Shown one piece after another: positions 1-64,000 of a stretch of DNA of 64,000 bases (position 1 is its first letter; every line of letters starts with the position of its first letter). The DNA comes from Agromyces larvae (lineage in GTDB: Bacteria; Actinomycetota; Actinomycetes; Actinomycetales; Microbacteriaceae): NCBI RefSeq assembly GCF_022811705.1, contig NZ_CP094528.1, positions 2,232,001 to 2,296,000 of the forward strand, in the 5' to 3' direction. The notes below the pieces were generated by a model that was not told the DNA's origin, did not search any database, and saw only the letters and a program-made list of their open reading frames with translations. The position numbers were made by a program, and so were the translations under genes.

Positions 1-358
1 GGCGGACGACACGCCCGACGGCGCCGACCCGCTCGCGGTCGCCGGGCACGCGACGACGCTCGCGTGGAGCGAGCTCGGGCTGCTCCCCGAGGGTCACGAG
101 GGAGTTCGGCTTCGGGCGACGGATGCTCCGGTGCGCGTGCTGCTCGTCGGCGGCGCGCCGTTCGGCGAGCAGCTGGTGATGTGGTGGAACTTCATCGGGC
201 GCAGTCACGAGGAGGTCGAGGAGTTCCGCCGACAGTGGCAGTCCGAGGTGATCGCGGGCGGCGACGCGCACGGGCGGTTCGGCACCGTCGAAGGCTACGA
301 CGGAGCACCGCTGCCTGCCCCCGAACTGCCGACGGTCCGCCTGCGCCCTCGGTCGTGA
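1..358 (+). CDS. Pirin family protein, C-terminal part (5' end outside window)
   Basis: The reading frame is open from base 2 and ends at a TGA at 356-358. The visible ~118 residues contain the pirin C-terminal cupin pattern LLVGGAPFGEQLVMWWNFIG, followed by the typical segment EEVEEFRRQW and a short Pro-rich tail. Pirins are iron-binding bicupin proteins; some have quercetinase activity and others act in transcription or redox sensing. The N-terminal cupin with the metal-binding His/Glu set is outside the window, so activity cannot be judged. It faces cls convergently across a repeat-rich spacer. Family assignment is firm; function is not. Confidence 0.85.
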   Translation, partial: ADDTPDGADPLAVAGHATTLAWSELGLLPEGHEGVRLRATDAPVRVLLVGGAPFGEQLVMWWNFIGRSHEEVEEFRRQWQSEVIAGGDAHGRFGTVEGYDGAPLPAPELPTVRLRPRS

Positions 359-360
359 GC

Positions 361-578
361 CCCCTGAGCCCGTCCGCTCCCTGAGCCCGCCCCGCTCCCT
401 GAGCCCGTCGAAGGGAGCCCCCCGCCCCGCTCCCTGAGCCCGCCCGCTCCCTGAGCCCGTCCGCTCCCTGAGCCCGTCGAAGGGAGCCCCCCGCCCCGCT
501 CCCAAAGCCCCCCGCCCCCAGAGCCGTCGAACCGAACGCCATCCGGGCAGCGGCCCCGCTTCGACGGGCTCAGCGAGC
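361..578. repeat. Cluster of short inverted repeats of the CCCTGAGCCCGTCGAAGGG type
   Basis: The spacer between the convergent pirin and cls genes is filled with repeats of a core reading GCTCCCTGAGCCCGTCGAAG followed by GGAGC, complete twice and truncated several more times. It ends in a related element, CTTCGACGGGCTCAGCGAGC, at 559-578. The arms GCTCCCT and AGGGAGC can form a 7-bp stem. The same family recurs at 2293-2430 and 13070-13236, each time just beyond the 3' end of a minus-strand gene. A role in termination or mRNA 3'-end protection is inferred. No gene is seen in this stretch. Confidence 0.8.
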
Positions 579-585
579 GATCGGG

Positions 586-2061
586 CTACTGCAGCGCGCT
601 GGTGAGCCGCGCCAGGTTGTCGAGCACCGTCGAGCGGAGCGGCTGGGTGAGCCACTCGTCGAGGGTGAGCTCGCGGCTCTCCCGACGGTAGCCGGCCTCG
701 ACCTCGCGCATCTCGCGCACGAACGAGGCGCCGCGCACGAGCAGCGACACCTCCATGTTCAGTTCGAACGAGCGGATGTCCATGTTGCTCGACCCGATCA
801 CCGCGACGTCGTCGTCGATCGTGAAGTGCTTGGCGTGCAGGATGTACGGTGCGCGGTACATGTAGATCTTCACGCCCGACCGCAGCAGCGCCTCGTAGTA
901 CGACCGTTGCGCGTGGTAGACGAGCGCCTGGTCGCCGATCTCGGACACGAACAGTTCGACGTGGACGCCCCGCTGGGTCGCGCCGCTGATCGCGTACAGC
1001 ATCGCCTCGTCGGGCACGAAGTACGGGCTGGTGATGATGATCTGCTCGCGCGCCGCGTACAGCAGGGCGAGGAACAGTTTCAGGTTGTTCTCGGTCGAGT
1101 ACCCCGGCCCCGACGGCACGACCTGGCAGTCCAGGTCCTGCGCCGCGCCCTCCTGCTCGAACGCGTTCACGAACTCGTCGCGGTGCGGCACCTCGTCGGT
1201 CTCGAGGTACCAGTCGGTGGCGAAGATCGCGTCGAGCCCCGACACGATCGGGCCTTCGACGCGGACGACGAGCTCCTTCCACTTGAGCCCGCGCCGCTGG
1301 TTCGACTTCTTGTTGTAGCTGCGATCGATGACGTTCTGCGAACCCATGAAGGCGACCTCGCTGTCGACGACGAGGATCTTGCGGTGGTTGCGCAGGTCGG
1401 GCCGCTGGTACTTGCCCTTGAGCGGCTGCACCGGCAGCATGAGCCGCCACTCGACGCCCAGCTCGGTGAGCCGCCGCAGTGTCTGCCGGTAGCCCTTCAC
1501 CCGGAAGGAGGCGACGTGGTCGAGCAGCACCCGCACCTCGACGCCTCGGGCGGCGGCCTCGCCGAGGGCGTCGAAGAAGTCCTCGGTGGTGCGGTCGAGC
1601 GCGAAGATGTAGAACTCGGCGTGCACGTAGCGCTCGGCACCGCGGATCGCCGCGGCCATGTCGGCGAGCGACGCCTCGTAGTCGCCGATCAGGCTCGCGC
1701 TGTTCGATCCGATGAGCGGCATCGCGCCCAGGTTGCGGTTCAGCTGCACGACGCCCTCGAACCAGCCGGGCCATGAGCTCGAGTCGCTGACCCGCTCGAC
1801 GCCGTGCGTGGAGTCGAGGATGTACCGACTGACCTCGGCCTGCTTGGCGCGCCTGGCCTTCGGCAGCTTCGGGTCGCCGATGAGCCAGAAGATGAGGATG
1901 CCGGGGATGGGCAGGAAGAAGATCGCCAGCAGCCAGGCCATGCCGGCGGTGGGCCGCCGGTTGGGCGGGACGATGATGACGGCGATGACGCGGATGACGA
2001 TGTCGACGAGGATGATCGCGATGGCGATGAACGCCGCGAGGTCCCACCCGGATTCCCCCAT
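586..2061 (-). CDS. cls: Cardiolipin synthase
   Basis: This 491-residue membrane-bound phospholipase D-superfamily enzyme joins two phosphatidyl groups to make cardiolipin. Two N-terminal membrane segments lie at about residues 9-31 and 41-61. They are followed by two catalytic HKD motifs: NHRKILVVD (His at about 226) with downstream GSQN, and HAKHFTIDDD (His at about 409) with downstream GSSN. Order and length fit bacterial Cls of the ClsA type. The ATG lies 6 nt after a TAGCAT box, with no Shine-Dalgarno site, suggesting a leaderless mRNA. It is followed by the inverted-repeat cluster. Confidence 0.92.
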   Translation of the reverse strand: MGESGWDLAAFIAIAIILVDIVIRVIAVIIVPPNRRPTAGMAWLLAIFFLPIPGILIFWLIGDPKLPKARRAKQAEVSRYILDSTHGVERVSDSSSWPGWFEGVVQLNRNLGAMPLIGSNSASLIGDYEASLADMAAAIRGAERYVHAEFYIFALDRTTEDFFDALGEAAARGVEVRVLLDHVASFRVKGYRQTLRRLTELGVEWRLMLPVQPLKGKYQRPDLRNHRKILVVDSEVAFMGSQNVIDRSYNKKSNQRRGLKWKELVVRVEGPIVSGLDAIFATDWYLETDEVPHRDEFVNAFEQEGAAQDLDCQVVPSGPGYSTENNLKLFLALLYAAREQIIITSPYFVPDEAMLYAISGATQRGVHVELFVSEIGDQALVYHAQRSYYEALLRSGVKIYMYRAPYILHAKHFTIDDDVAVIGSSNMDIRSFELNMEVSLLVRGASFVREMREVEAGYRRESRELTLDEWLTQPLRSTVLDNLARLTSALQ

Positions 2062-2067
2062 GCAGGG

Positions 2068-2073
2068 ATGCTA
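2068..2073 (-). promoter_or_regulatory. Predicted -10 box of cls (leaderless)
   Basis: On the minus strand TAGCAT is followed by exactly six bases and then the cls ATG. This fits the TAnnnT hexamer of actinobacterial housekeeping promoters and places the transcript start at or next to the start codon. The box overlaps the stop codon of the upstream small gene. Confidence 0.5.
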
Positions 2074-2250
2074 GCCCGCGGGTCGTTCGCGTGATGAGCG
2101 GCGCGCTCGCTCCTCGGCCTCGACCTTGGCGTACGCCTCGCGCTCGGTGCGGTCGGCGCGGATCAACGCGCGCATCACGAACCAGAAGATGAGCCCGATC
2201 AGCACGGTCGGTGCGAGCGACCAGATCGCGTTGGCCCAGAAATCGTCCAT
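2071..2250 (-). CDS. Small single-pass membrane protein, unknown function
   Basis: A 59-residue protein. One hydrophobic span (about residues 10-28, IWSLAPTVLIGLIFWFVMRA) is followed by a highly charged tail rich in Arg, Glu and Lys. The ATG at 2250 is chosen because GAGGTG lies at a good Shine-Dalgarno distance; a GTG two codons upstream (2256) is the alternative. It sits directly upstream of cls on the same strand, and its stop codon overlaps the predicted cls -10 box. I do not recognise a characterised family. Confidence 0.65.
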   Translation of the reverse strand: MDDFWANAIWSLAPTVLIGLIFWFVMRALIRADRTEREAYAKVEAEERARRSSRERPAG

Positions 2251-2292
2251 AGTCACCTCAGCCTAGACCGGATGCCTCGGAGCGCGCTGGAC

Positions 2293-2430
2293 GGAGCCGC
2301 TTCGACAGGCTCAGCGAGCCGACAAGCTCCCTGAGCTTGTCGAAGGGAGCCCGTCGAAGCTCCCTGAGCTTGTCGAAGGGAGCCGCTTCGGGAGCCGCTT
2401 CGGGAGCCGCTTCGACAGGCTCAGCGAGCC
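2293..2430. repeat. Second cluster of CTTCGACAGGCTCAGCGAGC-type inverted repeats
   Basis: Copies of CTTCGACAGGCTCAGCGAGC (2300-2319 and 2411-2429) flank copies of CTCCCTGAGCTTGTCGAAGG with its GAGC end, plus an internal triplication of GGGAGCCGCTTC. The copies alternate in orientation and can form hairpins. The cluster begins about 10 bases after the stop of the 48-residue gene on the minus strand, the same placement as the other two clusters. Confidence 0.8.
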
Positions 2431-2439
2431 AACCCCGGC

Positions 2440-2586
2440 TCAGCCGCCGGTGACGATGCCCCACACGCCCGAACCGATGAGGTACAGGCCGATCGCCCCC
2501 ACGATGATCCAGATCGCGATGCGGGTCGGGCTCGGCTTCCTGGGGTCGCGGGGCTCGAGCTCTTCCTTGGGGAGGTAGTCGTTCAT
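2440..2586 (-). CDS. Small membrane protein, unknown function
   Basis: A 48-residue protein beginning MNDYLPKEELEPRDPRKPSP, followed by a single hydrophobic segment (about residues 23-46: IAIWIIVGAIGLYLIGSG and on) and a short C-terminus. The acidic, Pro-rich N-terminus followed by one membrane span is common in small actinobacterial envelope proteins, but I recognise no named family. It lies between lysS (52 nt upstream on the same strand) and the repeat cluster and may be cotranscribed with lysS. Confidence 0.6.
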   Translation of the reverse strand: MNDYLPKEELEPRDPRKPSPTRIAIWIIVGAIGLYLIGSGVWGIVTGG

Positions 2587-2638
2587 GCGGGGTATCCGTT
2601 CACTGCGAGGCATCCGTCGATGCGGAGCATCCGATCGC

Positions 2639-4153
2639 TCACTTGACCAGCGGGAAGAGGATGGTCTCGCGGATCCCGAGGCCCGTGATCGCCATGAGCA
2701 GCCGGTCGATGCCCATGCCCATGCCGCCCGAGGGCGGCATGCCGAACTCGAGCGCGCGCAGGAACTCCTCGTCGAGGCGCATCGCCTCTGGGTCGCCGCC
2801 GGCGGCGAGCTTGGCCTGCTCGACGAACCGCTCGCGCTGCACGACCGGGTCGACCAGTTCGGAGTACCCGGTCGCGAGCTCGAAGCCGCGAATGTAGAGG
2901 TCCCACTTCTCGACCACGCCGGGGATGCTGCGGTGCCAGCGCACGAGCGGGGAGGTGTCGAGCGGGAAGTCCATCACGAACGTCGGCGCGACCAGGTGGG
3001 CCTTCACGTGGTGCTCCCAGAGCTCCTCGACGTACTTGCCCGGCAGCGGGTGGTCGACCTCGATGCCGGCCGCGTCGGCCAGCTCCTTCAGGCGCGCCAT
3101 CGGCGTCTCGGGCGTGATCTGCTCGCCGACCGCTTCGCTCAGCGAGTCGTACATCGAGATGCGCGCCCAGTCGCCGCCGAGGTCGTACTCGGTGCCGTCG
3201 GCCCAGGCGACCACGTGCGAGCCCGACACCGCGACCGCGGCGTCCTGGATGAGCTGCTGGGTGAGGTCGGCGATGCCGTGGTAGTCGGTGTACGCCTGGT
3301 ACGCCTCGAGCATCGCGAACTCGGGCGAGTGGGTCGAGTCGGCGCCCTCGTTGCGGAAGTTGCGGTTGATCTCGAAGACCCGCTCGATGCCGCCGACGAC
3401 GGCGCGCTTCAGGTACAGCTCGGGCGCGATGCGCAGGTACAGCTCGGTGTCGAACGCGTTCGAGTGCGTCACGAACGGGCGGGCGGATGCCCCGCCGTGC
3501 ATGACCTGCAGCATCGGGGTCTCGACCTCGATGAAGCCGCGGCCCGCGAAGGTGGCGCGCAGGCTGGCGTTGACCTTGGCGCGGTCGAGGACGTTGCGCC
3601 GGGCCTGCTCGCGCGCGATGAGGTCGAGGTAGCGGCTGCGCACGCGGGTCTCTTCGCTGAGCTCGTTGTGCAGGTTCGGCAGCGGTAGCACGGCCTTGGC
3701 CGCGATGCGCCACTCGCTCACCATGATCGACAGCTCGCCGCGGCGGCTCGTGATCACCTCGCCCTCGACGAACACGTGGTCGCCGAGGTCGACGAGCTCC
3801 TTCCACGCCTTCAGCGACTCCTCGCCCACCGAGGCGAGCGAGACCATGGCCTGGATGCGGCTGCCGTCGCCCGACTGCAGGGTCGCGAAGCACAGCTTGC
3901 CGGTGTTGCGCGAGAACACGACCCGGCCGGCGAGTCCGACGCGCTCGCCCGACTGCTCGTCGACGCCGAGGCCGATGAACCGGTCGCGCACCTCGGGGAT
4001 CGTCGCCGTGACGGGCAGGCTCACCGGGTACGCGCCGCCGCCGAGCTCGGCGCCGTCGTTCAGCCGGTCGCGCTTCGCGAGCCGCACGGCCTTCTGTTCC
4101 GAGATCTCCTCGGCGGTGGGCTCGGTGGCGGCGTCGATCTGCGTGTCGGCCAT
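2639..4153 (-). CDS. lysS: Lysyl-tRNA synthetase, class II
   Basis: A 504-residue cytosolic enzyme that charges tRNA-Lys with lysine using ATP. An N-terminal OB-fold anticodon-binding domain (about residues 55-160) precedes the class II catalytic core. Motif 2 reads INRNFRNEGADSTHSPEF, and motif 3 is GMGMGIDRLLMAITG near the C-terminus. I chose the ATG at 4153 (MADTQID), preceded by GAGAGA, over a longer frame. A TAGGCT box at 4229-4234 could be the promoter. It lies downstream of panC on the same strand, as in many actinobacteria. Confidence 0.95.
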   Translation of the reverse strand: MADTQIDAATEPTAEEISEQKAVRLAKRDRLNDGAELGGGAYPVSLPVTATIPEVRDRFIGLGVDEQSGERVGLAGRVVFSRNTGKLCFATLQSGDGSRIQAMVSLASVGEESLKAWKELVDLGDHVFVEGEVITSRRGELSIMVSEWRIAAKAVLPLPNLHNELSEETRVRSRYLDLIAREQARRNVLDRAKVNASLRATFAGRGFIEVETPMLQVMHGGASARPFVTHSNAFDTELYLRIAPELYLKRAVVGGIERVFEINRNFRNEGADSTHSPEFAMLEAYQAYTDYHGIADLTQQLIQDAAVAVSGSHVVAWADGTEYDLGGDWARISMYDSLSEAVGEQITPETPMARLKELADAAGIEVDHPLPGKYVEELWEHHVKAHLVAPTFVMDFPLDTSPLVRWHRSIPGVVEKWDLYIRGFELATGYSELVDPVVQRERFVEQAKLAAGGDPEAMRLDEEFLRALEFGMPPSGGMGMGIDRLLMAITGLGIRETILFPLVK

Positions 4154-4323
4154 GGCTCTCTCTCGTGCGGGTGGAACGGGGTGCGTGGACCGGATGCGCG
4201 GCACAGGCGGCGTGGAACCGGCGTCTCAAGCCTACCGGCGCAGCCCGGGGCATCCCTGAGCGCGCGGGGCATCTCCGAGCGACGGCGCAGGGCGCGCCCG
4301 GCGCGCGGGGCGCGCCGGATGCG

Positions 4324-5187
4324 TCAGCCGAGCCGCACCCGCGCGTTGTCGATGAGCCGGGTCGTGCCCACCCGGGCCGCGACGATCACGATCGCGTCGC
4401 CGGTCGCGTCGTCGGCGACGGGCAGGAACGTCTCGGGGTCCACGATCACGAGGTAGTCGGGCTGCAGGTCGTGCGCCCCGAACGCCGCGTCGGCTTCGGC
4501 GAGCGCTTCGGCGACGCCGTCGGCGGCGGCGCGCTCCGCTGCGCGCAGCGACTCCGACAGCGCGAGCGCGGCACCGCGGTCATCGCTGGACAGGTACCGG
4601 TTGCGGCTCGAGAGGGCGAGCCCGTCGGCCTCGCGCACGGTGGGCACGATCTCGACGCGCAGCGGCAGGTCGAGGTCGCGCACCATGCGCTTCACGAGGA
4701 ACACCTGCTGCGCGTCCTTCTGGCCGAACACCGCGACGTCGGGCTGGGCGATGTGGAACAGCTTCGACACCACGGTGAGCATGCCGTCGAAATGGCCGGG
4801 TCGCGATGCGCCTTCGTAGAGGTCGCCGACCTCGCCCGCCGTGACGCGTGTGGAGACCGGCCCCGTCGGATACATCTCGGCCACGCTCGGCGCGAAGACC
4901 AGTTCGACGCCGAGCCCTGCGAGTGCGGCGACGTCGGCATCGAGGGTGCGCGGGTAGCGGTCGAGGTCTTCGCCCTCGCCGAACTGCAGCGGGTTCACGA
5001 AGATCGACACCACGACGACGTCGGCGACTTCGCGGGCGCGGCGCACGAGGGCGAGATGGCCGTCGTGCAGGGCGCCCATGGTGGGCACGAGGGCGACGGA
5101 TGCTCCGCCGGCGCGTCGTTCGGCGAGGATGCCGCGGAGCACGTCGATGGCGTCGACGATGCGCGTGGCGGGTGCGGCCGTGGTCAC
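4324..5187 (-). CDS. panC: Pantothenate synthetase
   Basis: A 287-residue enzyme that condenses pantoate with beta-alanine using ATP, the last step of pantothenate (coenzyme A precursor) synthesis. The nucleotide-binding [17 protein letters not shown] segment carries the HxGH signature at residues 41-44, and the KMSKS-like loop reads LSSRNRYLS. The GTG start overlaps the stop of the DUF2520 gene (GTGA), indicating translational coupling. No panB or panD is visible in the window. Confidence 0.95.
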
Positions 5188-5972
5188 CGGGTACCTCCTG
5201 GCGGCCGATCGGTTCCGGCCTCGTCGATGCTACCCGCCTCGCCTGCGAGCGGCCCGCCGGGCAGCGGCCCGACGTCGGCGAGCGGACCGCCGTCGTGCCG
5301 GGCGAGCGCGTTCTCGACGGCGCTGCGCACGAGCGGCGCGAGCACCGCGCCCGCCCGTGCGACCCCGATGCCGTCGAGGATGCCGCTGGCCTGGTCGACG
5401 ATCGCCGTCGAGAACGAGACCGCCGTCTCGATCGCCTCGGCGTACGCGGGCCGGTCGGTCTCGGCGACCACGAACGGCTCGCCGCCCATCTCGACCACGA
5501 GCGCCTGCGCGATGGGCAGCACCGGCGCGGGCGCGGTGACCGCGAACCAGGTGCCGGCGAGTCGAGCCACGTCGATGCTGGTGCCGGTGAAGCTCATCGC
5601 GGGATGCACGGCGAGCGGGATCGCCCCCGCACGCCGGGCGGGTTCGAGCACACCCGTGCCGTATCGGGCGGCGGTGTGCAGCACGAGCTGACCCGGTTGC
5701 CAGACGCCGGCGGCGGCGAGGCCCGCGACCAGCTCCTCGAGCTCGTCGGCCGGCACCGCGAGCAGCACCAGCTCGCTGCGCTCGACCACGTCGGGCACGG
5801 GCAGCACGGGCACCCCGGGCAGCATCGCGTCGGCCCGGTCGCGGCTCTGCTCGGACACCGCGGCGACCCCGGTGACCGCGTGCCCCGCGCCGCCCAGCGC
5901 GGCCGCGAGCACCGCACCCACGCGGCCGGCGCCGATCGCCCCGACACCGAGCCGCCCCGCACGCTCAGGCAT
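5184..5972 (-). CDS. Rossmann-like and DUF2520 domain protein (putative ketopantoate-reductase-like dehydrogenase)
   Basis: A 262-residue protein. The N-terminus is a dinucleotide-binding fold ([16 protein letters not shown], about residues 11-26). The C-terminal half (about 125-240) matches the DUF2520 dehydrogenase-like helical domain, with the [10 protein letters not shown] stretch between them. This protein is a regular upstream neighbour of panC in actinobacteria, so a role in pantothenate or related acid metabolism is inferred; the substrate is unknown. It overlaps the PH-domain gene upstream by 8 nt and panC by 4 nt. Confidence 0.85.
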
Positions 5973-7638
5973 CGGCGGACCCGCCCTGCGGGATCGGCGC
6001 CGTCACGCCCCAGTGGTGCGAGGTGTCGCCGGCCGCGCGCACGATCGCCTCGCCGGCGAGGTGCGCCCACGCCCGCTCGGCCGCCGCCGCATCGAGCACG
6101 GGCACCCTCGGGGTGATCGGCCCCATCACGGTGTGCAGCCGGATCGTCGCGAGGCGCAGCATCCGTCGCAGCGGGCCGGTGCTCACCGCGACCGACTGCA
6201 GCCGGGCGAGCGGCACCAGCACGAGGCTGCGCGAGAGCACCCCGTGGCGCAGTGCCGCGACGCCCTCGCGCTCGGCCCAGCCGATGCGTCGCCACGAGAA
6301 CGGGTGCAACCACGCGGCCCGGCGGGGCGCGGGTTCGAAGCCGCCGGCGTCGCCCCGCCCGGTGAGCCCCGCGGGCACGAGCGCATCGAGCGCCCCCGGC
6401 TCGCCCGGCAGCATCAGCCCCAGCACCCGGCGCACGTCGTCGGCGGTGCCGACCGGCAGCACGATGGTGCGGGTCTGCGACTCGGCGTTCGCGCTGATCG
6501 ACTGGCCGGCGAGGTTGACCCGCACGCTCCACCAGCCGAACGGCCGCCAGAGGATCCACTGCTTCGCCTCGATCGCGTGCACCCGCCCCGGCGGGATCGT
6601 GCGGTTCGCGGTCGACAACAGCCCGTGCCCGATGCGCACGCCGTCGGGCGTGCCCGCGATCGAGTACCGCAGCGACTTCGTGATCTGCGACCACGCGTAG
6701 CTGGCGAGGCCGATCACGCCCGGCACGACCGAGAACCAGATCCAGAACCAGCCGTTGATCGTCCCCGCGACGATGAGCCCGATCAGCGCGAGCAGCCAGA
6801 CCGTCCAGCCGCTCAGCAGGGTCGAGCCGATCACCCGGCCGATCGGCAGGTGCACGACCGACTCGGGCGGGGCGAGGTCGGGGTCGAGCTCGGGGGCGAG
6901 GAACTCGTCGACGCGGCGGGTGAGCAGGTCGGCCGTGCGCGAGCGGGTGGATGCGTCGCCGCCCGCGAGGGCCGCGGCATCCGTCGTGGCATCCGCACCG
7001 ACCGCCGTGCCGGGCGCGCCCGCTGCCGCCGCCCGCGCCGCGCGCGCGCCCGACGAGAGCCGCAGGATGTCGGCGCGCAGGCCGTCGGCGAGGGTCGAGC
7101 CGAGGTAGGCGAGCTGCACGTTGCCCGACTGCCCCGCGACCGACACGTCGAGCTTCGCCGCGCCGAACAGGCGCGCGAAGAACGGCCGGGTCACGTTGAT
7201 GCCCTGGATGCGGTCGAGCCTCGCGCTGCGATGCGACCGGAACAGGATGCCGCTGCGCACCTCGACCGCCTCGTCGGTGATGCGGAACGAATGGAACCGC
7301 CACGACAGCCAGAACCCGGCGATGATGGCGACCAGCACCACCGCGAGCCCCAGCAGCGCCCAGCCGAGCCACCCGTGCGAGACGATGCCGCCGATCGGGT
7401 CGTTCGCCCAGTCGTTGCGCCAGTCGCCGAAGCCGGTGTCGAATGCGTCATCGGCGTCGGGCGAGAACACCGGGATGAGGAATTCGGCGAGCCGCTCGCG
7501 GAGGTTGGCGATCACGATGCCGAGCACCGCGAGGAACGCGAGTCCGCCGCGCAGCAGCGGGCTCGCGGGGTGCAGCCGGTGCCACTCGCCGTCGGCGAGG
7601 CCGGTCGACGTGCGTGCTGCGCCGGGCTCGCCGGTCAC
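5965..7638 (-). CDS. Membrane protein with bacterial PH domains (YdbT-like)
   Basis: A 557-residue integral membrane protein with paired hydrophobic segments near the N-terminus, at about 190-235 and later. Repeated bacterial PH-like (bPH2) units are recognisable by RSARLDRIQGINVTRPFFAR, by the GRVHAIEAKQWILWRPFGWW stretch and by ARLQSVAVSTGPLRRMLRLA. Each gives the usual phi-x-x-I-Q-x-V pattern. A GTG at 7638 is used because it overlaps the stop of the partner gene (GTGA). A longer frame reading upstream overlaps that partner and is rejected. YdbS/YdbT-type pairs are membrane proteins of unclear role. Confidence 0.85.
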   Translation of the reverse strand: MTGEPGAARTSTGLADGEWHRLHPASPLLRGGLAFLAVLGIVIANLRERLAEFLIPVFSPDADDAFDTGFGDWRNDWANDPIGGIVSHGWLGWALLGLAVVLVAIIAGFWLSWRFHSFRITDEAVEVRSGILFRSHRSARLDRIQGINVTRPFFARLFGAAKLDVSVAGQSGNVQLAYLGSTLADGLRADILRLSSGARAARAAAAGAPGTAVGADATTDAAALAGGDASTRSRTADLLTRRVDEFLAPELDPDLAPPESVVHLPIGRVIGSTLLSGWTVWLLALIGLIVAGTINGWFWIWFSVVPGVIGLASYAWSQITKSLRYSIAGTPDGVRIGHGLLSTANRTIPPGRVHAIEAKQWILWRPFGWWSVRVNLAGQSISANAESQTRTIVLPVGTADDVRRVLGLMLPGEPGALDALVPAGLTGRGDAGGFEPAPRRAAWLHPFSWRRIGWAEREGVAALRHGVLSRSLVLVPLARLQSVAVSTGPLRRMLRLATIRLHTVMGPITPRVPVLDAAAAERAWAHLAGEAIVRAAGDTSHHWGVTAPIPQGGSADA

Positions 7639-8216
7639 AGCCCCGCCCGGCGCGACTCGGCGAGCTCGACGAGGCGGTCGCGCAGCCGGTCGGCTTCTTC
7701 GGCCGGCAGCCCCGGCACGGTGACCGCGGTCGCCGCCGCCGCGGTCACGAACTTCAGGTCGGCAAGTCCGAGCGCGCGTGCGATCGGCCCGCGGGTGATG
7801 TCGACGAGCTGCATGCGGCCGTACGGCACGGCGACCTGCCGGTTGAACATGATGCCGCGGCGGAACAGCAGGTCGTCCTCGCGCAGCCGGTAGCCGATCG
7901 AACGCACGCGCCGCGGTTCGAAGGCGATGGCCACGAGCGCCACGACCGCGAGCGCGACGGCGGCCCAGAGCCCCCACGCCCAGCCGAGCACGTTCCACGC
8001 GACGAGCAGCGCGGCGACCGCGACGACGGTGCCGATCAGCGAGCCGATCACCTCGACGACGACGTACTTCGGCGAGACGCGTCGCCAGTCGGCGTCGACG
8101 TGATCGAGCGGGGGCACGGCATGATCGAGCGGGGACACGGCGCCGGGCCCGGCGGACGCGTCGAAGGCCGGTTCGGATGCCTCGGGCTCGAGGTCGGGCT
8201 CGGGCGCATCAGGCAT
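7635..8216 (-). CDS. PH domain-containing membrane protein (YdbS-like)
   Basis: A 193-residue partner of the larger PH protein. An acidic, Asp/Pro-rich N-terminus (about 1-45) precedes two membrane spans (about 55-95) and one bPH2 domain, with IGYRLREDDLLFRRGIMFNR and VPYGRMQLVDITRGPIAR. It overlaps DUF3180 by 8 nt and the next gene by 4 nt, so all are probably expressed as one transcript. The pairing of one short and one long PH protein is the standard YdbS/YdbT arrangement. Molecular function is not known. Confidence 0.85.
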   Translation of the reverse strand: MPDAPEPDLEPEASEPAFDASAGPGAVSPLDHAVPPLDHVDADWRRVSPKYVVVEVIGSLIGTVVAVAALLVAWNVLGWAWGLWAAVALAVVALVAIAFEPRRVRSIGYRLREDDLLFRRGIMFNRQVAVPYGRMQLVDITRGPIARALGLADLKFVTAAAATAVTVPGLPAEEADRLRDRLVELAESRRAGL

Positions 8217-8682
8217 TCGCGTGGCTCTCCTTCTGGGCTTCGGGATCGTCGGGCGGCAGGGTGCAGCACCACTCGGCGACCAGGCCCCCGGCCAACAGCA
8301 GCGCGGCGCCCACCGCCGTGGCGACCGCGAGCCACACGTTGCCGAGACCCGGCACCACGGCCCGGGTGAGCAGGAACAGCGCGATGCCGCCGGCCAAGCC
8401 GAACACCAGGGCGCCGCTCACGCTCGACGCCTTGGCGAGGGCCGCCACCCGGGTCGCGTGGAACGGGTCGATGCGTCGCTTCGACGTGCCCTTCACCGCC
8501 CGCCGGATCGGCCAGGCGACCAGCACGACGATGACGCCGATGCCGGCGAGGGTGACCGCGAGCGAGATGGGCGGCACGAGCGCCGGCCGACCGGCCGACA
8601 CGATGGCGAGGTCGAGCAGGTAGCCCACGACGAGCCCGCCGAGGGCGAACGCCACGAGGGTCGAGGGATGGGTGCGCTTCAT
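8209..8682 (-). CDS. DUF3180 domain membrane protein
   Basis: A 157-residue protein with four predicted membrane segments (about residues 9-30, 38-61, 87-108 and 117-140). It begins MKRTHPSTLVAFALGGLVVG, the recognisable start of the actinobacterial DUF3180 family that follows folK in this operon. The C-terminus contains Cys-Cys in AEWCCTLPPDD. The ATG overlaps the folK stop (ATGA). Function unknown; its strict linkage to folate genes is a contextual observation only. Confidence 0.85.
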   Translation of the reverse strand: MKRTHPSTLVAFALGGLVVGYLLDLAIVSAGRPALVPPISLAVTLAGIGVIVVLVAWPIRRAVKGTSKRRIDPFHATRVAALAKASSVSGALVFGLAGGIALFLLTRAVVPGLGNVWLAVATAVGAALLLAGGLVAEWCCTLPPDDPEAQKESHANA

Positions 8683-9173
8683 CGACGCACCACCTCGTCG
8701 TCGGCCTGCGCACGCAACGCGGCGATCGGCCCGTGCCCGACGAGCACCGCGTCGGGGTCGACGTCGAGCCACGGCTGCAGCACGAACGCCCGCTGCCAGG
8801 CCCGGGGGTGCGGCAGGGTGAGGCGTTCGTCGTCGACCTCGAGCCCGTCGACGTCGATCAGGTCGAGGTCGAGGGTGCGGTCGCCCCACCGTTCGGCGTC
8901 GGGCCGGCGGTCGCGCCCGTGCGCGAGCTCGATCTCGCCGAGCCGGTCGAGCAGCGCGTGCGGCGTGAGCTCGACCTCGAGCACCACCACGCCGTTCAGG
9001 TAGCCGGGGGCGTCGCGGTCGACGCCGTCGAGCTTGATCGCGGCCGACTCGTACACGGGCGACACGGCGACCAGCCGGACGCCCGGGGTGTCGGCGAGCT
9101 CGCGCACCGCGCCGTCGATCGTCGCCTCGCGGTCGCCCAGGTTCGCGCCGTACGCCACCACCGCGCGGCTCAT
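8679..9173 (-). CDS. folK: 6-hydroxymethyl-7,8-dihydropterin pyrophosphokinase (HPPK)
   Basis: A 164-residue cytosolic enzyme that transfers pyrophosphate from ATP to 6-hydroxymethyl-dihydropterin, the step before DHPS in folate synthesis. Diagnostic segments are AYGANLGDRE at the N-terminus, SPVYESAA, and GDRTLDLDLIDVDG (the metal-binding D-x-D), followed by LPHPRAWQRAFVLQPWLD. Length and order are normal. It overlaps folB and DUF3180 by ATGA junctions, so it is tightly coupled within the fol operon. Confidence 0.95.
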   Translation of the reverse strand: MSRAVVAYGANLGDREATIDGAVRELADTPGVRLVAVSPVYESAAIKLDGVDRDAPGYLNGVVVLEVELTPHALLDRLGEIELAHGRDRRPDAERWGDRTLDLDLIDVDGLEVDDERLTLPHPRAWQRAFVLQPWLDVDPDAVLVGHGPIAALRAQADDEVVRR

Positions 9174-9541
9174 GCCCGACCTCGCACGACCGTGACCGAG
9201 ACATCCGCGAACGGAACGTCGATGGGCGCACCCGGCTTGTGCACCGTCACCTCGACCTGCTCGACCGCCTCGTGCGCGAGCACGACGGCGGCGACCCGCT
9301 CGGCGACCGTCTCGATGAGGTCGACGGGATCGCGCTCGACCGCGGCGACCACCTCTTCGGCGAGCACGCCGTAGTGCACCGTCTTCGCGAGCGCGTCGCC
9401 GGCGGCCGCGGGCGCGAGATCGACGTGGGCGACCACGTCGACGACGAACTCCTGCCCGTCGCGCCGCTCGAAGTCGAACACGCCGTGGTGGGCGTGCACG
9501 CGCAGCCCCGTGAGGGTGATGCGATCGCGCAGGTCAGCCAC
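9170..9541 (-). CDS. folB: Dihydroneopterin aldolase
   Basis: A 123-residue enzyme cleaving 7,8-dihydroneopterin to 6-hydroxymethyl-dihydropterin and glycolaldehyde. The family signature is clear: DRITLTGLRVHAHHGVFDFER at the start, TVHYGVLAE in the middle, LIETVAERVA, and VTVHKPGAPI with the catalytic Lys. Three GTG codons could start the gene (9562, 9550, 9541). I chose 9541 because GAGTGG lies 5 nt upstream and the overlap with folP is 8 nt, like other junctions here. The start remains uncertain. Confidence 0.9.
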   Translation of the reverse strand: MADLRDRITLTGLRVHAHHGVFDFERRDGQEFVVDVVAHVDLAPAAAGDALAKTVHYGVLAEEVVAAVERDPVDLIETVAERVAAVVLAHEAVEQVEVTVHKPGAPIDVPFADVSVTVVRGRA

Positions 9542-10391
9542 GTCGACCACTCTGCCATGCACCGAGGACGTCGAGGGCCCGCCGGGTGGCCACCACGTCG
9601 TGCACGCGCACCGCCCATGCGCCCTGCTGCGCGGCGAGGACGCTCACCACCGCGGTGGGCAGGTCGCGCTCGTCGACGGATGCCTCGTCGGGCAGCAGTG
9701 CGCCGAGGAACCGTTTGCGCGACGCGCCGACGAGCACCGGGAACCCGAGCGCCTGCAGTTCGTCGAGCCGGCCGAGCAGCTGCCAGTTCTGGTCGCCGCG
9801 CTTGGCGAACCCGAGGCCCGGGTCGAGCACGATGTGCTCGGGAGCGACGCCCGCCGCGACCAGCGCGTCGACCCGCGACGCCAGTTCGTCGCGCACCTCG
9901 CCGGCGACGTCGTCGTACTCGGCGAGCCGGTCCATGCGATCGGAGTGCCCGCGCCAGTGCATGGCGACGTAGTGCACGCCCGACGCGGCCGCGATCTCGG
10001 CCATCGCGTCGTCGGCCAGGCCGGCCGACACGTCGTTGATGAGCCAGGCGCCCGCGTCGACGGCGGCCTCGGCCGTCGCGGCGCGCATGGTGTCGACGCT
10101 CACCCGGATGCCCCGCCCCGCGAGTTCGCGGATGACGGGCACCACTCGGCGCAGCTCCTCGGCGGGGTCGACGCGGGCCGCGCCGGGTCGAGTCGACTCG
10201 CCGCCGACGTCGACGAGGTCGGCGCCCTGCTCGACGAGCTCGAGCCCGTGCACGATCGCCTGATCGGTGTCGAACCACCGGCCGCCGTCGCTGAACGAGT
10301 CGGGCGTGACGTTCACCACGCCCATCACGAGCGTCGCCGCGCCGCCCGCCGCCGGGGCGGGCGCCGAAGCATCCGCCGCCGGCTCACGCAT
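9534..10391 (-). CDS. folP: Dihydropteroate synthase
   Basis: A 285-residue enzyme joining 6-hydroxymethyl-dihydropterin pyrophosphate and p-aminobenzoate. It is the classical sulfonamide target. Visible signatures are MGVVNVTPDSFSDGGRW (about residues 23-39), DVGGESTRPGA, SVDTMRA, and LDPGLGFAKRGDQNW, followed by GASRKRFLG. A 20-residue Ala/Pro-rich N-terminal extension precedes the barrel. The ATG at 10391 overlaps folE by 8 nt; a longer frame reading back into folE is a shadow. Confidence 0.95.
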   Translation of the reverse strand: MREPAADASAPAPAAGGAATLVMGVVNVTPDSFSDGGRWFDTDQAIVHGLELVEQGADLVDVGGESTRPGAARVDPAEELRRVVPVIRELAGRGIRVSVDTMRAATAEAAVDAGAWLINDVSAGLADDAMAEIAAASGVHYVAMHWRGHSDRMDRLAEYDDVAGEVRDELASRVDALVAAGVAPEHIVLDPGLGFAKRGDQNWQLLGRLDELQALGFPVLVGASRKRFLGALLPDEASVDERDLPTAVVSVLAAQQGAWAVRVHDVVATRRALDVLGAWQSGRRG

Positions 10392-10991
10392 CGGCACCGC
10401 CTGCGCCGATGAGCGCGATGATCTCGGCCCGCGCGACCGGCTCCGACAGGGCGCCGCGGCTCGCGATCGTGACCGTCGAGCTGTGCTGCTGCCGTGCGCC
10501 GCGGGTCGTGACGCAGCGGTGCTGGGCGTCGAGCACGACGAGCACCCCCCGCGCACCGAGCCCGGCCTGCAGGGTGTCGGCGATCTCCTCCGTGAGCCGC
10601 TCCTGCAGCTGCGGGCGGCGAGCGAGGGTGTCGACGACGGCCGGGATGCGGCCCAGCCCCACGACCCGGTCGCCGGGCAGGTACGCGACGTGCGCGCGCC
10701 CCACGAACGGCAGCAGGTGGTGCTCGCACACCGAGCGGAAGTCGAGGTCGCGCAGCACGACCGCCTCACCGGTCGCCGCGGCACCGCCGTCGTTCTCGCC
10801 GACCGGCACGCTCTCGGCGAGATGGGTCAGCGGGTCGATCGCCAGTCCGCCGAAGAAGTCGGCGTAGGCCTCGGCGACGCGCTCGGGCGTGCGCTCGAGC
10901 CCCGGGCGATCGGGGTCCTCGCCGATCGCGAGCAGGATCTCGCGCACGGCACGTGCGATGCGCTCGGTATCGACGTCGGCCATGCCATCCG

Positions 10992-10995
<4 letters not shown>
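10384..10995 (-). CDS. folE: GTP cyclohydrolase I
   Basis: A 203-residue enzyme converting GTP to dihydroneopterin triphosphate, the entry step of folate synthesis. Zinc ligands are visible in [10 protein letters not shown] and in [14 protein letters not shown], with the [13 protein letters not shown] helix between them. The GTG at 10995 overlaps the ftsH stop (GTGA); an ATG four codons on (10983) is an alternative start. As first biosynthetic gene after ftsH it opens the folE-folP-folB-folK run, in pathway-related order. Confidence 0.95.
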
Positions 10996-13010
<2,015 letters not shown>

Positions 13011-13069
13011 GATCTTGCAAGGCTACCGGTGCGCTGCTCGACGCTGCCCGAGTGTTCGCTGTGGGCTGT

Positions 13070-13236
13070 GCCCGTCGAAGCGCGCTGAGCCTGTCGAAGC
13101 GCGCTGAGCCCGTCGAAGCTCGCCCGTCGAAGCTCGCTGAGCCCGTCGAAGCGAACGAGGAAGCGAACCCAGCTCCCTTCGACAAGCTCAGGGAGCTCAG
13201 GGAGCTCAGGGAGCTCAGGGAGCTCAGGGAGCTCAG
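13070..13236. repeat. Third inverted-repeat cluster with a 9-bp tandem array
   Basis: The spacer between ftsH and hpt holds several copies of GCGCTGAGCCTGTCGAAG and GCTGAGCCCGTCGAAG. These are followed by CTCCCTTCGACAAGCTCAGG and then a tandem array of AGCTCAGGG. The array has five full units plus seven bases from 13185 to 13236, and its last unit overlaps the hpt stop codon. The array looks like slippage expansion of the repeat end. Copy number may vary between isolates. Confidence 0.85.
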
Positions 13237-13784
13237 CTGTAGACGTGCGGCGCGAGGATCGCGACATCCCGCAGGTTGCGATACCGCTCGGCGTAGTCGA
13301 GCCCGTACCCCACGACGAACTGGTTCGGGATGTCGAACCCGACGTACTTCACATCCACTTCGACCTTGGCCGCGTCGGGCTTGCGGAACAGCGCGCAGAT
13401 CTCGACCGAGGCGGCGCCGCGCGACTCGAGGTTCTCGCGCAGCCAGCTGAGCGTGAGACCCGAGTCGATGATGTCCTCGACGATGAGGACGTTGCGCCCG
13501 GTGAGGTCGGTGTCGAGGTCCTTCAGGATCTTCACGACACCGCTCGACTTCGTGCCCGCACCGTAGCTGGACACCGCCATCCAGTCCATCTCGAGGTGGC
13601 GCGTGAGCGCCCGCGCCAGGTCGGCCATCACCATGACGGCGCCGCGCAGCACCCCGACGAGCAGCACGTCGCGCCCGTCGTAGTCCGCTTCGATGCGCCG
13701 CGCGAGCTCGTCGAGCTTCGCCCGGATCTCGGCTTCGGTGACGAGGACCTCGGTGAGGTCGCCGTCGATGTCGCTGGCCTGCAT
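13233..13784 (-). CDS. hpt: Hypoxanthine phosphoribosyltransferase
   Basis: A 183-residue purine salvage enzyme that makes IMP or GMP from hypoxanthine or guanine and PRPP. The PRPP-binding motif is VLIVEDIIDSGLTLSWL; the PPi loop is LLVGVLRGAVMVMADL; and the flexible loop reads MAVSSYGAGTKSSG. The ATG has a GAGGAGC ribosome site. It normally lies between tilS and ftsH in the same direction. Here two plus-strand genes separate it from tilS, and the repeat cluster separates it from ftsH. Confidence 0.95.
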   Translation of the reverse strand: MQASDIDGDLTEVLVTEAEIRAKLDELARRIEADYDGRDVLLVGVLRGAVMVMADLARALTRHLEMDWMAVSSYGAGTKSSGVVKILKDLDTDLTGRNVLIVEDIIDSGLTLSWLRENLESRGAASVEICALFRKPDAAKVEVDVKYVGFDIPNQFVVGYGLDYAERYRNLRDVAILAPHVYS

Positions 13785-13850
13785 GCGCTGCTCCTCGGGG
13801 TGTCGGTCGACGGGCGAACGGATGCCACGAGCCTACGCCGCCCGCAGCAT

Positions 13851-13914
13851 CCGATCTCGGTGCTGCCCCTGATCCGATGCCCTCGCTATCCGGAGGACGC
13901 TGTCCGCACAGGTG
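13851..13914 (+). promoter_or_regulatory. Duplicated 64-bp leader, copy 1
   Basis: Two conserved blocks, CCGATCTCGGTGCTGCCCCT extended to 13876 and ATCCGGAGGACGCTGTCCGC extended to 13914, are separated by 11 variable bases. The same layout, blocks and spacing recur at 14374-14437 before the next gene. The second block contains the inverted repeat GGAC-GCT-GTCC. It lies about 50 nt before the start of the 135-residue gene. A shared promoter or operator is inferred from the duplication. Confidence 0.6.
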
Positions 13915-13963
13915 CTCCCGCACCCGGCACATCCCTCCCACCGACACGCAGAAGGAGCACGAC

Positions 13964-14371
13964 ATGCGCATTCCCGACATCCCCATCCAGCATCTCGAGA
14001 TCGATCCGAAGGTCTTCGACGGCCTGCCCGACATCACGGCGCTGCTGTACGGCGAGCCGATCCTGATCGCGAGCGACACCGCCGCCGAGCCGGCGATCAC
14101 GGCGGTCAACCGCGCGAAGGCGCCCGATATCGGCGTCGCGATCCGCGCGAAGGGCGCGGTGCTCGTCGACGGCCCGCTCATCGTCGACGGAACCGTCACC
14201 GCCCTGCAACTCGGCGGCCAGGCCGCCGCCGAACTCGACGGTCTGCACGCCGACATCGCGGCCGCGCGCTCGGAACTCGCCGCGCTGCGCTCGGAGCTCG
14301 ACTCGGTGAAGCGGTTCCTGCGCGACACGTCGCAGCGCTACGGGGCGCACACTTCGGGGTACTTCGTCTGA
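13964..14371 (+). CDS. Unknown 135-residue protein with C-terminal coiled coil
   Basis: No family is recognised. The first 40 residues (MRIPDIPIQHLEIDPKVFDG on) contain a short hydrophobic stretch. Residues 55-85 are rich in alternating Val/Ile/Gly (IGVAIRAKG, VLVDGPLIVDGTVTAL), suggesting beta structure. Residues 88-120 form heptads (LDGLHADIAAARSELAALRS), a likely coiled coil. The layout resembles small oligomeric fibre or scaffold proteins, but that is only shape. GAAGGAG gives a good ribosome site. It interrupts the conserved hpt-tilS neighbourhood on the opposite strand. Confidence 0.75.
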   Translation: MRIPDIPIQHLEIDPKVFDGLPDITALLYGEPILIASDTAAEPAITAVNRAKAPDIGVAIRAKGAVLVDGPLIVDGTVTALQLGGQAAAELDGLHADIAAARSELAALRSELDSVKRFLRDTSQRYGAHTSGYFV

Positions 14372-14373
14372 GC

Positions 14374-14437
14374 CCGATCTCGGTGCTGTCCCTGATCCGC
14401 CGGCCGCGGCATCCGGAGGACGCTGTCCGCACGGGCG
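14374..14437 (+). promoter_or_regulatory. Duplicated 64-bp leader, copy 2
   Basis: This repeats the element at 13851-13914. Block one (14374-14399) differs at one base, the 11-base spacer is unrelated, and block two (14411-14437) differs at two bases. It starts two bases after the stop codon of the 135-residue gene and ends 40 nt before the ATG of the 114-residue gene. Conservation confined to two blocks at fixed spacing points to a protein-binding or promoter element kept by selection. Confidence 0.6.
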
Positions 14438-14477
14438 AAGGACGCCCGGCGCACCCCGCGCGAAGAAGGAGTGGATC

Positions 14478-14822
14478 ATGTCGGACCCCGTCCCGGTCGA
14501 CCGCCGCAAGAAGCTGCCGAACCTCGAGCTCAGCGACGACGCCCGCCTCGACCAGTTGGAGCGCTACCTCGACGACCTCAGGCGACTGCACGAGCTGCGC
14601 GACTGGGCGACCACGACCGGTCGGACGGTCGCGGATCACGACGACCGCCTGAACGAGCTGACGACCAGACTCGACGAGCTCGTCGCGAAGGTCGACCACG
14701 TGGCGTGGGAGCTCCTCGCGGTGAAACGGGTCATCCTGGGGGGTCAGCTGCACAGCGCGGCGAGCTTCTTCGACCCGAACGATCCGATCCCGCCGGCGGA
14801 CGCCTTCAACCACGACGCCTGA
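14478..14822 (+). CDS. Unknown 114-residue coiled-coil protein
   Basis: A hydrophilic protein with long heptad runs ([20 protein letters not shown] at about 24-43 and [20 protein letters not shown] at about 58-77). It then has a short hydrophobic stretch ([11 protein letters not shown]) and a Pro-rich end. No family is recognised. It shares leader DNA and a coiled-coil character with the gene before it, so the two products may act together. GAAGGAG sets the start. It converges on tilS with a 26-nt gap. Confidence 0.75.
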
Positions 14823-14848
14823 CCGGCACCGTCCCGCCCCGCGTCACC

Positions 14849-16024
14849 TCAGTGATCGTGGGGCAGGACCTCGGTCGACCCGGTCGTCGAGAACACGACG
14901 TGCGCTCCCGCCCGAGTTGCGCGGACGCCGGCCGGCAGATCGATCGGCCCCTGGCCGTGCCAGTCGGTCACGAGCCGGGCCACCTCGAGGGTCTGGGTGC
15001 GGCTGAGCGCGACCCCGAACTCGCTGCGCACCACGTGACGGATCACCCGCTGGCGGATCGCCGCCGGATTCGCGGCGAGCCATCCGCTCGAGACCGCGAT
15101 GCCCGCCTCGGCGGGCTCGCAGACCTCCTCGATGAACTCCTCGATCTGGTCGCGGAACGCCTCGTCGTCCTCGCGGAGCTGCTCGGCCGTGCGTGCGAGC
15201 GCTTCGGCGACGCCGGGGCCGAGCTCGGCCTCGAGCACCGGCAGCACGCGGTCGCGCACGCGCACGCGCGCGTACGCGGCATCCGTATTGTGCGGATCGT
15301 CCCAGGGCTCCAGGCCCGCGTCCTCGCAGGCCCGCCGGGTGGTCGCGCGCCGGATGCCGAGCAGCGGCCGCGCGTACCGGCCGCTCGCGGGCGCCATGCC
15401 CGCGAGGCTCGTCGTGCCCGACCCGCGGGCGAGGCCGAGCAGCACCGTCTCGGCCTGGTCGTCGAGCGTGTGGCCGAGCAGCACGAGGGCCGCGCCCGTT
15501 TCGTCGGCAGCCGCATCGAGGGCGGCGTAGCGGGCGGCGCGGGCGGATGCCTCGGGCCCGCCGCCGTCCGCCGCATCGACGTCGACGCGGCGCACGAGCA
15601 CGGGATCGAGCCCCAGTTCGCGCGCCTGTGCGGCGGCCCGCGCCGCGACCTCGGCCGAGGCATCCTGCAGTCCGTGGTCGACGATCACCGCACCGGCCCG
15701 CCATCCGGCCCGCGGCGCCTCGAAAGCCGTGGCCGCCGCGAGCGCGAGCGAGTCCGCCCCGCCCGACAGCGCGACGAGCGCGAGCGGCGCGTCGGACGCG
15801 GGCGCCGCCGCCGCACCGGTGCGCGACGGAGGAGTCTCGGGCGACACGCCGGGTGCCACCCCCGCGGGTTCGGCGTGTCGGCGCGAATCTCCTACGCCGT
15901 GACCCGCGGGCAGGTGGAGGGCGGCCCGAACGGCGCGACGAGTGTCGGCGATCGGCGGCGTCAAGCGCGGGCGGCGTGGGCCCGCGGCATCCGCGCGCTG
16001 CTCGGAAGGCTGGTCGGAAGGCAT
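14849..16024 (-). CDS. tilS: tRNA(Ile)-lysidine synthetase
   Basis: A 391-residue enzyme that converts C34 of the AUA-reading tRNA-Ile to lysidine with ATP and lysine. The PP-loop SGGADSLAL lies at about residues 86-94, followed by [36 protein letters not shown] and the DDPHNTD segment. An 80-residue Ala/Pro-rich N-terminal extension precedes the PP-loop and is unusual in length. The ATG at 16024 lies 7 nt after TAAGGT, so the mRNA is probably leaderless. Divergent from ppa. Confidence 0.93.
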
Positions 16025-16031
16025 CGGGGTA

Positions 16032-16037
16032 ACCTTA
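16032..16037 (-). promoter_or_regulatory. Predicted -10 box of tilS
   Basis: TAAGGT on the minus strand is followed by seven bases and the tilS ATG, with no ribosome site between. The 75-base spacer between tilS and ppa must also hold the ppa promoter, for which I see no clear match. Confidence 0.4.
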
Positions 16038-16099
16038 TTCCGCCGATCGCGCGCCCTCAGGGTGGCCCGGCGAGACTTCCACCTGACAGGAGAACCCAC

Positions 16100-16594
16100 A
16101 TGGGCGACTACAACGCCGTCATCGAGATCCCCAAGGGGAGCCGCAACAAGTACGAGGTCGATCACGAGACCGGCCGCGTGTTCCTCGACCGCGTGCTCTA
16201 CACGACCTTCGTGTACCCGACCGACTACGGCTTCTTCGAGCACACCCTCGGCGACGACGGCGACCCGCTGGACGTGCTCGTGCTGCTCGACTACCCGCTC
16301 TTCCCGGGCGTGGGCGTGAAGGTGCGCCCGGTCGGCGTGTTCCACATGACCGACGACGGCGGCGGCGACGCGAAGGTCATCGCGGTGCTCGCCGGCGACC
16401 CCCGGTGGAACCACATCCAGGACGTGAACGACATCCCCGAGTACACCCGCAAGGAGATCGAGCACTTCTTCGAGCACTACAAGGACCTCGAGCCCGGCAA
16501 GTGGGTCAAGACCGAGGGCTGGGCCGACGCCGCCGAGGCCGAGCGCCTGATCCAGAAGGCGATCGAGGCGTACGTGCCGCCCGCCGGTCACTGA
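16100..16594 (+). CDS. ppa: Inorganic pyrophosphatase
   Basis: A 164-residue family I enzyme that hydrolyses pyrophosphate and so drives biosynthetic reactions. The active-site pattern is complete: [37 protein letters not shown] (the D-x-D-P-x-D metal site) and later [13 protein letters not shown] strong AGGAG ribosome site precedes the ATG at the right distance. The gene ends about 20 nt before a bipartite hairpin terminator. Confidence 0.97.
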
Positions 16595-16615
16595 GCCGCA
16601 GGCGCTTCACGTTCG

Positions 16616-16675
16616 AGGCACCGTGTTCAGACGGAGGCACCGCAGGTGGTGCCGCCGACTGAACACGGTGCCTTT
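16616..16675 (+). terminator. Large nested hairpin terminator after ppa
   Basis: AGGCACCGTGTTCAG (16616-16630) and CTGAACACGGTGCCT (16659-16673) are perfect 15-bp complements. The loop itself contains GGCACC and GGTGCC, which can form a second stem. It is followed by a short T-run (TTT). It also lies about 20 nt beyond the stop of the NlpC/P60 gene on the other strand, so it may act in both directions. Confidence 0.75.
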
Positions 16676-16696
16676 CGCGTTGCAGGGGACGGCGCG

Positions 16697-17971
16697 TCAG
16701 GCCGCGGGGCGGGCGGCCGCCGCGGGTGAGCCCCAGATGAAGTACTCGCGCACCGGCACGCCCTCGCGCGGCGCCTCGATGATGCGCCCGCCGCCGAGGT
16801 AGATCGCGACGTGGTAGTAGGCGCCGCCTCCGCCCCAGAACAGCAGGTCGCCGCGCTGGATCTGCCCGAGCGGCACCGCCTTGCCCTGCGCCGCCAGCGT
16901 TCGGTACTGCGCGGTCGCGCTGTGCGGCCCGATCCAGATGCCGGCCGACCCGTACGCCTGCATCGTGAGCCCCGAGCAGTCCCACACGTTCGGCCCGGCC
17001 CCGCCGAGCAGGTAGGGCTCGCCGAGCTGCGCGCTCGCGTACGCGATCGCCGCCTCCACGGCCGATCCGTTCGGCGGTGCGGGAGCGGGGTCGGGCGCAG
17101 GGGCGGGGCCGGATGCTCCGCCTCCCGCCGGCGGATTCGCCGCCTGCTCGGCAGCAGCAGCGGCGGCGGCAGCCGCGGCAGCAGCCTCGGCCTGCTCACG
17201 CGCGACGCCCTCGGCCCGCTGCCGCTCGAGCTCGGCGGTGGTGTCCTTCAGCGACGCGAGCTGCGCGTACAGCTCGGTCGAACGACGCTCGGCCTCCACC
17301 ACGGCGGCGGTCGCGGCATCCGCTGCGGCCTTCGCCTCGGCCGCCCGCTGCTCGGCCGCTGCGGCGAGTCGCTTGCGCTCGGCCGCGGCCCGGTCGGCCT
17401 GTCTGCGCAGCGCCTCGGCGCTGTTCCGGTCGGCAGCCGCCTGCTCCGAGATGCTCTGCGACCGCGACCCGAGCTGCGCCGCCATGCCGAGCTGCTGCAA
17501 CAACCCGTCGGGGTCGCCCGAGAACGCCAGCTCGGCGGCGAGATCGGTACCCGCCGAGCGGGCGAGGTGCGCGGCGAGCAACCCCGCCCGCATCCGCGAG
17601 ATCTCGGCGACCGCCTCGGCCTCCCCCGCGCGCTTGGCCAGCGTGCGCTCACGCTCGACCTGCGCGTCGCGGGCGATCACCGCATTGCGCCACGCCTCGT
17701 CGGCGATTTGCGAGGCCTGCACCGCGGCATCCGCCCGTTGCGCCAGCGCGGCCAGCAACTCGCCCAGCCGGGCGATCTCGGCCTGCTTGGTCTGCTCGTT
17801 CTGCTTGGCCTGCTCGATGTCGGCCCACGACGGGTAGTCGTCGGCCGCCGCCGGCCCGGCACCGCCGACCACCGCGACCGACGCGCTCACCGCGCCGATC
17901 GCGACGGTCGAGAACACCGTCGCCGGCTTCACCCGCGACACGGGTCTGGTGCGGTTGTGCGATTCGGTCAT
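16697..17971 (-). CDS. Secreted NlpC/P60 peptidoglycan endopeptidase with coiled-coil N-terminus
   Basis: A 424-residue secreted protein. A signal peptide (about 1-45, ending PAAADD) precedes long Ala/Glu/Arg coiled coils (about 50-250), with the YPSWADIEQAK motif at their start. A Pro/Ala linker follows, and then an NlpC/P60 domain with catalytic Cys in NVWDCSGLTMQ and His in YYHVAIYLGGG. RipA-type enzymes of this plan cleave peptidoglycan stems in cell separation. GGAAGGGGG supplies the ribosome site. It lies 85 nt downstream of the M23 gene, and the two N-termini are similar. Confidence 0.9.
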   Translation of the reverse strand: MTESHNRTRPVSRVKPATVFSTVAIGAVSASVAVVGGAGPAAADDYPSWADIEQAKQNEQTKQAEIARLGELLAALAQRADAAVQASQIADEAWRNAVIARDAQVERERTLAKRAGEAEAVAEISRMRAGLLAAHLARSAGTDLAAELAFSGDPDGLLQQLGMAAQLGSRSQSISEQAAADRNSAEALRRQADRAAAERKRLAAAAEQRAAEAKAAADAATAAVVEAERRSTELYAQLASLKDTTAELERQRAEGVAREQAEAAAAAAAAAAAAEQAANPPAGGGASGPAPAPDPAPAPPNGSAVEAAIAYASAQLGEPYLLGGAGPNVWDCSGLTMQAYGSAGIWIGPHSATAQYRTLAAQGKAVPLGQIQRGDLLFWGGGGAYYHVAIYLGGGRIIEAPREGVPVREYFIWGSPAAAARPAA

Positions 17972-18056
17972 CGCCGATTCCCCCTTCCGGCGAACGGATG
18001 CTCGGAGCATCCGTGATGGAACGTGCGCGTCGTCGCCTGGTTGCGAGGACCCCGCC

Positions 18057-19421
18057 TCAGAAGTTGATGCCCCGATCGGCCATGAATGTGATCGGGTTGA
18101 TGCGGCCGCCGCCGGCCCACACCTCGAAGTGCAGATGGCATGCCGTCGAGACGCCCGTCGTGCCCGTCCACGCGATCTGCTGGCCTGCGTCGACCCACTG
18201 CCCCGTCCCGACGAGCGTGCCCCCGGGGCGGATGTGCGCGTAGCCCGTCCAGATGCCGCCGCCGTGGTCGACCTGCACGTAGTTGCCGTAGGTGCCCGAC
18301 CAGCCCGCGAGGCGAACGATGCCGCTGTTCGCCGCGTAGATCGGGGCGTCGCAGCCGGTGCCCAGATCGACGGCGTAGTGGAAGGTGTTGGAGCATCCGC
18401 CGCCCGTGCAGATCGCGCCGCGCGCGCCGTACCCACCCGTGATGCGCCCCGATGCGGGCCGAGCCCACCCCGACGGCATGACCGCGCCGGGGCTGCCCGA
18501 GCGCATCGCCTCCTCCATGCGGCGGCGCTCCTCCTCCTTGCGGATGCGCTCGCCCTCCTCGTAGGCGGCGGTCGTCTTCGCCTCCGTGTCCTGGAGGAAC
18601 TTCAGCTGCTGGTCGAGCTCGATCTTCTTCTGCTGCGACTCCGCGAGCGCGGCCTCGGCGGCGGCCTGAGCCTCGAGTGCGGCCTGCAACGCCTGCTCGG
18701 CGGCGATGCGCAGCTTCTCGCGCTCGCCGCGCGCGACCTCGGCCTGGGCGCCGAGCGAGCGCGCGGTGTTCGACTTCTCCTGCGCCCGGCGGTAGACCGT
18801 CGAGGTGCGCTCGACCATCTTGTCCATGCTGCCGAGCCGGCTGAGCAGCGCGTCGGTCGCCTTCGCGTCGCCCTGGTCGAGCACCAGGTTCATCGTCAGG
18901 TCGTTGCCGCCGGTGCGGTAGAGCTGCGCCGCGACCTGTCCGGCATTGCGCTTGGCCGCGTCGGCCTCGGCGGCCGATGCGTCCGCCTGCGCCTGGATCT
19001 CGTCGGCCCGGCGCGCCGCGTCGTCGAACTTCTGCTGCGCCGCGATCAGCTCGTCGGTGCGGCGTTCGGCCTCCGCGCGCGTCGCGGCGACGTTCTGCTC
19101 GAGCTGCACGAGCAGCGCCTTGATCTGGTCGACGGCCGCCGCCGCGGCCGCGGTGTTCGCCTTCGCGGCCTGCAGTTCGTCCCAGGTCGGGTAGGTCGCC
19201 GCGTGCGCCGCGGGCGCGACCGGCTGGAGGACCGGCAGGGTGAGCGCGAGCGCGGCGATCGCGACGGCAGCGAGAGCGCGACGGGCGCGCAGGGTTCGGA
19301 TGCCGCGGGGCCGGTGTTCGCCGTCGGGCCGCCGGTGTTCACCGTCGGAGCGTGCCGCGTCGGGCCGTGCCGCGTCGGGCCGCGCGTGGGCGCGCGGCCG
19401 GTTCAGAGCGGTTCGGTCCAT
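18057..19421 (-). CDS. Secreted M23 family metallopeptidase with coiled-coil N-terminus
   Basis: A 454-residue protein with a basic N-terminus, a signal segment (about 47-72, ALAAVAIAALALTLPVLQ) and the mature start YPTWDELQAAK. Long coiled coils (about 80-310) precede a C-terminal LytM/M23 domain. Zinc ligands are in NTFHYAVDLGTGC and CHLHFEVWAGGG. EnvC/NlpD-like proteins of this plan cleave peptidoglycan or activate amidases; with all ligands present an active enzyme is likely. The N-terminus contains a small Arg/Ala/Asp repeat (RPDAARPDAARSD). GGGGAACC precedes the ATG. Confidence 0.9.
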   Translation of the reverse strand: MDRTALNRPRAHARPDAARPDAARSDGEHRRPDGEHRPRGIRTLRARRALAAVAIAALALTLPVLQPVAPAAHAATYPTWDELQAAKANTAAAAAAVDQIKALLVQLEQNVAATRAEAERRTDELIAAQQKFDDAARRADEIQAQADASAAEADAAKRNAGQVAAQLYRTGGNDLTMNLVLDQGDAKATDALLSRLGSMDKMVERTSTVYRRAQEKSNTARSLGAQAEVARGEREKLRIAAEQALQAALEAQAAAEAALAESQQKKIELDQQLKFLQDTEAKTTAAYEEGERIRKEEERRRMEEAMRSGSPGAVMPSGWARPASGRITGGYGARGAICTGGGCSNTFHYAVDLGTGCDAPIYAANSGIVRLAGWSGTYGNYVQVDHGGGIWTGYAHIRPGGTLVGTGQWVDAGQQIAWTGTTGVSTACHLHFEVWAGGGRINPITFMADRGINF

Positions 19422-19679
19422 GGTTCCCCGTCCACGCGGAAGTCCCCCGCGCCTCGTCTCGTTGCAGGCGTTCGCTGCCCACCCTAGGCACGCGTTCGGT
19501 GTGATCCGGGCATTCGCGTCGCGCGTGGCGCGAACGCCGGACGGGGCTCTTGCATGGAACGTCAGCGGCGTCGGCGGGCGGAAATCCGCGGGTCGAGGCA
19601 TCCGTTCGCCCTCGTTTTGGAATCTCGTCTCGTTACCCGTATGCTTTTCTCTCGGTGGTTCTGCCAGGCAAGAACCTCC
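19422..19679. other. Spacer between M23 gene and tRNA cluster
   Basis: No gene is seen. The only structure I can support is the tRNA promoter at its right end. The M23 promoter should lie here on the minus strand, but I see no convincing box. Confidence 0.5.
19617..19645 (+). promoter_or_regulatory. Promoter of the tRNA-Glu gene
   Basis: TTGGAA (19617-19622) and TATGCT (19640-19645) are separated by 17 bases, a good housekeeping-sigma match. The predicted transcript start lies about 28 nt before the tRNA. Confidence 0.6.
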
Positions 19680-19752
19680 GGCCCCATCGTTTAGCGGCCT
19701 AGGACACCGCCCTTTCACGGCGGCAGCACGGGTTCGAATCCCGTTGGGGTCA
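19680..19752 (+). tRNA. tRNA-Glu (anticodon TTC)
   Basis: A full cloverleaf of 73 nt. The acceptor stem GGCCCCA pairs with TGGGGTC, the D-arm is GTTTAGCGGCCTAGGAC, the anticodon loop CTTTCAC carries TTC, and the T-arm ACGGG-TTCGAAT-CCCGT is intact. The discriminator base is A. The CCA end is not encoded. Confidence 0.95.
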
Positions 19753-19772
19753 CGCCGAACGGTGAGTACAAT
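19744..19772 (+). promoter_or_regulatory. Candidate promoter of tRNA-Asp inside the end of tRNA-Glu
   Basis: TTGGGG (19744-19749) is part of the tRNA-Glu acceptor region and lies 17 bases before TACAAT (19767-19772). The tRNA-Asp gene begins 18 nt later. A separate promoter would make tRNA-Asp partly independent, although cotranscription with tRNA-Glu is also possible. Confidence 0.4.
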
Positions 19773-19790
19773 TGAATAGCTTCTTTACGA

Positions 19791-19864
19791 GGCCCTGTGG
19801 CGCAGTTGGTTAGCGTGCCGCCCTGTCACGGCGGAGGTCGCGGGTTCAAGTCCCGTCAGGGTCG
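19791..19864 (+). tRNA. tRNA-Asp (anticodon GTC)
   Basis: A cloverleaf of 74 nt. The acceptor GGCCCTG pairs with CAGGGTC, the D-arm is GCGCAGTTGGTTAGCGT, the anticodon stem-loop CCGCCCTGTCACGGCGG carries GTC, and the T-arm GCGGG-TTCAAGT-CCCGT is complete. The discriminator is G, as in other bacterial tRNA-Asp. No CCA is encoded. Confidence 0.95.
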
Positions 19865-19874
19865 CTCAGGCGAC

Positions 19875-19908
19875 AAGCCCTTTCCCTTGGTTGAGAGAAG
19901 GGGCTTTC
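19875..19908 (+). terminator. Probable terminator after tRNA-Asp
   Basis: AAGCCCTTTCCC and GAGAAGGGGCTT can pair with two mismatches around a TTGGTTGA loop, followed by TTTCTCCTT. The T-rich end and position between two tRNA genes support an intrinsic terminator, which would leave tRNA-Phe with its own promoter. Confidence 0.5.
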
Positions 19909-19956
19909 TCCTTATCGAGGCATCTTCTCGTGCAGTTCTGCGAAGCGGATGCCCCG

Positions 19957-20029
19957 GGCTCTGTAGCTCAGTTGGTAGAGCGTTCGACTGAAAATCGAAA
20001 GGTCACCGGATCGATGCCGGTCGGAGCCA
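19957..20029 (+). tRNA. tRNA-Phe (anticodon GAA)
   Basis: A 73-nt cloverleaf. The acceptor GGCTCTG pairs with CGGAGCC through one G-T wobble, the D-arm is GCTCAGTTGGTAGAGC, the anticodon loop CTGAAAA carries GAA, and the T-arm is ACCGG-ATCGATG-CCGGT, with A in place of the usual first T of the T-loop. Its last 26 bases recur at 28931-28956, making it the likely integration site of the island downstream. Confidence 0.93.
20004..20029 (+). repeat. attL-like direct repeat (tRNA-Phe 3' end)
   Basis: The 26 bases from CACCGGATCGA to CGGAGCCA form the 3' end of tRNA-Phe and match 28931-28956 at 24 positions, in the same orientation. Such direct repeats of a tRNA 3' end are the usual scars of tyrosine-recombinase integration. 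Confidence 0.65.
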
Positions 20030-20034
20030 CAGTC

Positions 20035-20060
20035 AAAACCCCCGGTTTACCGGGGGTTTT
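20035..20060 (+). terminator. Intrinsic terminator after tRNA-Phe
   Basis: AAAACCCCCGG, loop TTTA, CCGGGGGTTTT: a perfect 7-bp GC stem with flanking A and T tracts, six bases after the tRNA. The 279 bases from here to the next gene (20061-20339) show no gene that I can support. Confidence 0.9.
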
Positions 20061-20327
20061 CTCGTTCTACCAGCTTCGGAACGCGACCGCGCCGATCGTG
20101 GTCTCGCACGCACGGCCGCTCAGTCGCGGGAAGCGCTCTGCGGTCTTTCGGTATCCTCCGACCTGCGGCGCAGGTTGACGCTTCCAGAGCCCCCCTTCTT
20201 CGAAGGGAACCCACGCACACGGACCTCGCCCCCGACGGGACTGAGCTGTGGATGACTGGAACGGATACCTCCGCCGACAACACCACGAAAACCCGTCGCA
20301 GATTGAATCACCGAGTCTGCCAGCGAC

Positions 20328-20333
20328 TAGGTT
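20328..20333 (+). promoter_or_regulatory. Predicted -10 box, leaderless
   Basis: TAGGTT lies exactly six bases before the GTG at 20340, and TTGAAT (20303-20308) lies 19 bases upstream of it. The layout predicts a leaderless transcript and supports the GTG start. Confidence 0.45.
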
Positions 20334-20339
20334 CGAGCC

Positions 20340-20636
20340 GTGAATACGCCGAACGATCTGAGGATTGAAGTCAACGAGCTCCGCCGGATCGCGACGCGAC
20401 TTTTCGACGCTCTCGAAGAGTCGGAAGGCGATGCGGTCGACTTAGCAGCGGACTACTTCTACTCCGTTCCGATCCCGGAGTTGTACGACGTGTCAGGTGA
20501 CGTGCCACAACTCACGATCGGCCAGCTAACCGAATCCTGGTCGAACCTTCGAACCGCCAACGACTCATCGATCCCGTGGGAGTTCGTTTGGTTCGGCGAT
20601 GTCCTGAAAGCGATCGGCCATCGATTCTCGGTGTGA
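20340..20636 (+). CDS. Unknown 98-residue soluble protein
   Basis: An acidic, soluble protein beginning MNTPNDLRIEVNELRRIATR, with a helical N-terminal third and the aromatic-rich middle DYFYSVPIPELYDV. The later segment is IPWEFVWFGDVLKAIGHRF. The mix of an acidic helix and aromatic patches resembles small immunity or antitoxin-like proteins, but no family is recognised and no toxin adjoins it. It is the first gene inside the island, 280 nt after the tRNA-Phe terminator. The GTG start is supported by the TAGGTT box 6 nt upstream. Confidence 0.65.
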   Translation: MNTPNDLRIEVNELRRIATRLFDALEESEGDAVDLAADYFYSVPIPELYDVSGDVPQLTIGQLTESWSNLRTANDSSIPWEFVWFGDVLKAIGHRFSV

Positions 20637-20880
20637 TTCGTCTACGTGCGGATGGGCCAGGACGGCACACCCAGGCCGCTGCTTGTAGCGCAGAGATCCT
20701 GCATGGGTGAGCACGTTCCGCGGTTGCGCGCCAGCCTTTGCACTTCCGGGCTCGGCTGGATGGACACGGGAACCTGTCCTGCGCCGGCCCGACTCCAACG
20801 GGCTGCCACGCTTCACAAGGTTGTTGCCCGACGGACAGGGCGGGACTTCGGCGACGCGTTGTCAGCCTAACGAGAACGGA

Positions 20881-21333
20881 CGGCCTTGGCAGGTGGGGCG
20901 GGCGGTGTGGATGAAGGAGGCGGTCGCCGGCGCCCGGCAGCATACGGTGCGGCTCCCGGCCGAATACGTCGCGGAGCACACCCATCTCGCCTACGCGTCG
21001 ACCGCTTACGGAACGCAGGGCGCGACGGCATCCGCGGCGCATACGGTGATCACCGACTCGATGGCTGCGGCGAGCCTGTACGTGGGGATGACGCGTGGAC
21101 GGAACGCCAACCGCCTGCACCTGGTCGCGGCCGACCTGGACGACGCGCGCGAGCAATTCGTGCTCGCGATGGAGCGCGACCGCGCCGATCGTGGGCTCGA
21201 CAGCGCTGCGACGGCCGCACGCGAGTCCGTGCGAGGTCTCGTCCCGAGCGCATATCAAACGCGGAACCCTTGCCCTGCTCCGTTTGAACCTGATAGGCGC
21301 CGAGAACAGCAAGCGCCAGACCTCCGCCTCTGA
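20881..21333 (+). pseudogene. Remnant of a conjugative relaxase/helicase (TraA/TrwC-like C-terminal part)
   Basis: About 115 codons read VGRAVWMKEAVAGARQHTVR, LPAEYVAEHTHLAYASTAYG and SLYVGMTRGRNANRLHLVAA. The last two segments are the terminal UvrD/RecD-like helicase motifs (TxHGxQG and VxxTRxR) of MobF relaxases. The N-terminal relaxase domain, the Walker motifs and any start codon in register are absent, and the frame ends in unrelated residues. It is a decayed trace of a plasmid or integrative conjugative element. The 250 bases before it hold nothing I can name. Confidence 0.7.
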
Positions 21334-21363
21334 ACACTTGGTTGGTAACTGCCTGAGCGATAA

Positions 21364-22050
21364 CTAGCCGCGCATGACCCGCTCGGAGCCGGAGGAGTCG
21401 ATCGGGTAGAGGCCGTCGGGGGTGGGGCGCCAGAGATTCACTCGACTGGCTGCCCAGACCAGGGCACCCGCCGCGAGTACAGCACCGAGCAGCCCGAGTA
21501 AGTGCGCGCCGAGCGAGGCGAATCCTCGTTCGGGGAGGAGGAAGCCGTACGGCACCCACCCATCGGTCGCGCCGCGAACGAGAACGACGGTTACCCAGAC
21601 GAGCGGGTAGACCACGATCAGCCAGAGCCGCCGCCAACGAAGCCGGGCGCGATCTGCAACGAGTATCCAATCCATGGTGACGATCAGGGGCAACACGATG
21701 TGAAGTACAGCGCTCACCCAGGCGGGAGCGCTTCCAGTTCCGGGTACAAGGGTGTTGTAGACGACTCCCACGACAACCAGGTAGGCCGTCGCCATCGCCC
21801 GCAGCAGATTGAGCCACCCGGGAATGGCACGCCTGCTCACCCTGAACGATCCGCTGACGATCAGCACGACACACACGAGGAGCGTCGTCTGGTTCGTGAA
21901 GTAGCCGAAATAGTCGAGCGGGTTGCTGTCTCCAACCGCGATGCGGAGCGCATAGGCGTAGCCGAGCACGACGAAACCCAGCGCAGCCACGGTGATCCGT
22001 GCCGGCCCGATCACAGACGCGAACGCGCGAAGCGCAAGACGCGACCTCAT
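21364..22050 (-). CDS. Pr6Pr family membrane protein
   Basis: A 228-residue protein with about six membrane spans. The segment DYFGYFTNQTTLLVCVVLIV, then VVYNTLVP, LHIVLPLIVTMDWILV and the LVWVTVVLVRGATDGWVPYG stretch are the landmarks of the Pr6Pr/FAR-17a (AIG1-like) membrane family. Function in bacteria is unknown; some eukaryotic relatives hydrolyse fatty acid esters of hydroxy fatty acids using conserved Thr and His, and both residues occur here. The ATG at 22050 has GAGAG upstream. It follows the next gene by 11 nt, so they are probably cotranscribed. Confidence 0.8.
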   Translation of the reverse strand: MRSRLALRAFASVIGPARITVAALGFVVLGYAYALRIAVGDSNPLDYFGYFTNQTTLLVCVVLIVSGSFRVSRRAIPGWLNLLRAMATAYLVVVGVVYNTLVPGTGSAPAWVSAVLHIVLPLIVTMDWILVADRARLRWRRLWLIVVYPLVWVTVVLVRGATDGWVPYGFLLPERGFASLGAHLLGLLGAVLAAGALVWAASRVNLWRPTPDGLYPIDSSGSERVMRG

Positions 22051-22061
22051 GCCGTCACTCT

Positions 22062-22463
22062 CTAGGTCAGCCACGCCCCACCGACCGGTCGGACGAGCAG
22101 CCAGCTCACAGGGAGAGTGACCAGCAGCATAAGAACGGCGCCTGTCAGTGTCACGACCAGGACGTTGAGGCGTGCCTGTCGAGCGAGCATTCCAGCGACG
22201 ATCGTGCATCCGGTGAGGACAATCACTCCAAACGTCCCGGCGAGCTCCGCCTGAAGCATCGCTTCGCGGACGTGCCCCTGTGACGTCGGGTCTGAATTGC
22301 CGGCGTAGGTGCACGCAACGGCGATTCCCTCGATTGTGAACGCGAGCGGGAGCAGCAACAACGCCGCACCGATGCCGTACGTCAGAGCGAGCCGCCCCAC
22401 GTGGAGATGGCTGACGGCCGGTCGAGGCCTGTTCTCCGCCATCGGTGAATCAATCTTGATCAC
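22062..22463 (-). CDS. Small membrane protein, unknown function
   Basis: A 133-residue protein with three hydrophobic spans (about residues 26-50, 73-93 and 97-123). A short extracytoplasmic loop (CTYAGNSDPTSQGHVREAML) sits between the first two. No family is recognised. The GTG at 22463 is favoured over ATG 22442 because TAGGTT lies six bases upstream, the same leaderless layout as its neighbours. It is the first gene of a two-gene unit with the Pr6Pr protein. Confidence 0.6.
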   Translation of the reverse strand: MIKIDSPMAENRPRPAVSHLHVGRLALTYGIGAALLLLPLAFTIEGIAVACTYAGNSDPTSQGHVREAMLQAELAGTFGVIVLTGCTIVAGMLARQARLNVLVVTLTGAVLMLLVTLPVSWLLVRPVGGAWLT

Positions 22464-22469
22464 GTCACG

Positions 22470-22475
22470 AACCTA
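22470..22475 (-). promoter_or_regulatory. Predicted -10 box, leaderless
   Basis: TAGGTT on the minus strand lies six bases before the GTG at 22463. It decides the start choice for that gene. Confidence 0.4.
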
Positions 22476-22607
22476 TCGGCCCGGAATCCCGCGGCAGCGT
22501 TTACGTGCGAACCCAAGTCGCTGAGTGGATCGTGCCGCGGACGTCCGAGTACCGGCCAACTTGCGAGGCGCGCTCTTGGCTGCCCACGGGGGCGTAGTTC
22601 AGCCATG

Positions 22608-23087
22608 TCATCCGCCTGGTGCGCTGGTGAAACTGAATGAGGCGCTGTCGCCGTCGAGTGAGGTGACAGTGACGGTATACGTGTTGTCTTCCTTGCAGTA
22701 CACAACGAACGCATCCGTGGTGCTCGCGCCCGGCTCGACGACCGAGGGGAATTCTCCGATCGTGTACCCACTGACCTCCTTGGCGTCGGAGCCGTCGTTG
22801 AATGGAAGATCCCACTCGGTCCAACTTGAGCCGTCGAAGACGGCAATGTCGTCCTCGTCAAAATCGACAGGCCTTGTGCTGATGTTCTCGACTCTCACTC
22901 CGACTCCGCAGTAGCCGTCGAGGGACCACCTGATCTGATCAGCTGAGATCCGCAGGTTGGCTGTCTCGACTTCGGCGGGCGGTGTCTTCAGCTCGAGGAG
23001 GCTGCACCCCGTCAGCAGTCCCATGGAAACGAGCCCACCCAGCAAGGCCCCATTTGTTCGGGCGGCTAGTGGAAACCTTCGCGACAT
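22608..23087 (-). CDS. Lipoprotein, unknown function
   Basis: A 159-residue lipoprotein. A twin-Arg-free signal segment ends in the lipobox LLTGC (Cys at about 28). The mature part contains alternating beta-type stretches, with NLRISADQIRWSLDGYCGVG and a C-terminal VTVTSLDGDSASFSFT, suggestive of an immunoglobulin-like beta sandwich. Two further Cys residues could form a disulfide. No family is recognised. A TACGCT box six bases before the ATG suggests a leaderless mRNA. It lies in the island beside another lipoprotein gene. Confidence 0.7.
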   Translation of the reverse strand: MSRRFPLAARTNGALLGGLVSMGLLTGCSLLELKTPPAEVETANLRISADQIRWSLDGYCGVGVRVENISTRPVDFDEDDIAVFDGSSWTEWDLPFNDGSDAKEVSGYTIGEFPSVVEPGASTTDAFVVYCKEDNTYTVTVTSLDGDSASFSFTSAPGG

Positions 23088-23093
23088 GGCCAG

Positions 23094-23099
23094 AGCGTA
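23094..23099 (-). promoter_or_regulatory. Predicted -10 box, leaderless
   Basis: TACGCT on the minus strand is exactly six bases before the lipoprotein ATG at 23087. Confidence 0.4.
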
Positions 23100-23172
23100 T
23101 GCGATTTCCCGAAGTCGATGTTGAGCACATCAATCATGCGTGTCCAGAGAGGGACTCCGGTGAGGCGGATGG

Positions 23173-23751
23173 TTACCCGACAACGACGACGTATGCGTCG
23201 TGGGTTGCGGCCCAGTCGCTGGCCGCCGCGACCATCGCGTCTTTGTCGCTGTTGCCTACGAACTCCGCCCCGCCGGATTCGTCGAGGGAGGAGATCGTGT
23301 TCCAGACGCCGAGGTCCTGGTAGACGATGACGACGGGGCGACCGATCTGGTCCGCGTACGTGCTCGCCACCTCGAGGATACTTCTCCGGCCCGCCATGGG
23401 CGCGAACTCATCAACGGTCTGTGTTTGCGCCGCGCCGGGCACCGCGTCGGCGACGATCTGGTCGATGATCAGCTGCGGCAGGGGCCGCCCGGGCGTCAGC
23501 ACGACGACGGTGCCATCGTGAAGGATGATGTCGCGAGGGGCGTGCCTCGCGAGCACTTGCTTCTCGAACTCGGAGAGCTCACCGTCCCCGTCTGCATCCC
23601 CCTTAATCGGCGCCGGATTCGCCGCGGCGGTCGCCTTCGGCGCCGTCTCGGCGCCGGCCAAGAACAAGGCGTCCGCAGCGGTACAGCCTGAAAGCACGGG
23701 CAGCACCAGCACCGCAGTGAGGGCGACACCGCAAATCCGGGTCGTCATCAT
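23173..23751 (-). CDS. Lipoprotein with EF-hand-like loop
   Basis: A 192-residue lipoprotein with lipobox VLSGC (Cys at about 23). The mature protein starts with an Ala-rich linker, followed by DADGDGELSEFEKQVL, which has the D-x-D-x-D-G-x-L-x-x-x-E spacing of a calcium-binding EF-hand or dockerin loop. The C-terminal region (IGRPVVIVYQDLGVWNTISS and ATHDAYVVVVG) is alpha/beta and resembles a TPM or thioredoxin-like fold only loosely. Function unknown. A TAGATT box lies six bases upstream of the ATG. Confidence 0.7.
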   Translation of the reverse strand: MMTTRICGVALTAVLVLPVLSGCTAADALFLAGAETAPKATAAANPAPIKGDADGDGELSEFEKQVLARHAPRDIILHDGTVVVLTPGRPLPQLIIDQIVADAVPGAAQTQTVDEFAPMAGRRSILEVASTYADQIGRPVVIVYQDLGVWNTISSLDESGGAEFVGNSDKDAMVAAASDWAATHDAYVVVVG

Positions 23752-23757
23752 GCGGCG

Positions 23758-23763
23758 AATCTA
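23758..23763 (-). promoter_or_regulatory. Predicted -10 box, leaderless
   Basis: TAGATT on the minus strand is six bases before the ATG of the EF-hand lipoprotein at 23751. The remaining spacer to the next gene (23764-24027) holds the GntR-type palindrome and no clear gene. Confidence 0.45.
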
Positions 23764-23976
23764 TCGCCCGCGGCCAACTCTGCAAGCCGTGCGGCCGACA
23801 GCAATCGCGACACCCAGCCGCAGGCAAGGGTCGTCAGGCAGTGAACACGTTAGGCCAACCACGAGCATCATGCCGATCGCGACCGCCATGATGGGGTGAT
23901 CGGAGTGATGCTCAGCGCCGGCTGCGAGGCGGGCGCGTAGAGGCCCCTACTCGGCGAATCTTGTACTCGTGCCTTG

Positions 23977-23989
23977 ACACAAGTTGTGT
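23977..23989. promoter_or_regulatory. Palindrome ACACAA-G-TTGTGT, candidate GntR operator
   Basis: A perfect 13-base palindrome overlaps TTGACA (23974-23979) and lies 39 nt before the permease start. The GntR regulator encoded just downstream is the obvious candidate to bind it, because GntR/YtrA-type regulators usually repress their own operon. Confidence 0.5.
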
Positions 23990-24027
23990 TAGACATGTGG
24001 CACAACATCCGCCGTGATCGGAGTCTC

Positions 24028-25074
24028 ATGCCGTACGACAAGATCGCCTCCATTGCCCCGCTCGATCTCATCGCCGCCGCGTTCTCGACGCCGTTGTTCT
24101 CGCTCGCCGTCGCTGCGGTCATCGCTGCGACTCTGCTCATCGTTTCCCGAATCCGCCGCGACCGCCAGACCGATCCACCGATCGCCTCGTCCGCGCTGGA
24201 GTCCGTCACCAAGCACTACCGACCAGAGCAGATTGCGGTTGGGGTCGGCGCGATCTCCGTGATCGCCGCCTTCACAATCGAGAACGTCGTGCGCGGGTAC
24301 ATGATGAATCTGGTCGACATCGTCGAGTGGTGGCAGTACGCGACACCGGTGTTCGCCGCGGCCGTCTGCCTCACGGCGGTGCTCGTCGTGATCTTGTTCC
24401 GAGGCTCAGTTCCACCGGAGCGCCCGGTCTTACCCATCGCGCGTCGCACGTGGACGAGCTTCAGTTCGAGAGGCGCTCTCCTCGGCGCGGGAGTGACACT
24501 CGCAGTTCTGCTCACCACGACGATCGCGGCGGGTCTGGCGTCATCCTCGGATGAGCGTGGTCGCTACATCTACCTTGAGATCGCCGTGCCGAACGTACCG
24601 ATCGACCCACTGTGGCCATGGTTCTACGGTTGGTCGTTCGGCGTTCCTGTCCTCGTCTGCCTCGCTGCACTGGCCTTGGCGACCTGGGCGACGCTACGAG
24701 CAAACGCGACCCGGCCATTCCGGCGCCCGGAAACCGTGACTGCCGAGCGGGCGACCCGCGCTCAGATCGCCTCCGGGGTCGCACTCATCGCGACTGGAGG
24801 GATGCTGCTCGCCCTCGCAGGGGCTTGGCGGTTCATCGGCCGTTCGGGCACGATCTCTCAACTGATCGTCGGTGGTGACCAGCGGGACCACACCTATGAG
24901 CTGTCCTGGCGATACGCCGAGTTCGCCGCCGCGGGCGGATTCCTGGCACCGGCCCTCGAGATCACCGCCTTCGTGCTGCTTCTGGTGGTCGCAAGCCGGC
25001 TGGGACGCGCGAGCTCCAGTCATTCGACGGTCGAGACCACTCAGCAGACCCCCGACCCCCAGGTCGTGCGATGA
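24028..25074 (+). CDS. Multi-pass membrane protein partnered with a GntR regulator
   Basis: A 348-residue protein with about seven hydrophobic spans, for example LFSLAVAAVIAATLLIVSRI and AGVTLAVLLTTTIAAGL. A periplasmic stretch carries YIYLEIAVPNVPIDPLWPW. No transporter motif is recognised. Pairing with a YtrA-type GntR gene through an ATGA overlap is typical of small drug- or stress-responsive membrane operons. The ATG at 24028 is chosen because GGAG sits at a good distance; a longer frame would start inside the palindrome. Confidence 0.7.
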   Translation: MPYDKIASIAPLDLIAAAFSTPLFSLAVAAVIAATLLIVSRIRRDRQTDPPIASSALESVTKHYRPEQIAVGVGAISVIAAFTIENVVRGYMMNLVDIVEWWQYATPVFAAAVCLTAVLVVILFRGSVPPERPVLPIARRTWTSFSSRGALLGAGVTLAVLLTTTIAAGLASSSDERGRYIYLEIAVPNVPIDPLWPWFYGWSFGVPVLVCLAALALATWATLRANATRPFRRPETVTAERATRAQIASGVALIATGGMLLALAGAWRFIGRSGTISQLIVGGDQRDHTYELSWRYAEFAAAGGFLAPALEITAFVLLLVVASRLGRASSSHSTVETTQQTPDPQVVR

Positions 25075-25493
25075 GCGCCCAGCCCATCACACCCCCGACC
25101 GAAGAGGCGAGCCCCGCGCTCGGCATCTACCGCCAGTTCCGCGGCCTCATCGTTTCGGGACAACTCGGAGCGGGCGAACGACTCCCCACGGTTCGCCAGA
25201 CCGCCAGTGACCTCAGCGTCGCACCGGGCACCGCAGCCAGGGCGTACAAGATGCTCGAACGCGACGGACTCGTCGTCACCCGCACCGCCGCAGGGACCCG
25301 CGTCGCTGCGCAAGCGGCGGTGCTCCCCGGCAACGTCGTACGACGCATCCGCGAACTCATCGCCGAAGCCGACGCCGCCCACGCGAACCCTGACGACGTC
25401 ATCGACGTGCTTCGCCTCGCATGGCAGCCGAGTCTCACGTCGCCCGAAACTTCGAACTCACAAGTTCCGCCGAATGGAAGCTGGACACACTGA
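25071..25493 (+). CDS. GntR family transcriptional regulator (YtrA type)
   Basis: A 140-residue regulator. The winged-helix domain covers about residues 15-80: IYRQFRGLIVSGQLGAGERL, then LPTVRQTASDLSVAPGTAAR as the recognition helix and YKMLERDGLVVTRTAAGTRV as the wing. The C-terminal part is only about 55 residues, too short for an effector domain of FadR or HutC type, so it belongs to the short YtrA group. The ATG overlaps the permease stop (ATGA). It probably autoregulates through the upstream palindrome. Confidence 0.85.
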   Translation: MSAQPITPPTEEASPALGIYRQFRGLIVSGQLGAGERLPTVRQTASDLSVAPGTAARAYKMLERDGLVVTRTAAGTRVAAQAAVLPGNVVRRIRELIAEADAAHANPDDVIDVLRLAWQPSLTSPETSNSQVPPNGSWTH

Positions 25494-25597
25494 TGAACGC
25501 CCAACCTGTCGATCCTGCAGCGATCAGCCTGCCGCCCACACAACCGCTCGACGTTACCGCCTACCTCCCGAAGCCCACCGACGAGCCGCCTGACTGA
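25493..25597 (+). CDS. Possible 34-residue coupled peptide
   Basis: The frame begins at an ATG that overlaps the GntR stop codon (TGATG) and encodes MNAQPVDPAAISLPPTQPLD followed by 14 more residues. It is Pro-rich and acidic at its end. The coupled start is the only support beyond length. It could equally be a chance frame before the decayed AbiEii copy. Confidence 0.3.
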   Translation: MNAQPVDPAAISLPPTQPLDVTAYLPKPTDEPPD

Positions 25598-25660
25598 CGC
25601 AACCATGGGTTGGTCGATGAGACTCGACGATCGCCGCCACGGCCCCGGTCTTGCGCAGAA

Positions 25661-26050
25661 TGGCTCCTGAAGGGCGGAACTGGCGTCCTCGCCCGGGTCG
25701 CCTCGGGCCGATGCACCACGGACGTCGACCTGTTCCGAGCGAACTACACGCTCGACGGCGCCTTCGCAGAACTGATCCGCCTCGCCGCCATCGGCCTCGG
25801 CGACTGCTTCCGATTCGTCTACACGAGGCACCGGGCGGTCGTCGGCGGTGATCAGCAGACCTACACCGAGGGATGCGGCGTCGACGTCGACGTCGACATC
25901 GGTGCCGACCGCAAGGAACCGCTGCACGTCGACCTCGTCGCCGGCGTTATCGTGACGGACGAGGTGACGGTCGCGGCGCCGGCCAATCGCCGCGACCTGC
26001 CGCGGCTCCCGAGCAACGACTACCGTTTCTACTCCGTCGTCGACCAGAGC
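25661..26050 (+). pseudogene. Truncated second copy of the AbiEii-type nucleotidyltransferase
   Basis: About 130 codons align with the intact toxin gene at 27793-28704. WLLKGGTGVLARVASGRCTT corresponds to WMLKGGTSMLARVPSARTTI; DVDLFRAN is identical; VVGGDQQTYTEGCG matches VGGGQQTYTEGYG; and DLPRLPSNDYRFYSVVDQ matches DLPKLPSHPYRLYPVVDQ. The GGTS motif has become GGTG. The N-terminal ~55 residues and the C-terminal half are missing, and no start or ribosome site is seen. The rest of the 560-base gap shows no gene. Confidence 0.8.
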
Positions 26051-26159
26051 AACGACACCCCACCGCAGGCGGGGGTCGTCCCGCAGCGCGCTTGGAGGAT
26101 GGGATCCGACGGGCGGGCCGGCGGCCGGTACGATTCACGCAACCTGTCGAGGAGGACGC

Positions 26160-26660
26160 TTGAAGAACATTTCCGTCGTCGGAACCGTGATTGTCGTATG
26201 CGGTCTCGCCGCGCTGTTCACCGGTTGCGCCCCCAGTGATTCGGTGGCCTCGGGCCCCCCGCCGGCCACCACCCCGGCAGGGATACCGGACCCGGTCGCG
26301 GGCTCGTCCGATGCTGACGCAGATGCATGCGCTCAGCTCACCGCTCCGATCTCCCTGGTTCAGAATGCGCAGCTGGCTCCTGACGGCGCCATGGACAAGG
26401 TCACGGCGCGTGGGTTGTACTTCACGGCGGGTTGGGAGTTCGCTCGGATCGGGAAGAGCATGACGGATTCCGTCCTCAGCACGCCCATCACCTCTCTTGA
26501 GCAGGCTTCCAACGCGATGAATATCGACATGCACGCCACTGACGACCCGTCGAAGTGGGCGGACAACCTCGACAAGCTGGATGCTGCGGTCCAGGAGGTC
26601 AACGCATTCTGCAGGAACCTCGACGAGAACTGGGGAACGCTCGGCTGGTACGGAGGATAA
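26160..26660 (+). CDS. Lipoprotein, unknown function
   Basis: A 166-residue lipoprotein starting at TTG, chosen because GAGGAGG lies 4 nt upstream; no ATG or GTG fits. The signal peptide ends in lipobox LFTGC (Cys at about 23), followed by a Pro/Ser/Asp-rich linker. The helical domain includes LTAPISLVQNAQLAPDGAMD and ADNLDKLDAAVQEVNAFCRN. A Cys pair in the mature part could bridge. No family is recognised. It stands alone between the broken and the intact AbiEii copies. Confidence 0.65.
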   Translation: MKNISVVGTVIVVCGLAALFTGCAPSDSVASGPPPATTPAGIPDPVAGSSDADADACAQLTAPISLVQNAQLAPDGAMDKVTARGLYFTAGWEFARIGKSMTDSVLSTPITSLEQASNAMNIDMHATDDPSKWADNLDKLDAAVQEVNAFCRNLDENWGTLGWYGG

Positions 26661-26773
26661 CCATCCTGTGCGCGGCGAGCGGAACCGGTCGGGACGGAGA
26701 TAGCTGCCGCGTGCGCAAGCGGCCGCATCACTCACTGAGCAGGGAAAATGCAATGACCTCTGCTTAACTCACG

Positions 26774-26788
26774 CTAACGCGTTAGAAT
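26774..26788 (+). promoter_or_regulatory. Promoter/operator of the AbiE operon
   Basis: The perfect palindrome CTAACGCGTTAG (26774-26785) overlaps the -10 box TAGAAT (26783-26788), which lies exactly six bases before the abiEi ATG. No ribosome site is present, so the mRNA is probably leaderless. AbiEi antitoxins are known to bind inverted repeats and repress their own operon, and this palindrome is well placed for that. Confidence 0.6.
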
Positions 26789-26794
26789 TGCAGC

Positions 26795-27796
26795 ATGAAG
26801 TCACGCGAGGCGCTCCGAGTGCTCGCCGAAGTGACGGAGTCCCAGTGGGGACTGGTCACGTCGGCGCAGGCGCTCGCGCGCGGCGTGAGCCATATGAACC
26901 TCGCCCGCCTGGCTGACGCAGGCGACCTCATTCGACTGGCCCATGGCGTGTATCGGGATGCCGGCGCGCCCGGCCCCGAGCATGAGGAACTGCACGCAGC
27001 CTGGCTCGCGACCGAGCCGAAACGGCTCGCCTGGGAGCGACTGTCGGATCGCACACCGAGCGCCGTCGTCTCTGGCGAATCGGCCGCACGTCTGCACCGC
27101 ATCGGCGACCTGCGGGCCATGCGCAGTGAACTCACGACGGCAACTCGGCGGCAGACACGTCATGCCGACATCCGCTACCGAACACGCGAGCTTCCCATCG
27201 AAGACGTCACTGTGCGCGAGGGCCTGCCGGTCACGACCCGCGAACGCACGATTGCCGACCTCGTCGAAGCCCGCGAAGATCTCAGCAACGTCGGCAATGT
27301 GCTCCGCGATGCCGTCAATCAATCCGAGCTAGACACCGACCGGCTCATCGAACTGCTCGCGCCACTCGCCGCGCGGAACGGCTATCGCAAGGGCAACGGG
27401 ACAGCGCTCCTCGCCGAGCTCTATCGAATTGCTGGAATCGATCGTGACAGTGTCATCGAGCAGATCGACGCCGTGCCTGAGCTCAGCACTCGCGTCATGG
27501 TGAAGAATCTGGAGCGACTCGCAAACCTCGACGTTTCCATGTTCCGGGATCCGGCGAACGTACAGCTGGCGATGACGCTGCAACCGGTCTTCGAAAAACT
27601 CATCGCCAAGTCGGAGGAGTTACGCCACGCGCTGGAATCCGTGAGTCCGAACGAAGATGAAGCCTCAGCTCTTGGTGACGGCCCAACCCTCGCAGAGATC
27701 CGCGAGATCGCGAATGTCATGGAGTCAACAGATTGGGCCGAACTCGCCAGCGCCCTGCGCCTCGCCCGAGCAGCCCAGGAGACCGAGCCCTCATGA
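26795..27796 (+). CDS. AbiEi-family antitoxin
   Basis: A 333-residue protein. The N-terminal winged-helix region (WGLVTSAQALARGVSHMNLA, then LIRLAHGVYRDAGAP) matches the AbiEi_4 family. It is followed by the VSGESAARLHRIGDL segment and a mixed C-terminal domain with LPVTTRERTIADLVE. In type IV AbiE systems AbiEi represses the operon and counteracts the AbiEii toxin. It overlaps the toxin gene by ATGA. The protein is longer than classical AbiEi (~270 residues), with an extra helical C-terminus of about 60 residues. Confidence 0.85.
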   Translation: MKSREALRVLAEVTESQWGLVTSAQALARGVSHMNLARLADAGDLIRLAHGVYRDAGAPGPEHEELHAAWLATEPKRLAWERLSDRTPSAVVSGESAARLHRIGDLRAMRSELTTATRRQTRHADIRYRTRELPIEDVTVREGLPVTTRERTIADLVEAREDLSNVGNVLRDAVNQSELDTDRLIELLAPLAARNGYRKGNGTALLAELYRIAGIDRDSVIEQIDAVPELSTRVMVKNLERLANLDVSMFRDPANVQLAMTLQPVFEKLIAKSEELRHALESVSPNEDEASALGDGPTLAEIREIANVMESTDWAELASALRLARAAQETEPS

Positions 27797-28704
27797 CCGA
27801 ACCCGAGAAGTACGGCAGCCCCGCCGCCGTCGAGTCCGCGATCAACGCAGCGGCCCGCAAGGCCAGCGCAGCCGACCCGTCGCTCACTGTGCAGGAACGT
27901 GTTCGGCTCGAGTACTTCAACCGCTTCCTGAGCCGGATTTTCTCCGAGCCAGACAACCCCGGGTGGATGCTCAAGGGCGGCACGAGCATGCTTGCCCGGG
28001 TGCCCTCCGCACGCACGACGATCGACGTCGATCTCTTCCGCGCGAACCGTTCGATCGACGCGGCTCTGGATGACCTCCGCCGGCTCGCGGCCGTCGACCT
28101 TGGCGACTACTTCCGATTCGAGTACCTCGATCACACCAGCGCTGTCGGCGGCGGCCAGCAAACCTATACCGAGGGGTACGGAGTCCGCTTCGACGTGTAC
28201 ATCGGCATCAAGCGGAAGGATCCGCTGCACGTCGACCTGGTCGTCAACGTCCTCACCACCGACGATGCCGATGTCGCTTCCCCCGCGAACGCCCTCGATC
28301 TCCCGAAGCTTCCGAGCCACCCCTACCGCCTCTACCCGGTCGTCGACCAGATCGCCGACAAGGTATGCGCGACCCTTGTACGGTACAACGGCCACCCGTC
28401 CAGCCGCGAGAAGGATCTCGTCGACCTCGTCGTGCTCGCCGTCACCCAAGACGTCGACGCAGTCAAACTGCGGCGGGCACTCGAAGTTGAGGCGCGCAAC
28501 CGGTCGCTGGTACTCCCCGCCGCGTTCACGGTCCCGGCGACTTGGGGTTCCCGCTACGCCAAACTCGCCGCACCTCTCCCTGCATGCAGCGACTTCCGCT
28601 CGGTCGACGCCGCGCTCGAACTAGTGCATATCTTCATCGACCCCGTACTTCGGGGCGAAGCATCCGTCCTCACGTGGTCGCCGAAACTGCTCGCCTGGAG
28701 ATGA
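27793..28704 (+). CDS. AbiEii-family nucleotidyltransferase toxin
   Basis: A 303-residue protein of the AbiEii/AbiGii nucleotidyltransferase family. The catalytic pattern is MLKGGTSMLARVPSARTTID followed by DVDLFR (GGTS and D-x-D), with downstream KRKDPLHVDLVVNVL supplying the third acid, and later SREKDLVDLVVLA. Toxins of this family add nucleotides to tRNA acceptor stems or use other nucleotides to block growth, often protecting against phage. The start overlaps abiEi (ATGA). It is the last gene before the right repeat of the island. Confidence 0.87.
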   Translation: MTEPEKYGSPAAVESAINAAARKASAADPSLTVQERVRLEYFNRFLSRIFSEPDNPGWMLKGGTSMLARVPSARTTIDVDLFRANRSIDAALDDLRRLAAVDLGDYFRFEYLDHTSAVGGGQQTYTEGYGVRFDVYIGIKRKDPLHVDLVVNVLTTDDADVASPANALDLPKLPSHPYRLYPVVDQIADKVCATLVRYNGHPSSREKDLVDLVVLAVTQDVDAVKLRRALEVEARNRSLVLPAAFTVPATWGSRYAKLAAPLPACSDFRSVDAALELVHIFIDPVLRGEASVLTWSPKLLAWR

Positions 28705-28930
28705 GCGTCCGCGCGGGGTTGCCGGACGCGAGTAACCCGCCGCTCGCGGCGGTCAAGCGAGCGGCTCCGATGTCCCACCCGGAAGAAGCAAGGTAAGCAG
28801 ATCAGCCGATCTTGGGCCATTTGGGCCATTAATGGCGCAAACGTAACTGAAACCAACTGTGACGATTTCGCGGAATCCCTGATCAGCGCGATATCACAAC
28901 CATAGGAACAGTGCCGAAAACCGCCCCAGG

Positions 28931-28956
28931 CACCGGATCGACGCCCGTCGGAGCCA
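28931..28956 (+). repeat. attR-like direct repeat (tRNA-Phe 3' end copy)
   Basis: CACCGGATCGACGCCCGTCG followed by GAGCCA matches the tRNA-Phe 3' end with two differences. The preceding GAAAA also recalls the anticodon region of that tRNA, hinting that the copied segment was longer. It marks the right end of the island. Confidence 0.6.
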
Positions 28957-28996
28957 TGGATTCTTCCGAGCCCACCCCAGCGCGATGTCCACTAAT

Positions 28997-29026
28997 TTGA
29001 ACATGTGAGTACACTGTTCAGTTAAT
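28997..29026 (+). promoter_or_regulatory. Promoter and operator of the HTH/Fic pair
   Basis: TTGAAC (28997-29002) and GTTAAT (29021-29026) are separated by 18 bases. Between and across them lie TGAACA and TGTTCA (28998-29003 and 29015-29020), a perfect inverted repeat that also encloses GTG-AGTA-CAC. The HTH protein encoded downstream is the likely ligand. Confidence 0.45.
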
Positions 29027-29060
29027 TGGATGCCTGCCAGAGCGAGGTGAGGTGAGTTGG

Positions 29061-29822
29061 ATGAGCGTGTTCACGATCCGCGACGCCGTTGCGCGGATGC
29101 CGTACAGCAAATCGGAGTTGGCGCGTCGAGCTCACGTTTCGCGCACCACTGCACTCTCAGTGTCCGCAAACCAGTCACGCGCGCGGGTCGACACGCTCCG
29201 CGAGCTGGCACTCGCCCTCGGCTACGACATCTCCATCGAGCTCGATCGCGCAAGCGACCCACTGGCGGCGGCGGCAGCACGCGTCATGCTCGGGGAGACG
29301 GCTCTCCGCGAGATCCTCGAGGTTCGTGAACTCGACGCTTGGATCGCGCGACTGGAGCGCTACGTGGGGGTCGATGGCGCATCGGGTGAAGGCCTGGACA
29401 CGCTTGCTGTCATCACCGAAGCAGCTCGCGTGTCGGGCGCTCATCACCGCGAGGGCGCGGTCATGTTCAGCGGCCGCAACGACGCCGACCGGCTGGTTTC
29501 GGCCGGTCGCTCGTCAGGCGCACGATGGGTGCTCTCGGGCTCTGCTTCGCTCGAGGCGCTCGGAGCCGACCCGGGCAAGACCGTCGTATTCTGGGCCGAG
29601 GACGCGAAGCACGTCGCGGAGTTGCTTACAGCCACACACCGCCAGGTCAAGATCCACGCGGCCGCCGACGTGATCGTGGCGCCCGCCCATCCGAGCGTGT
29701 TCGCGGGCTCGACGACGATCGAGGACGTGAACCTCGTGTCCCCGATGCAGGGGATCATCGACGCAGTCGCGATCGGCGGCATCGACCGCGAAATCGCCGA
29801 ACAACTCGCAGGGAGTTGGTGA
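29061..29822 (+). CDS. HTH protein with AbiEi-like C-terminus, probable antitoxin of Fic
   Basis: A 253-residue protein. The N-terminal HTH is MPYSKSELARRAHVSRTTAL, followed by RVDTLRELALALGYDISIEL, an XRE-type arrangement. The C-terminal part (about 90-250) contains GAVMFSGRNDADRLVSAGR, WVLSGSASLEAL and VNLVSPMQGIIDAVAIGG. The last resembles the V-x-x-x-S-P-x-Q-x-x-x-D end of AbiEi-like antitoxins. GGTGAG precedes the chosen ATG; a GTG at 29052 is possible. It lies 3 nt upstream of fic, so a repressor/antitoxin role is inferred. Confidence 0.7.
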   Translation: MSVFTIRDAVARMPYSKSELARRAHVSRTTALSVSANQSRARVDTLRELALALGYDISIELDRASDPLAAAAARVMLGETALREILEVRELDAWIARLERYVGVDGASGEGLDTLAVITEAARVSGAHHREGAVMFSGRNDADRLVSAGRSSGARWVLSGSASLEALGADPGKTVVFWAEDAKHVAELLTATHRQVKIHAAADVIVAPAHPSVFAGSTTIEDVNLVSPMQGIIDAVAIGGIDREIAEQLAGSW

Positions 29823-29825
29823 ACG

Positions 29826-30704
29826 ATGAACGCCGCAACGGATGAGCCGCGCGGCAGCGGCCCCGCATACGTACGGCGGCCTGCCGGTCGCGCACGAACT
29901 GGGTGGCCGGCGACTCAGAGCGGCACGTTTCCAGGCGACGAGCTCACGCGCGCCGAGAAGCTCGACCTGCTCGGCATCGACTGGGACTGGTCGGGCATCG
30001 ACACGTCCGTGATCGGCGGGAGCGAAGGCGAACTTGCGGTCGAGCGATCGCTCGCGCGCTTCCGGGCCAACCTGGCGGTCATCGTCTGGGATGCCGCGCG
30101 GCTCGAGGGCAACACCTTCACGCTCCCCGAGGTGCAGACCCTCCTCGACGGCGTCACCGTCGAGGGCAAGAAGATCGAGGAGCAGCAGCAGGTGCTCGCT
30201 CTGAACGAGGCCTACAACGAGCTCGACCGCTTGATGCGGGCCGGCGAGTTCAGGGTGACCAAGGATGTCTCGGACAAGCTGCACGGGCTCGTCGCACGTC
30301 ACGAAGCGATCGAGTCGGGACGTTTCCGCGGCGAGGGATTGGTGGACGGCGGCGGGTCGGTGCGGTTGTCGACCGGCGGTGTGGTCGACGGGCGGGCGCA
30401 CGGTGATGGTGTGTGCGTGCTCGTCGAAGCGTTCAACGACCTGACGGACTACCTCGACGGCGTGAGCGACCCGCGTCAGAAGGCGCTGCTCTACGCCGCC
30501 TCGGCGACGCGGCACCAGTTCTACTTCGACGGCAACAAGCGCACCGCGAAGCTCATGGCGTCGGGAGTGCTCATGTCGGCGGGTTTCGACGCGATCTCGG
30601 TGCCGTACAGCCGGCTCTACGAGCAGAACGTCTCCCTCGACCGTCTCTTCTCGACCAACGACGCGACGGGCTACATGAACCTGCTCGCGGACTGCGCGCG
30701 GTGA
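29826..30704 (+). CDS. Fic family protein
   Basis: A 292-residue enzyme likely to AMPylate (or otherwise modify) a target protein. The Fic core motif is HQFYFDGNKRTAKLM (residues 230-244), with catalytic His 230 and the DGNKR phosphate-binding loop. An N-terminal RLEGN segment (92-96) matches the inhibitory-helix E-G/N pattern except that the usual Ser/Thr four residues before Glu is Ala, so self-inhibition is plausible. It follows the HTH gene by 3 nt. Its 3' end abuts a truncated gene on the opposite strand. Confidence 0.88.
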   Translation: MNAATDEPRGSGPAYVRRPAGRARTGWPATQSGTFPGDELTRAEKLDLLGIDWDWSGIDTSVIGGSEGELAVERSLARFRANLAVIVWDAARLEGNTFTLPEVQTLLDGVTVEGKKIEEQQQVLALNEAYNELDRLMRAGEFRVTKDVSDKLHGLVARHEAIESGRFRGEGLVDGGGSVRLSTGGVVDGRAHGDGVCVLVEAFNDLTDYLDGVSDPRQKALLYAASATRHQFYFDGNKRTAKLMASGVLMSAGFDAISVPYSRLYEQNVSLDRLFSTNDATGYMNLLADCAR

Positions 30705-31007
30705 CGTCAAACGGAGCACGTGACGCTCGCGCACCCACTCGAACCCGGGGAAGCCCGGGCTCGCCTGATGCCGCGAGGTGACGACCGTCGCCAGGTCGCT
30801 CAACTCCGCGGGCATCGCATCGCCGTGGGTGGCCCCGAGGGCTTCGAGCTCCGCGCCGGTCAGCGCATCGGCCGGATCGACCTCGACGACATGGGGCACC
30901 TCCTGATCGGGGCCCGTCTGCGGACCGGATGCGCAGGCCGTCAACGCGGCGACACCGATCGTAGCCGCGACGACGGCCGCACGGTTGAGCCGTCGTCTGG
31001 TCGCCAT
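30705..31007 (-). pseudogene. Truncated lipoprotein gene (5' fragment)
   Basis: An ATG at 31007 opens a clear lipoprotein N-terminus, MATRRRLNRAAVVAATIGVA followed by lipobox LTACA, then GPQTGPDQEVPHVVEVDPAD and onward to FEWVRERHV. From about 30705 the frame has no stop of its own and simply runs antisense through fic. The C-terminal part of the gene is therefore missing. The junction coincides with the end of fic, suggesting that arrival of the HTH/Fic pair removed it. The original function is unknown. Confidence 0.65.
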
Positions 31008-31083
31008 GGCGCGATGCTCTCCGACGTGAGGTCCGAGCGAGGACTCCTCGACAGCACCGCCATCCACCGGCATGATCGAGCGC

Positions 31084-31782
31084 ATGGTGTCGACCACCGC
31101 ACCGGCCGCGGGCGGCCAGCCCGCCCCGACCGCCGCCGACGTGCGGCGGCAGCTCGAGGCATCCGCGTCGCTCGCCGAGCGCGAGAAGACGATGAAGCGC
31201 ATGACGGATGCCGCGACTCCCGTGCTGGGCGTGCGCATGGGCACGGTGTTCGCCATCGCGAAGGCGAACGTCGGGATGCCGCTCGCCGAGGTCGACCGGA
31301 TGCTCGACGACGACACGTACGAGGTGCGCGTCGCAGCGGTGAGCATCCTCGACTTCACAGCTCGGCAGCGGCGCACGACCGACGCCGACCGGCGGGCGAT
31401 GTTCGAGCTGTGGATGCGGCGGCTCGACCGCCTCGACACGTGGGATCTCATCGACCGCGCGGCACCGCGCGTGATCGGCTGGTATCTGCTCGACAAGCCC
31501 CGCGACATCCTGTTCGAGCTCGCGCGTGACGAGGAGTGGTGGCACCGCCGCACCGCGATCACGGCCGCGTTCTGGATCATCCGCGCCGGCGACCTCGACG
31601 ACCCGCTCGCGCTCTGCGAATTGCTCGCGGCCGACGCGGTGCACTTCGTGCAGACGAACGTGGGCGTCGCGCTGCGCGAGATCGGGCGGGTCGACCGGGT
31701 GCGGCTCGAGGAGTTCCTCGCCCGGCGAGGCGACGACCTCAGCGCGCACGCGCGGCGCACGGCGCGGTCGGCGCTCGGCTGA
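31084..31782 (+). CDS. DNA alkylation repair protein (AlkD-like)
   Basis: A 232-residue all-helical HEAT-like repeat protein. Landmarks are MGTVFAIAKANVGMPLAEVD, EVRVAAVSILDFTARQRRTT, LDTWDLIDRAAPRVIGWYL, and EEWWHRRTAITAAFWIIRAG. The D-x-x-D and W-x-x-R residues that hold damaged bases in AlkD glycosylases are visible in these helices. Such enzymes excise bulky or alkylated purines without base flipping. Starts at 31072 or 31084 are possible; I chose the second because GAGCG lies just upstream. It stands alone. Confidence 0.85.
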   Translation: MVSTTAPAAGGQPAPTAADVRRQLEASASLAEREKTMKRMTDAATPVLGVRMGTVFAIAKANVGMPLAEVDRMLDDDTYEVRVAAVSILDFTARQRRTTDADRRAMFELWMRRLDRLDTWDLIDRAAPRVIGWYLLDKPRDILFELARDEEWWHRRTAITAAFWIIRAGDLDDPLALCELLAADAVHFVQTNVGVALREIGRVDRVRLEEFLARRGDDLSAHARRTARSALG

Positions 31783-31820
31783 GGCATCCGGCCGCGAACC
31801 GCGCCGCCGCGAACCGCCCG

Positions 31821-32504
31821 TCAGTGCGCGTCGTCCATGCCCGTGACGTGCACCGAGCGGCCGTGGCATCCGGCCTGCTGCCAGTCGTAGTCCTCGCCGA
31901 GCGGTCGGTCGGCGGGCCCGTCGAGCGCTTCGGCGTAGGCCGGGTCGCTGTAGTCGTTCAGGTTCTCGCCCCAATCGCCCTCGACGCGCATCCAATACGG
32001 CGTGAATCGATAGCCGAAGCCCTTCTCGACCATGCAGTCGCCGTCGAGTTCAGCCTGTTTCAGCCAGATCTTCGCGTGGTCGATCTCGGCTTGCGTCCAG
32101 TCGGCGGGCAACGGAATGAGCGAGACGTCGGTCGTCTCGTCGTAGATGGGCGAACCGGCCGCGTTCAGGGCGACAGCGCCGGGCGGCAGCACCGGGTCGG
32201 CGCCCACCTCGCCCGCGGGTTCGGCGGCGCCGGCCCCCACGTCGGTTCCGAAGGTCGGTTCGACACCATCGGATGCCTCGGGCTCGGCGCTCGGAGCATC
32301 CGTCGCTGTGGACTCGGCGACCACCCGCTCGGCCGGCGGTTCGAGGCTCGCGATCGAGGCCGCAGCCGACGCGGCGAGCGTGACACCCGCGCCGAGCGCG
32401 ACGGCGACGCCGACGGCCCCGGCGATGAGCGCGACGCGCGGTGCGCGCGACGGGCGGGCGTCGCGCCGGCGCTCGTCGTCGAGGAGATCCTGGAGGTCGG
32501 GCAT
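31821..32504 (-). CDS. Membrane-anchored protein, unknown function
   Basis: A 227-residue protein: a short basic N-terminus (MPDLQDLLDDERRRDARPSR), one membrane span (about 24-48), an Ala/Glu/Pro/Ser linker (to about 110) and a C-terminal domain. The domain contains WTQAEIDHAKIWLKQAELDG, then DCMVEKGFGYRFTPYWMRVE and AGCHGRSVHVTGMDD; two Cys may form a disulfide. No family is recognised, although the C-terminal W-x-x-x-Q-x-x-C pattern is common in Microbacteriaceae exported proteins. AAAGGA precedes the ATG. It lies 50 nt downstream of the PadR operon. Confidence 0.7.
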   Translation of the reverse strand: MPDLQDLLDDERRRDARPSRAPRVALIAGAVGVAVALGAGVTLAASAAASIASLEPPAERVVAESTATDAPSAEPEASDGVEPTFGTDVGAGAAEPAGEVGADPVLPPGAVALNAAGSPIYDETTDVSLIPLPADWTQAEIDHAKIWLKQAELDGDCMVEKGFGYRFTPYWMRVEGDWGENLNDYSDPAYAEALDGPADRPLGEDYDWQQAGCHGRSVHVTGMDDAH

Positions 32505-32554
32505 GGCGGTCCTTTCGTCGGGCGGTGCGGCGAGCAGTTCGGCGAGCGGTGCGA

Positions 32555-33388
32555 TCAGACGGTGACGGATGCCTCGGGGCGCCGCGGGCGCGACGACCAC
32601 CACCAGTTGACGGCGGCCGTGACGCAGAGCACGGCGAGGCCGCCGCCGAGCACGTACGCGGCGGGTTCCCACCACGGGACGCGGTTGACGACAACGACCA
32701 TCAAGGCGCTGATCCAGTACAGCGCCTGCCCGACGGCCGAGGGCAGCAGTGCGGCGGGCACGGCCAGCACGAGCGCGCCGAATGCGCGGCTGCGGCGGCG
32801 CAGCACCAGCAGTGTGGCGAGCGCGGCGACGGCGGCGAGGCCGATCACGGTCACCACGTCGGAGGGCACGTACCCGATGTCGCCGATCGCGAGCGCGCGC
32901 ACGATGCGGAAGACGAGGAAGACGCCGGATCCGGCGAGCACCACGCCGACGGCGAGCACGGCCGACAGCAGCGCACCGTTCGTGCGGAGCGCGAAGCGGC
33001 GGTCCGGCTCCGACTGTCGCACCTGCCGGTGCCGCCAGGCGAGGTCGGCCGGCATGCCGAGGAGGCGGCGCCGGCGCACCTGCCGGGCGAGCGCCGCGGG
33101 CGAGAGCCCCTCCTCGGCGGCCCAGACGGCGTGCTCGTGCAGGTCGCTCGCGATCTCGTCCTGCCGGTCGGCGGCGACGCGCGCGTCGAGGCCCCGCGTG
33201 TAGGTCAGCGTCCAGCGCAGCACCCCGCGGGCGGCGCGGTGGAACTGCGGGCTGCGTTCGGGCGATCTCCCGAGGCCGGATGCCGCGGGGCGACGGGAGC
33301 CCGAGGCATCCGTGCTGCCCGAGGCATCCGGTCGCTTGGCCGTCGCCGTCGCCTTCGTGACCGGCACCACCGGTGTCGCCGCGCTCAT
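32555..33388 (-). CDS. Membrane protein cotranscribed with PadR regulator
   Basis: A 277-residue protein. A Ser/Ala/Arg-rich N-terminus leads into the conserved soluble region RWTLTYTRGLDARVAADRQD, EIASDLHEHAVWAAEEGLSP and RQVRRRRLLGMPADLAWRHR, followed by four membrane spans (about 135-265). The soluble part recalls the permease-associated regions of PadR-linked membrane proteins. The start overlaps the padR stop (ATGA), so the two are translated together. A membrane-stress or export role is possible but not shown. Confidence 0.75.
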   Translation of the reverse strand: MSAATPVVPVTKATATAKRPDASGSTDASGSRRPAASGLGRSPERSPQFHRAARGVLRWTLTYTRGLDARVAADRQDEIASDLHEHAVWAAEEGLSPAALARQVRRRRLLGMPADLAWRHRQVRQSEPDRRFALRTNGALLSAVLAVGVVLAGSGVFLVFRIVRALAIGDIGYVPSDVVTVIGLAAVAALATLLVLRRRSRAFGALVLAVPAALLPSAVGQALYWISALMVVVVNRVPWWEPAAYVLGGGLAVLCVTAAVNWWWSSRPRRPEASVTV

Positions 33389-33732
33389 GCGAGCCCCAGC
33401 CGGGGGGCGGCCGCCGCGGCGGCGCCGGCCCGCTGGGCGCGGGCGACGCGCGCGCCTTCGGCGGTCACGCGGTAGAGGCGCCGCCGTGGCCGGCCCTCGG
33501 CGGCGGCGCGCTCCACGGGCTCCCACTCCGACTCGAGCAGGCCCGCGTCGGCCATGCGCGAGAGCGCTTTGTACAGGGTGCCGTGCGCGGTGAGGGCGGA
33601 GCCGTCGCCGTCGGCGAGTTCGCGGGCGAGCCCGAAGCCGTGGAAGGCACCGCCGGCGGCTTGCAGCCGCACGCCGGCTTCGAGGATGTCGAGCTCGAGT
33701 GGGAGCAGCACTCCCGGTCGTCTGCGTGGCAT
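33385..33732 (-). CDS. PadR family transcriptional regulator
   Basis: A 115-residue winged-helix regulator. The N-terminus MPRRRPGVLLPLELDILEAG is followed by GFGLARELADGDGSALTAHG, TLYKALSRMADAGLLESEWE and RPRRRLYRVTAEG, the family hallmark (L-Y-x-x-L, then the wing R-R-x-Y-x-x-T-x-x-G). The short C-terminus is Ala-rich. It starts six bases after TATAGT and lies directly beside a 32-bp perfect palindrome, so autorepression is strongly suggested. It heads the unit with the membrane protein. Confidence 0.9.
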   Translation of the reverse strand: MPRRRPGVLLPLELDILEAGVRLQAAGGAFHGFGLARELADGDGSALTAHGTLYKALSRMADAGLLESEWEPVERAAAEGRPRRRLYRVTAEGARVARAQRAGAAAAAAPRLGLA

Positions 33733-33735
33733 GGA

Positions 33736-33767
33736 TGAACTATAGGAAGATATCTTCCTATAGTTCA
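33736..33767. promoter_or_regulatory. 32-bp perfect palindrome: PadR operator with embedded promoter
   Basis: TGAACTATAGGAAGAT and its exact complement ATCTTCCTATAGTTCA abut with no spacer. Read on the minus strand, TTGAAC (ending at the right edge) and TATAGT (33739-33744) are 18 bases apart and form a promoter. The -10 box lies six bases before the padR ATG. Binding of PadR here would cover both promoter boxes. Confidence 0.8.
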
Positions 33768-33803
33768 AGAGGCGATCGGATGCTCCGACTCGGCCGCGTC
33801 CGC

Positions 33804-34664
33804 TCAGCCCGCGTCGGCCCCGGTCGCCGCGGGTCGATCGGGATGATTCGACCACTGCGACCACGAGCCCGGGTACAGCGCCGGCTCGAACCCGGCCAGC
33901 TCGAGCCCGACCGCCGCGGCCGCCGCGTTCACGCCCGACCCGCAGTACACGCCGACCGGGGCATCCGGCCGCACGCCGAGCGCGTCGAACGCGGCGCGCA
34001 GGTCGTCGCCCGCGCGGAACCGCCCCGCCTCGTCGAGCATCGACGCCGCCGGTGCGTTCAGCGCACCCGGAATGTGCCCGGCGCGCGGATCGACGGGCTC
34101 GACCTCACCGCGGTACCGCTCGGGTGCGCGCGCGTCGAGCAGCGTCGCCCGTCGCGCGTGCTCGGCTGCCTCGTCCATCGAGAGCGTCGGCAGCGCCCCG
34201 TACGCGAGCACGACGTCCCCGGGCTCGGGCGCCGGCGGCGCACCCGCCTCGAGCGGCAGTCCCGCCGCCGCCCAGCCGGCGAGCGCGCCGTCGAGCAACC
34301 GCACCTCGGCCACGCCCGCGAAGCGCAGCAGCCACCACGCCCGCGCCGCCGACAGGTTCGACAGGTCGTCGGAGACGACGACCGGCTGGCCTTCGTGCAA
34401 CCCCCACCGCCGAGCGGCCCGCTGCAGATCGCCGATCGCGGGCAGCGGATGCCGGCCGTCGGTCGGCTCGCCGTGACGCGCCAGTTCGTGATCGAGGTCG
34501 ACGTAGACCGCACCCGGCACATGACCTTCGAGGTAGGCCGGGCGCCCGTCGGGCCGGTCGAGCCGCCACCGCACGTCCAGCACCACGGGCGGAGTCGGCG
34601 ATGCGAGCAGCGCCGCGAGATCGCGGGGCTCGACGAGCACGGAGGAACGTTCGGGGCGGGGCAT
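33804..34664 (-). CDS. Thiosulfate/3-mercaptopyruvate sulfurtransferase (rhodanese)
   Basis: A 286-residue two-domain rhodanese. The N-terminal inactive domain runs from VVLDVRWRLDRPDG to LLDGALAGW. The second domain (about 150-280) contains LLDARAPERYRG, DPRAGHIPGALNAP and the catalytic loop VYCGSGVNAAAAAV with the nucleophilic Cys. The end FEPALYPGSWSQWSNHPDRP is the family C-terminal signature. Such enzymes move sulfane sulfur to cyanide or thiols. TAGGGT six bases before the ATG suggests a leaderless mRNA. Confidence 0.93.
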   Translation of the reverse strand: MPRPERSSVLVEPRDLAALLASPTPPVVLDVRWRLDRPDGRPAYLEGHVPGAVYVDLDHELARHGEPTDGRHPLPAIGDLQRAARRWGLHEGQPVVVSDDLSNLSAARAWWLLRFAGVAEVRLLDGALAGWAAAGLPLEAGAPPAPEPGDVVLAYGALPTLSMDEAAEHARRATLLDARAPERYRGEVEPVDPRAGHIPGALNAPAASMLDEAGRFRAGDDLRAAFDALGVRPDAPVGVYCGSGVNAAAAAVGLELAGFEPALYPGSWSQWSNHPDRPAATGADAG

Positions 34665-34670
34665 GGCCCG

Positions 34671-34676
34671 ACCCTA
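34671..34676 (-). promoter_or_regulatory. Predicted -10 box of the sulfurtransferase gene, leaderless
   Basis: TAGGGT on the minus strand lies six bases before the ATG at 34664, with no ribosome site. Confidence 0.45.
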
Positions 34677-34705
34677 CCTCGCAAGCGAGCCGGCCGAACC
34701 GGTGC

Positions 34706-35749
34706 CTACAGCTCGACGACCGTCATGCCCGAGCCCTGCGCGCCCGCGGTGCCCATCTTGGCCAGCGCCTCGGGCACGTCGTCGAGGCGGATCGTGCGCC
34801 CGACGAGCTCGATCGGCCGGAACGCCTCGCTCGCCACAGCGCCCAGCATGTCGGGGTACTCGTGCGCAGCCATGCCGTGGCTGCCGAGCAGTTCAAGTTC
34901 GCCCGCGATCACGGCGTCCATCGGCATCGGCGCCGACGCGGCATCCCCCACCATGAGCCCGATCTGCACGTGGCGACCGCGCTTGCGCAGGCTGCGCACG
35001 CTCGCGAGCGACGTCTCGGGGCTGCCGTACGCGTCGATCGACAGCTCGACGCCGCCCTCGCTGATCTCGCGCACCCGCTGGGCGGCGCCCTCGCCGCCCT
35101 CCACCGGGATCGCGCCGAGCTTCTCGACGAGCGCCAGCGCGGCCGGCGAGACATCCACCCCGTAGGTCTCGACGCCGGCCGCGACGGCGATCATGATCGC
35201 CGAGAGGCCGACCCCGCCGCATCCGTGCACCGCGATGCGCTCGCCGGGCTGGAGCCGGCCGCGCGTGACGACCGCGCGATACGCCGTCGCGAACCTGCAG
35301 CCGAGCGACGCGGCCTCGACGAAACCGAGCGCGTCGGGCAGGCGGATGAGGTTCAGCTCGGCCTCGTGCACGATGACCTCTTCGGCGAACGAGCCCCAGT
35401 ACGTGAACCCCGGCTGCTGCTGCTGGTCGCAGACCTGCTCGTTGCCGCTCAGGCACTCGGGGCAGCGGCCGCAGGCGCTGATGAACGGCGCGGTGACGCG
35501 GTCGCCGACGGCCCAGCCGCTGTCGGGCGACACCTCGGCGCCGAGCTCGAGGATCTCGCCGGCGAACTCGTGCCCCGGCACGTGCGGCAACCGCACCGTG
35601 TCGTCGTGGCCCATCCAGGCGTGCCAGTCGCTTCGGCAGAGACCGGTGGCGCGGACGCGCACGATCGCGCCGCGCGGCGGGCACGCGGGTCGATCGACCT
35701 CCACGACCTCGGGTTCTGAACCGAACTCGGTGTAGCGGACCGCGCGCAT
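34706..35749 (-). CDS. Zinc-dependent alcohol dehydrogenase family protein
   Basis: A 347-residue medium-chain dehydrogenase. Catalytic zinc ligands are in TGLCRSDWHAWMG and VPGHEFAGE. Structural zinc Cys residues follow in ISACGRCPECLSGNEQVC. The nucleotide-binding fold is VHGCGGVGLSAIMIAVAAG. All catalytic residues are present, so an active NAD(P)-dependent alcohol/aldehyde oxidoreductase is likely; the substrate is unknown. GAGGAGGAGC gives a strong ribosome site at ATG 35749. It lies 41 nt upstream of the sulfurtransferase gene. Confidence 0.92.
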   Translation of the reverse strand: MRAVRYTEFGSEPEVVEVDRPACPPRGAIVRVRATGLCRSDWHAWMGHDDTVRLPHVPGHEFAGEILELGAEVSPDSGWAVGDRVTAPFISACGRCPECLSGNEQVCDQQQQPGFTYWGSFAEEVIVHEAELNLIRLPDALGFVEAASLGCRFATAYRAVVTRGRLQPGERIAVHGCGGVGLSAIMIAVAAGVETYGVDVSPAALALVEKLGAIPVEGGEGAAQRVREISEGGVELSIDAYGSPETSLASVRSLRKRGRHVQIGLMVGDAASAPMPMDAVIAGELELLGSHGMAAHEYPDMLGAVASEAFRPIELVGRTIRLDDVPEALAKMGTAGAQGSGMTVVEL

Positions 35750-35868
35750 GCTCCTCCTCGTTCTACGCCCCAAGCGAGTATGCCGCGCCGGGCGCCCCGG
35801 CGCGCAATCCGCGCCGCCGCGTCCCCATCCCGCCCGGCCGGGCTCGGCCGGGCTCGGCTCGCCCGATG

Positions 35869-35963
35869 ACCTGTACGCAATTCAGGCCGGGAGGTGTGTC
35901 GCGCCTGCGACACGCCGAGCGAACCCGCGACACGCCGTGCGCGCTCCTGAATTGCGTACAGGT
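35869..35963. repeat. Perfect 18-bp inverted repeat enclosing 59 bases
   Basis: ACCTGTACGCAATTCAGG (35869-35886) and CCTGAATTGCGTACAGGT (35946-35963) are exact complements. The interior holds a second hairpin, GTGTCGC-GCCT-GCGACAC, and an extra GCGACACGCC copy. It lies between the stop of the P-type ATPase gene and the start of the alcohol dehydrogenase gene on the same strand. No T-tract follows, so it is not a standard terminator. It could be a miniature mobile element, a regulatory structure or a 3'-end stabiliser. Confidence 0.7.
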
Positions 35964-36009
35964 CGGCGGGCCTGGGCGGGGGCGGAGGCGCGGCGGGGCC
36001 GGGGGCGGC

Positions 36010-38502
36010 TCAGGCGCGGCGGGGGAGGCGCGCGCGCTCGGGCTCGGCGATCTCGGACGCGGTGCCGAACCGGCGGCGATGCCAGAACCCGAGCGCCTCG
36101 AGCGCGATGATCGCGATCGGCACGACGATCGCCATGTCGATGACGGTGTCGATGTCGGGCAGCTCGAGCGCGAGGAACTCGATGGCGATCGGCACGATGA
36201 GCACGAGCACGAGCCCCGCGACCATCGCGGCGACGACGGCCGCTTTGATCCAGGTGAACGGCCGCGACAGCACGACCAGGATCCACAGCCCGATGCATGC
36301 GAGGGTCACCATCGACGCGGTCTGCACCTGCGACTCCGAGGCGTCGATCGCCCGCGCGTGCCCCGACACGTACGCGATGGACAGCGCCACGACGAGACCG
36401 GCGGGGATCGCGAACGACAGCGAGCGCTGCAGGAAGCCGGGGATGTACCGCCGGGTGTTCGGCAGCAGCGCGAGCAGGAACGCGGGGATGCCGATGGTCA
36501 GCCCGTCGGTGATCGAGAGCTGGCGCGGCAGCAGCGGGAACGGCCAGAGCAGGATCCCGAACAGCAGCGACATGGCGACCGCGTACGACGTCTTCGAGAG
36601 GAACAGCATCGACACGCGCTCGATGTTCGCGATGACCCGGCGGCCCTCGGCGACGACGCCGGGCATATGCGAGAACTTCGAGTCGAGCAGCACGATGCGC
36701 GACACCGCCTTGGTCGCGGCCGAGCCCGACTCCATGGCGATGCCCATGTCGGCGTCTTTGATGGCGAGCGCGTCGTTGACCCCGTCGCCGGTCATCGCGA
36801 CGGTGTGCCCGTTCGACTTCAGCGCGCGCACCATCTCGCGTTTCTGCGACGGGGTGACCCGGCCGAAGACGTGGTGCTGTTCGAGCACCTCGGCGAGTTC
36901 GGCCACGTCGGTGGGCAGGGTGCGCGCGTCGTAGCCGTCGCCGGCGTCGATGCCGACCTCGCGAGCGACGGCGGCGACGGTGAGCGGGTTGTCGCCCGAG
37001 ATGATCCGTACCGAGATGCCCTCCTTCGCGAAGTACGACATGGTCGCCTTCGCGTCGGGTCGCACGACTTCGCGGAAGGTCAGCAGGGCGACGGGTCGCA
37101 GGTCGGACGGCAGGCGGGCTTCGTCGGATGCCTCGGATGCCTCGGATGCCTCGCCGGGGGCGATCCCGGATGCCTCGGCGAGCGCGGCCTCGTCGACGAC
37201 CACGCCCGGCGACCAGGCGAGCAGCAGGGTGCGCCGGCCGGTCGCGGCGAGCTCGGATGCCTGGGCGAGCGCCGGCTCGTCGGCCGGCGTGCGGCCGGCG
37301 AGCACGAACTCGGGTGCGCCGAGCACCCAGGTGCCCTGCGCGTGGCCGCGGAAGCTCGCGGCGCTCCACTTGCGCGCCGACGAGAACTCGATGCGCGAGA
37401 CGGGCTCGAGGTGCGGCAGTTCGGTGAACTCGTCGGCGAGGCAGCGCGCGGTGGCGTTCGCGTCGGGCACCCGCCCGTTCCATGCGAGCACGTGCCGCCA
37501 GCCGTCGGGCTGGTCGTGGCCGATGGGGTGCGCAGCGTCGAAGCGGACCTCACCGCTCGTGATGGTGCCGGTCTTGTCGAGGCAGATCACGTCGACGCGG
37601 GCGAGCCCCTCGACGGCGGGCAGCTCCTGCACGAGCACGTTGTGCGCGCCGAGCTTCACCGCGCCGACGGCGAACGCGATGCTGGTCATCAGCACGAGCC
37701 CGAGCGGGATCATCGCGATCACGGCGGCGATCGACGCGGTGGCCGCTTCGTCCCAGGCTCCCGAGCGGAACGCCTCCTCCCAGCCGCCCGCGGCCTGCAT
37801 GTTGGCGTTCACGACGATGAGCGCGATCGGGCCGATGCCCCAGGTGATCCACCGCAGGATGCGGTCGATCGAGCTGCGCAGTTCGGACTTCACGAGCGAG
37901 AACCGCTTGGCCTCGGCGGTGAGCTTCGCGGCGAACGCGTCGGCGCCGACCGCGGTGACGCGGGCGATGCCCTCGCCGCCGACCACGATCGAGCCCGACA
38001 GCAGCCGGTCGCCCGCGCCCTTGTCGATCGGCTCGGACTCGCCGGTGAGCAGCGACTCGTCGGCTTCGAGCCGCACGGCGTCGAGCACCTCGGCGTCGGC
38101 GGTGACCTGGTCGCCGCTGCGCACGATGAGCAGGTCGTCGAGCACGACGTCCTGCATGGGGATCTCGTCTTCGACGCCGTCGCGCCGCACGCGCGCCTTC
38201 GGCGCGTGCAGCAGGGCGAGCCGGTCGAGGGAGCGCTTGGCGCGGTACTCCTGGACGACGCCGATGATGGCGTTCGCGATCGCCGCGAATCCGAACAGCG
38301 CGTCCTGCCAGCGGCCGAGGAGGAAGAGGAACGCGAACGCGGTGATCACGATCGCGTTGAAGAGGGTGAGCACGTTCGCGCGGAGGATCGACCAGACGCT
38401 GCGGCTCGAAGCATCCGTCGAACGGTTCACGCGACCGTCGGCGACGCGCTCGGCGACCTCGGCCGCGCTGAGACCGGGCGCGTCGTCGATCGTCTGCGTC
38501 AC
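36010..38502 (-). CDS. Cation-transporting P-type ATPase (CtpE-like)
   Basis: An 830-residue membrane pump. The actuator motif LLTGESEP, phosphorylation site VICLDKTGTITSG and hinge MTGDGVNDALAIKDADMGIAM are complete. About ten membrane spans are seen (four before the P-domain, six after). There is no N-terminal metal-binding CxxC domain, and the membrane segments lack the CPx motif, so it is a light-cation pump rather than a heavy-metal one. CtpE of mycobacteria is a calcium importer, and overall order resembles it; the ion is inferred. GTG start with GGAGGGGGAACG. Confidence 0.88.
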   Translation of the reverse strand: MTQTIDDAPGLSAAEVAERVADGRVNRSTDASSRSVWSILRANVLTLFNAIVITAFAFLFLLGRWQDALFGFAAIANAIIGVVQEYRAKRSLDRLALLHAPKARVRRDGVEDEIPMQDVVLDDLLIVRSGDQVTADAEVLDAVRLEADESLLTGESEPIDKGAGDRLLSGSIVVGGEGIARVTAVGADAFAAKLTAEAKRFSLVKSELRSSIDRILRWITWGIGPIALIVVNANMQAAGGWEEAFRSGAWDEAATASIAAVIAMIPLGLVLMTSIAFAVGAVKLGAHNVLVQELPAVEGLARVDVICLDKTGTITSGEVRFDAAHPIGHDQPDGWRHVLAWNGRVPDANATARCLADEFTELPHLEPVSRIEFSSARKWSAASFRGHAQGTWVLGAPEFVLAGRTPADEPALAQASELAATGRRTLLLAWSPGVVVDEAALAEASGIAPGEASEASEASDEARLPSDLRPVALLTFREVVRPDAKATMSYFAKEGISVRIISGDNPLTVAAVAREVGIDAGDGYDARTLPTDVAELAEVLEQHHVFGRVTPSQKREMVRALKSNGHTVAMTGDGVNDALAIKDADMGIAMESGSAATKAVSRIVLLDSKFSHMPGVVAEGRRVIANIERVSMLFLSKTSYAVAMSLLFGILLWPFPLLPRQLSITDGLTIGIPAFLLALLPNTRRYIPGFLQRSLSFAIPAGLVVALSIAYVSGHARAIDASESQVQTASMVTLACIGLWILVVLSRPFTWIKAAVVAAMVAGLVLVLIVPIAIEFLALELPDIDTVIDMAIVVPIAIIALEALGFWHRRRFGTASEIAEPERARLPRRA

Positions 38503-38576
38503 CGTTCCCCCTCCGCGGTCGCTGCGTCGAGTGTCGCACAGATGCGTTCGGCGGTCGATTGTGGAACAATCCGTGG

Positions 38577-39542
38577 ATGGGATACGTCGCCGCGGTGCTG
38601 CTCGCCGCGGTCTGCTTCGGCACGACCGGTACCGCGCAGGCGCTCGGCCCCGATGCCGACCCGGTCTCGATCGGGGCCGCACGGCTCGTGATCGGCGGCG
38701 GCACGCTCGGGTTGCTCGCCGCCGTCCAATGGTTCGCGCGACGGTCGGACCCGCCGCGACGGGTCGACGCGGCATCCGTCGCCGGAGCGCGCCGGACCCT
38801 GCCGACCTGGGCGTCGGTGCTGCTCGGCGCCGCGGGCATCGTCGCCTACCAGCCGGCCTTCTTCGCCGGCACCGCGGCGAACGGGGTCGCGATCGGCACC
38901 GTCGTCGCGCTCGGATCCGCACCGGTGATCACCGGTGCGCTCGACTGGCTCACCCGGCGCCGCTACCCGGGCAGCCGCTGGCTGGTCGCCACGGCGATCG
39001 CCACCGCCGGTGTGGCGCTGCTCGCCTTCGCCGACGGCGACCGCGGCGGCGACGCCTCCGCGCTCGGCCTGCTGGCCTCGCTCGGCGCGGGCGCCTCGTA
39101 CGCGGTCTACACGCTCGCCGGCAAGGCGCTGATCGATCGCGGGTGGGGGTCGAACCAGAGCATGGGCGCGATGTTCGGCACGGCCGCGGCGGTCGGCGTG
39201 CCGATCCTGCTGCTGACGGATGCCTCATGGCTGACCACACCCGCGGGGCTCGCCATGGCGCTCTGGCTGGGGCTCGTGACCACGACACTCGCGTACGTCC
39301 TGTTCGGCGCCGGGCTCACGGGGCTCGTGCCTGCCACCGTGTCGACCCTCACCCTCGCCGAACCGCTGACCGCGGGCCTGCTCGGGGTGCTGCTGCTCGG
39401 CGAGCAGCTCACCGCCGGCGCCTGGGCGGGGCTCGCCGTGCTGGCCGCCGGCATCGTCGTGCTCGCCGTGCCCGCTGCAAGACGCGTTCCGGCGCCCGTG
39501 TCGGAGGCATCCCCTACCGTCGAGCCATGGACGTCATCCTGA
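38577..39542 (+). CDS. EamA/DMT family transporter
   Basis: A 321-residue membrane protein with ten predicted spans arranged as two EamA repeats. The first is MGYVAAVLLAAVCFGTTGTA to VALLAFADGD. The second runs from GLLASLGAGASYAVYTLAGK to LLLGEQLTAGAWAGLAVLAA, with the family pattern E-x-L-T-x-x-x-x-G. DMT carriers export amino acids or other small metabolites; the substrate is unknown. It is divergent from the ATPase with a 74-nt gap. The last 16 nt overlap the next gene. Confidence 0.9.
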   Translation: MGYVAAVLLAAVCFGTTGTAQALGPDADPVSIGAARLVIGGGTLGLLAAVQWFARRSDPPRRVDAASVAGARRTLPTWASVLLGAAGIVAYQPAFFAGTAANGVAIGTVVALGSAPVITGALDWLTRRRYPGSRWLVATAIATAGVALLAFADGDRGGDASALGLLASLGAGASYAVYTLAGKALIDRGWGSNQSMGAMFGTAAAVGVPILLLTDASWLTTPAGLAMALWLGLVTTTLAYVLFGAGLTGLVPATVSTLTLAEPLTAGLLGVLLLGEQLTAGAWAGLAVLAAGIVVLAVPAARRVPAPVSEASPTVEPWTSS

Positions 39543-40231
39543 TTCCGGGCTTCTGGCTCGACGCCTCGTCGTGGAACCCCGTCACCCCGTTCGTCGAGGC
39601 CGCAGGCCACCGCGCGCACCCGGTCACCCTGCCGGGGCTCGAGTCGGCCGACGCCGACCGCTCGGGCATCGGCCTCGCCGATCACGTCGCCGCGGTCGTC
39701 GATCTCGTCGACCGGCTCGACGGCCCGGTCTCGCTCGTCGGCCACTCGGGCGGCGGGGCGATCGCGCACGGCGTGGTCGACGCTCGCCCCGACCGCATCG
39801 CGAAGGTGGTGTACGTCGACGCCGGTCCCCCGGCCGACGGCGACGCGATCAACGACGAGCTGCCCGTCGTCGACGGCGAGGTGCCGCTGCCCGACTGGTC
39901 GGTCTTCGAAGACGCCGATCTCGTCGACCTCGACGACGACCTGCGGGCCGAGTTCCGCGCGCGTGCCGTGCCCGAGCCGGCCGCCGTCACGAGCGACCCC
40001 ATCCGGCTCGTCGACGAGCGGCGCTACGACGTGCCGGTCACGATCATCGCGTGCGAGTTCCCGAGCGCGTTGCTCGTCGAGGCGATCGCGGCGGGGCAGC
40101 ACTGGGTGCGCGAGCTGGCGCGCATCCGGCAGGTCGAGTACGTCGACCTGCCCACCGGTCACTGGCCGCAGTTCACCAAGCCCGTGCAGCTCGGGCAGGC
40201 GATCGCGGCGGCACTGCCTGCGGCCGGCTGA
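39527..40231 (+). CDS. Alpha/beta hydrolase
   Basis: A 234-residue esterase-like protein. Oxyanion loop LIPGFWLDASSWNPV, nucleophile elbow VGHSGGG (catalytic Ser), acid in the region around VTIIACEFPS and His in DLPTGHWPQFTKP complete the triad. The fold resembles small salicylate esterase/haloperoxidase-type hydrolases; the substrate is unknown. The ATG lies inside the end of the transporter gene (16-nt overlap), so the two are probably co-translated. Confidence 0.87.
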   Translation: MDVILIPGFWLDASSWNPVTPFVEAAGHRAHPVTLPGLESADADRSGIGLADHVAAVVDLVDRLDGPVSLVGHSGGGAIAHGVVDARPDRIAKVVYVDAGPPADGDAINDELPVVDGEVPLPDWSVFEDADLVDLDDDLRAEFRARAVPEPAAVTSDPIRLVDERRYDVPVTIIACEFPSALLVEAIAAGQHWVRELARIRQVEYVDLPTGHWPQFTKPVQLGQAIAAALPAAG

Positions 40232-40379
40232 GCGCTGCGGGCGCGGCGCTGCGCGGTTCGGGCTTCGAATACCAGTGGTCGACGCCTCGGGTGCAGGTGC
40301 ACGTGCACGCGATCACGTCGTCGCCGTCGACCGCGCGGAAGAACTCGCGGTGCGGCACCGGGCGCTGCTGTCGTCGCAT
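40173..40379 (-). CDS. Possible 68-residue protein with CTCTCT motif
   Basis: The minus-strand frame encodes MRRQQRPVPHREFFRAVDGD, then DVIACTCTCTRGVDHWYSKP and a Pro/Ala/Arg tail. The N-terminal half looks conserved-protein-like, with three Cys at alternate positions, a Trp and a Tyr, in contrast to the low-complexity reading of its tail. It overlaps the hydrolase gene tail to tail by 59 bases. There is no clear ribosome site. No family is recognised. Confidence 0.35.
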   Translation of the reverse strand: MRRQQRPVPHREFFRAVDGDDVIACTCTCTRGVDHWYSKPEPRSAAPAALSRPQAVPPRSPARAARAW

Positions 40380-40514
40380 CGTTCGGGATCCCTCGTTCCG
40401 CGGGCCGGCCTCCGTGTCGGCCCGTCACGGTATGAGACGGCGAATCCGCGCGATCATGACGCGGCATCCCGAAATCCGCCGCGTGGGGAAGCGGCCGACG
40501 GGCGCCGGCGCGAA

Positions 40515-40650
40515 GGCGTCAGCCGGCGCGGACGCGTCAGGGGGCGCGGGCGCGTCAAGGGGGCGCGGACGCGTCAGGGGGCGCGGACGCGTCCAGCGGG
40601 CGCGGGCGCGTCCAGCGGGCGCGGACGCGTCAGCGGGCGCGCACCCGCGT
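40515..40650. repeat. GC-rich tandem array (~18-bp units)
   Basis: Units of the form GCGGACGCGTCAGGGGGC repeat about seven times with small variations (GCGGGCGCGTCAAGGGGGC, GCGGGCGCGTCCAGCG). The array ends at the stop codon of the metallopeptidase gene. Every frame through it reads as low-complexity Ala/Arg/Gly. Apart from the small frame before it, the 418 bases from 40232 to 40649 contain no gene I can support. Confidence 0.8.
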
Positions 40651-41540
40651 CAGAGCGCGCCGGCCGACGGGCTGAACGTGTCGCAGGCTCCGGCTCCCTG
40701 GTCGTACCCCGTCTCGAACCACCGCATCCGCTGGTCGCTCGAGCCGTGCGTGAACGTGTGCGGCTGCACCTGCCCGCCCACCGCTGCCTGGATGCGATCG
40801 TCGCCCACGGCGGCAGCGGCGTCCAGCGCATCACGGTACTGCGCCGGCGTGATGGGCTGCAGGAACGGCTCGCCCGAGGCATCCGTCGTCGTGGAGGCCC
40901 CCGCCGCCCACGCACCGGCGAAGCAATCGGCCTGCAACTCCACCCGGACCGAGTTCGACGCCGGCCCGGTCTGCCCGTCGCGGGCCGCATCCAGAATGCC
41001 GGCGAGCTGCTGCACGTGGTGCCCCCACTCGTGGGCGACGACGTACATCTCGGCGAGCGGCCCGCCGCTCGATCCGAACCGGGTGCGCAGCTCGTCGAAG
41101 AACGACACGTCGAGGTAGATCGTCTCGTCGGGCGGGCAGTAGAACGGGCCCGTGGCCGCCGTCGCCGAGCCGCAGCCGGTCGAGGCCGACTGCTCGAACA
41201 TCACCAGATCGGTCGGCGACCGGTACGCGATGCCGATGGCGGGCGCCTCATCGACCCAGAAGTCGTCGAGCGAGGCGGCCGCGCCCTGCATGCGGCACTC
41301 GACGTACTCGTTCGCGTCGGCCCCCGTGACGCAGTGCTCGAGCGATGATTCTTCGCCGCCGCCGCCCGCGCCGCCGTCGACACCGCCGCCGACGAACTGG
41401 GTGAGGTCGACGCCGAACAGCTGCGACAGCAGGAACAGCGCGACGATGCCGATCCCGCCGCCGCCGACCGCGATGGCCGTGCCACGCCCGCGCTTCGACG
41501 CCCGCCCGCGGCTGATGTCGGAGTCGGGATTGAACGTCAT
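40650..41540 (-). CDS. Neutral zinc metallopeptidase (YpfJ family)
   Basis: A 296-residue protein with one N-terminal membrane span (about 22-44), a Gly-rich linker (VGGGVDGGAGGGGEESS) and the extracytoplasmic YpfJ/zinc-metallopeptidase domain. The catalytic HEWGHH motif is in AEMYVVAHEWGHHVQQLAG, and the third ligand Glu is likely in VRVELQADCFAGAWA. Conserved YCPPDETIYLDVSFF precedes it. The substrate is unknown. Its ATG lies six bases after TACCGT, consistent with a leaderless mRNA. Confidence 0.9.
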   Translation of the reverse strand: MTFNPDSDISRGRASKRGRGTAIAVGGGGIGIVALFLLSQLFGVDLTQFVGGGVDGGAGGGGEESSLEHCVTGADANEYVECRMQGAAASLDDFWVDEAPAIGIAYRSPTDLVMFEQSASTGCGSATAATGPFYCPPDETIYLDVSFFDELRTRFGSSGGPLAEMYVVAHEWGHHVQQLAGILDAARDGQTGPASNSVRVELQADCFAGAWAAGASTTTDASGEPFLQPITPAQYRDALDAAAAVGDDRIQAAVGGQVQPHTFTHGSSDQRMRWFETGYDQGAGACDTFSPSAGAL

Positions 41541-41546
41541 GCTCCG

Positions 41547-41552
41547 ACGGTA
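41547..41552 (-). promoter_or_regulatory. Predicted -10 box of the metallopeptidase gene, leaderless
   Basis: TACCGT on the minus strand is exactly six bases before the ATG at 41540. GGAGC also lies in that spacer, so a ribosome-site reading cannot be excluded. Confidence 0.35.
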
Positions 41553-41607
41553 CCGCTCTGCCCGTCGCCCGACGAGTCCGGCGAGCGGGGTTGACGGCCG
41601 CGCCGGA

Positions 41608-42411
41608 TCAGGTCTCGAGGGAGGCGGGCACGCCGATCACCTGAGCGACCGCCTCGGCGATCTCGCGCCGCGCAGTGTCGCTGTCGACCGTCGCCTCGCC
41701 GTCGCCTGACTGGGCTCCGTAGTCGCCGAACGAGGCATGGTTGAGCCCTGGCAGCACGAAGACGGCGGAGCTCTCGGGCAGGTTGCCCGACGCGGCGACG
41801 ATCTCGTCGGGGGTCGAGAGCCCGTCGAACTCGCCCGCGAACGCCACGGCGAACAGGTCGGTCTGCGACAGGTCGTTCGCGCAGTAGCTGCCGAAGAGGA
41901 TGACGCCGACCACACCGGCATCGGGGGCATCCGCGCCGCCGGCGAGCTGGCAGGCCCGCACCCCGCCGAGCGAATGCCCGCCGACGTACCACCGGTCGAT
42001 GCCGGGCACCAGCGCAGTGAATGCCGAGACCGGTCGGGTGTCGAAGAACGCGAGGTTCCACGCGGGCCGCGGCACGACGATCGTGAGCCCCGTCTCGGCG
42101 GCGACGCCGCTCAGCTTCCACAGGTAGGCGGCCGGCTCCACCCGAGCACCCGGAAGGAACACGAGGCCGTCGCCGCTCGCGTCGGCCGGGGTGATGACGA
42201 AGCCGTTGCGGGCGCCGTCGAACGGCCCGTCGCCGAGCGGTGCGATCGCGACCGCCTCGTCGCGCCACGCGGCGATCACCGCCGACCGGTCACCGGTGCG
42301 GACGGTGTGCGCCCACGCCGCGAACACGACGACGGCGAGCACGAGCACCGTGACCACCCCGGCGCCGATGCCCAGGGCGAGGCGCACGCCGCGCCGTTCG
42401 CCGGCGCTCAT
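41608..42411 (-). CDS. Membrane-anchored alpha/beta hydrolase
   Basis: A 267-residue protein with one N-terminal membrane span (about 12-35) and an extracytoplasmic hydrolase domain. The nucleophile elbow is VGGHSLGGVRACQL, the acid is in FDGLSTPDEI and the His in VLPGLNHASFGDYG, giving a complete Ser-Asp-His triad. The FITPADASGDGLVFLPGARV stretch is typical of the alpha/beta-hydrolase_5 (DUF1057-like) group. It starts within the stop of the prolyl aminopeptidase gene (ATGA). The substrate is unknown. Confidence 0.85.
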   Translation of the reverse strand: MSAGERRGVRLALGIGAGVVTVLVLAVVVFAAWAHTVRTGDRSAVIAAWRDEAVAIAPLGDGPFDGARNGFVITPADASGDGLVFLPGARVEPAAYLWKLSGVAAETGLTIVVPRPAWNLAFFDTRPVSAFTALVPGIDRWYVGGHSLGGVRACQLAGGADAPDAGVVGVILFGSYCANDLSQTDLFAVAFAGEFDGLSTPDEIVAASGNLPESSAVFVLPGLNHASFGDYGAQSGDGEATVDSDTARREIAEAVAQVIGVPASLET

Positions 42412-43598
42412 GCGCGCTCGGGGTCGGCCGGGTCGTCGGCCCCGTCCGGCGGGTCGGCCGCCTCGGCCGACGCCGTCGATTCGGGCCAGCCGGATGCTCC
42501 GCCGCTGCGCTCATCCGCGGCATCCGGGCCGTCCGCACCATCGACGATCCCACCGGATGCCTCGGGGTCGTCGTCGTCCGGAGCATCCGATTCATCCGGA
42601 GCATCCGATTCGGCCGGAGCATCCGGAGCATCCGCTCGTCCCACCGTGGCGAACCGATCGGTCGCCTCGATCAGCGCATCGAGGATGCCGGGCTCGTCGA
42701 ACGCGTGACCCGCATCGCCGATGATGCGCAGCTCGGCCTCGGGCCACGCCTCATGCAGATCCCAGGCCGTCATCATCGGCGTGCACATGTCGTACCGCCC
42801 CTGCACGATCACCGCGGGGATGCCGCGCAACCGCGACGCGTCGCGGATGAGCTGACCCTCGTCCCACCAGCCGCCGTGACGGAAATAGTGGTTCTCGATG
42901 CGTGCGAACGCGGTCGCGTACTCGGGCGAGGTGAACTTCGCGATCGTCTCCACCTGCGGCAGCAAGGTGATCGTCGACGACTCCCACCGACTCCACGCGA
43001 TCGCCGCGGACTGGTGCACCTCGGGATTCGGGTCCCGCAGCAGACGGCCGTACGCCTCGATGAGATGGGTGCGCTCGAGCACCGGGACGGGCGCGATGAA
43101 GTCCTCCCACAGATCGGGGAAGATTGCCGACGCACCGCCCTCGTAGAACCAGTCGAGCTCGCTGCGCCGCAACGTGAAGATGCCGCGCAGCACCAGCTCG
43201 GTCACGCGCTCGGGATGCGTCTGCGCATACGCCAGAGCGAGGGCGCTGCCCCACGACCCGCCGAACACCTGCCAGCGATCGATGCCGAGATGGTCGCGCA
43301 GCCGCTCCATGTCGGCGACGAGGTGCCAGGTGGTGTTCGCCGAGAGGTCGGCGTCGGGTTCGGAGGCGTGCGGGATCGAGAGCCCGCACCCGCGCTGGTC
43401 GAACAGCACGATGCGGTAGCGCTCGGGGTCGAACAGGCGCCGGTGCTCGGGCGTGGTGCCGCCCCCGGGCCCGCCGTGCAGGAAGACCACGGGCTTGCCG
43501 CCCCGTGCGCCCGAGACCTCCCAGTAGATGTGCTGTCCGTCCCCCACGTCGAGCATGCCGGTCTCCAGCGGCTCGATCTCCGGATACAGGTCCCTCAT
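42408..43598 (-). CDS. pip: Prolyl aminopeptidase (proline iminopeptidase)
   Basis: A 396-residue S33 peptidase releasing N-terminal proline. Family segments are VVFLHGGPGGGTTPEHRRLF, DQRGCGLS, the elbow FGGSWGSALALAYAQTHP (catalytic Ser), RYDMCTPM (Asp) and IGDAGHAFDEPG (His). After the normal end at about residue 320 there is a roughly 75-residue acidic tail built from Asp-Ala-Pro/Glu-Ser-Asp repeats and coded by runs of GGAGCATCCGATTC-like DNA. TACCGT six bases before the ATG suggests a leaderless mRNA. Confidence 0.93.
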   Translation of the reverse strand: MRDLYPEIEPLETGMLDVGDGQHIYWEVSGARGGKPVVFLHGGPGGGTTPEHRRLFDPERYRIVLFDQRGCGLSIPHASEPDADLSANTTWHLVADMERLRDHLGIDRWQVFGGSWGSALALAYAQTHPERVTELVLRGIFTLRRSELDWFYEGGASAIFPDLWEDFIAPVPVLERTHLIEAYGRLLRDPNPEVHQSAAIAWSRWESSTITLLPQVETIAKFTSPEYATAFARIENHYFRHGGWWDEGQLIRDASRLRGIPAVIVQGRYDMCTPMMTAWDLHEAWPEAELRIIGDAGHAFDEPGILDALIEATDRFATVGRADAPDAPAESDAPDESDAPDDDDPEASGGIVDGADGPDAADERSGGASGWPESTASAEAADPPDGADDPADPERA

Positions 43599-43604
43599 GC
43601 GGCA

Positions 43605-43610
43605 ACGGTA
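43605..43610 (-). promoter_or_regulatory. Predicted -10 box of pip, leaderless
   Basis: TACCGT on the minus strand lies six bases before the pip ATG at 43598. From 43611 to 43897 I see no gene; this stretch should contain the promoter of the polysaccharide operon, but no strong boxes stand out. Confidence 0.45.
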
Positions 43611-43897
43611 GTGCGGGCGGCCGCTCCGCCGTCAGATGCCGCGCCGCGAGCGGCCGCGGCGGGGCCGCGCACGAGGGCACGATGCGACTCCCCGCGCAAC
43701 GGGCCCCCCGGACTGGGGGAAGCCCTCGGGAGGTCCATCGCAGTACTGTCGCCAGTAGCCGCAGGGGGCCCGATCCGGTTCAACCGGTGCGGTGGAGATC
43801 GGCCGGATGAAGCGTCCCGCCTCCCGCAGTGAAGACAACCCGAAGCACTGCCCGAACAACCCGAAAACCCGACTCTCTCAGCTCAGGGAGTGACCCG

Positions 43898-43996
43898 ATG
43901 AGCCCCCGAATCACGCTGCCCGCCGGGGGGCCGGCCGCATCGCGGCCGGTCCCCCGAAGCAGCCGTTCGAGCGCCTGCGGCCGGAGGCCGGCATGA
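43898..43996 (+). CDS. Putative 32-residue leader peptide of the polysaccharide operon
   Basis: An ATG 7 nt after GGGAG opens a 32-codon frame, MSPRITLPAGGPAASRPVPR then SSRSSACGRRPA. Its TGA overlaps the ATG of the sugar transferase gene (ATGA). A very stable hairpin lies inside the frame. Position, ribosome site and overlap together suggest a translated leader that couples or attenuates expression of the operon. The peptide is Ser/Arg/Pro-rich and matches no family; coding is not proven. Confidence 0.45.
   Translation: MSPRITLPAGGPAASRPVPRSSRSSACGRRPA
43924..43956 (+). promoter_or_regulatory. 15-bp stem-loop in the polysaccharide operon leader
   Basis: CGGGGGGCCGGCCGC, loop ATC, GCGGCCGGTCCCCCG: every position pairs, with one G-T wobble. 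It lies entirely within the leader frame and 37 bases before the sugar transferase start. There is no T-tract, so a translational or transcript-processing control is more likely than simple termination. Confidence 0.65.
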
Positions 43997-45528
43997 GCGT
44001 GATCTCGAACGGCTTCGCAGAGTTCGAACCGCGACGCTCCGGTCTCGCCGGTCTGGACGAGGCGTCGACGCGCACACGCACCCGGCGGCAGCGCGAGCGA
44101 CGGGCCGACGTGCACCGCCGACGCCTCATCACCTCCGACCTCGCGGTCGTGCTCATCGCCGTGGCGGCGGGCGTCGCCGTCCCCGTGCCGCAGGCGGCCG
44201 TCGCCGCCGCGTCCGCGACGGTCAACGGCGTGTCCGTCGTGTCGGTAGCGGCAGCCGCCCTGATCGTCGTCGGCTGGCTCGCGCTGCTCACCGCGATGCG
44301 CTCGCGCGACCCGCGCGTGCTCGGCATCGGCGTCACGGAGTACAAGCGGGTCGCCAACGCCACCCTGCTCGCGTTCGGCGTGCTCGCGACGGTGTGCGCG
44401 CTCGCGCCCATCCCCGACTCCCGAGGCCTGCTGCTGGTCGCGCTGCCGTTCGGACTGCTCCTGCTGCTGCTCGAGCGCTGGCTCTGGCGCAAGCGGCTGT
44501 TCGTCGACCGGGCCGCCGGCCGTTATCTGTCGCGCGCCATCGTGGTGGGGCACGAGGACGACGTGCGGTACGTCGTCGAGACGATCGGCCAGAGCTGCGG
44601 TCCGCTGTTCTCGGTCGAGGGCGTCGTGCTCGATCGTTCCGATGGCACCGGCGGTTCCGTGCGGGTGGGCAGCCGGATCATCCCCGTGATCGGCGAGCTC
44701 GCCGATGCCGCCGCCGCGGCCGCCAGGGTCGGCGCGGAGTCGGTGATCGTGGCGGGCCAGCCGTCCGGCGGGAGCAACTACATCCGCTCCCTGGCCTGGT
44801 CGCTCGAGCCGATCGGCTCGGAGCTCGTGCTCTCGAGCCGGCTCGTCGACGTCGCGGGCCCGCGCATCCACTTCCGCCCCGTCGAGGGCCTGCCGCTGAT
44901 CCATGTCGAGACGCCTCGGTTCGAGGGCGGCAAGCACGTCCTCAAGCGCGGGTTCGACATCCTCGCGGCCGGATTCGGGCTCCTGCTCATCACGCCCCTG
45001 CTCCTGGTGATCGCGGCGGGGATCAAGCTCGACGACGGCGGGCCGGTGCTGTTCCGCCAGCGCCGGATCGGCCGCAACGGCGAGACGTTCGAGATGCTGA
45101 AGTTCCGCTCGATGGTGACCGATGCCGAGGCGCGACTCGCGACCCTCCAGGCGCGCAACGACGGCAGCGGGCCGCTGTTCAAGCTGAAGGACGACCCGCG
45201 GATCACCCGCATCGGCGCGTTCCTGCGTTCCCACTCCCTCGACGAACTGCCGCAGCTCTGGAACGTGGTGCGGGGCGACATGAGCATGGTCGGCCCGCGT
45301 CCGCCGCTGCCGAGCGAGGTCGCCGAGTACACCTCCGACGTGCACCGCCGGCTGTACATCAAGCCCGGCCTGACCGGCCTCTGGCAGGTCGGCGGGCGTT
45401 CGGATCTCTCCTGGGAGGAGGGCGTCCGACTCGACCTCTACTACGTCGAGAACTGGTCGCTCACGGGGGACCTGATGCTGATCTGGCGGACGCTGAAGGT
45501 CGTCTTCCATCCCGAAGGAGCGTACTGA
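43993..45528 (+). CDS. Polyprenyl glycosylphosphotransferase (initiating sugar transferase)
   Basis: A 511-residue enzyme that transfers a sugar-1-phosphate to undecaprenyl phosphate, the first step of exopolysaccharide repeat synthesis. About five membrane spans (roughly 50-160) precede a cytoplasmic CoA-binding-like domain. The catalytic domain follows with KRGFDILAAGFGLLLITPLL, MLKFRSMVTDAE, DELPQLWNVVRGDMSMVGPR and PGLTGLWQVGGRSD. It is of the WbaP/WcaJ type. GGAGG ribosome site. It is the first large gene of the plus-strand operon. Confidence 0.93.
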   Translation: MSVISNGFAEFEPRRSGLAGLDEASTRTRTRRQRERRADVHRRRLITSDLAVVLIAVAAGVAVPVPQAAVAAASATVNGVSVVSVAAAALIVVGWLALLTAMRSRDPRVLGIGVTEYKRVANATLLAFGVLATVCALAPIPDSRGLLLVALPFGLLLLLLERWLWRKRLFVDRAAGRYLSRAIVVGHEDDVRYVVETIGQSCGPLFSVEGVVLDRSDGTGGSVRVGSRIIPVIGELADAAAAAARVGAESVIVAGQPSGGSNYIRSLAWSLEPIGSELVLSSRLVDVAGPRIHFRPVEGLPLIHVETPRFEGGKHVLKRGFDILAAGFGLLLITPLLLVIAAGIKLDDGGPVLFRQRRIGRNGETFEMLKFRSMVTDAEARLATLQARNDGSGPLFKLKDDPRITRIGAFLRSHSLDELPQLWNVVRGDMSMVGPRPPLPSEVAEYTSDVHRRLYIKPGLTGLWQVGGRSDLSWEEGVRLDLYYVENWSLTGDLMLIWRTLKVVFHPEGAY

Positions 45529-46164
45529 GTGAGCACCCATGATCCGTCCACCTTCGACGTCGCCGAGGCTCCGATCGTCCGCGTCGCAGCCTCGGCGTCG
45601 ATCGACTCGACCGCGATCATCGGCGACGGAACGACCATCTGGCACCTCACCCAGCTGCGCGAGCACGCCGTCATCGGCGCCGACTGCATCATCGGACGCA
45701 ACGTGTACGTCGGCCCGGGCGTGGTGATCGGCGACCGCTGCAAGGTGCAGAACAGCGCACTGCTCTACGAACCCTCGGTCCTCGAGGACGGCGTGTTCGT
45801 CGGGCCGGGCGTGGTGTTCACGAACGACGAGTTCCCCCGCGCGGTGAACCCCGACGGCACGCTGAAGTCCGCAGACGACTGGACGCCGGTGGGGGTCACG
45901 GTGCGCACCGGCGCCTCGATCGGCGCCCGATCGGTCTGCATCGCGCCCGTGACGATCGGCGAGTGGTCGCTGGTGGCGGCCGGGGCCGTGGTGACGACCT
46001 ACGTACCCCCGTTCGCCCTCGTCGTCGGCACGCCGGCCCGCCGGGTGGGTTGGGTCGGACGCGCGGGCGTACCGCTCGTGCCGGTCGGCGACGACATCTG
46101 GCGGTGCCCGCGCACCGGCGCACGCTACACCGAGACCGCTGACGGGCTCCGCGAGGGGGAGTGA
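45529..46164 (+). CDS. Hexapeptide-repeat acyltransferase (WbbJ/WlbB type)
   Basis: A 211-residue left-handed beta-helix acetyltransferase. Tandem hexapeptides are seen in IIGDGTTIWHLTQLREHAVI, GADCIIGRNVYVGPGVVIGD and VTVRTGASIGARSVCIAPVT, ending GAVVTTYVPPFALVVGTPAR. The W-H segment and the FTNDEFPRA loop match the WlbB/WbbJ group that N- or O-acetylates sugar nucleotides of surface glycans. The C-terminal 30 residues (CPRTGARYTE) look like a small zinc-less extension. GTG directly follows the previous stop. Confidence 0.9.
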   Translation: MSTHDPSTFDVAEAPIVRVAASASIDSTAIIGDGTTIWHLTQLREHAVIGADCIIGRNVYVGPGVVIGDRCKVQNSALLYEPSVLEDGVFVGPGVVFTNDEFPRAVNPDGTLKSADDWTPVGVTVRTGASIGARSVCIAPVTIGEWSLVAAGAVVTTYVPPFALVVGTPARRVGWVGRAGVPLVPVGDDIWRCPRTGARYTETADGLREGE

Positions 46165-46166
46165 CG

Positions 46167-46985
46167 ATGACGTTGATCGAGCGCCGCGAGGCGGAGCCGG
46201 GTGCGGCATCCGCGATCCGACGGGTGCGCCTCGGCGGCGTACCGGTCGACCTGTGCTCGCTCGACGAGGCGGTCGAGCTGGTCTCCCGCCGCGCGACGTC
46301 GGGCGGCGACCGACCGCTGGCCGTCGTCTCGGTGAATCTCGACCACCTGCACCACTTCGGCGACGGGCGTGCGCTCAACGGCGCGTTCGGCCTGCGCGAG
46401 GGCCGACGCAGCGCGATCGAGTGGCTCCACCTGATCGACGGCGCGCCGATCGCCGCCCACGCGCAGCGGCTCACCGGTCGGCCGCACCCGCGGCTGGCCG
46501 GCAGCGACCTCATCGCGCCGGTGCTCGAACGGGCCGAACGCGAGGGCGCCGCCATCGGATTCCTCGGCGGATCGCCCGACACGCACGCCGCGCTGTCCGA
46601 GTCGCTCCGCGAGCACTACCCGCGGCTCCGCGTCGCCGGGCTCTGGGCGCCCGATCGCGCCGACCTGCTCGACGCCGACCGGTCGGCCGACCTGGCCGCC
46701 GAGATCGCCGCCGCCCAGGTGTCCGTGCTCGTCGTCTGCCTCGGCAAGCCGCGCCAAGAGCTCTGGATCGACCGCTTCGGCGCCGAGACCGGAGCGAACG
46801 TGCTGCTCGCATTCGGCGCGGTCGTCGACTTCCTCGCCGGGCGGGTGAGCCGTGCCCCGACGTGGGTCGCCGACGCGGGACTCGAATGGGCCTGGCGGCT
46901 CGCGCTCGAACCGCGGCGACTCTTCAGACGCTACGTCGTCCAGGGGCCGGGCGCGTACGCGATGCTCCGACGAGCAGGGACATGA
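46167..46985 (+). CDS. WecB/TagA/CpsF family glycosyltransferase
   Basis: A 272-residue GT26 enzyme that adds the second sugar (often ManNAcA or similar) to the lipid-linked primer. Landmarks are VNLDHLHHFGDGRALNGAFG, then HPRLAGSDLIAPVLERAERE, FLGGSP, VVCLGKPRQELWIDRF and LLAFGAVVDFLAGRVSRAPT. GGGGGAG precedes the chosen ATG; a GTG two codons earlier overlaps the acyltransferase stop and is possible. The reaction is inferred from the family. The 3' end overlaps the next gene by ATGA. Confidence 0.9.
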   Translation: MTLIERREAEPGAASAIRRVRLGGVPVDLCSLDEAVELVSRRATSGGDRPLAVVSVNLDHLHHFGDGRALNGAFGLREGRRSAIEWLHLIDGAPIAAHAQRLTGRPHPRLAGSDLIAPVLERAEREGAAIGFLGGSPDTHAALSESLREHYPRLRVAGLWAPDRADLLDADRSADLAAEIAAAQVSVLVVCLGKPRQELWIDRFGAETGANVLLAFGAVVDFLAGRVSRAPTWVADAGLEWAWRLALEPRRLFRRYVVQGPGAYAMLRRAGT

Positions 46986-47971
46986 CGATGAGAGCGGCTG
47001 CTCGGCTCGAGTCAGCGGTCGACCTCGCTCTTCCGAGCGATGGCGCCGTCCTTCAGTCGTTCTCGCCCGCGTGGGCCGTCGACGTGCGCGGGCGCGCGGC
47101 CAACGCTCGTGGCGCGATCATCATTCCCGCACACAACGAGGAAGCAGTGATCGACCGCACGCTGCGCTCGATCACTCGATTGGGCGGACTGCCGGGCATC
47201 GAGGTCATCGTGGTGTGCAACGGATGCTCCGACGGCACCGCGGCGGCCGCGCGCCGGCATCCGGGAATCCGTGTCCTCGAGATCACGACCGCGTCGAAGA
47301 CCGCCGCCATGAACGCCGGGGACGCTGCTGCCAGCAGGTGGCCGCGACTCTACCTGGACGCTGATATCGACATCGAGCCGGTGACCGTGCTCACTCTCTT
47401 CGACGCACTCGCCGAAGGTGGAGCGCTGGCGGCTCGTCCCTACTTCGCTTACGACATCGGCGATGCTTCCGCACCCGTGCGGGCCTACTATCGCGCACGC
47501 AGCCGCATCCCCGCACCTGCGACCAGACTCTGGGGAGCGGGAGGCTATGCGGCGAACGAGATCGGACACCGCCGTTTCGGGGTGTTCGCGTCGGTGACGG
47601 CAGACGACTCGTGGTTCGACGAACAGTTCGAGGAGGAAGAGAAGCTGGTGGTCCCTGCACCGCCGATGCGGGTACGCACACCACGCGACATGCACAGCCT
47701 CCTCGCTGTGCTCGCCCGCCAGCACCGCGGCCATGTAGAACTCGGGATCCCCTCGGCGGCGCAGAAGCGTGTCCGAGCTGTGCTCGCCTCGATTCGAGGC
47801 CCTCGGAGCGCGATCGACGCATGCTGGTATCTCGCTCTGACGGCGATCGCCCGCCGCCCGTCCGCGTGGATCATGCGGCGGCGCGAAGTCGTGTGGGAGC
47901 GGGATGCATCAACCCGCGTAGGGCGCCCCCGTGCGACACCGCAGACCCACAACGACGAGGCCCGACGATGA
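46982..47971 (+). CDS. Glycosyltransferase family 2
   Basis: A 329-residue GT-A enzyme. The nucleotide-sugar binding core runs IIIPAHNEEAVIDRTLRSIT, VIVVCNGCSDGTAAAARRHP, TAAMNAGDAA and LYLDADIDIEP (the D-x-D motif). The acceptor side follows with GAGGYAANEIG and DDSWFDEQFEEEEK. No membrane spans are obvious apart from a short C-terminal hydrophobic stretch. Donor and acceptor are unknown. It overlaps both neighbours by ATGA, and the genes form one operon. Confidence 0.88.
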   Translation: MTMRAAARLESAVDLALPSDGAVLQSFSPAWAVDVRGRAANARGAIIIPAHNEEAVIDRTLRSITRLGGLPGIEVIVVCNGCSDGTAAAARRHPGIRVLEITTASKTAAMNAGDAAASRWPRLYLDADIDIEPVTVLTLFDALAEGGALAARPYFAYDIGDASAPVRAYYRARSRIPAPATRLWGAGGYAANEIGHRRFGVFASVTADDSWFDEQFEEEEKLVVPAPPMRVRTPRDMHSLLAVLARQHRGHVELGIPSAAQKRVRAVLASIRGPRSAIDACWYLALTAIARRPSAWIMRRREVVWERDASTRVGRPRATPQTHNDEARR

Positions 47972-49671
47972 CACTGCTCCGATCCTGGACGGAGCCGCCC
48001 GGTGACGTGGACTGCTGCGTCATCGGCGCCGGCCCCGTCGGGCTCGCATTCGCGATGGCGGCCGCGGAGGCCGGGCTCACCGTCTTGCTCGTGGACGCGG
48101 GTACAGAGCGCTCCGCGGCGCGAGACATCCGGCCGCACTCCGGCCAGCGGACGGAGATCCTCGATCCGGCCCGCCACGCGCCGCTCCAGCAGACCGTTCG
48201 ACGCGGGGTCGGTGGCACGTCGTCGATCTGGGGAGGTCGATGCGTACCATTCGAGCCGATCGACTTCGAGGAGCGCGACTACGTACCCGACAGCGCGTGG
48301 CCGATCGATGCTCGCGATGTCGAGCCGTATGTCGAAACGGCAGCGCGGTTCCTCGACTGCGGCGCATCCGTCTTTCGGTCGGATCAACCGGATTGGAATG
48401 GCCTCGGCGACATCCACATGTCGAATCTCGAGCGTTGGGCACGCCAGCCAAAGTTCGCCACCCGACTCGGCCGAAGGGTCATCGATCACCCCAATGTGAC
48501 GGCTCTGCTCGACACACGCCTGGTCGACGCGGATTTCGCTGCAGACGGAAAGGTCGCGCGCCTCGTCGTCGAGCGGGCAGGCACTCAGATGCGCCTTCGG
48601 GCTCGATCGTATGTGCTCGCTTTAGGGGGTCTGGAGACCACCCGTTTCCTGCTCGAGCAGCAGCGTCGGCGGCCCGACTCATTCGGCGGCCCGGACGGAC
48701 CACTCGGGCGGTATTACATGGGTCATCTGACTGGAAGCATCGCCGACATCGTGCTCGACGATCCTGCCCGCGCCGCCGACCTCGACTTCGTCCTCGACGA
48801 GCACGACACGTACGTCCGGCGTCGGTTCTCGTTCAGCGAGGAGGCCCAGCGCAAGCACCGGGTGCTGAACACGGCCTTCTACCTCGACAACCCGCCATTC
48901 TACGAGCACGAGCACCGCAACCCCACACTCTCCCTCGTATTCCTCGGGCTGATCCTGCGGCCGATCGGCCGCCGTATTCTCGCGGAGGGAATCCGCCTTC
49001 GCCACATCGGTCGGCCGCCGTACCGGATCTCCGCGCACCTGCGGAACGTCCTTCGCAAGCCGTGGCGCGCGGTCGGCGATGTTCTCGACATCCTGCGCCG
49101 ACGATACCTGTCGTCCGTCCGGAAGCCCGGGTTCATCCTGCGGAACGACCGAGGCCGGTATGGCCTGCACTATCATGCCGAACAGCTGCCGTTCGCTGAC
49201 AGTCGGCTGACCATGGCTACGGCTCCGGACGGCACGCCGGTCCTCCGAGTCGACTACCGGTATCAGGAGGAGGACATCGATTCCTTACTTCGGTGCCACC
49301 AGCTGCTCGACGAGCGGCTCCGCGAGTCCGGAATCGGGCGACTGGAGTATCTCGCTGCCGACCCGGCGGGTGTACGTGAGTCCGCGTGGGAGCAGACGAC
49401 TGACGGCTTCCACAGCATCGGCACAACGCGCATGGGTTTCGACCCGACGGATGGAGTCGTAGACCGCGACTGCCGTACGTTCTGGTCGTCCAACCTCTTC
49501 ATCGCGTCGAGCAGCGTGTTCCGGACCGCCGGCGAAGCGAACCCGACGTTCCTCGCCGCGTGCCTCGGTGTGCGGCTCGCGAATCATCTGTCCGGGGTGT
49601 CGAGGCGCTCGACCGACGAAACCTGCCCGGGAGATGCGCACGAGCAGCAAACGAATGCGGTCCGCTCGTGA
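47968..49671 (+). CDS. GMC family oxidoreductase
   Basis: A 567-residue flavoprotein. The FAD-binding Rossmann motif DCCVIGAGPVGLAFAMAAAE is at the N-terminus. GVGGTSSIWGGRCVPFEPID follows, then YVLALGGLETTRFLL, and the C-terminal DGFHSIGTTRMG and GEANPTFLAACLGVRLA segments supply the active-site His and the ribityl-binding loop. GMC enzymes oxidise alcohols or sugars. In an exopolysaccharide operon it most likely oxidises a sugar residue or a lipid-linked intermediate; that is inference. ATGA overlaps on both sides. Confidence 0.9.
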   Translation: MTLLRSWTEPPGDVDCCVIGAGPVGLAFAMAAAEAGLTVLLVDAGTERSAARDIRPHSGQRTEILDPARHAPLQQTVRRGVGGTSSIWGGRCVPFEPIDFEERDYVPDSAWPIDARDVEPYVETAARFLDCGASVFRSDQPDWNGLGDIHMSNLERWARQPKFATRLGRRVIDHPNVTALLDTRLVDADFAADGKVARLVVERAGTQMRLRARSYVLALGGLETTRFLLEQQRRRPDSFGGPDGPLGRYYMGHLTGSIADIVLDDPARAADLDFVLDEHDTYVRRRFSFSEEAQRKHRVLNTAFYLDNPPFYEHEHRNPTLSLVFLGLILRPIGRRILAEGIRLRHIGRPPYRISAHLRNVLRKPWRAVGDVLDILRRRYLSSVRKPGFILRNDRGRYGLHYHAEQLPFADSRLTMATAPDGTPVLRVDYRYQEEDIDSLLRCHQLLDERLRESGIGRLEYLAADPAGVRESAWEQTTDGFHSIGTTRMGFDPTDGVVDRDCRTFWSSNLFIASSSVFRTAGEANPTFLAACLGVRLANHLSGVSRRSTDETCPGDAHEQQTNAVRS

Positions 49672-51476
49672 TGGAGTCAATCGACGCGGCTCCGTTCACT
49701 GCGCCGCGCGCAGCAACCGAGCGCGAGAGCGGTGGACGTTCACGACGCGACATGGCGTCACCCACGAGCGAAGCGGCCGGGGGACGAACAGCGGCCACTG
49801 CGGCCCGCTTCGCTGGTGCTGATGAGCACGCCGATGTCACGGTGATCATCGTCACCTATCAGAGCGCGAACGATCTCGCTACGCTCATTACATCGCTGCG
49901 AGCCGAGGCCCAACAGCAACGTGTCCGCGTCATCGTCGCGGACAATTCATCGCAGGACGAGACACTCCACGTCGCGCGCGAGTTCGACGATGTCGTCGTC
50001 TTCGAGACGGGTGGCAACCTCGGCTACGCCGGTGGCATCAACATCGCGCTCGGGCAGGTCGGCGAAACCGATTCCATCCTCGTGCTCAATCCCGACCTCG
50101 TCGTGGAACCCGGATGCCTCCTTCGGCTCCGAGAGCGGATGCGCACAACTGGGGCAGGGTTGGTCGTCCCGCGAATACTCGAGGCTGACGGTGGACACTT
50201 CATCTCGCTCCGTCGCGAACCAACCGTCGCGCGCGCAGTCGGCGATGCCGCCTTCGGAGTCGCCTTCGGGAGCAGGCCGACCGCCTGGAGCGAATGGGTT
50301 CTTCGACCTGACGAATACGCTGCACCGCATCGCATTGAATGGGCGACAGGCGCGGCACTGCTCATCGATGCACGCGTCGCCGACGAAATTGGCTCGTGGG
50401 ACGAGCGATTCTTCCTCTACTCGGAGGAGACCGACTACTTTCGACGTGTTCGTGAGGCGGGGTATCACGTCTGGTACGAGCCGGCCGCCGTTGTGCGCCA
50501 TTCCCGACATGGCTCGGGTGTCTCGATGGATCTCGAGCGCCTGATCGCCGTGAATCGCCTCCGCTATATGCGGAAACACGCAAGCCCGCTCAGGTCGGCG
50601 ATCTATCGGGGTGTCATCGTGATGCACCAGATCGTGCGAGCCGACAAACCCGTCTATCGGGCGATGCTTCGTGCAGTCGTGTTCGAGTCGTCGTGGACAT
50701 CGCTCCCGAGGGCGCGACGATACCCGCCTCGCGAACGCTACGCGCAGGCGACCGGCGTCATCATCATCGACGCCCGGGACCGCGAATCGGATGTCGAGCG
50801 TGTGCTGAAGGTGCTCAGGCCATTCACGGCCGGCTCCCCCGTCGGCATCTTCATCATCGGCGACCTCAAACTCGCTCACGCGAGCCGACTCGATCCCGCG
50901 GCGCTGCCTACCGGCGTGACGATCATCGACGACCCACCGGTTGGCCGAACGCTCCTCGATGTCGTGGAGACGGTCTCCGGGGGATGGCCCCGAGTGGTGG
51001 TGGATGCCCGCGCGGACGTTTCGTCGGCGGCAATCCTCGACACGCTCGACTTCCTCCGAGATGCCGACCTCGAGCATGCGAGCGCTCACCCTCCGACCGC
51101 GTGGGATGTCGCAGCAGCATCCTGGGTCGTCCGGTCCTACCTTCGGGCTCGGGCTCGCGTCTGCGGCGCCACGGATCCAGTACGCGATACCGCCGTCAGC
51201 GGGTTCACCGCGGGTGATCACGGAAGTGCTGCTTCGCAGATTGTGGAGACGGATCTCGTGCTCGTTCCCGCGCCTCGCACCACGCGCGCCCTCTTCGGGA
51301 CACTCAAGCGGACTGGTGCCGTAGCGCCACCGACAAGACCCGCTGGCGCACGTGCGGGAGCGCTCGCCGGCATATTCGGTACGGTTCGAGGGCCTTTCTC
51401 GTTGGTCGATGCCGCGGTCTTCACGCTGCTGACCACGGTTTCCCGCTCTCGGAGAACGATCGGTCACGAGTCATGA
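49671..51476 (+). CDS. Glycosyltransferase family 2 with C-terminal extension
   Basis: A 601-residue protein. Residues about 60-330 form a rhamnosyltransferase-like GT2: VTVIIVTYQSANDLATLITS, VIVADNSSQDET, GGNLGYAGGINIAL, LVLNPDLVV, and EWATGAALLIDARVADEIGS followed by EETDYFRR. The last ~230 residues start GVIIIDARDRESDVERVLKV and form a second alpha/beta domain I do not recognise. The start overlaps the previous stop (TGATG); a downstream ATG at 49752 is a possible alternative. The donor is unknown. Confidence 0.86.
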   Translation: MESIDAAPFTAPRAATERESGGRSRRDMASPTSEAAGGRTAATAARFAGADEHADVTVIIVTYQSANDLATLITSLRAEAQQQRVRVIVADNSSQDETLHVAREFDDVVVFETGGNLGYAGGINIALGQVGETDSILVLNPDLVVEPGCLLRLRERMRTTGAGLVVPRILEADGGHFISLRREPTVARAVGDAAFGVAFGSRPTAWSEWVLRPDEYAAPHRIEWATGAALLIDARVADEIGSWDERFFLYSEETDYFRRVREAGYHVWYEPAAVVRHSRHGSGVSMDLERLIAVNRLRYMRKHASPLRSAIYRGVIVMHQIVRADKPVYRAMLRAVVFESSWTSLPRARRYPPRERYAQATGVIIIDARDRESDVERVLKVLRPFTAGSPVGIFIIGDLKLAHASRLDPAALPTGVTIIDDPPVGRTLLDVVETVSGGWPRVVVDARADVSSAAILDTLDFLRDADLEHASAHPPTAWDVAAASWVVRSYLRARARVCGATDPVRDTAVSGFTAGDHGSAASQIVETDLVLVPAPRTTRALFGTLKRTGAVAPPTRPAGARAGALAGIFGTVRGPFSLVDAAVFTLLTTVSRSRRTIGHES

Positions 51477-52747
51477 CGAGTCCCGGGGAGGCGGCGGAAT
51501 CGACCGTGAAACGAGACGGTGTCAGCGAACGCCGTGTACGCAAGATCCTCCTGATCGCGCCGGCGTGCGACGGCGAGGACATCAGCGAAGCATGGAACGC
51601 GTTCCAGTGGGCCAGGCTGCTGTCGGAACGGTTCGAGTTGACAGTGATCGCCTCGTACAAGAAGGGGCACACCCCGCTCTCGAAGCAGCTGTCCAACGCT
51701 CGCGTCATCGAATGGAGTGAGCCGCCATTCGTCAGCAGGTTCGAAAGACTCAACAGCCTCATGCAGCCGGGGTACGCACCGTTCTATTTTCGGGCACGCC
51801 GCTGGATCCGGCGCCAGCTCGCCTCTGGCGAGCAGTTCGACCTCGCGCACCAAGTGGTCCCCGTTGCCATGAGGTATCCGTCTCCGGCGGCCGGCTTGGG
51901 CATCCCGTTCGTCATCGGTCCGGTGGGGGGAAGCCTGCTGTCACCACCCGCGTTCGTCTGTGAAGAGGGGGCGACTCCCTGGTATCAGAGGCTGCGGGGC
52001 ATCGACCGATTCCGGCTGAAACACGATCGCTCCTTGCGCGCGACCTATGAGTCCGCGGACTGTGTCGTCGGAATCGCGCCCTACGTACGCGACGTTCTAT
52101 CGGATAGTCCGATCCGTCGCTTCGAATCGATGAGCGAAGTCGCATTGCATGAGGTACAGCCCCCGATCGATCGGGCCAGGCGAGCCGGCCCGGTCCGACT
52201 CCTGCACGTCGGACGAACCATCCGAACGAAAGGATTGCGCGACGTTATCCGAGCTCTCGCAGAGCTGCGGGACCTTTCCTTGGTCCTCGACGTACTCGGC
52301 GACGGCAATGATCGCGCAGCTTGTGAAGCACTCGTCCACGAGCTCGGCCTCGGTGACCGCGTTACATTCCATGGAATGGTCGCGCGCGCTGCGGTTGACG
52401 AGTTCTATCGCGAGGCCGATATCTTCGTGTTCCCGAGCTACCGCGAGCCTGGTGGCGGCGTCGTGCTCGAGGCCCTGTCGCACGGCCTCCCGCTCATCCT
52501 CGCTGATCGAGGGGGGCCTGCGGCATTCGTTGACGACGCCAGCGCGATCAGGGTCCCTGCCGTCACTCCCGAACAACTCGCCCGCGACTGCGCCGCGGCC
52601 ATTCGGAGCCTGGTGGAGGATCCGGCGCTCAGAATCCGCATGGGCGAGGCTGCGCGATCGCACGCCGCGAGCCATCATTTGTGGAGGCATCGACTCGACC
52701 AAATGGGCCGATACTACGAGCAAGTAGCGCGGCCCGTGAGCCAGTAG
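51473..52747 (+). CDS. Glycosyltransferase family 4
   Basis: A 424-residue GT-B retaining glycosyltransferase. The N-terminal acceptor half runs from KILLIAPACDGEDISEAWNA to VIGPVGGSLLSPPA. The donor half follows with RLLHVGRTIRTKGLRDVIRA, VLDVLGDGNDR and VTFHGMV, and FVFPSYREPGGGVVLEALSH supplies the E-x7-E motif in modified form (E-P-G-G-G-V-V-L-E). It is the last gene of the plus-strand operon, overlapping its predecessor by ATGA and converging with wzy across 43 bases. Confidence 0.9.
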   Translation: MTSPGEAAESTVKRDGVSERRVRKILLIAPACDGEDISEAWNAFQWARLLSERFELTVIASYKKGHTPLSKQLSNARVIEWSEPPFVSRFERLNSLMQPGYAPFYFRARRWIRRQLASGEQFDLAHQVVPVAMRYPSPAAGLGIPFVIGPVGGSLLSPPAFVCEEGATPWYQRLRGIDRFRLKHDRSLRATYESADCVVGIAPYVRDVLSDSPIRRFESMSEVALHEVQPPIDRARRAGPVRLLHVGRTIRTKGLRDVIRALAELRDLSLVLDVLGDGNDRAACEALVHELGLGDRVTFHGMVARAAVDEFYREADIFVFPSYREPGGGVVLEALSHGLPLILADRGGPAAFVDDASAIRVPAVTPEQLARDCAAAIRSLVEDPALRIRMGEAARSHAASHHLWRHRLDQMGRYYEQVARPVSQ

Positions 52748-52790
52748 TGTCGGGGTGGTCTCGAGATCAGGCCGCGTGAACTCGTTGTCG

Positions 52791-54158
52791 TCAGTTCAAC
52801 GCGGTCGTGGGAAACGGCGCAGCCGAAGTCATCGAGTGATCAGCTTCCCCTATTGTGCGCAACGCACCGCACAGTCCAGCCACGAGGAAGAAGAGCCCGG
52901 CGGCGATCGGAAACGATAGGCCGTCGAAGAACGCGAAGAGCACTCCGAGCGACAAGACGGATGTCGAGAATGCGCTACCGAGAACCATCACATCAGCATG
53001 CCGAGAACGCTTCCTGGCACTGAACGCGCTCCAAATCGCCGCAAGGAAGATCGCAGCCAACGCGAGAACGCCAAGGATGCCCAGTTCGACGGTCGTGAGC
53101 ACCCACTGATTGTCGAAGATGTAGTACCGGGGAAGAAACGTACCGAAGCCGGCACCGAACCAGGGGCTCGTCAGAATGAACTCGGGCGCTCGCGCGAGAC
53201 CGTCTGTGCGTGAGGTCGTGCTCGCGTCAGTCCCCGACTCGGCGAACAGCCGGACCAGCATCGTGAACAAGCCAGGCACCGCCACGACGATTCCGCCGGC
53301 GATCACAGCTCCGCCGAGCACGACCACCAGACGATACGCTCGCGGCACCGCGTGAATCATTCCGATTACCGCGACGGCGAAACCGATGATCGCCGAGCGA
53401 GAGACGGCGAGCAGCGACGAAACCGAAATGAAGACCACTGGCAACCACCAGCCCCATGCTCCCTGCTGGTTGTCCTGGCGGAACCCCTTCGCCAGAAGGA
53501 CCGCGATCGCGATTGGTAATGCCGCACTCAGCGCGGCGGCGTACTCGAGCGGGTGCGTGGCCGTGCCGACCGCTCTGGTAAAGTCGCCGCGCGCATCGAC
53601 GCCCCCCCACGAGACTTCGAGCCCGGGGATTGAGCCGAAGAAGTCGACCAGGACCCGTCCGGTCACGAATTGGACCATGCCGAGGAGCGCGAGCAGACTC
53701 ACGATGATCGTCATGCGCCGCACGAGCGTGGTCAGATCACGAATGGTACGAACGCCCTCGAGCGCGACAAGGAGCACTCCGGCCCACGCGAACAACCGGA
53801 ACATCGAAGTCGACGCTGGACTGACCTGATCGAACGGCTGGCCGCGCAGCAATGCGCTCGCATAGCTCACGAGGGCGACAATGAGGAGCGCGCCCAACGC
53901 CGTACGCACTGGTTGCGGTACGCGAGAAACGGCGTAGCTCGGCGCTTGAAGTCGAGCCATCACCCACCAGGCGAACAAGAGAAGTCCCCAGAGCATCGAC
54001 GGTCGCCCGAGCGAGCCGAGCGGCTCGATCACGACGTTCGATGGAATCGCGAGCAACAGCACGAGGTAGACCGTGAGCATCGTCACCGCGTTCGCTCGGT
54101 GCGGACGACCGAAGCCACGATGCTCTACGGCCGGAACTGGACGCCACTCGCCCTTCAT
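52791..54158 (-). CDS. O-antigen ligase/Wzy-like polymerase
   Basis: A 455-residue integral membrane protein with about 11-12 spans and the O-antigen ligase/polymerase core, in which a large extracytoplasmic loop lies between RAVGTATHPLEYAAALSAAL and LLAVSRSAIIGFAVAVIGMI. The end AGLFFLVAGLCGALRTIG is hydrophobic. Wzy proteins join lipid-linked repeats outside the membrane. ATG 54158 is chosen; TTG 54167 is possible, and no ribosome site is clear. It lies 16 nt downstream of the Wzz-like gene. Confidence 0.85.
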   Translation of the reverse strand: MKGEWRPVPAVEHRGFGRPHRANAVTMLTVYLVLLLAIPSNVVIEPLGSLGRPSMLWGLLLFAWWVMARLQAPSYAVSRVPQPVRTALGALLIVALVSYASALLRGQPFDQVSPASTSMFRLFAWAGVLLVALEGVRTIRDLTTLVRRMTIIVSLLALLGMVQFVTGRVLVDFFGSIPGLEVSWGGVDARGDFTRAVGTATHPLEYAAALSAALPIAIAVLLAKGFRQDNQQGAWGWWLPVVFISVSSLLAVSRSAIIGFAVAVIGMIHAVPRAYRLVVVLGGAVIAGGIVVAVPGLFTMLVRLFAESGTDASTTSRTDGLARAPEFILTSPWFGAGFGTFLPRYYIFDNQWVLTTVELGILGVLALAAIFLAAIWSAFSARKRSRHADVMVLGSAFSTSVLSLGVLFAFFDGLSFPIAAGLFFLVAGLCGALRTIGEADHSMTSAAPFPTTALN

Positions 54159-54174
54159 CGATGACAATGTCGTC

Positions 54175-54924
54175 TCACTCGTCTCGACGAACGGATCTCA
54201 CTGGCTCGAGCGTGTCATATCCGGTTTCCACGGAGTCCTCGAACTCCAACCCATCCGCCGACCACGAATCGGCCGGGCCCCGCACGGTGGTTTCGTCGGT
54301 CGAGTCGTCGGGAGAACGACGCCGTCGGGAACGGGCGACGATCAGTCCGTCGACGAGCGCTGCAACGAATGCCGACAACACCACCGGAATGGCCCCCGCC
54401 GCGACCGTGACCATCATGCGTTCCTTCTGGCGGAGCACGCTCTCCGAGTCGACGGTAATCGGGATCACCGTGATCCGGTCGGGTTCGGGGATTCTCTCTT
54501 GAGCCTGCAGATCCTCGAGCACGGTTGAGGTGCGCTTGACGAACAGGTCGAGAACCTGGGCAGCCTCGTCGTCGCTGCGAGCAGTCACCGTGATATTGAT
54601 CACTGGAGCCGATGTGGTCGGATCACGTCCGACCGCCACTTCAGCACCAGGGAACTCACGTTCAAGGTCATTCAACGCGTTGGTCGACGCGATGCTTCTC
54701 ACCAGCACATCACCGGCAGGCCCGATACCGCCGATGTACAGGTAGGGGTTATCTCCATCAGGAACGCTCGATTCCCCTGGAAGGAGGAGTTGGCTCGCGC
54801 TCCGCTCGTACGTCGGCTGCACGACGGACCACGCCACAATCGCGAGAACCGCTCCGATCACCACGCCCGCAAGCGGGATATACCAGCGCCGCGCAATTGC
54901 GCGGACGACATCATACGGGTTCAT
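54175..54924 (-). CDS. Wzz/chain-length-determinant-like protein
   Basis: A 249-residue protein with two membrane spans (about 16-37 and 178-200) flanking an extracytoplasmic loop, the plan of polysaccharide co-polymerases. The N-terminus NPYDVVRAIARRWYIPLAGV and the loop segment TYERSASQLLLPGESSVPDG are typical. The C-terminal cytoplasmic tail (RSRRRRSPDDSTDETTVRGP and on) is acidic and lacks a tyrosine kinase domain, although it contains Tyr residues. The ATG overlaps the upstream gene (ATGA). Confidence 0.78.
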   Translation of the reverse strand: MNPYDVVRAIARRWYIPLAGVVIGAVLAIVAWSVVQPTYERSASQLLLPGESSVPDGDNPYLYIGGIGPAGDVLVRSIASTNALNDLEREFPGAEVAVGRDPTTSAPVINITVTARSDDEAAQVLDLFVKRTSTVLEDLQAQERIPEPDRITVIPITVDSESVLRQKERMMVTVAAGAIPVVLSAFVAALVDGLIVARSRRRRSPDDSTDETTVRGPADSWSADGLEFEDSVETGYDTLEPVRSVRRDE

Positions 54925-55619
54925 GCGACTCCCTCGAGGATGGCTTCTCGACCGCCGCGACGGCGTCGCCGCCTCGCTGCGCGGCCAGACGCCAAGCGTT
55001 CCCAGATGACCGCAACCCAAGCGGACACGAGCACTACCGCCGCGAGCAGAGCGCCGATTGCAGCGAGCACGGCTGTGCGGCCCGGTATGACATGTTCGAT
55101 CGACTTGGTGAGCGGTTCGACAACGAGGTTGATGCGCTGATCCGCCGGGATGTTCATCGACGCCTGCTGTTCCTCGGCGACTTCACCGATTCTCGAGATC
55201 AGCTTCGCCTGCATAGATTCAACCCACTCCTCGCTCCGCCCGACGATCTGCAACTCGATCTCTGCCCTCGAGTAGCTCTTCGTCCACTGCCCGCCCCATT
55301 TCGGAAGGTTCACGAGAACGCCTTCGCGGACTCCTGCGCCGTAATACGGCGCATCGGAATTCGCATACGACGCCGGTTCGCGGCCGTTATTGATCACCTT
55401 GGCCACCGAGGCCGCGAACCCGATGACGCTGTCGTCGGTTGTGCCGTTATACGGCGAAAGCGTCTGCATGTTCGGGAACATGAACGAGACCACGGTCCGG
55501 GTCGAATACGATCCGCTGTCGTGAACTAATGACACAGCCAAGATCACGCCGACCACCGACACCGCAGCGACGGCATACCACCGACGCACCATCGCGACGA
55601 GGACCTCTCGAAAGATCAC
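54921..55619 (-). CDS. Second Wzz-like two-span protein
   Basis: A 232-residue paralogue-like partner. The N-terminal span follows MIFREVLVAMVRRWYAVAAV (about 11-31), the loop contains GTTDDSVIGFAASVAKVI and YSRAEIELQIVGRSEEWVES, and the second span (about 182-203) is followed by a very basic tail (RRRRRRGGRE). It shares the R-R-W-Y motif before the first span with the next protein. AAGGA gives the ribosome site for the GTG. It leads the minus-strand wzz-wzz-wzy unit. Confidence 0.75.
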   Translation of the reverse strand: MIFREVLVAMVRRWYAVAAVSVVGVILAVSLVHDSGSYSTRTVVSFMFPNMQTLSPYNGTTDDSVIGFAASVAKVINNGREPASYANSDAPYYGAGVREGVLVNLPKWGGQWTKSYSRAEIELQIVGRSEEWVESMQAKLISRIGEVAEEQQASMNIPADQRINLVVEPLTKSIEHVIPGRTAVLAAIGALLAAVVLVSAWVAVIWERLASGRAARRRRRRGGREAILEGVA

Positions 55620-55835
55620 GGAGTCCTTGTTTCCTCACTACTCGGGATGCAGCGGGACTGTCACTCTCGTGCACCAAGCCGGACAATCGGACCACCGAAT
55701 GACCCGTCGCAGGAAGGACCTTCGACGGCGAGACAGCGATCTGGACGCCACTGGGAGCGGCTGGTACCGTAACGCTTGCCCTACCGCAATTCTACGGCAC
55801 CGAGCACCCGACGGTGATACACGGAAGGGTCTGGC

Positions 55836-57743
55836 ATGCATCCACGACACGCCGCTCGAGCTCCGAGAACAACTTGGCAGCGAATCGGAGCGGTCGGACT
55901 CGGGTTGATGGCGCTGATCGGGACTTCCGTGGTCGTGCCCGCCCTCGCTACACCGGCAACCGTTGGATTGTTCAGCGAAAGCGTCCGCCCGACGACCCCT
56001 GTCGAATCGGAGCCGTACACCGTGGAACTCGGGGTGACGCTCTCGAGCGATCGCCCCGGTACCCTCACTGGCGTCCAGTTCTACCGCAGCGCGGCGCAAC
56101 ACGGGTCGTACGCTGCCACCGTGTGGTCCTCGCACGGTCGTCGAATCGCCCAAGCGACGTTCCCGAAGTCATCCACCCCGGGGTGGCAGACCGCGGCGCT
56201 CGACCGGCCGGTACGGCTCGCTGCCGGTGAGACGATCACCGTCTCGTACCTCGCCTCCGGAGGCCACTTCGCGGTGTCTGGAAAGACGTACGCCAAGACC
56301 TATCGCAAGAATGGGCTGACGGTGCCTCGCGGCGGAGGCATGTTCCGGTATGGGAGAGGCTTCCCAACCTTGAGTTATCACGGGCCCAACTATCTCGTCG
56401 ATGTGGTGTTCGCTCCGGGTCCGGTGCCGACTCCGAGACCGACTGCCACGAAACGTCCCACCACGCCCACGCCCACGCCGACACCGAAGCCAGCACCAGC
56501 ACCGTCACCGACACCCACGCCGACACCGAGCGTTGATCCGTCGCCCACAGCTGCTCCTTCGAATCCGCAGCCCAACGAGCTCAACCTCCCGCACGTGCCG
56601 TGGGAAGGCGGGTCCGAATACTGGGCGCAATTCCCCGCCGCAACCGACTGGGCGGACTCGTCGTTCTTCCCCATCGGGGTCTGGTGGGGAAATGTGAGCA
56701 GCGCCGATGAAGTCAATTGGGACAAAGCCCACGGCATCAACTTCTACGCAGGAATGTGGGAAGGCACAGACTTCTCCCTCTTCGAAGAGGGCGGCGTGTA
56801 CTGGGTCGGGCCGAAACTGAACAACACGTTCAAGGAGACTTCGCGCTATTGGCCCGGCGTGTTCATGGACGACGAGGTCGACGGTTGGTCGGACACTCCA
56901 GCGGACGGATTCGCACACCTGCAGGCGATCAAAGACCGCTGGGCTGCGAGCGGCAAGTTCCTGTATGCCAACTACACGAGCCTGGTGATCGGCCCAGACA
57001 TGGTGCTGAAAGACCAGCAACGTTACGTCAACGAATTCACCGATGCCGTGTCCGTGGATCTCTATTGGTACACCGCCCCATACTGCGACTTCCAGCCGTA
57101 CCGGGGGTGGTTGCTCGCCGATCCAGTCGAGCTGGGTGCGTGCCACACGTCCTCGAGCTATGGCAAGACAGTCAACGGGCTGACGCAGCGTGACGCGGCA
57201 GATGGAACGCTGCAACCGCGTTGGAACTACATCGAACTCCTGGACCCATCCGATCCGTACTACGACTACGACCTCACGATTTCGCCCGACCAGATCAAAG
57301 GCGCCGCCATGAACTCGATCATCAACGAAGCTCGCGGCCTGATCTACTTCAACCAATCCTTCCAAGGTCCCTGCCCGTCGGGCATGGCCATCCGGGACGC
57401 GCAGACGAAGGGCGCGAAATGGTGCGGGTACAGGCAAATCGAAGCGATGGGTGAAGTCAACAACTTCGTGAAGAGCCTCGCGCGGGTACTGAACACACAG
57501 TCATACGAATGGAGCTTCGGGAGCGGTCTCGACACGATGCTCAAGGCGTACGACGGCAGTGCGTACATCTTTGCGATGACCGACGGAACGACCGGGAGCC
57601 GCTCCTTCAAGCTCCCTGCGGGCATCGACGGCAAGACGGTGGAGGTGGTTGGCGAGAGCCGCACGCTCTCCGTCTCGGACGGCTCGTTCACCGACGCCTT
57701 CCCGAACGAGTACACGTACCACGTGTACAAGATCGCGCTCTGA
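55836..57743 (+). CDS. Secreted DUF4082 and glycoside-hydrolase-like protein
   Basis: A 635-residue exported protein. A signal peptide (about 1-39) precedes a DUF4082 beta domain (about 45-190: VELGVTLSSDRPGTLTGVQF, YRSAAQHGSYAATVW, and GWQTAALDRPVRLAAGETIT). A Pro/Thr-rich linker (about 195-240) leads to a ~390-residue barrel-like domain with FFPIGVWWGN, GINFYAGMWEG, GVFMDDEVDGW and AVSVDLYWYTAPY. Acidic residues in VFMDDEVDG are catalytic candidates for a glycosidase. It stands alone between the wzy unit and the next glycosyltransferases and probably acts on the locus's own glycan. AAGGG precedes the ATG. Confidence 0.75.
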   Translation: MHPRHAARAPRTTWQRIGAVGLGLMALIGTSVVVPALATPATVGLFSESVRPTTPVESEPYTVELGVTLSSDRPGTLTGVQFYRSAAQHGSYAATVWSSHGRRIAQATFPKSSTPGWQTAALDRPVRLAAGETITVSYLASGGHFAVSGKTYAKTYRKNGLTVPRGGGMFRYGRGFPTLSYHGPNYLVDVVFAPGPVPTPRPTATKRPTTPTPTPTPKPAPAPSPTPTPTPSVDPSPTAAPSNPQPNELNLPHVPWEGGSEYWAQFPAATDWADSSFFPIGVWWGNVSSADEVNWDKAHGINFYAGMWEGTDFSLFEEGGVYWVGPKLNNTFKETSRYWPGVFMDDEVDGWSDTPADGFAHLQAIKDRWAASGKFLYANYTSLVIGPDMVLKDQQRYVNEFTDAVSVDLYWYTAPYCDFQPYRGWLLADPVELGACHTSSSYGKTVNGLTQRDAADGTLQPRWNYIELLDPSDPYYDYDLTISPDQIKGAAMNSIINEARGLIYFNQSFQGPCPSGMAIRDAQTKGAKWCGYRQIEAMGEVNNFVKSLARVLNTQSYEWSFGSGLDTMLKAYDGSAYIFAMTDGTTGSRSFKLPAGIDGKTVEVVGESRTLSVSDGSFTDAFPNEYTYHVYKIAL

Positions 57744-57764
57744 GCCGCACGAGCTGCTGGGTTT

Positions 57765-57800
57765 GCGAGAACCGCCTCAGCAGGCATCCGCGGTTCCCGC
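57765..57800. terminator. Hairpin in the convergent spacer
   Basis: GCGAGAACCGC (57765-57775) and GCGGTTCCCGC (57790-57800) pair at ten of eleven positions around a 14-base loop. It lies between the 3' ends of the secreted protein gene and the minus-strand glycosyltransferase gene and may end both transcripts. No T-tract is present. Confidence 0.35.
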
Positions 57801-57855
57801 GCATCGGCGGAGTGATCGACCACCGCGATGGACGAACGCGGCGGCCGACTTCCGG

Positions 57856-59028
57856 TCAGGCTCTCCCGTCCCCGCGCAGACCGGCGAACACCGCCGCCCG
57901 GTCCGCGAGCGCGAGGAACTCAACCGCTCGTTGGGGCCAGCCATGCCGTTCCGCGAGTTCGATCCGGCTGAGCTCAATGGCCTCGCCCTCGAAACCGACC
58001 GCACTCGCCCGGCTGCGCACCGCATCGGCGAACTCTGCTGCGCTCGTCGTCACCGTGACGTGCTCCGTGTCAAGCCAGCGCGACGCCGCGAGATCAGTCG
58101 AAACGACGGCGACCCCGGCGGCGAGATACTCGAGGGTCTTCAGCGGAAAGCTCGCTCGGTTGAAATCCGATTCGGCGTACGGGGTGAGTCCGACGCCGAT
58201 CTCCGCGAGCTGCGCCGCGAGGGCCTGCGAGCCGAGACTGCCCGTCCACTCGACGTCGTCACGGGCGATGAGGGCATCGAGGCGGTCCGAGAACTCGGCC
58301 TGACGGTCGAATCGCGGCCCGATCAACCGCAGCGGAACGCCGGAGTCCACGACTGCCTCGAGCGTCGGGAGATCGAGTCGTTCGTTGAGCTGTCCCACCA
58401 ACCCCGCGATCGCGCGACGCGTGCGTGCGACCCGTTCCACCTTCGGGGCACCGTTCGGCACGATGGCGACCGGTGTGCCCGTCCGGACGCCGAGAGTGTG
58501 GACCTGATCGAGGATCGGGGTGGTGATCGCGGCGACGGCGTCGGCCTCTTGCGCGTTGGACGACAGGACGCCCCTGATCCACGATTCGGCATAGCGCATG
58601 AGCCCGGCGCTGGCGCCGGCGAGCCAATCGTCGGTCACGTACAGGAGCCGGGGGCCAGGCACGCCGTCGGGAAATCGCATGACTGGATCCGCCACCACGA
58701 TCGCTCGCGGCACGGTTCCACGGGGAAGGCTCCTGGCGATCACCCGCCGATGGATGACCGCTGTCAGCAGCCTGATCGGCCAGCGCGAGAAACCCGGGGG
58801 GGCAGGTACACGAACCCGTTGAAGATTCTCGCCGACCTGCTCGCTCGCGTGTGTCCGGCGCGAACGAAGCCCGGACCACGTGAGCTTCTGCGGCGAGTCG
58901 ATCCAGATCACGGGACAAAGCGCTGCGAGCGCCTCGGCCATCCTCCGATCGGTTCCCGGAATGTCGTCCCAGCCGACTCCCGCGACCCAGACGATCGGAC
59001 TCCGGCCGTTCGCGTCGTCAGTGCTCAT
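57856..59028 (-). CDS. Glycosyltransferase (GT-B fold)
   Basis: A 390-residue enzyme. It starts MSTDDANGRSPIVWVAGVGW, continues with WDDIPGTDRRMAEALAAL and IWIDSPQKLTW, and in the donor half has VAIVPNGAPK, AGLVGQLNERLDLPTLEAVV, LRLIGPRF, and GVGLTPYAESDFNRASFPLK followed by TLEYLAAGVAVVSTDLAA. This is the pattern of the teichuronic-acid/galactofuranosyl-type GT4-like proteins. It overlaps the upstream gene by 11 nt. Donor sugar unknown. Confidence 0.86.
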   Translation of the reverse strand: MSTDDANGRSPIVWVAGVGWDDIPGTDRRMAEALAALCPVIWIDSPQKLTWSGLRSRRTHASEQVGENLQRVRVPAPPGFSRWPIRLLTAVIHRRVIARSLPRGTVPRAIVVADPVMRFPDGVPGPRLLYVTDDWLAGASAGLMRYAESWIRGVLSSNAQEADAVAAITTPILDQVHTLGVRTGTPVAIVPNGAPKVERVARTRRAIAGLVGQLNERLDLPTLEAVVDSGVPLRLIGPRFDRQAEFSDRLDALIARDDVEWTGSLGSQALAAQLAEIGVGLTPYAESDFNRASFPLKTLEYLAAGVAVVSTDLAASRWLDTEHVTVTTSAAEFADAVRSRASAVGFEGEAIELSRIELAERHGWPQRAVEFLALADRAAVFAGLRGDGRA

Positions 59029-60433
59029 CCCCGATCCCCTCCTGCCGCCTCCACCGGCCGTCCCGGGCGATGGCCTCGAGCGCTTCGGCGTGGGACGCGA
59101 CGCACCGCGCCGCGCTGAACCGCTCGACGGCGTCGCCGGCGATCGTCTCCCGATCCGCGAAGTCCATCTCGCGATCGGCGAACGAGGACATCGCAGCGAC
59201 GAACTCGGCTCGGTTGGCCTGGGGGGCGAATCTGGCCTTCGACATGGTTTCCCAGTTGACAGCGAGCGGGTCGCCGATGGGATTGCGGACCAAGCGGCCC
59301 CGTGTCGGTCCGCCCGCGAGCTGCTCGCGCGCGCCGCCGACATCGCTCATGAGCACTGGGACGCCGGCTGCGAGCGCCTCCATGCTCGAGAGCGCCCAAC
59401 CCTCGAAGAACGAGTCGAGCACGAAAGCATCGGCCGCTGCGAGCAGCACATCGGCTCGACGAGTGCTCCCCCGGAGATGGATCCGGTCGCGGGCGGGCAG
59501 CCGTTCGCGGAGCCCGAGCACCTGTTCCGTATACGAGTAGTCGTCTGCTCGGCCGCAGACCAGCAGATGGGCGTTCGCGCGATCGCGAGCGACCTCACCG
59601 AACGCGCTGACCAGCCCGTAGGTGTTCTTCTGCATGCTATGCCGTGACAACGACAGGAAGAGGAACTGATCGTCGAGTCCCAGCGCGTCGCGCGCCGCCG
59701 CCCGGTCGATTCCCTGAGTGCGCTGTGCGTCGATGCCGTTCACGATCGTCCGCACGCGTGCCGGGTCGATCCGGCTCGATCGGGCGAGGTACTGGGTGCG
59801 TACGAGTTCGCTGACGCAGATGACTCCGGAGAGCAGGTCATATCTGTCGACGACTTCCGACTCGGGCATGTCGAAAAGATCGTGCATCCCGTGCAGCACG
59901 AGCACCGCCGGAACGCCGAGGACCGCGGCGATCTCCAGGGGGCGCTTCGCATTCCCGTGGACAGCCATCACATCCGGCTTCCAGCGCGTGATCCACGCCT
60001 CGGATTCATCCCCGGGATCGGCTACCTCGATGCCCTCCGCCGCGAGCTCCTGGGCGATCGGTCCCAGCCCCCGGGACATCCCGACCGGCGCGAGGAGCAC
60101 CGCGGCATGCACACCGAAGGCGGGGAGCTGCCGCGCGAGGAACGCGACGAACTCGTCCATTCCGCCGCCGTCGAGCGACTCGGTGACGAGCAGACAGCGG
60201 ACACCGTCACCGCCGGATACCCCCGCAACCCGATGCACCGTTGCCGACGATGCAGCGGCCGGCCAGACCAGTTCTCCGTCCAGGGCAGTGACGAGCGTCC
60301 GATCCCACCCTTCGAGTTCGGGGCCCACGCCTTGCCTCGCCAACACGGGCCTGAGGAGTCTCCGGACGGGCGCAGGAACCCGGTGCGCCGCGCGCTGTGC
60401 TGCGCGGATCATTCGCGCGAGCGTGCCGTTCAC
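59018..60433 (-). CDS. Glycosyltransferase family 4
   Basis: A 471-residue GT-B enzyme. It has VRCLLVTESLDGGGMDEFVA in the acceptor half and VLVLHGMHDLF, then RTIVNGIDAQRTQGIDRAAA, LFLSLSRHSMQKNTYGLVSA and FVLDSFFEGWALSSMEALAA in the donor half (E-x7-E in the last). I chose the GTG at 60433, which overlaps the stop of the restored acyltransferase frame by 4 nt (GTGA) like other junctions here. GTG 60472 and ATG 60412 are alternatives. Confidence 0.85.
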   Translation of the reverse strand: MNGTLARMIRAAQRAAHRVPAPVRRLLRPVLARQGVGPELEGWDRTLVTALDGELVWPAAASSATVHRVAGVSGGDGVRCLLVTESLDGGGMDEFVAFLARQLPAFGVHAAVLLAPVGMSRGLGPIAQELAAEGIEVADPGDESEAWITRWKPDVMAVHGNAKRPLEIAAVLGVPAVLVLHGMHDLFDMPESEVVDRYDLLSGVICVSELVRTQYLARSSRIDPARVRTIVNGIDAQRTQGIDRAAARDALGLDDQFLFLSLSRHSMQKNTYGLVSAFGEVARDRANAHLLVCGRADDYSYTEQVLGLRERLPARDRIHLRGSTRRADVLLAAADAFVLDSFFEGWALSSMEALAAGVPVLMSDVGGAREQLAGGPTRGRLVRNPIGDPLAVNWETMSKARFAPQANRAEFVAAMSSFADREMDFADRETIAGDAVERFSAARCVASHAEALEAIARDGRWRRQEGIGDEH

Positions 60434-61706
60434 TCGCGTTCCAGATCCGAACGTCGTGCGGGCATACTCCACTCCGGTCCGTGCTCCGCCGGCGAGACCG
60501 TCACGGAGTGGATGCTGTTCCGCGTCCGCTCGAACCGCCCCTTGAGACGCATCATCGGCTGCCCGACGAGATAGTACGAGAGCACCGCGAGGCCGATCGC
60601 GAGAAGCACGTGGCCGATGCGCTGGGGTTCCCGATCCAGTCGTCGTGCGGCCGGACGAAGAGCAGAGGCGCGTGCCAGAGGTAGAGCCCGTATGAGATGG
60701 TGCCGAACCACCGCAAAGGTCGCCACGAGAGGATCGGAAGGCGCTCGACCCCGGCGATTAGGAGCGCACCGGTGAGCAAGATTGCCAACACGCAGATCCA
60801 GTTGCCTGGGTAGAACGGGAGGATCCAGAACGAGCATCCGACGAGCAGCGCCAGCGAACTCCATGCGATCGTCGCGGACACGCGGCGACCCGCGAAGGTC
60901 GCCGTACGCCAACCCACGAGGTTCGGCCGGTGGATGAGCAGCACCGCGATGAGACATCCGGTCAGCAGTGCGTAGGCATTCGTGTCGAACGCGTGGTACA
61001 CCCAATCGGGCGAGAGCACGACGCTTGCCGCCACGCGCCAGACGACGGCGGCACCGAGGATGAGCGCGATCGCAACCAATGGCTCGCGTCGCCTCTGGAG
61101 AGCCAAAGTGAGGACGCCGAGGAGAACCAGCGGCCAGAGCAGGTAGAACTGCTCCTCGACGGCGAGCGACCATGTGTGACCGACGACGGACATGCTCGAG
61201 CCAGTCGCCGACACGTAGTCGGCGATGTAGGCGATGGACGCGAGCGCGTGCCCCCAGTAGGACACGCGCGTCGGATCCTGGAACACCGTCAGGATCACGA
61301 GCGTGACGGCGACGAGCAACAGAAATGCCGGAAGCAGTCGAATGATCCGACGCATGTAGAACGCCTTGAAGTCGATCCGCCCGGTCGCCCGGAATTCGCT
61401 CACAAGCAGCGTCGTGATGAGGTAGCCCGAGAGGACGAAGAACACGGTCACGCCGATCGCGCCGCCCGCGCGCACCTTGCCGATGTCGTAATGGCACAAC
61501 ACGGCGATCCCGCGCAGACCATCAAGACCCGGGACGCGCACAGACTCCCGCGCGCCCCGCACCGCATCCGTGCCAGCGTCCTCCGGATTCGCAAGCGAAA
61601 GGACTCTCGAAGCGCCGCTGCCGAAGATCCGGATGCGGTTGAGGACCCGAGAATTCGCGCGCGGCTCCGCTGGGGTCCCGGATTCCGCCGGCCCGCCCAC
61701 GCTCAC
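60430..61706 (-). pseudogene. OafA-type membrane acyltransferase, apparently frameshifted
   Basis: The first frame (61706 to 60552) gives 384 residues of an acyltransferase-3 protein: VPGLDGLRGIAVLCHYDIGK, VTVFFVLSGYLITTLL, ten or so membrane spans, and ISYGLYLWHAPLLFV. It then derails into Ser/Arg-rich residues. The -1 frame from about 60635 to 60430 restores a normal last span and end, RIGHVLLAIGLAVLSYYLVG then QPMMRLKGRF. One base is probably lost in the GGGG/CCC runs at 60623-60632, by mutation or sequencing error. Such enzymes O-acetylate surface polysaccharides. GTGA overlaps on both sides. Confidence 0.75.
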
Positions 61707-63496
61707 TTGAGGCTCCCCAGTTTCACCAGTCGAGCGAAGTCATCGTTCAGAAGCTGGAGCTCGTCGAACCCGCCTGCCGCTGCGACGCGACCGTCCTGCA
61801 GGAAGATCACTTCGTTGCAGTCCCGGACCGTCGAGAGGCGGTGCGCGATGATGACGATCGTGACAGTGCCATGCAAGTTGGCGATGGTCTCCGAGATCCT
61901 CTGTTCGGTCTCGTTGTCGAGCGCCGAAGTCGCCTCGTCGAGCACGAGCAGCTGCGGCTTGGTGTAGAGCGCGCGCGCGATGCCAATGCGCTGCCGCTGT
62001 CCGCCTGACAGGCGGATGCCACGCTCGCCGATGAAGGTGTCGAGGCCCTCCGGGAGTTGGGCCACGAGTTCCGTCAGCTGCGCTCCGTCGATCGCTTCGG
62101 CAAGACGCACCGGGTCGACGTCTTCGGGCTCCTCACCGAACGCGATGTTCGCACGCAGACTATCGTCGAGCAGATAGACCTCCTGGGGGACGAGGCCGAC
62201 GCTCTGCTGCCACGCCGGGAGCATGTCGTGGATCTCGATGCCGTCAGCGCGGATCGTCCCGCTCTCGGGCGCGTAGAGACCGAGAAGGAGGTCGACGATG
62301 GTGCTCTTGCCGGCTCCGCTCGGGCCGACGAGCGCAACCGATTCGCCCACCGGGACCGTGATCGACACGTTATCGACCGCCGGGCGCTCGCGGCCGTCAT
62401 GTGTGAACGTCACGTTGTCGAATCGTACATCGCGGCGCAACCTCGCGAAGGGGGCCGTGACCTGATCATCTGCGGCCTCGTTCTCCTCCGCGAGTTCAGC
62501 GTCGCGGAGGTCGGCGAGCACAACCTCATAGGAGGGGCGTCCCAGTCGAACGGTACTCATCGACGACACGAGGCGGGTCACGCTCGGGAGCAGACGGAAA
62601 CCAGCGGCGGTGAGCGCAGCGAGCGCGCTCACCGACTCGGCAGGAGTCATCGTCGCGAAGATGTAGAGACTGATACCGGCGATGCCCAGGATGAAGGCAA
62701 CCTCGAACAGATACTTGGGGAGTTCGCCCAGGAAGGCAGCGGTATGTTCGGCCGCCGCGTAGTCGTGGCGTGCTCGGCTGTAGCGGCGCAGGAAGTACGG
62801 AGCCTTGTGCCGGATGCGAATCTCCTTGATACCACCGAGCGCATGCATCGCCCCTTCGTAAACCCGGGCGATGGATGAGATCAACCGCGTCCCGGCGTGT
62901 TTGGCCGCCGGACGCACGACCGAATAGAACAGCGCGACGATGAGGAGGAAGTAGGCGAGGAGGAGGAATGCGGGAACCGGAACGAGTATGACGAGAGTGA
63001 TCGAGACGGCGATGATCGTCACAAGTTCGCTGATGATGTTCATCACGCCGATCACGCTCTGCTTGAAGACGACGTGCACGGCATCGTTGATGACTCTGAT
63101 GAAATCGGCGGAACTCCGCTTCAGATGCAACCCGTACGGTGCGTTCAAGAAGTAGCGGAGCAATCGGGTCGACATCTCGGCTTCTTCGCGCCCCAGGAAC
63201 CCCAGCAGCCACCAGCGGAATCCGATCACCGCGACGCCCTTCAGGAAGAAGGCGCCGAACGTGATGATGGCGAGGTACATCGCCAGCGTCTCGCGGCCAG
63301 GACTGCCGAAGAGTTCATCGAGCCATCGGAGCACCCCCTGGTCGACGGCGGCACCGCTCAGCAACTGCATAAGGGGGACAATGAGGGCCACACCCGCAGC
63401 GTCCGCGAATCCTGTCGCCACCGTGCCGAGCGTGCCGAGCGTGAGCCTGTGCCTCGTCGGGGCGGAGAACAGCAGTCGGAAGGTCGAGCGTTTCAT
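61703..63496 (-). CDS. ABC transporter, fused permease and ATPase (MsbA/polysaccharide exporter type)
   Basis: A 597-residue half-transporter. Six membrane spans (about 18-320) precede an ATPase domain with Walker A LVGPSGAGKSTIVDLLLG, Q-loop, signature LSGGQRQRIGIARAL and Walker B LLVLDEATSALD, then the H-loop in IIIAHRLSTVRDCNE. It probably flips a lipid-linked oligosaccharide or other glycolipid, acting as a homodimer. GAGGAGC ribosome site. It overlaps the acyltransferase gene by GTGA. Confidence 0.9.
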   Translation of the reverse strand: MKRSTFRLLFSAPTRHRLTLGTLGTVATGFADAAGVALIVPLMQLLSGAAVDQGVLRWLDELFGSPGRETLAMYLAIITFGAFFLKGVAVIGFRWWLLGFLGREEAEMSTRLLRYFLNAPYGLHLKRSSADFIRVINDAVHVVFKQSVIGVMNIISELVTIIAVSITLVILVPVPAFLLLAYFLLIVALFYSVVRPAAKHAGTRLISSIARVYEGAMHALGGIKEIRIRHKAPYFLRRYSRARHDYAAAEHTAAFLGELPKYLFEVAFILGIAGISLYIFATMTPAESVSALAALTAAGFRLLPSVTRLVSSMSTVRLGRPSYEVVLADLRDAELAEENEAADDQVTAPFARLRRDVRFDNVTFTHDGRERPAVDNVSITVPVGESVALVGPSGAGKSTIVDLLLGLYAPESGTIRADGIEIHDMLPAWQQSVGLVPQEVYLLDDSLRANIAFGEEPEDVDPVRLAEAIDGAQLTELVAQLPEGLDTFIGERGIRLSGGQRQRIGIARALYTKPQLLVLDEATSALDNETEQRISETIANLHGTVTIVIIAHRLSTVRDCNEVIFLQDGRVAAAGGFDELQLLNDDFARLVKLGSLK

Positions 63497-63563
63497 CGGG
63501 GCTCCTCGAGGCTGGGGGACGAGAGCCCCTCGGTCGGCGGCGTGATCTGAGCGGTGTGCATCT

Positions 63564-64000
63564 TCAGGCTCCGATCAGTCGCCATCTCCACCACCGCCTA
63601 CGGTCGTCGATTCGTCGTTGCACCTTTCGGAGGCGTTCTCTCATCGTCGCCCGCGCGAGCGCTCCCTTCCTGGCGGCCTCGAGCTCGCGCCAACCGGGTC
63701 GATTCGCGATGCCCGGATCGATCCGTTGTGCCAAGCGCTGTGCCTCGGTGACCGCGTCGGCATCTGGCGGCCGGACCGCAGCCGCCTCGAGGCCGAGCGC
63801 CATCGCCTCTTCAGCTGCACGATCGATGAGTACGGGACGCAGACTCGCGACATCCACTGTTTCCGCGCTTACGTCGAGGAATCTCGAGTACGCACGAAAC
63901 CGTTCTTCGAGGTCGCGAGCACCCGTGAACGCGCCGGACAGATTGGAGCCATGATCCCGATGGAATGCCTGGTCCGGGCCGTTGATGTGTCCCACGTCGG
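63564..64000 (-). CDS. Unknown protein of the polysaccharide locus, C-terminal part (5' end outside window)
   Basis: About 145 residues are visible and the frame is open to the window edge. It reads DVGHINGPDQAFHRDHGSNL, then TGARDLEERFRAYSRFLDVS and a helical, very basic end (RKVQRRIDDRRRWWRWRL). The spacing from the ABC gene is 67 nt on the same strand, so it is probably cotranscribed. The first part could be the end of a glycosyltransferase or sulfotransferase-like domain, but not enough is present to say. Confidence 0.6.
   Translation of the reverse strand, partial: DVGHINGPDQAFHRDHGSNLSGAFTGARDLEERFRAYSRFLDVSAETVDVASLRPVLIDRAAEEAMALGLEAAAVRPPDADAVTEAQRLAQRIDPGIANRPGWRELEAARKGALARATMRERLRKVQRRIDDRRRWWRWRLIGA

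Follow-up and report, generated by a model that had tools for sequence, protein, structure and literature searches.

Probable remains of integrative mobilizable elements downstream of tRNA-Phe in Agromyces larvae

Comparison of a 64,000-nucleotide stretch of the Agromyces larvae genome (the window) with related genomes indicates that the region from tRNA-Phe to ~31 kb very likely consists of the remains of integrative mobilizable elements (IMEs), probably two or more of them stacked. The original prediction, an element that had integrated at the 3' end of tRNA-Phe and then lost its integrase, is supported, as relatives carry a fuller element family at that site and both ends of the island in the window match the ends of that family. 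The island had also been taken for a single element spanning 20004..28956; its mobile origin stands, but its outline does not, as there are probably at least two remnants, the right attachment site (attR) is damaged, and the variable region extends past it to ~31043.

Table 1. Features of the tRNA-Phe island and its right flank, in window coordinates.
Feature	Position	Strand	Basis or remark
tRNA-Phe (GAA), intact; 3' part is the attachment site (attL side)	19957..20030	+	ARAGORN
Terminator-like stretch 3' of tRNA-Phe, as at the left end of family elements	20031..20066	+	Ungapped 36-base identity
Relaxase C-terminal fossil A (ERDRADRGL...), directly behind terminator	20073..20150	+	tblastn, G011 relaxase residues 851-876
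Relaxase C-terminal fossil B, residues 764-893 of the 909-aa G011 MobF relaxase	20905..21285	+	64% identity, E=1e-39
Pr6Pr-family membrane protein	21364..22050	-	
Lipoprotein-like gene	22608..23087	-	No family match
Lipoprotein-like gene	23173..23751	-	No family match
Membrane protein	23974..25074	+	
GntR-family regulator, paired with the preceding gene	25071..25493	+	Pfam PF00392
AbiEii fragment, truncated; residues 58-189 of intact AbiEii, 63%	25661..26056	+	Query: intact AbiEii
Lipoprotein-like gene	26160..26660	+	No family match
AbiEi antitoxin, ORF without internal stops	26795..27796	+	Pfam PF13338; PADLOC AbiEi E=6.8e-92
AbiEii nucleotidyltransferase toxin	27793..28704	+	Pfam PF08843; PADLOC AbiEii E=4e-115
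Conserved right end (RE) of the IME family, ~125 bp, abuts repeat	28806..28931	+	Comparison with relatives
Damaged attR, T-arm/acceptor part of tRNA-Phe	28931..28956	+	Alignment with 11 relatives
HTH protein, outside damaged attR	29052..29822	+	39% homolog inside A. bracchium IME L095
Weakly Fic-like protein	29826..30704	+	58% homolog adjoining HTH homolog in L095

The tail of tRNA-Phe (20004-20029) recurs downstream on the same strand with 24 of 26 bases identical, as had been claimed. A pattern search of the whole genome (4.0 Mb, ≤3 mismatches) found the repeat at these two places only, and the reversed control pattern was not found at all. The right copy lacks ~20 bp of the anticodon arm, a part that was kept in all 11 of the aligned relatives, and no terminator is present 3' of it. 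A GAAAA in front of the right repeat had been thought to recall the anticodon region. These bases instead belong to the right end of the element, being identical in relatives G011 and G023, and an anticodon remnant was rejected, as the alignment with relatives shows that the anticodon-arm part is deleted. Of the two forms of tRNA-Phe, types A and B, the right repeat is like type B at two of three diagnostic bases; as G042 has an intermediate form, this likeness was given no weight.

At the left side of the island, where the window has both the tRNA 3' end and an element-type terminator, collinearity with relatives stops at 20036-20069 in all 29 loci compared. The terminator-like stretch was identical at ≥26 of 36 bases in 12 of 14 integrase-bearing relatives (36/36 in G011) and in just one of 21 relatives without the family integrase, G032, which is itself a remnant. 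A 22-base left-end repeat present in 13 of 35 relatives was not found in the window at ≤3 mismatches; G011 also lacks it. At the right side, 15 of 36 same-genus relatives have a match to RE (78-93% identity), 13 of them at the tRNA-Phe locus, and its position relative to attR is the same in the window and in relatives. RE was clearly away from tRNA-Phe once (G026), and the G036 copy is on an unlinked contig. Among named loci, RE was found in L095 (A. bracchium) alone and was not detected (E≤1e-4) in the flanks of the Cryobacterium, Leifsonia and Actinomycetales loci, most of which are too short to reach a right end.

The fuller members of this family provide the context for these ends. A tyrosine integrase (≥75% identical) abuts a tRNA-Phe 3' end in 14 of 36 same-genus genomes; all 14 lie within ~130 bases of such an end, which belongs to the gene itself in 13 cases and to a displaced copy in G013. 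Copies of the tRNA tail were observed downstream in 12 of 35 loci, ten of these with the family integrase, and tandem tails occur in G013 and G018. A tRNA-Phe-like tail lies at a distance of 50-117 bp from the integrase match in each of the 17 named integrase loci (≥73% identity), at least 8 of which are the same records as genomes among the 36. The integrases of Cryobacterium fucosi and G011 share 92% identity. In the fuller relatives, near-perfect repeats of 44-46 bp flank the element, which encodes an integrase and a MobF/TrwC relaxase and, in several relatives, also carries defence cargo. Relaxase order and strand are conserved across the family, although the G023 relaxase is split into two ORFs, and 7 of the 76 ORFs taken from seven elements matched TrwC/MobF. 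Judged by gene content, these relatives look like IMEs. This is because matches to a coupling protein, a VirB4-like protein or FtsK (PF02534, PF12846, PF01580) numbered zero, by coordinates, inside the tRNA-Phe elements of ten IME-bearing genomes, within a scope of these three families and of the 25 of 59 Pfam families listed for the element ORFs, and on the same grounds classification as an ICE or AICE was rejected. Among the titles listed in a literature search on Agromyces and Microbacteriaceae integrative elements, which was thin for subscription journals, none was on this family.

Remnants of the same machinery were found in the window. The relaxase fragment that had been reported there is real (fossil B), and it is accompanied by another of smaller size (fossil A; 65% identity, E=1.4e-4 in tblastn of the 11-kb island, resting on ~24 codons). 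The fossil A motif was present in 10 of 11 relaxase C-termini compared; the excerpt from the eleventh (G029) was placed elsewhere in the protein. As there are two separate relaxase tails, the sequence suggests at least two stacked elements. The absence of an integrase between the repeats was confirmed: phage-integrase domains are encoded at ten places in the genome, none of them in the window, and the family integrase was not found in the genome, its best match there being 33% identical and outside the window.

The most recognizable cargo is an AbiEi-AbiEii pair, whose ORFs overlap by 4 bases and span 26795-28704 without internal stops. Of the window genes between the relaxase and RE, those of AbiE type alone had counterparts within family elements or next to them (G018, G032 and G036). 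In all relative loci compared, AbiEi was matched in G018 and G036 alone and AbiEii in G036 alone, plus a fragment in G032. A duplicated toxin family had been described here; two AbiEii-related copies are indeed present, but the second is a truncated fragment beside a single AbiEi-AbiEii pair. The predicted role of AbiE would be as a stabiliser or in phage defence. The unknown lipoproteins were borne out insofar as lipobox-like starts could be recognized by eye in three genes with no family match.

The Fic-like protein encoded beyond attR has homologs in 5 of 59 other genomes, and their coordinates place none of them near tRNA-Phe. It had been expected that empty sites would join 20030 directly to about 28957. 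No such junction was observed, and sequence from 28957 onward was beside tRNA-Phe in none of the 35 relative loci read (G007, in which only tRNA-Glu matched, was left out). The proposed GC profile did reveal a dip to 64-66% versus ~70-75% in the flanks, but GC alone is not special, as 34 of 276 sliding windows of island size have GC as low as the island. There is a second low-GC stretch at 48-64 kb of the window.

Judged by comparison with the relatives, the region is descended from this IME family and has lost parts of it; we infer the order of events and the stacking. Insertion of an element would have resupplied the tRNA 3' end and terminator and pushed the old 3' end out as attR, and the tRNA would have stayed functional because of this resupply. 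With its MobF relaxase, the element may have been transferred by a helper conjugation system. Later deletions would have removed the integrase and excisionase together with part of attR and most of the relaxase; what stayed is one right end, the two relaxase tails and the AbiE pair as cargo. The element with the damaged attR is probably dead, because ~20 bp of the anticodon arm are missing from its right repeat.

A single IME, with one insertion, deletion of its left part and a short second relaxase tail formed by local duplication, is possible but unlikely. The order of relaxase, cargo, RE and attR is collinear with that of single elements, and the two relaxase tails share 27 of 29 bases; however, blastn detected no match between the tails outside those 29 bases, the HTH-Fic pair is located past attR, and stacking has a parallel in the tandem tails of G013 and G018. 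That the repeat arose by chance beside unrelated cargo is exceedingly improbable. The right repeat is imperfect and without its anticodon part, but the best 26-base match on either strand in 40 first-order Markov resamples of 20041-64000 was 17-21, and this, together with the lack of a third genomic copy, led us to reject chance; the homology of RE, which directly adjoins the repeat, also counts against it.

Another reading, which we consider doubtful, is that mobile origin is limited to the relaxase tails, AbiE and RE, and that 21364-25493 represents trapped chromosomal genes, with flanking DNA rearranged inward and the right end relocated. Pr6Pr homologs (64-69%) were found in three relatives: in G018 and G021 they lie downstream of tRNA-Phe but not within the IME, and in G034, a genome without the family integrase, the homolog is near tRNA-Phe. 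In G004, the one relative with the membrane protein at the same locus (it is elsewhere in G013 and G029), the 23974-25493 pair is next to core DNA, and the RE remnant of G026 is away from tRNA-Phe. Against this, the window Pr6Pr gene has a GC of 65% versus 70-71% in G018, G021 and G034, and G004, the nearest relative, has at most a 32% Pr6Pr homolog, elsewhere in its genome. Because of the Pr6Pr homologs outside IMEs and the position of the pair in G004, part of the DNA inside the island may have been captured or be chromosomal, within what we favor as stacked IME remains.

These data provide a comparative case in which a guess from sequence, based on a 26-bp repeat, was borne out by fuller relatives. 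They point to a family of MobF relaxase-bearing IMEs at Agromyces tRNA-Phe, a family in which some members carry anti-phage cargo and to which closely similar integrases exist in Cryobacterium and Leifsonia. To the host, this would be a variable locus at which anti-phage genes are gained and lost. We speculate, with considerable reserve, that tRNA-Phe in Agromyces and its kin could be a dock that is reloaded again and again by a MobF-type IME family delivering defence modules, the window showing an end state in which successive elements were trimmed to useful cargo (AbiE) and locked by damage to the attachment core. If so, the damaged attR would preserve a displaced, older tRNA-Phe 3' end.

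IMEs and iMOB elements (PMC5704250, PMC11389934) are like the fuller relatives in having a tyrosine integrase, a tRNA 3'-end target, direct repeats and their own relaxase, in that no gene for a coupling protein, a VirB4-like protein or FtsK was detected, and in the toxin-antitoxin or restriction cargo of some. They differ in relaxase type: the relaxase of the fuller relatives is MobF, whereas according to the 2017 review no canonical IMEs encoding MobF or MobH were known (PMC5704250). The copy of the element in the window is, moreover, a decayed remnant. The island itself is not an IME, as the family integrase was not found in the genome and the relaxase is in fragments only. AICEs are actinobacterial and have tyrosine integrases that target mostly tRNA 3' ends, as in this family, but they use an FtsK/SpoIIIE-type transfer protein (PMC3218068), and PF01580 was matched in 0 of 10 family elements checked. 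Cis-mobilizable elements (CIMEs) have lost integration and transfer genes and kept attL and attR (PMC5704250). The window island is similar in its missing integrase, relaxase fragments, cargo between att-like sites and tandem build-up at one target; it departs from a CIME in its attR, because ~20 bp of that site are gone. AbiE type IV toxin-antitoxin systems on ICEs (PMC11062541) likewise place an AbiEi-AbiEii pair with an integrated element, although in the window the carrier is decayed and the role of AbiE is a predicted one.

The island behind tRNA-Phe is the decayed remnant of an IME, and it is probably stacked. Sequence comparison shows its site, its family, both of its ends, the loss of its integrase, a broken right repeat (attR) and AbiE ORFs free of stops. 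The original prediction, an element at tRNA-Phe that had lost its integrase, was mostly right: a family of IMEs with a tyrosine integrase and a MobF/TrwC relaxase occupies this site in relatives, and the best match to the family integrase in the window's own genome (one contig of 4,005,264 bases, the window being 2232001–2296000) was 33% identical.

Features of the tRNA-Phe island and its borders (window positions)
Feature	Position	Identity	E-value
tRNA-Glu, tRNA-Asp, tRNA-Phe in a row	19680–20030		
Repeat within tRNA-Phe	20004–20029		
Second relaxase tail, residues 851–876	20073–20150	65%	1.4e-4 against 11-kb island
Relaxase tail, residues 764–893	20905–21285	64%	1e-39
Pr6Pr gene	21364–22050		
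AbiEi-AbiEii ORF pair	26795–28704		
Conserved right end of the family (RE)	28806–28931		
Right repeat (attR)	28931–28956		
HTH-Fic pair	29052–30704		

The noted recurrence of the tRNA-Phe tail held up, with 24 of 26 bases matching. In a whole-genome pattern search (up to three mismatches) the repeat was found at these two places only; a reversed control pattern was found at 0 places, and the best matches in 40 resampled sequences were 17–21 of 26. Based on the match itself, its two genome places and the resampled sequences, the repeat is real and specific.

On the left, the window was collinear with 29 relative loci (each extended ~1.5 kb past the tRNA) up to 20036–20069, where collinearity ended in all 29. 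Directly behind tRNA-Phe is a terminator-like stretch of 36 bases. Compared without gaps, at least 26 of these were identical in 12 of the 14 integrase-bearing relatives, and 36 of 36 in G011, the source of the reference integrase. The exceptions were G036 (17) and G013, in which the family element is not at the tRNA-Phe gene itself. Among 21 other relatives, a match of at least 26 was seen only in G032 (31), itself a remnant. Terminators also follow tRNA-Phe in IME-free genomes, but these differ in sequence.

On the right, 15 of 36 same-genus relatives matched RE, as against 0 of 23 genomes from other genera. Thirteen of the 15 copies are at the tRNA-Phe locus; the others lie at the end of another contig (G036) or elsewhere, adjoining tRNA-Met with a decayed tail (G026). 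A complete tRNA tail comes immediately after RE in ten genomes and a broken one in G019 and G022, and G032 has an RE fragment only. The window RE is correctly placed. The ~20 bases that should come next, from the anticodon arm and kept in 11 of 11 aligned relatives, are gone, and no terminator follows attR. The GAAAA ahead of attR, previously read as recalling the anticodon region, is instead part of RE. RE contains a 22-base repeat (as in G028), possibly an integrase arm site, that recurs close to the left end in 13 of 35 relatives and, in G013, behind the displaced tail. It was not found in the window at up to three mismatches, nor at the left end of G011.

Composition is supportive only. 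GC was 64.8% in 20067–28956 and 67.2% in 28957–31043, against 71.3% and 73.5% in the 10-kb flanks, but 34 of 276 sliding windows of island size were equally low, partly because 48–64 kb is as low. That second long stretch (48000–64000; 63–67% versus 70–75%) is possibly another island.

A further tRNA-Phe tail lay downstream in 12 of 35 same-genus loci (29-base query, up to five mismatches; 11 loci when a 30-base query was run on shorter stretches), with clear tails 3 kb to 68 kb from tRNA-Phe and two tails each in G013 and G018. The family integrase is found at ten of these 12 loci, the exceptions being G030 and G035. Of the 36 same-genus genomes, 14 encode an integrase with at least 75% identity to the G011 protein, truncated in two cases (G008, G022); across all 60 genomes searched, the match that scored next was 39% identical (G042, another genus). 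Each of the 14 is no more than ~130 bases from the 3' end of a tRNA-Phe: 13 are at the gene itself, and the one in G013 is at a displaced copy that lies beyond another element. Relaxase sequence accompanies 13 of them, in G004 and G022 only in part; G008 has none.

Of the 23 named loci that the family integrase also identified, 17 reach 73% identity or more: 13 are from Agromyces, two from Cryobacterium (one of these a metagenome bin), one from Leifsonia and one from an Actinomycetales bin. Eight of the 17 are probably the same records as our same-genus genomes. A tRNA-Phe-like tail lies 50–117 bases from the integrase match in all 17; among the 12 scanned for tRNAs, nine have tRNA-Phe at the site and L084, L090 and L094 a tail only. 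In L084 (Cryobacterium fucosi) and L094 the integrase adjoins such a tail, and the tRNA scan called no gene at the site. In L090 (Leifsonia poae; positions 11268 and 20988), the family integrase lies beside a tRNA-Phe tail and the tRNA-Phe gene is ~9.7 kb away; another element apparently stands between this gene and the IME, in a tandem arrangement. At 92% identity to the G011 protein, the L084 integrase suggests cross-genus transfer. The 39%-identical integrase of L113 (G042) lies ~160 bases beyond tRNA-Phe, hinting that the site is in wider use.

The 35 same-genus tRNA-Phe genes fall into two types, with differences at 7 positions. Where a family element has a full tail (ten elements), its right repeat matches the type of its host. 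Next to RE in G022 and G026, however, the broken tails resemble the other type, a hint that elements may be able to exchange the tRNA 3' end.

Seven fuller elements (G010, G011, G019, G021, G023, G028 and G033) hold 76 ORFs; among the matches listed, seven are to phage-type integrase and seven to TrwC/MobF relaxase, with type I restriction and E1-E2 type proteins also present. The G023 relaxase is split into two ORFs, and the right repeat of G019 is broken. Cargo includes HipA (G011) and CBASS-kind TIR-SAVED, ThiF, JAB and SMODS proteins (G023). Sizes range from 10 kb (G010) to ~30 kb (G013) among the elements that have a full integrase and a repeat on each side. Classification of these relatives as ICEs or AICEs was rejected, since no coupling protein (PF02534), VirB4-like (PF12846) or FtsK (PF01580) match was found inside the tRNA-Phe elements of ten IME-bearing genomes and the window's own; as far as tested, they are IMEs.

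The relaxase fragment noted in the window was confirmed, and another lies directly behind the terminator; two consecutive relaxase tails point to two elements. In G004, which by its tRNA cluster is the closest relative, the opposite half is kept (integrase, excisionase-like gene and relaxase residues 1–89), followed by the 23974–25493 pair and then core DNA corresponding to window 31044. G004 and the window may preserve different parts of a single old insertion. Within 31044–35785, the order of two core-gene blocks is swapped relative to G004.

AbiE-type genes recur at the tRNA-Phe locus or beside RE: AbiEi in G018 (71% over 248 residues; its neighbour matches no window ORF), AbiEi-AbiEii just past a broken attR on an unlinked contig in G036, and an AbiEii tail with the RE fragment in G032. 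Homologs of the HTH-Fic pair beyond attR (39% and 58%) are flanked by integrase and RE in L095, an A. bracchium element with an integrase match that spans residues 84–400 only. In G018 and G021, Pr6Pr homologs of 64–69% lie outside the IME, and in G034, a genome without the family integrase, such a homolog is near tRNA-Phe; four more of 59–62% (G013, G019, G028, G033) are elsewhere. These positions count against a purely mobile origin of the interior.

We hypothesize that integration gave tRNA-Phe back its 3' end and terminator, that transfer relied on a helper, and that later deletions removed the mobility genes. The broken attR would block excision, and AbiE may have been kept as a stabiliser or defence. 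A decayed IME at tRNA-Phe is itself of a known kind, and the main interest of the island is that it reveals a MobF-type IME family. The fuller relatives differ in this from canonical IMEs, none of which, among those known to a 2017 review, encoded a MobF relaxase (PMC5704250). In Streptococcus suis, AbiE is reported to stabilise an ICE (PMC11062541).
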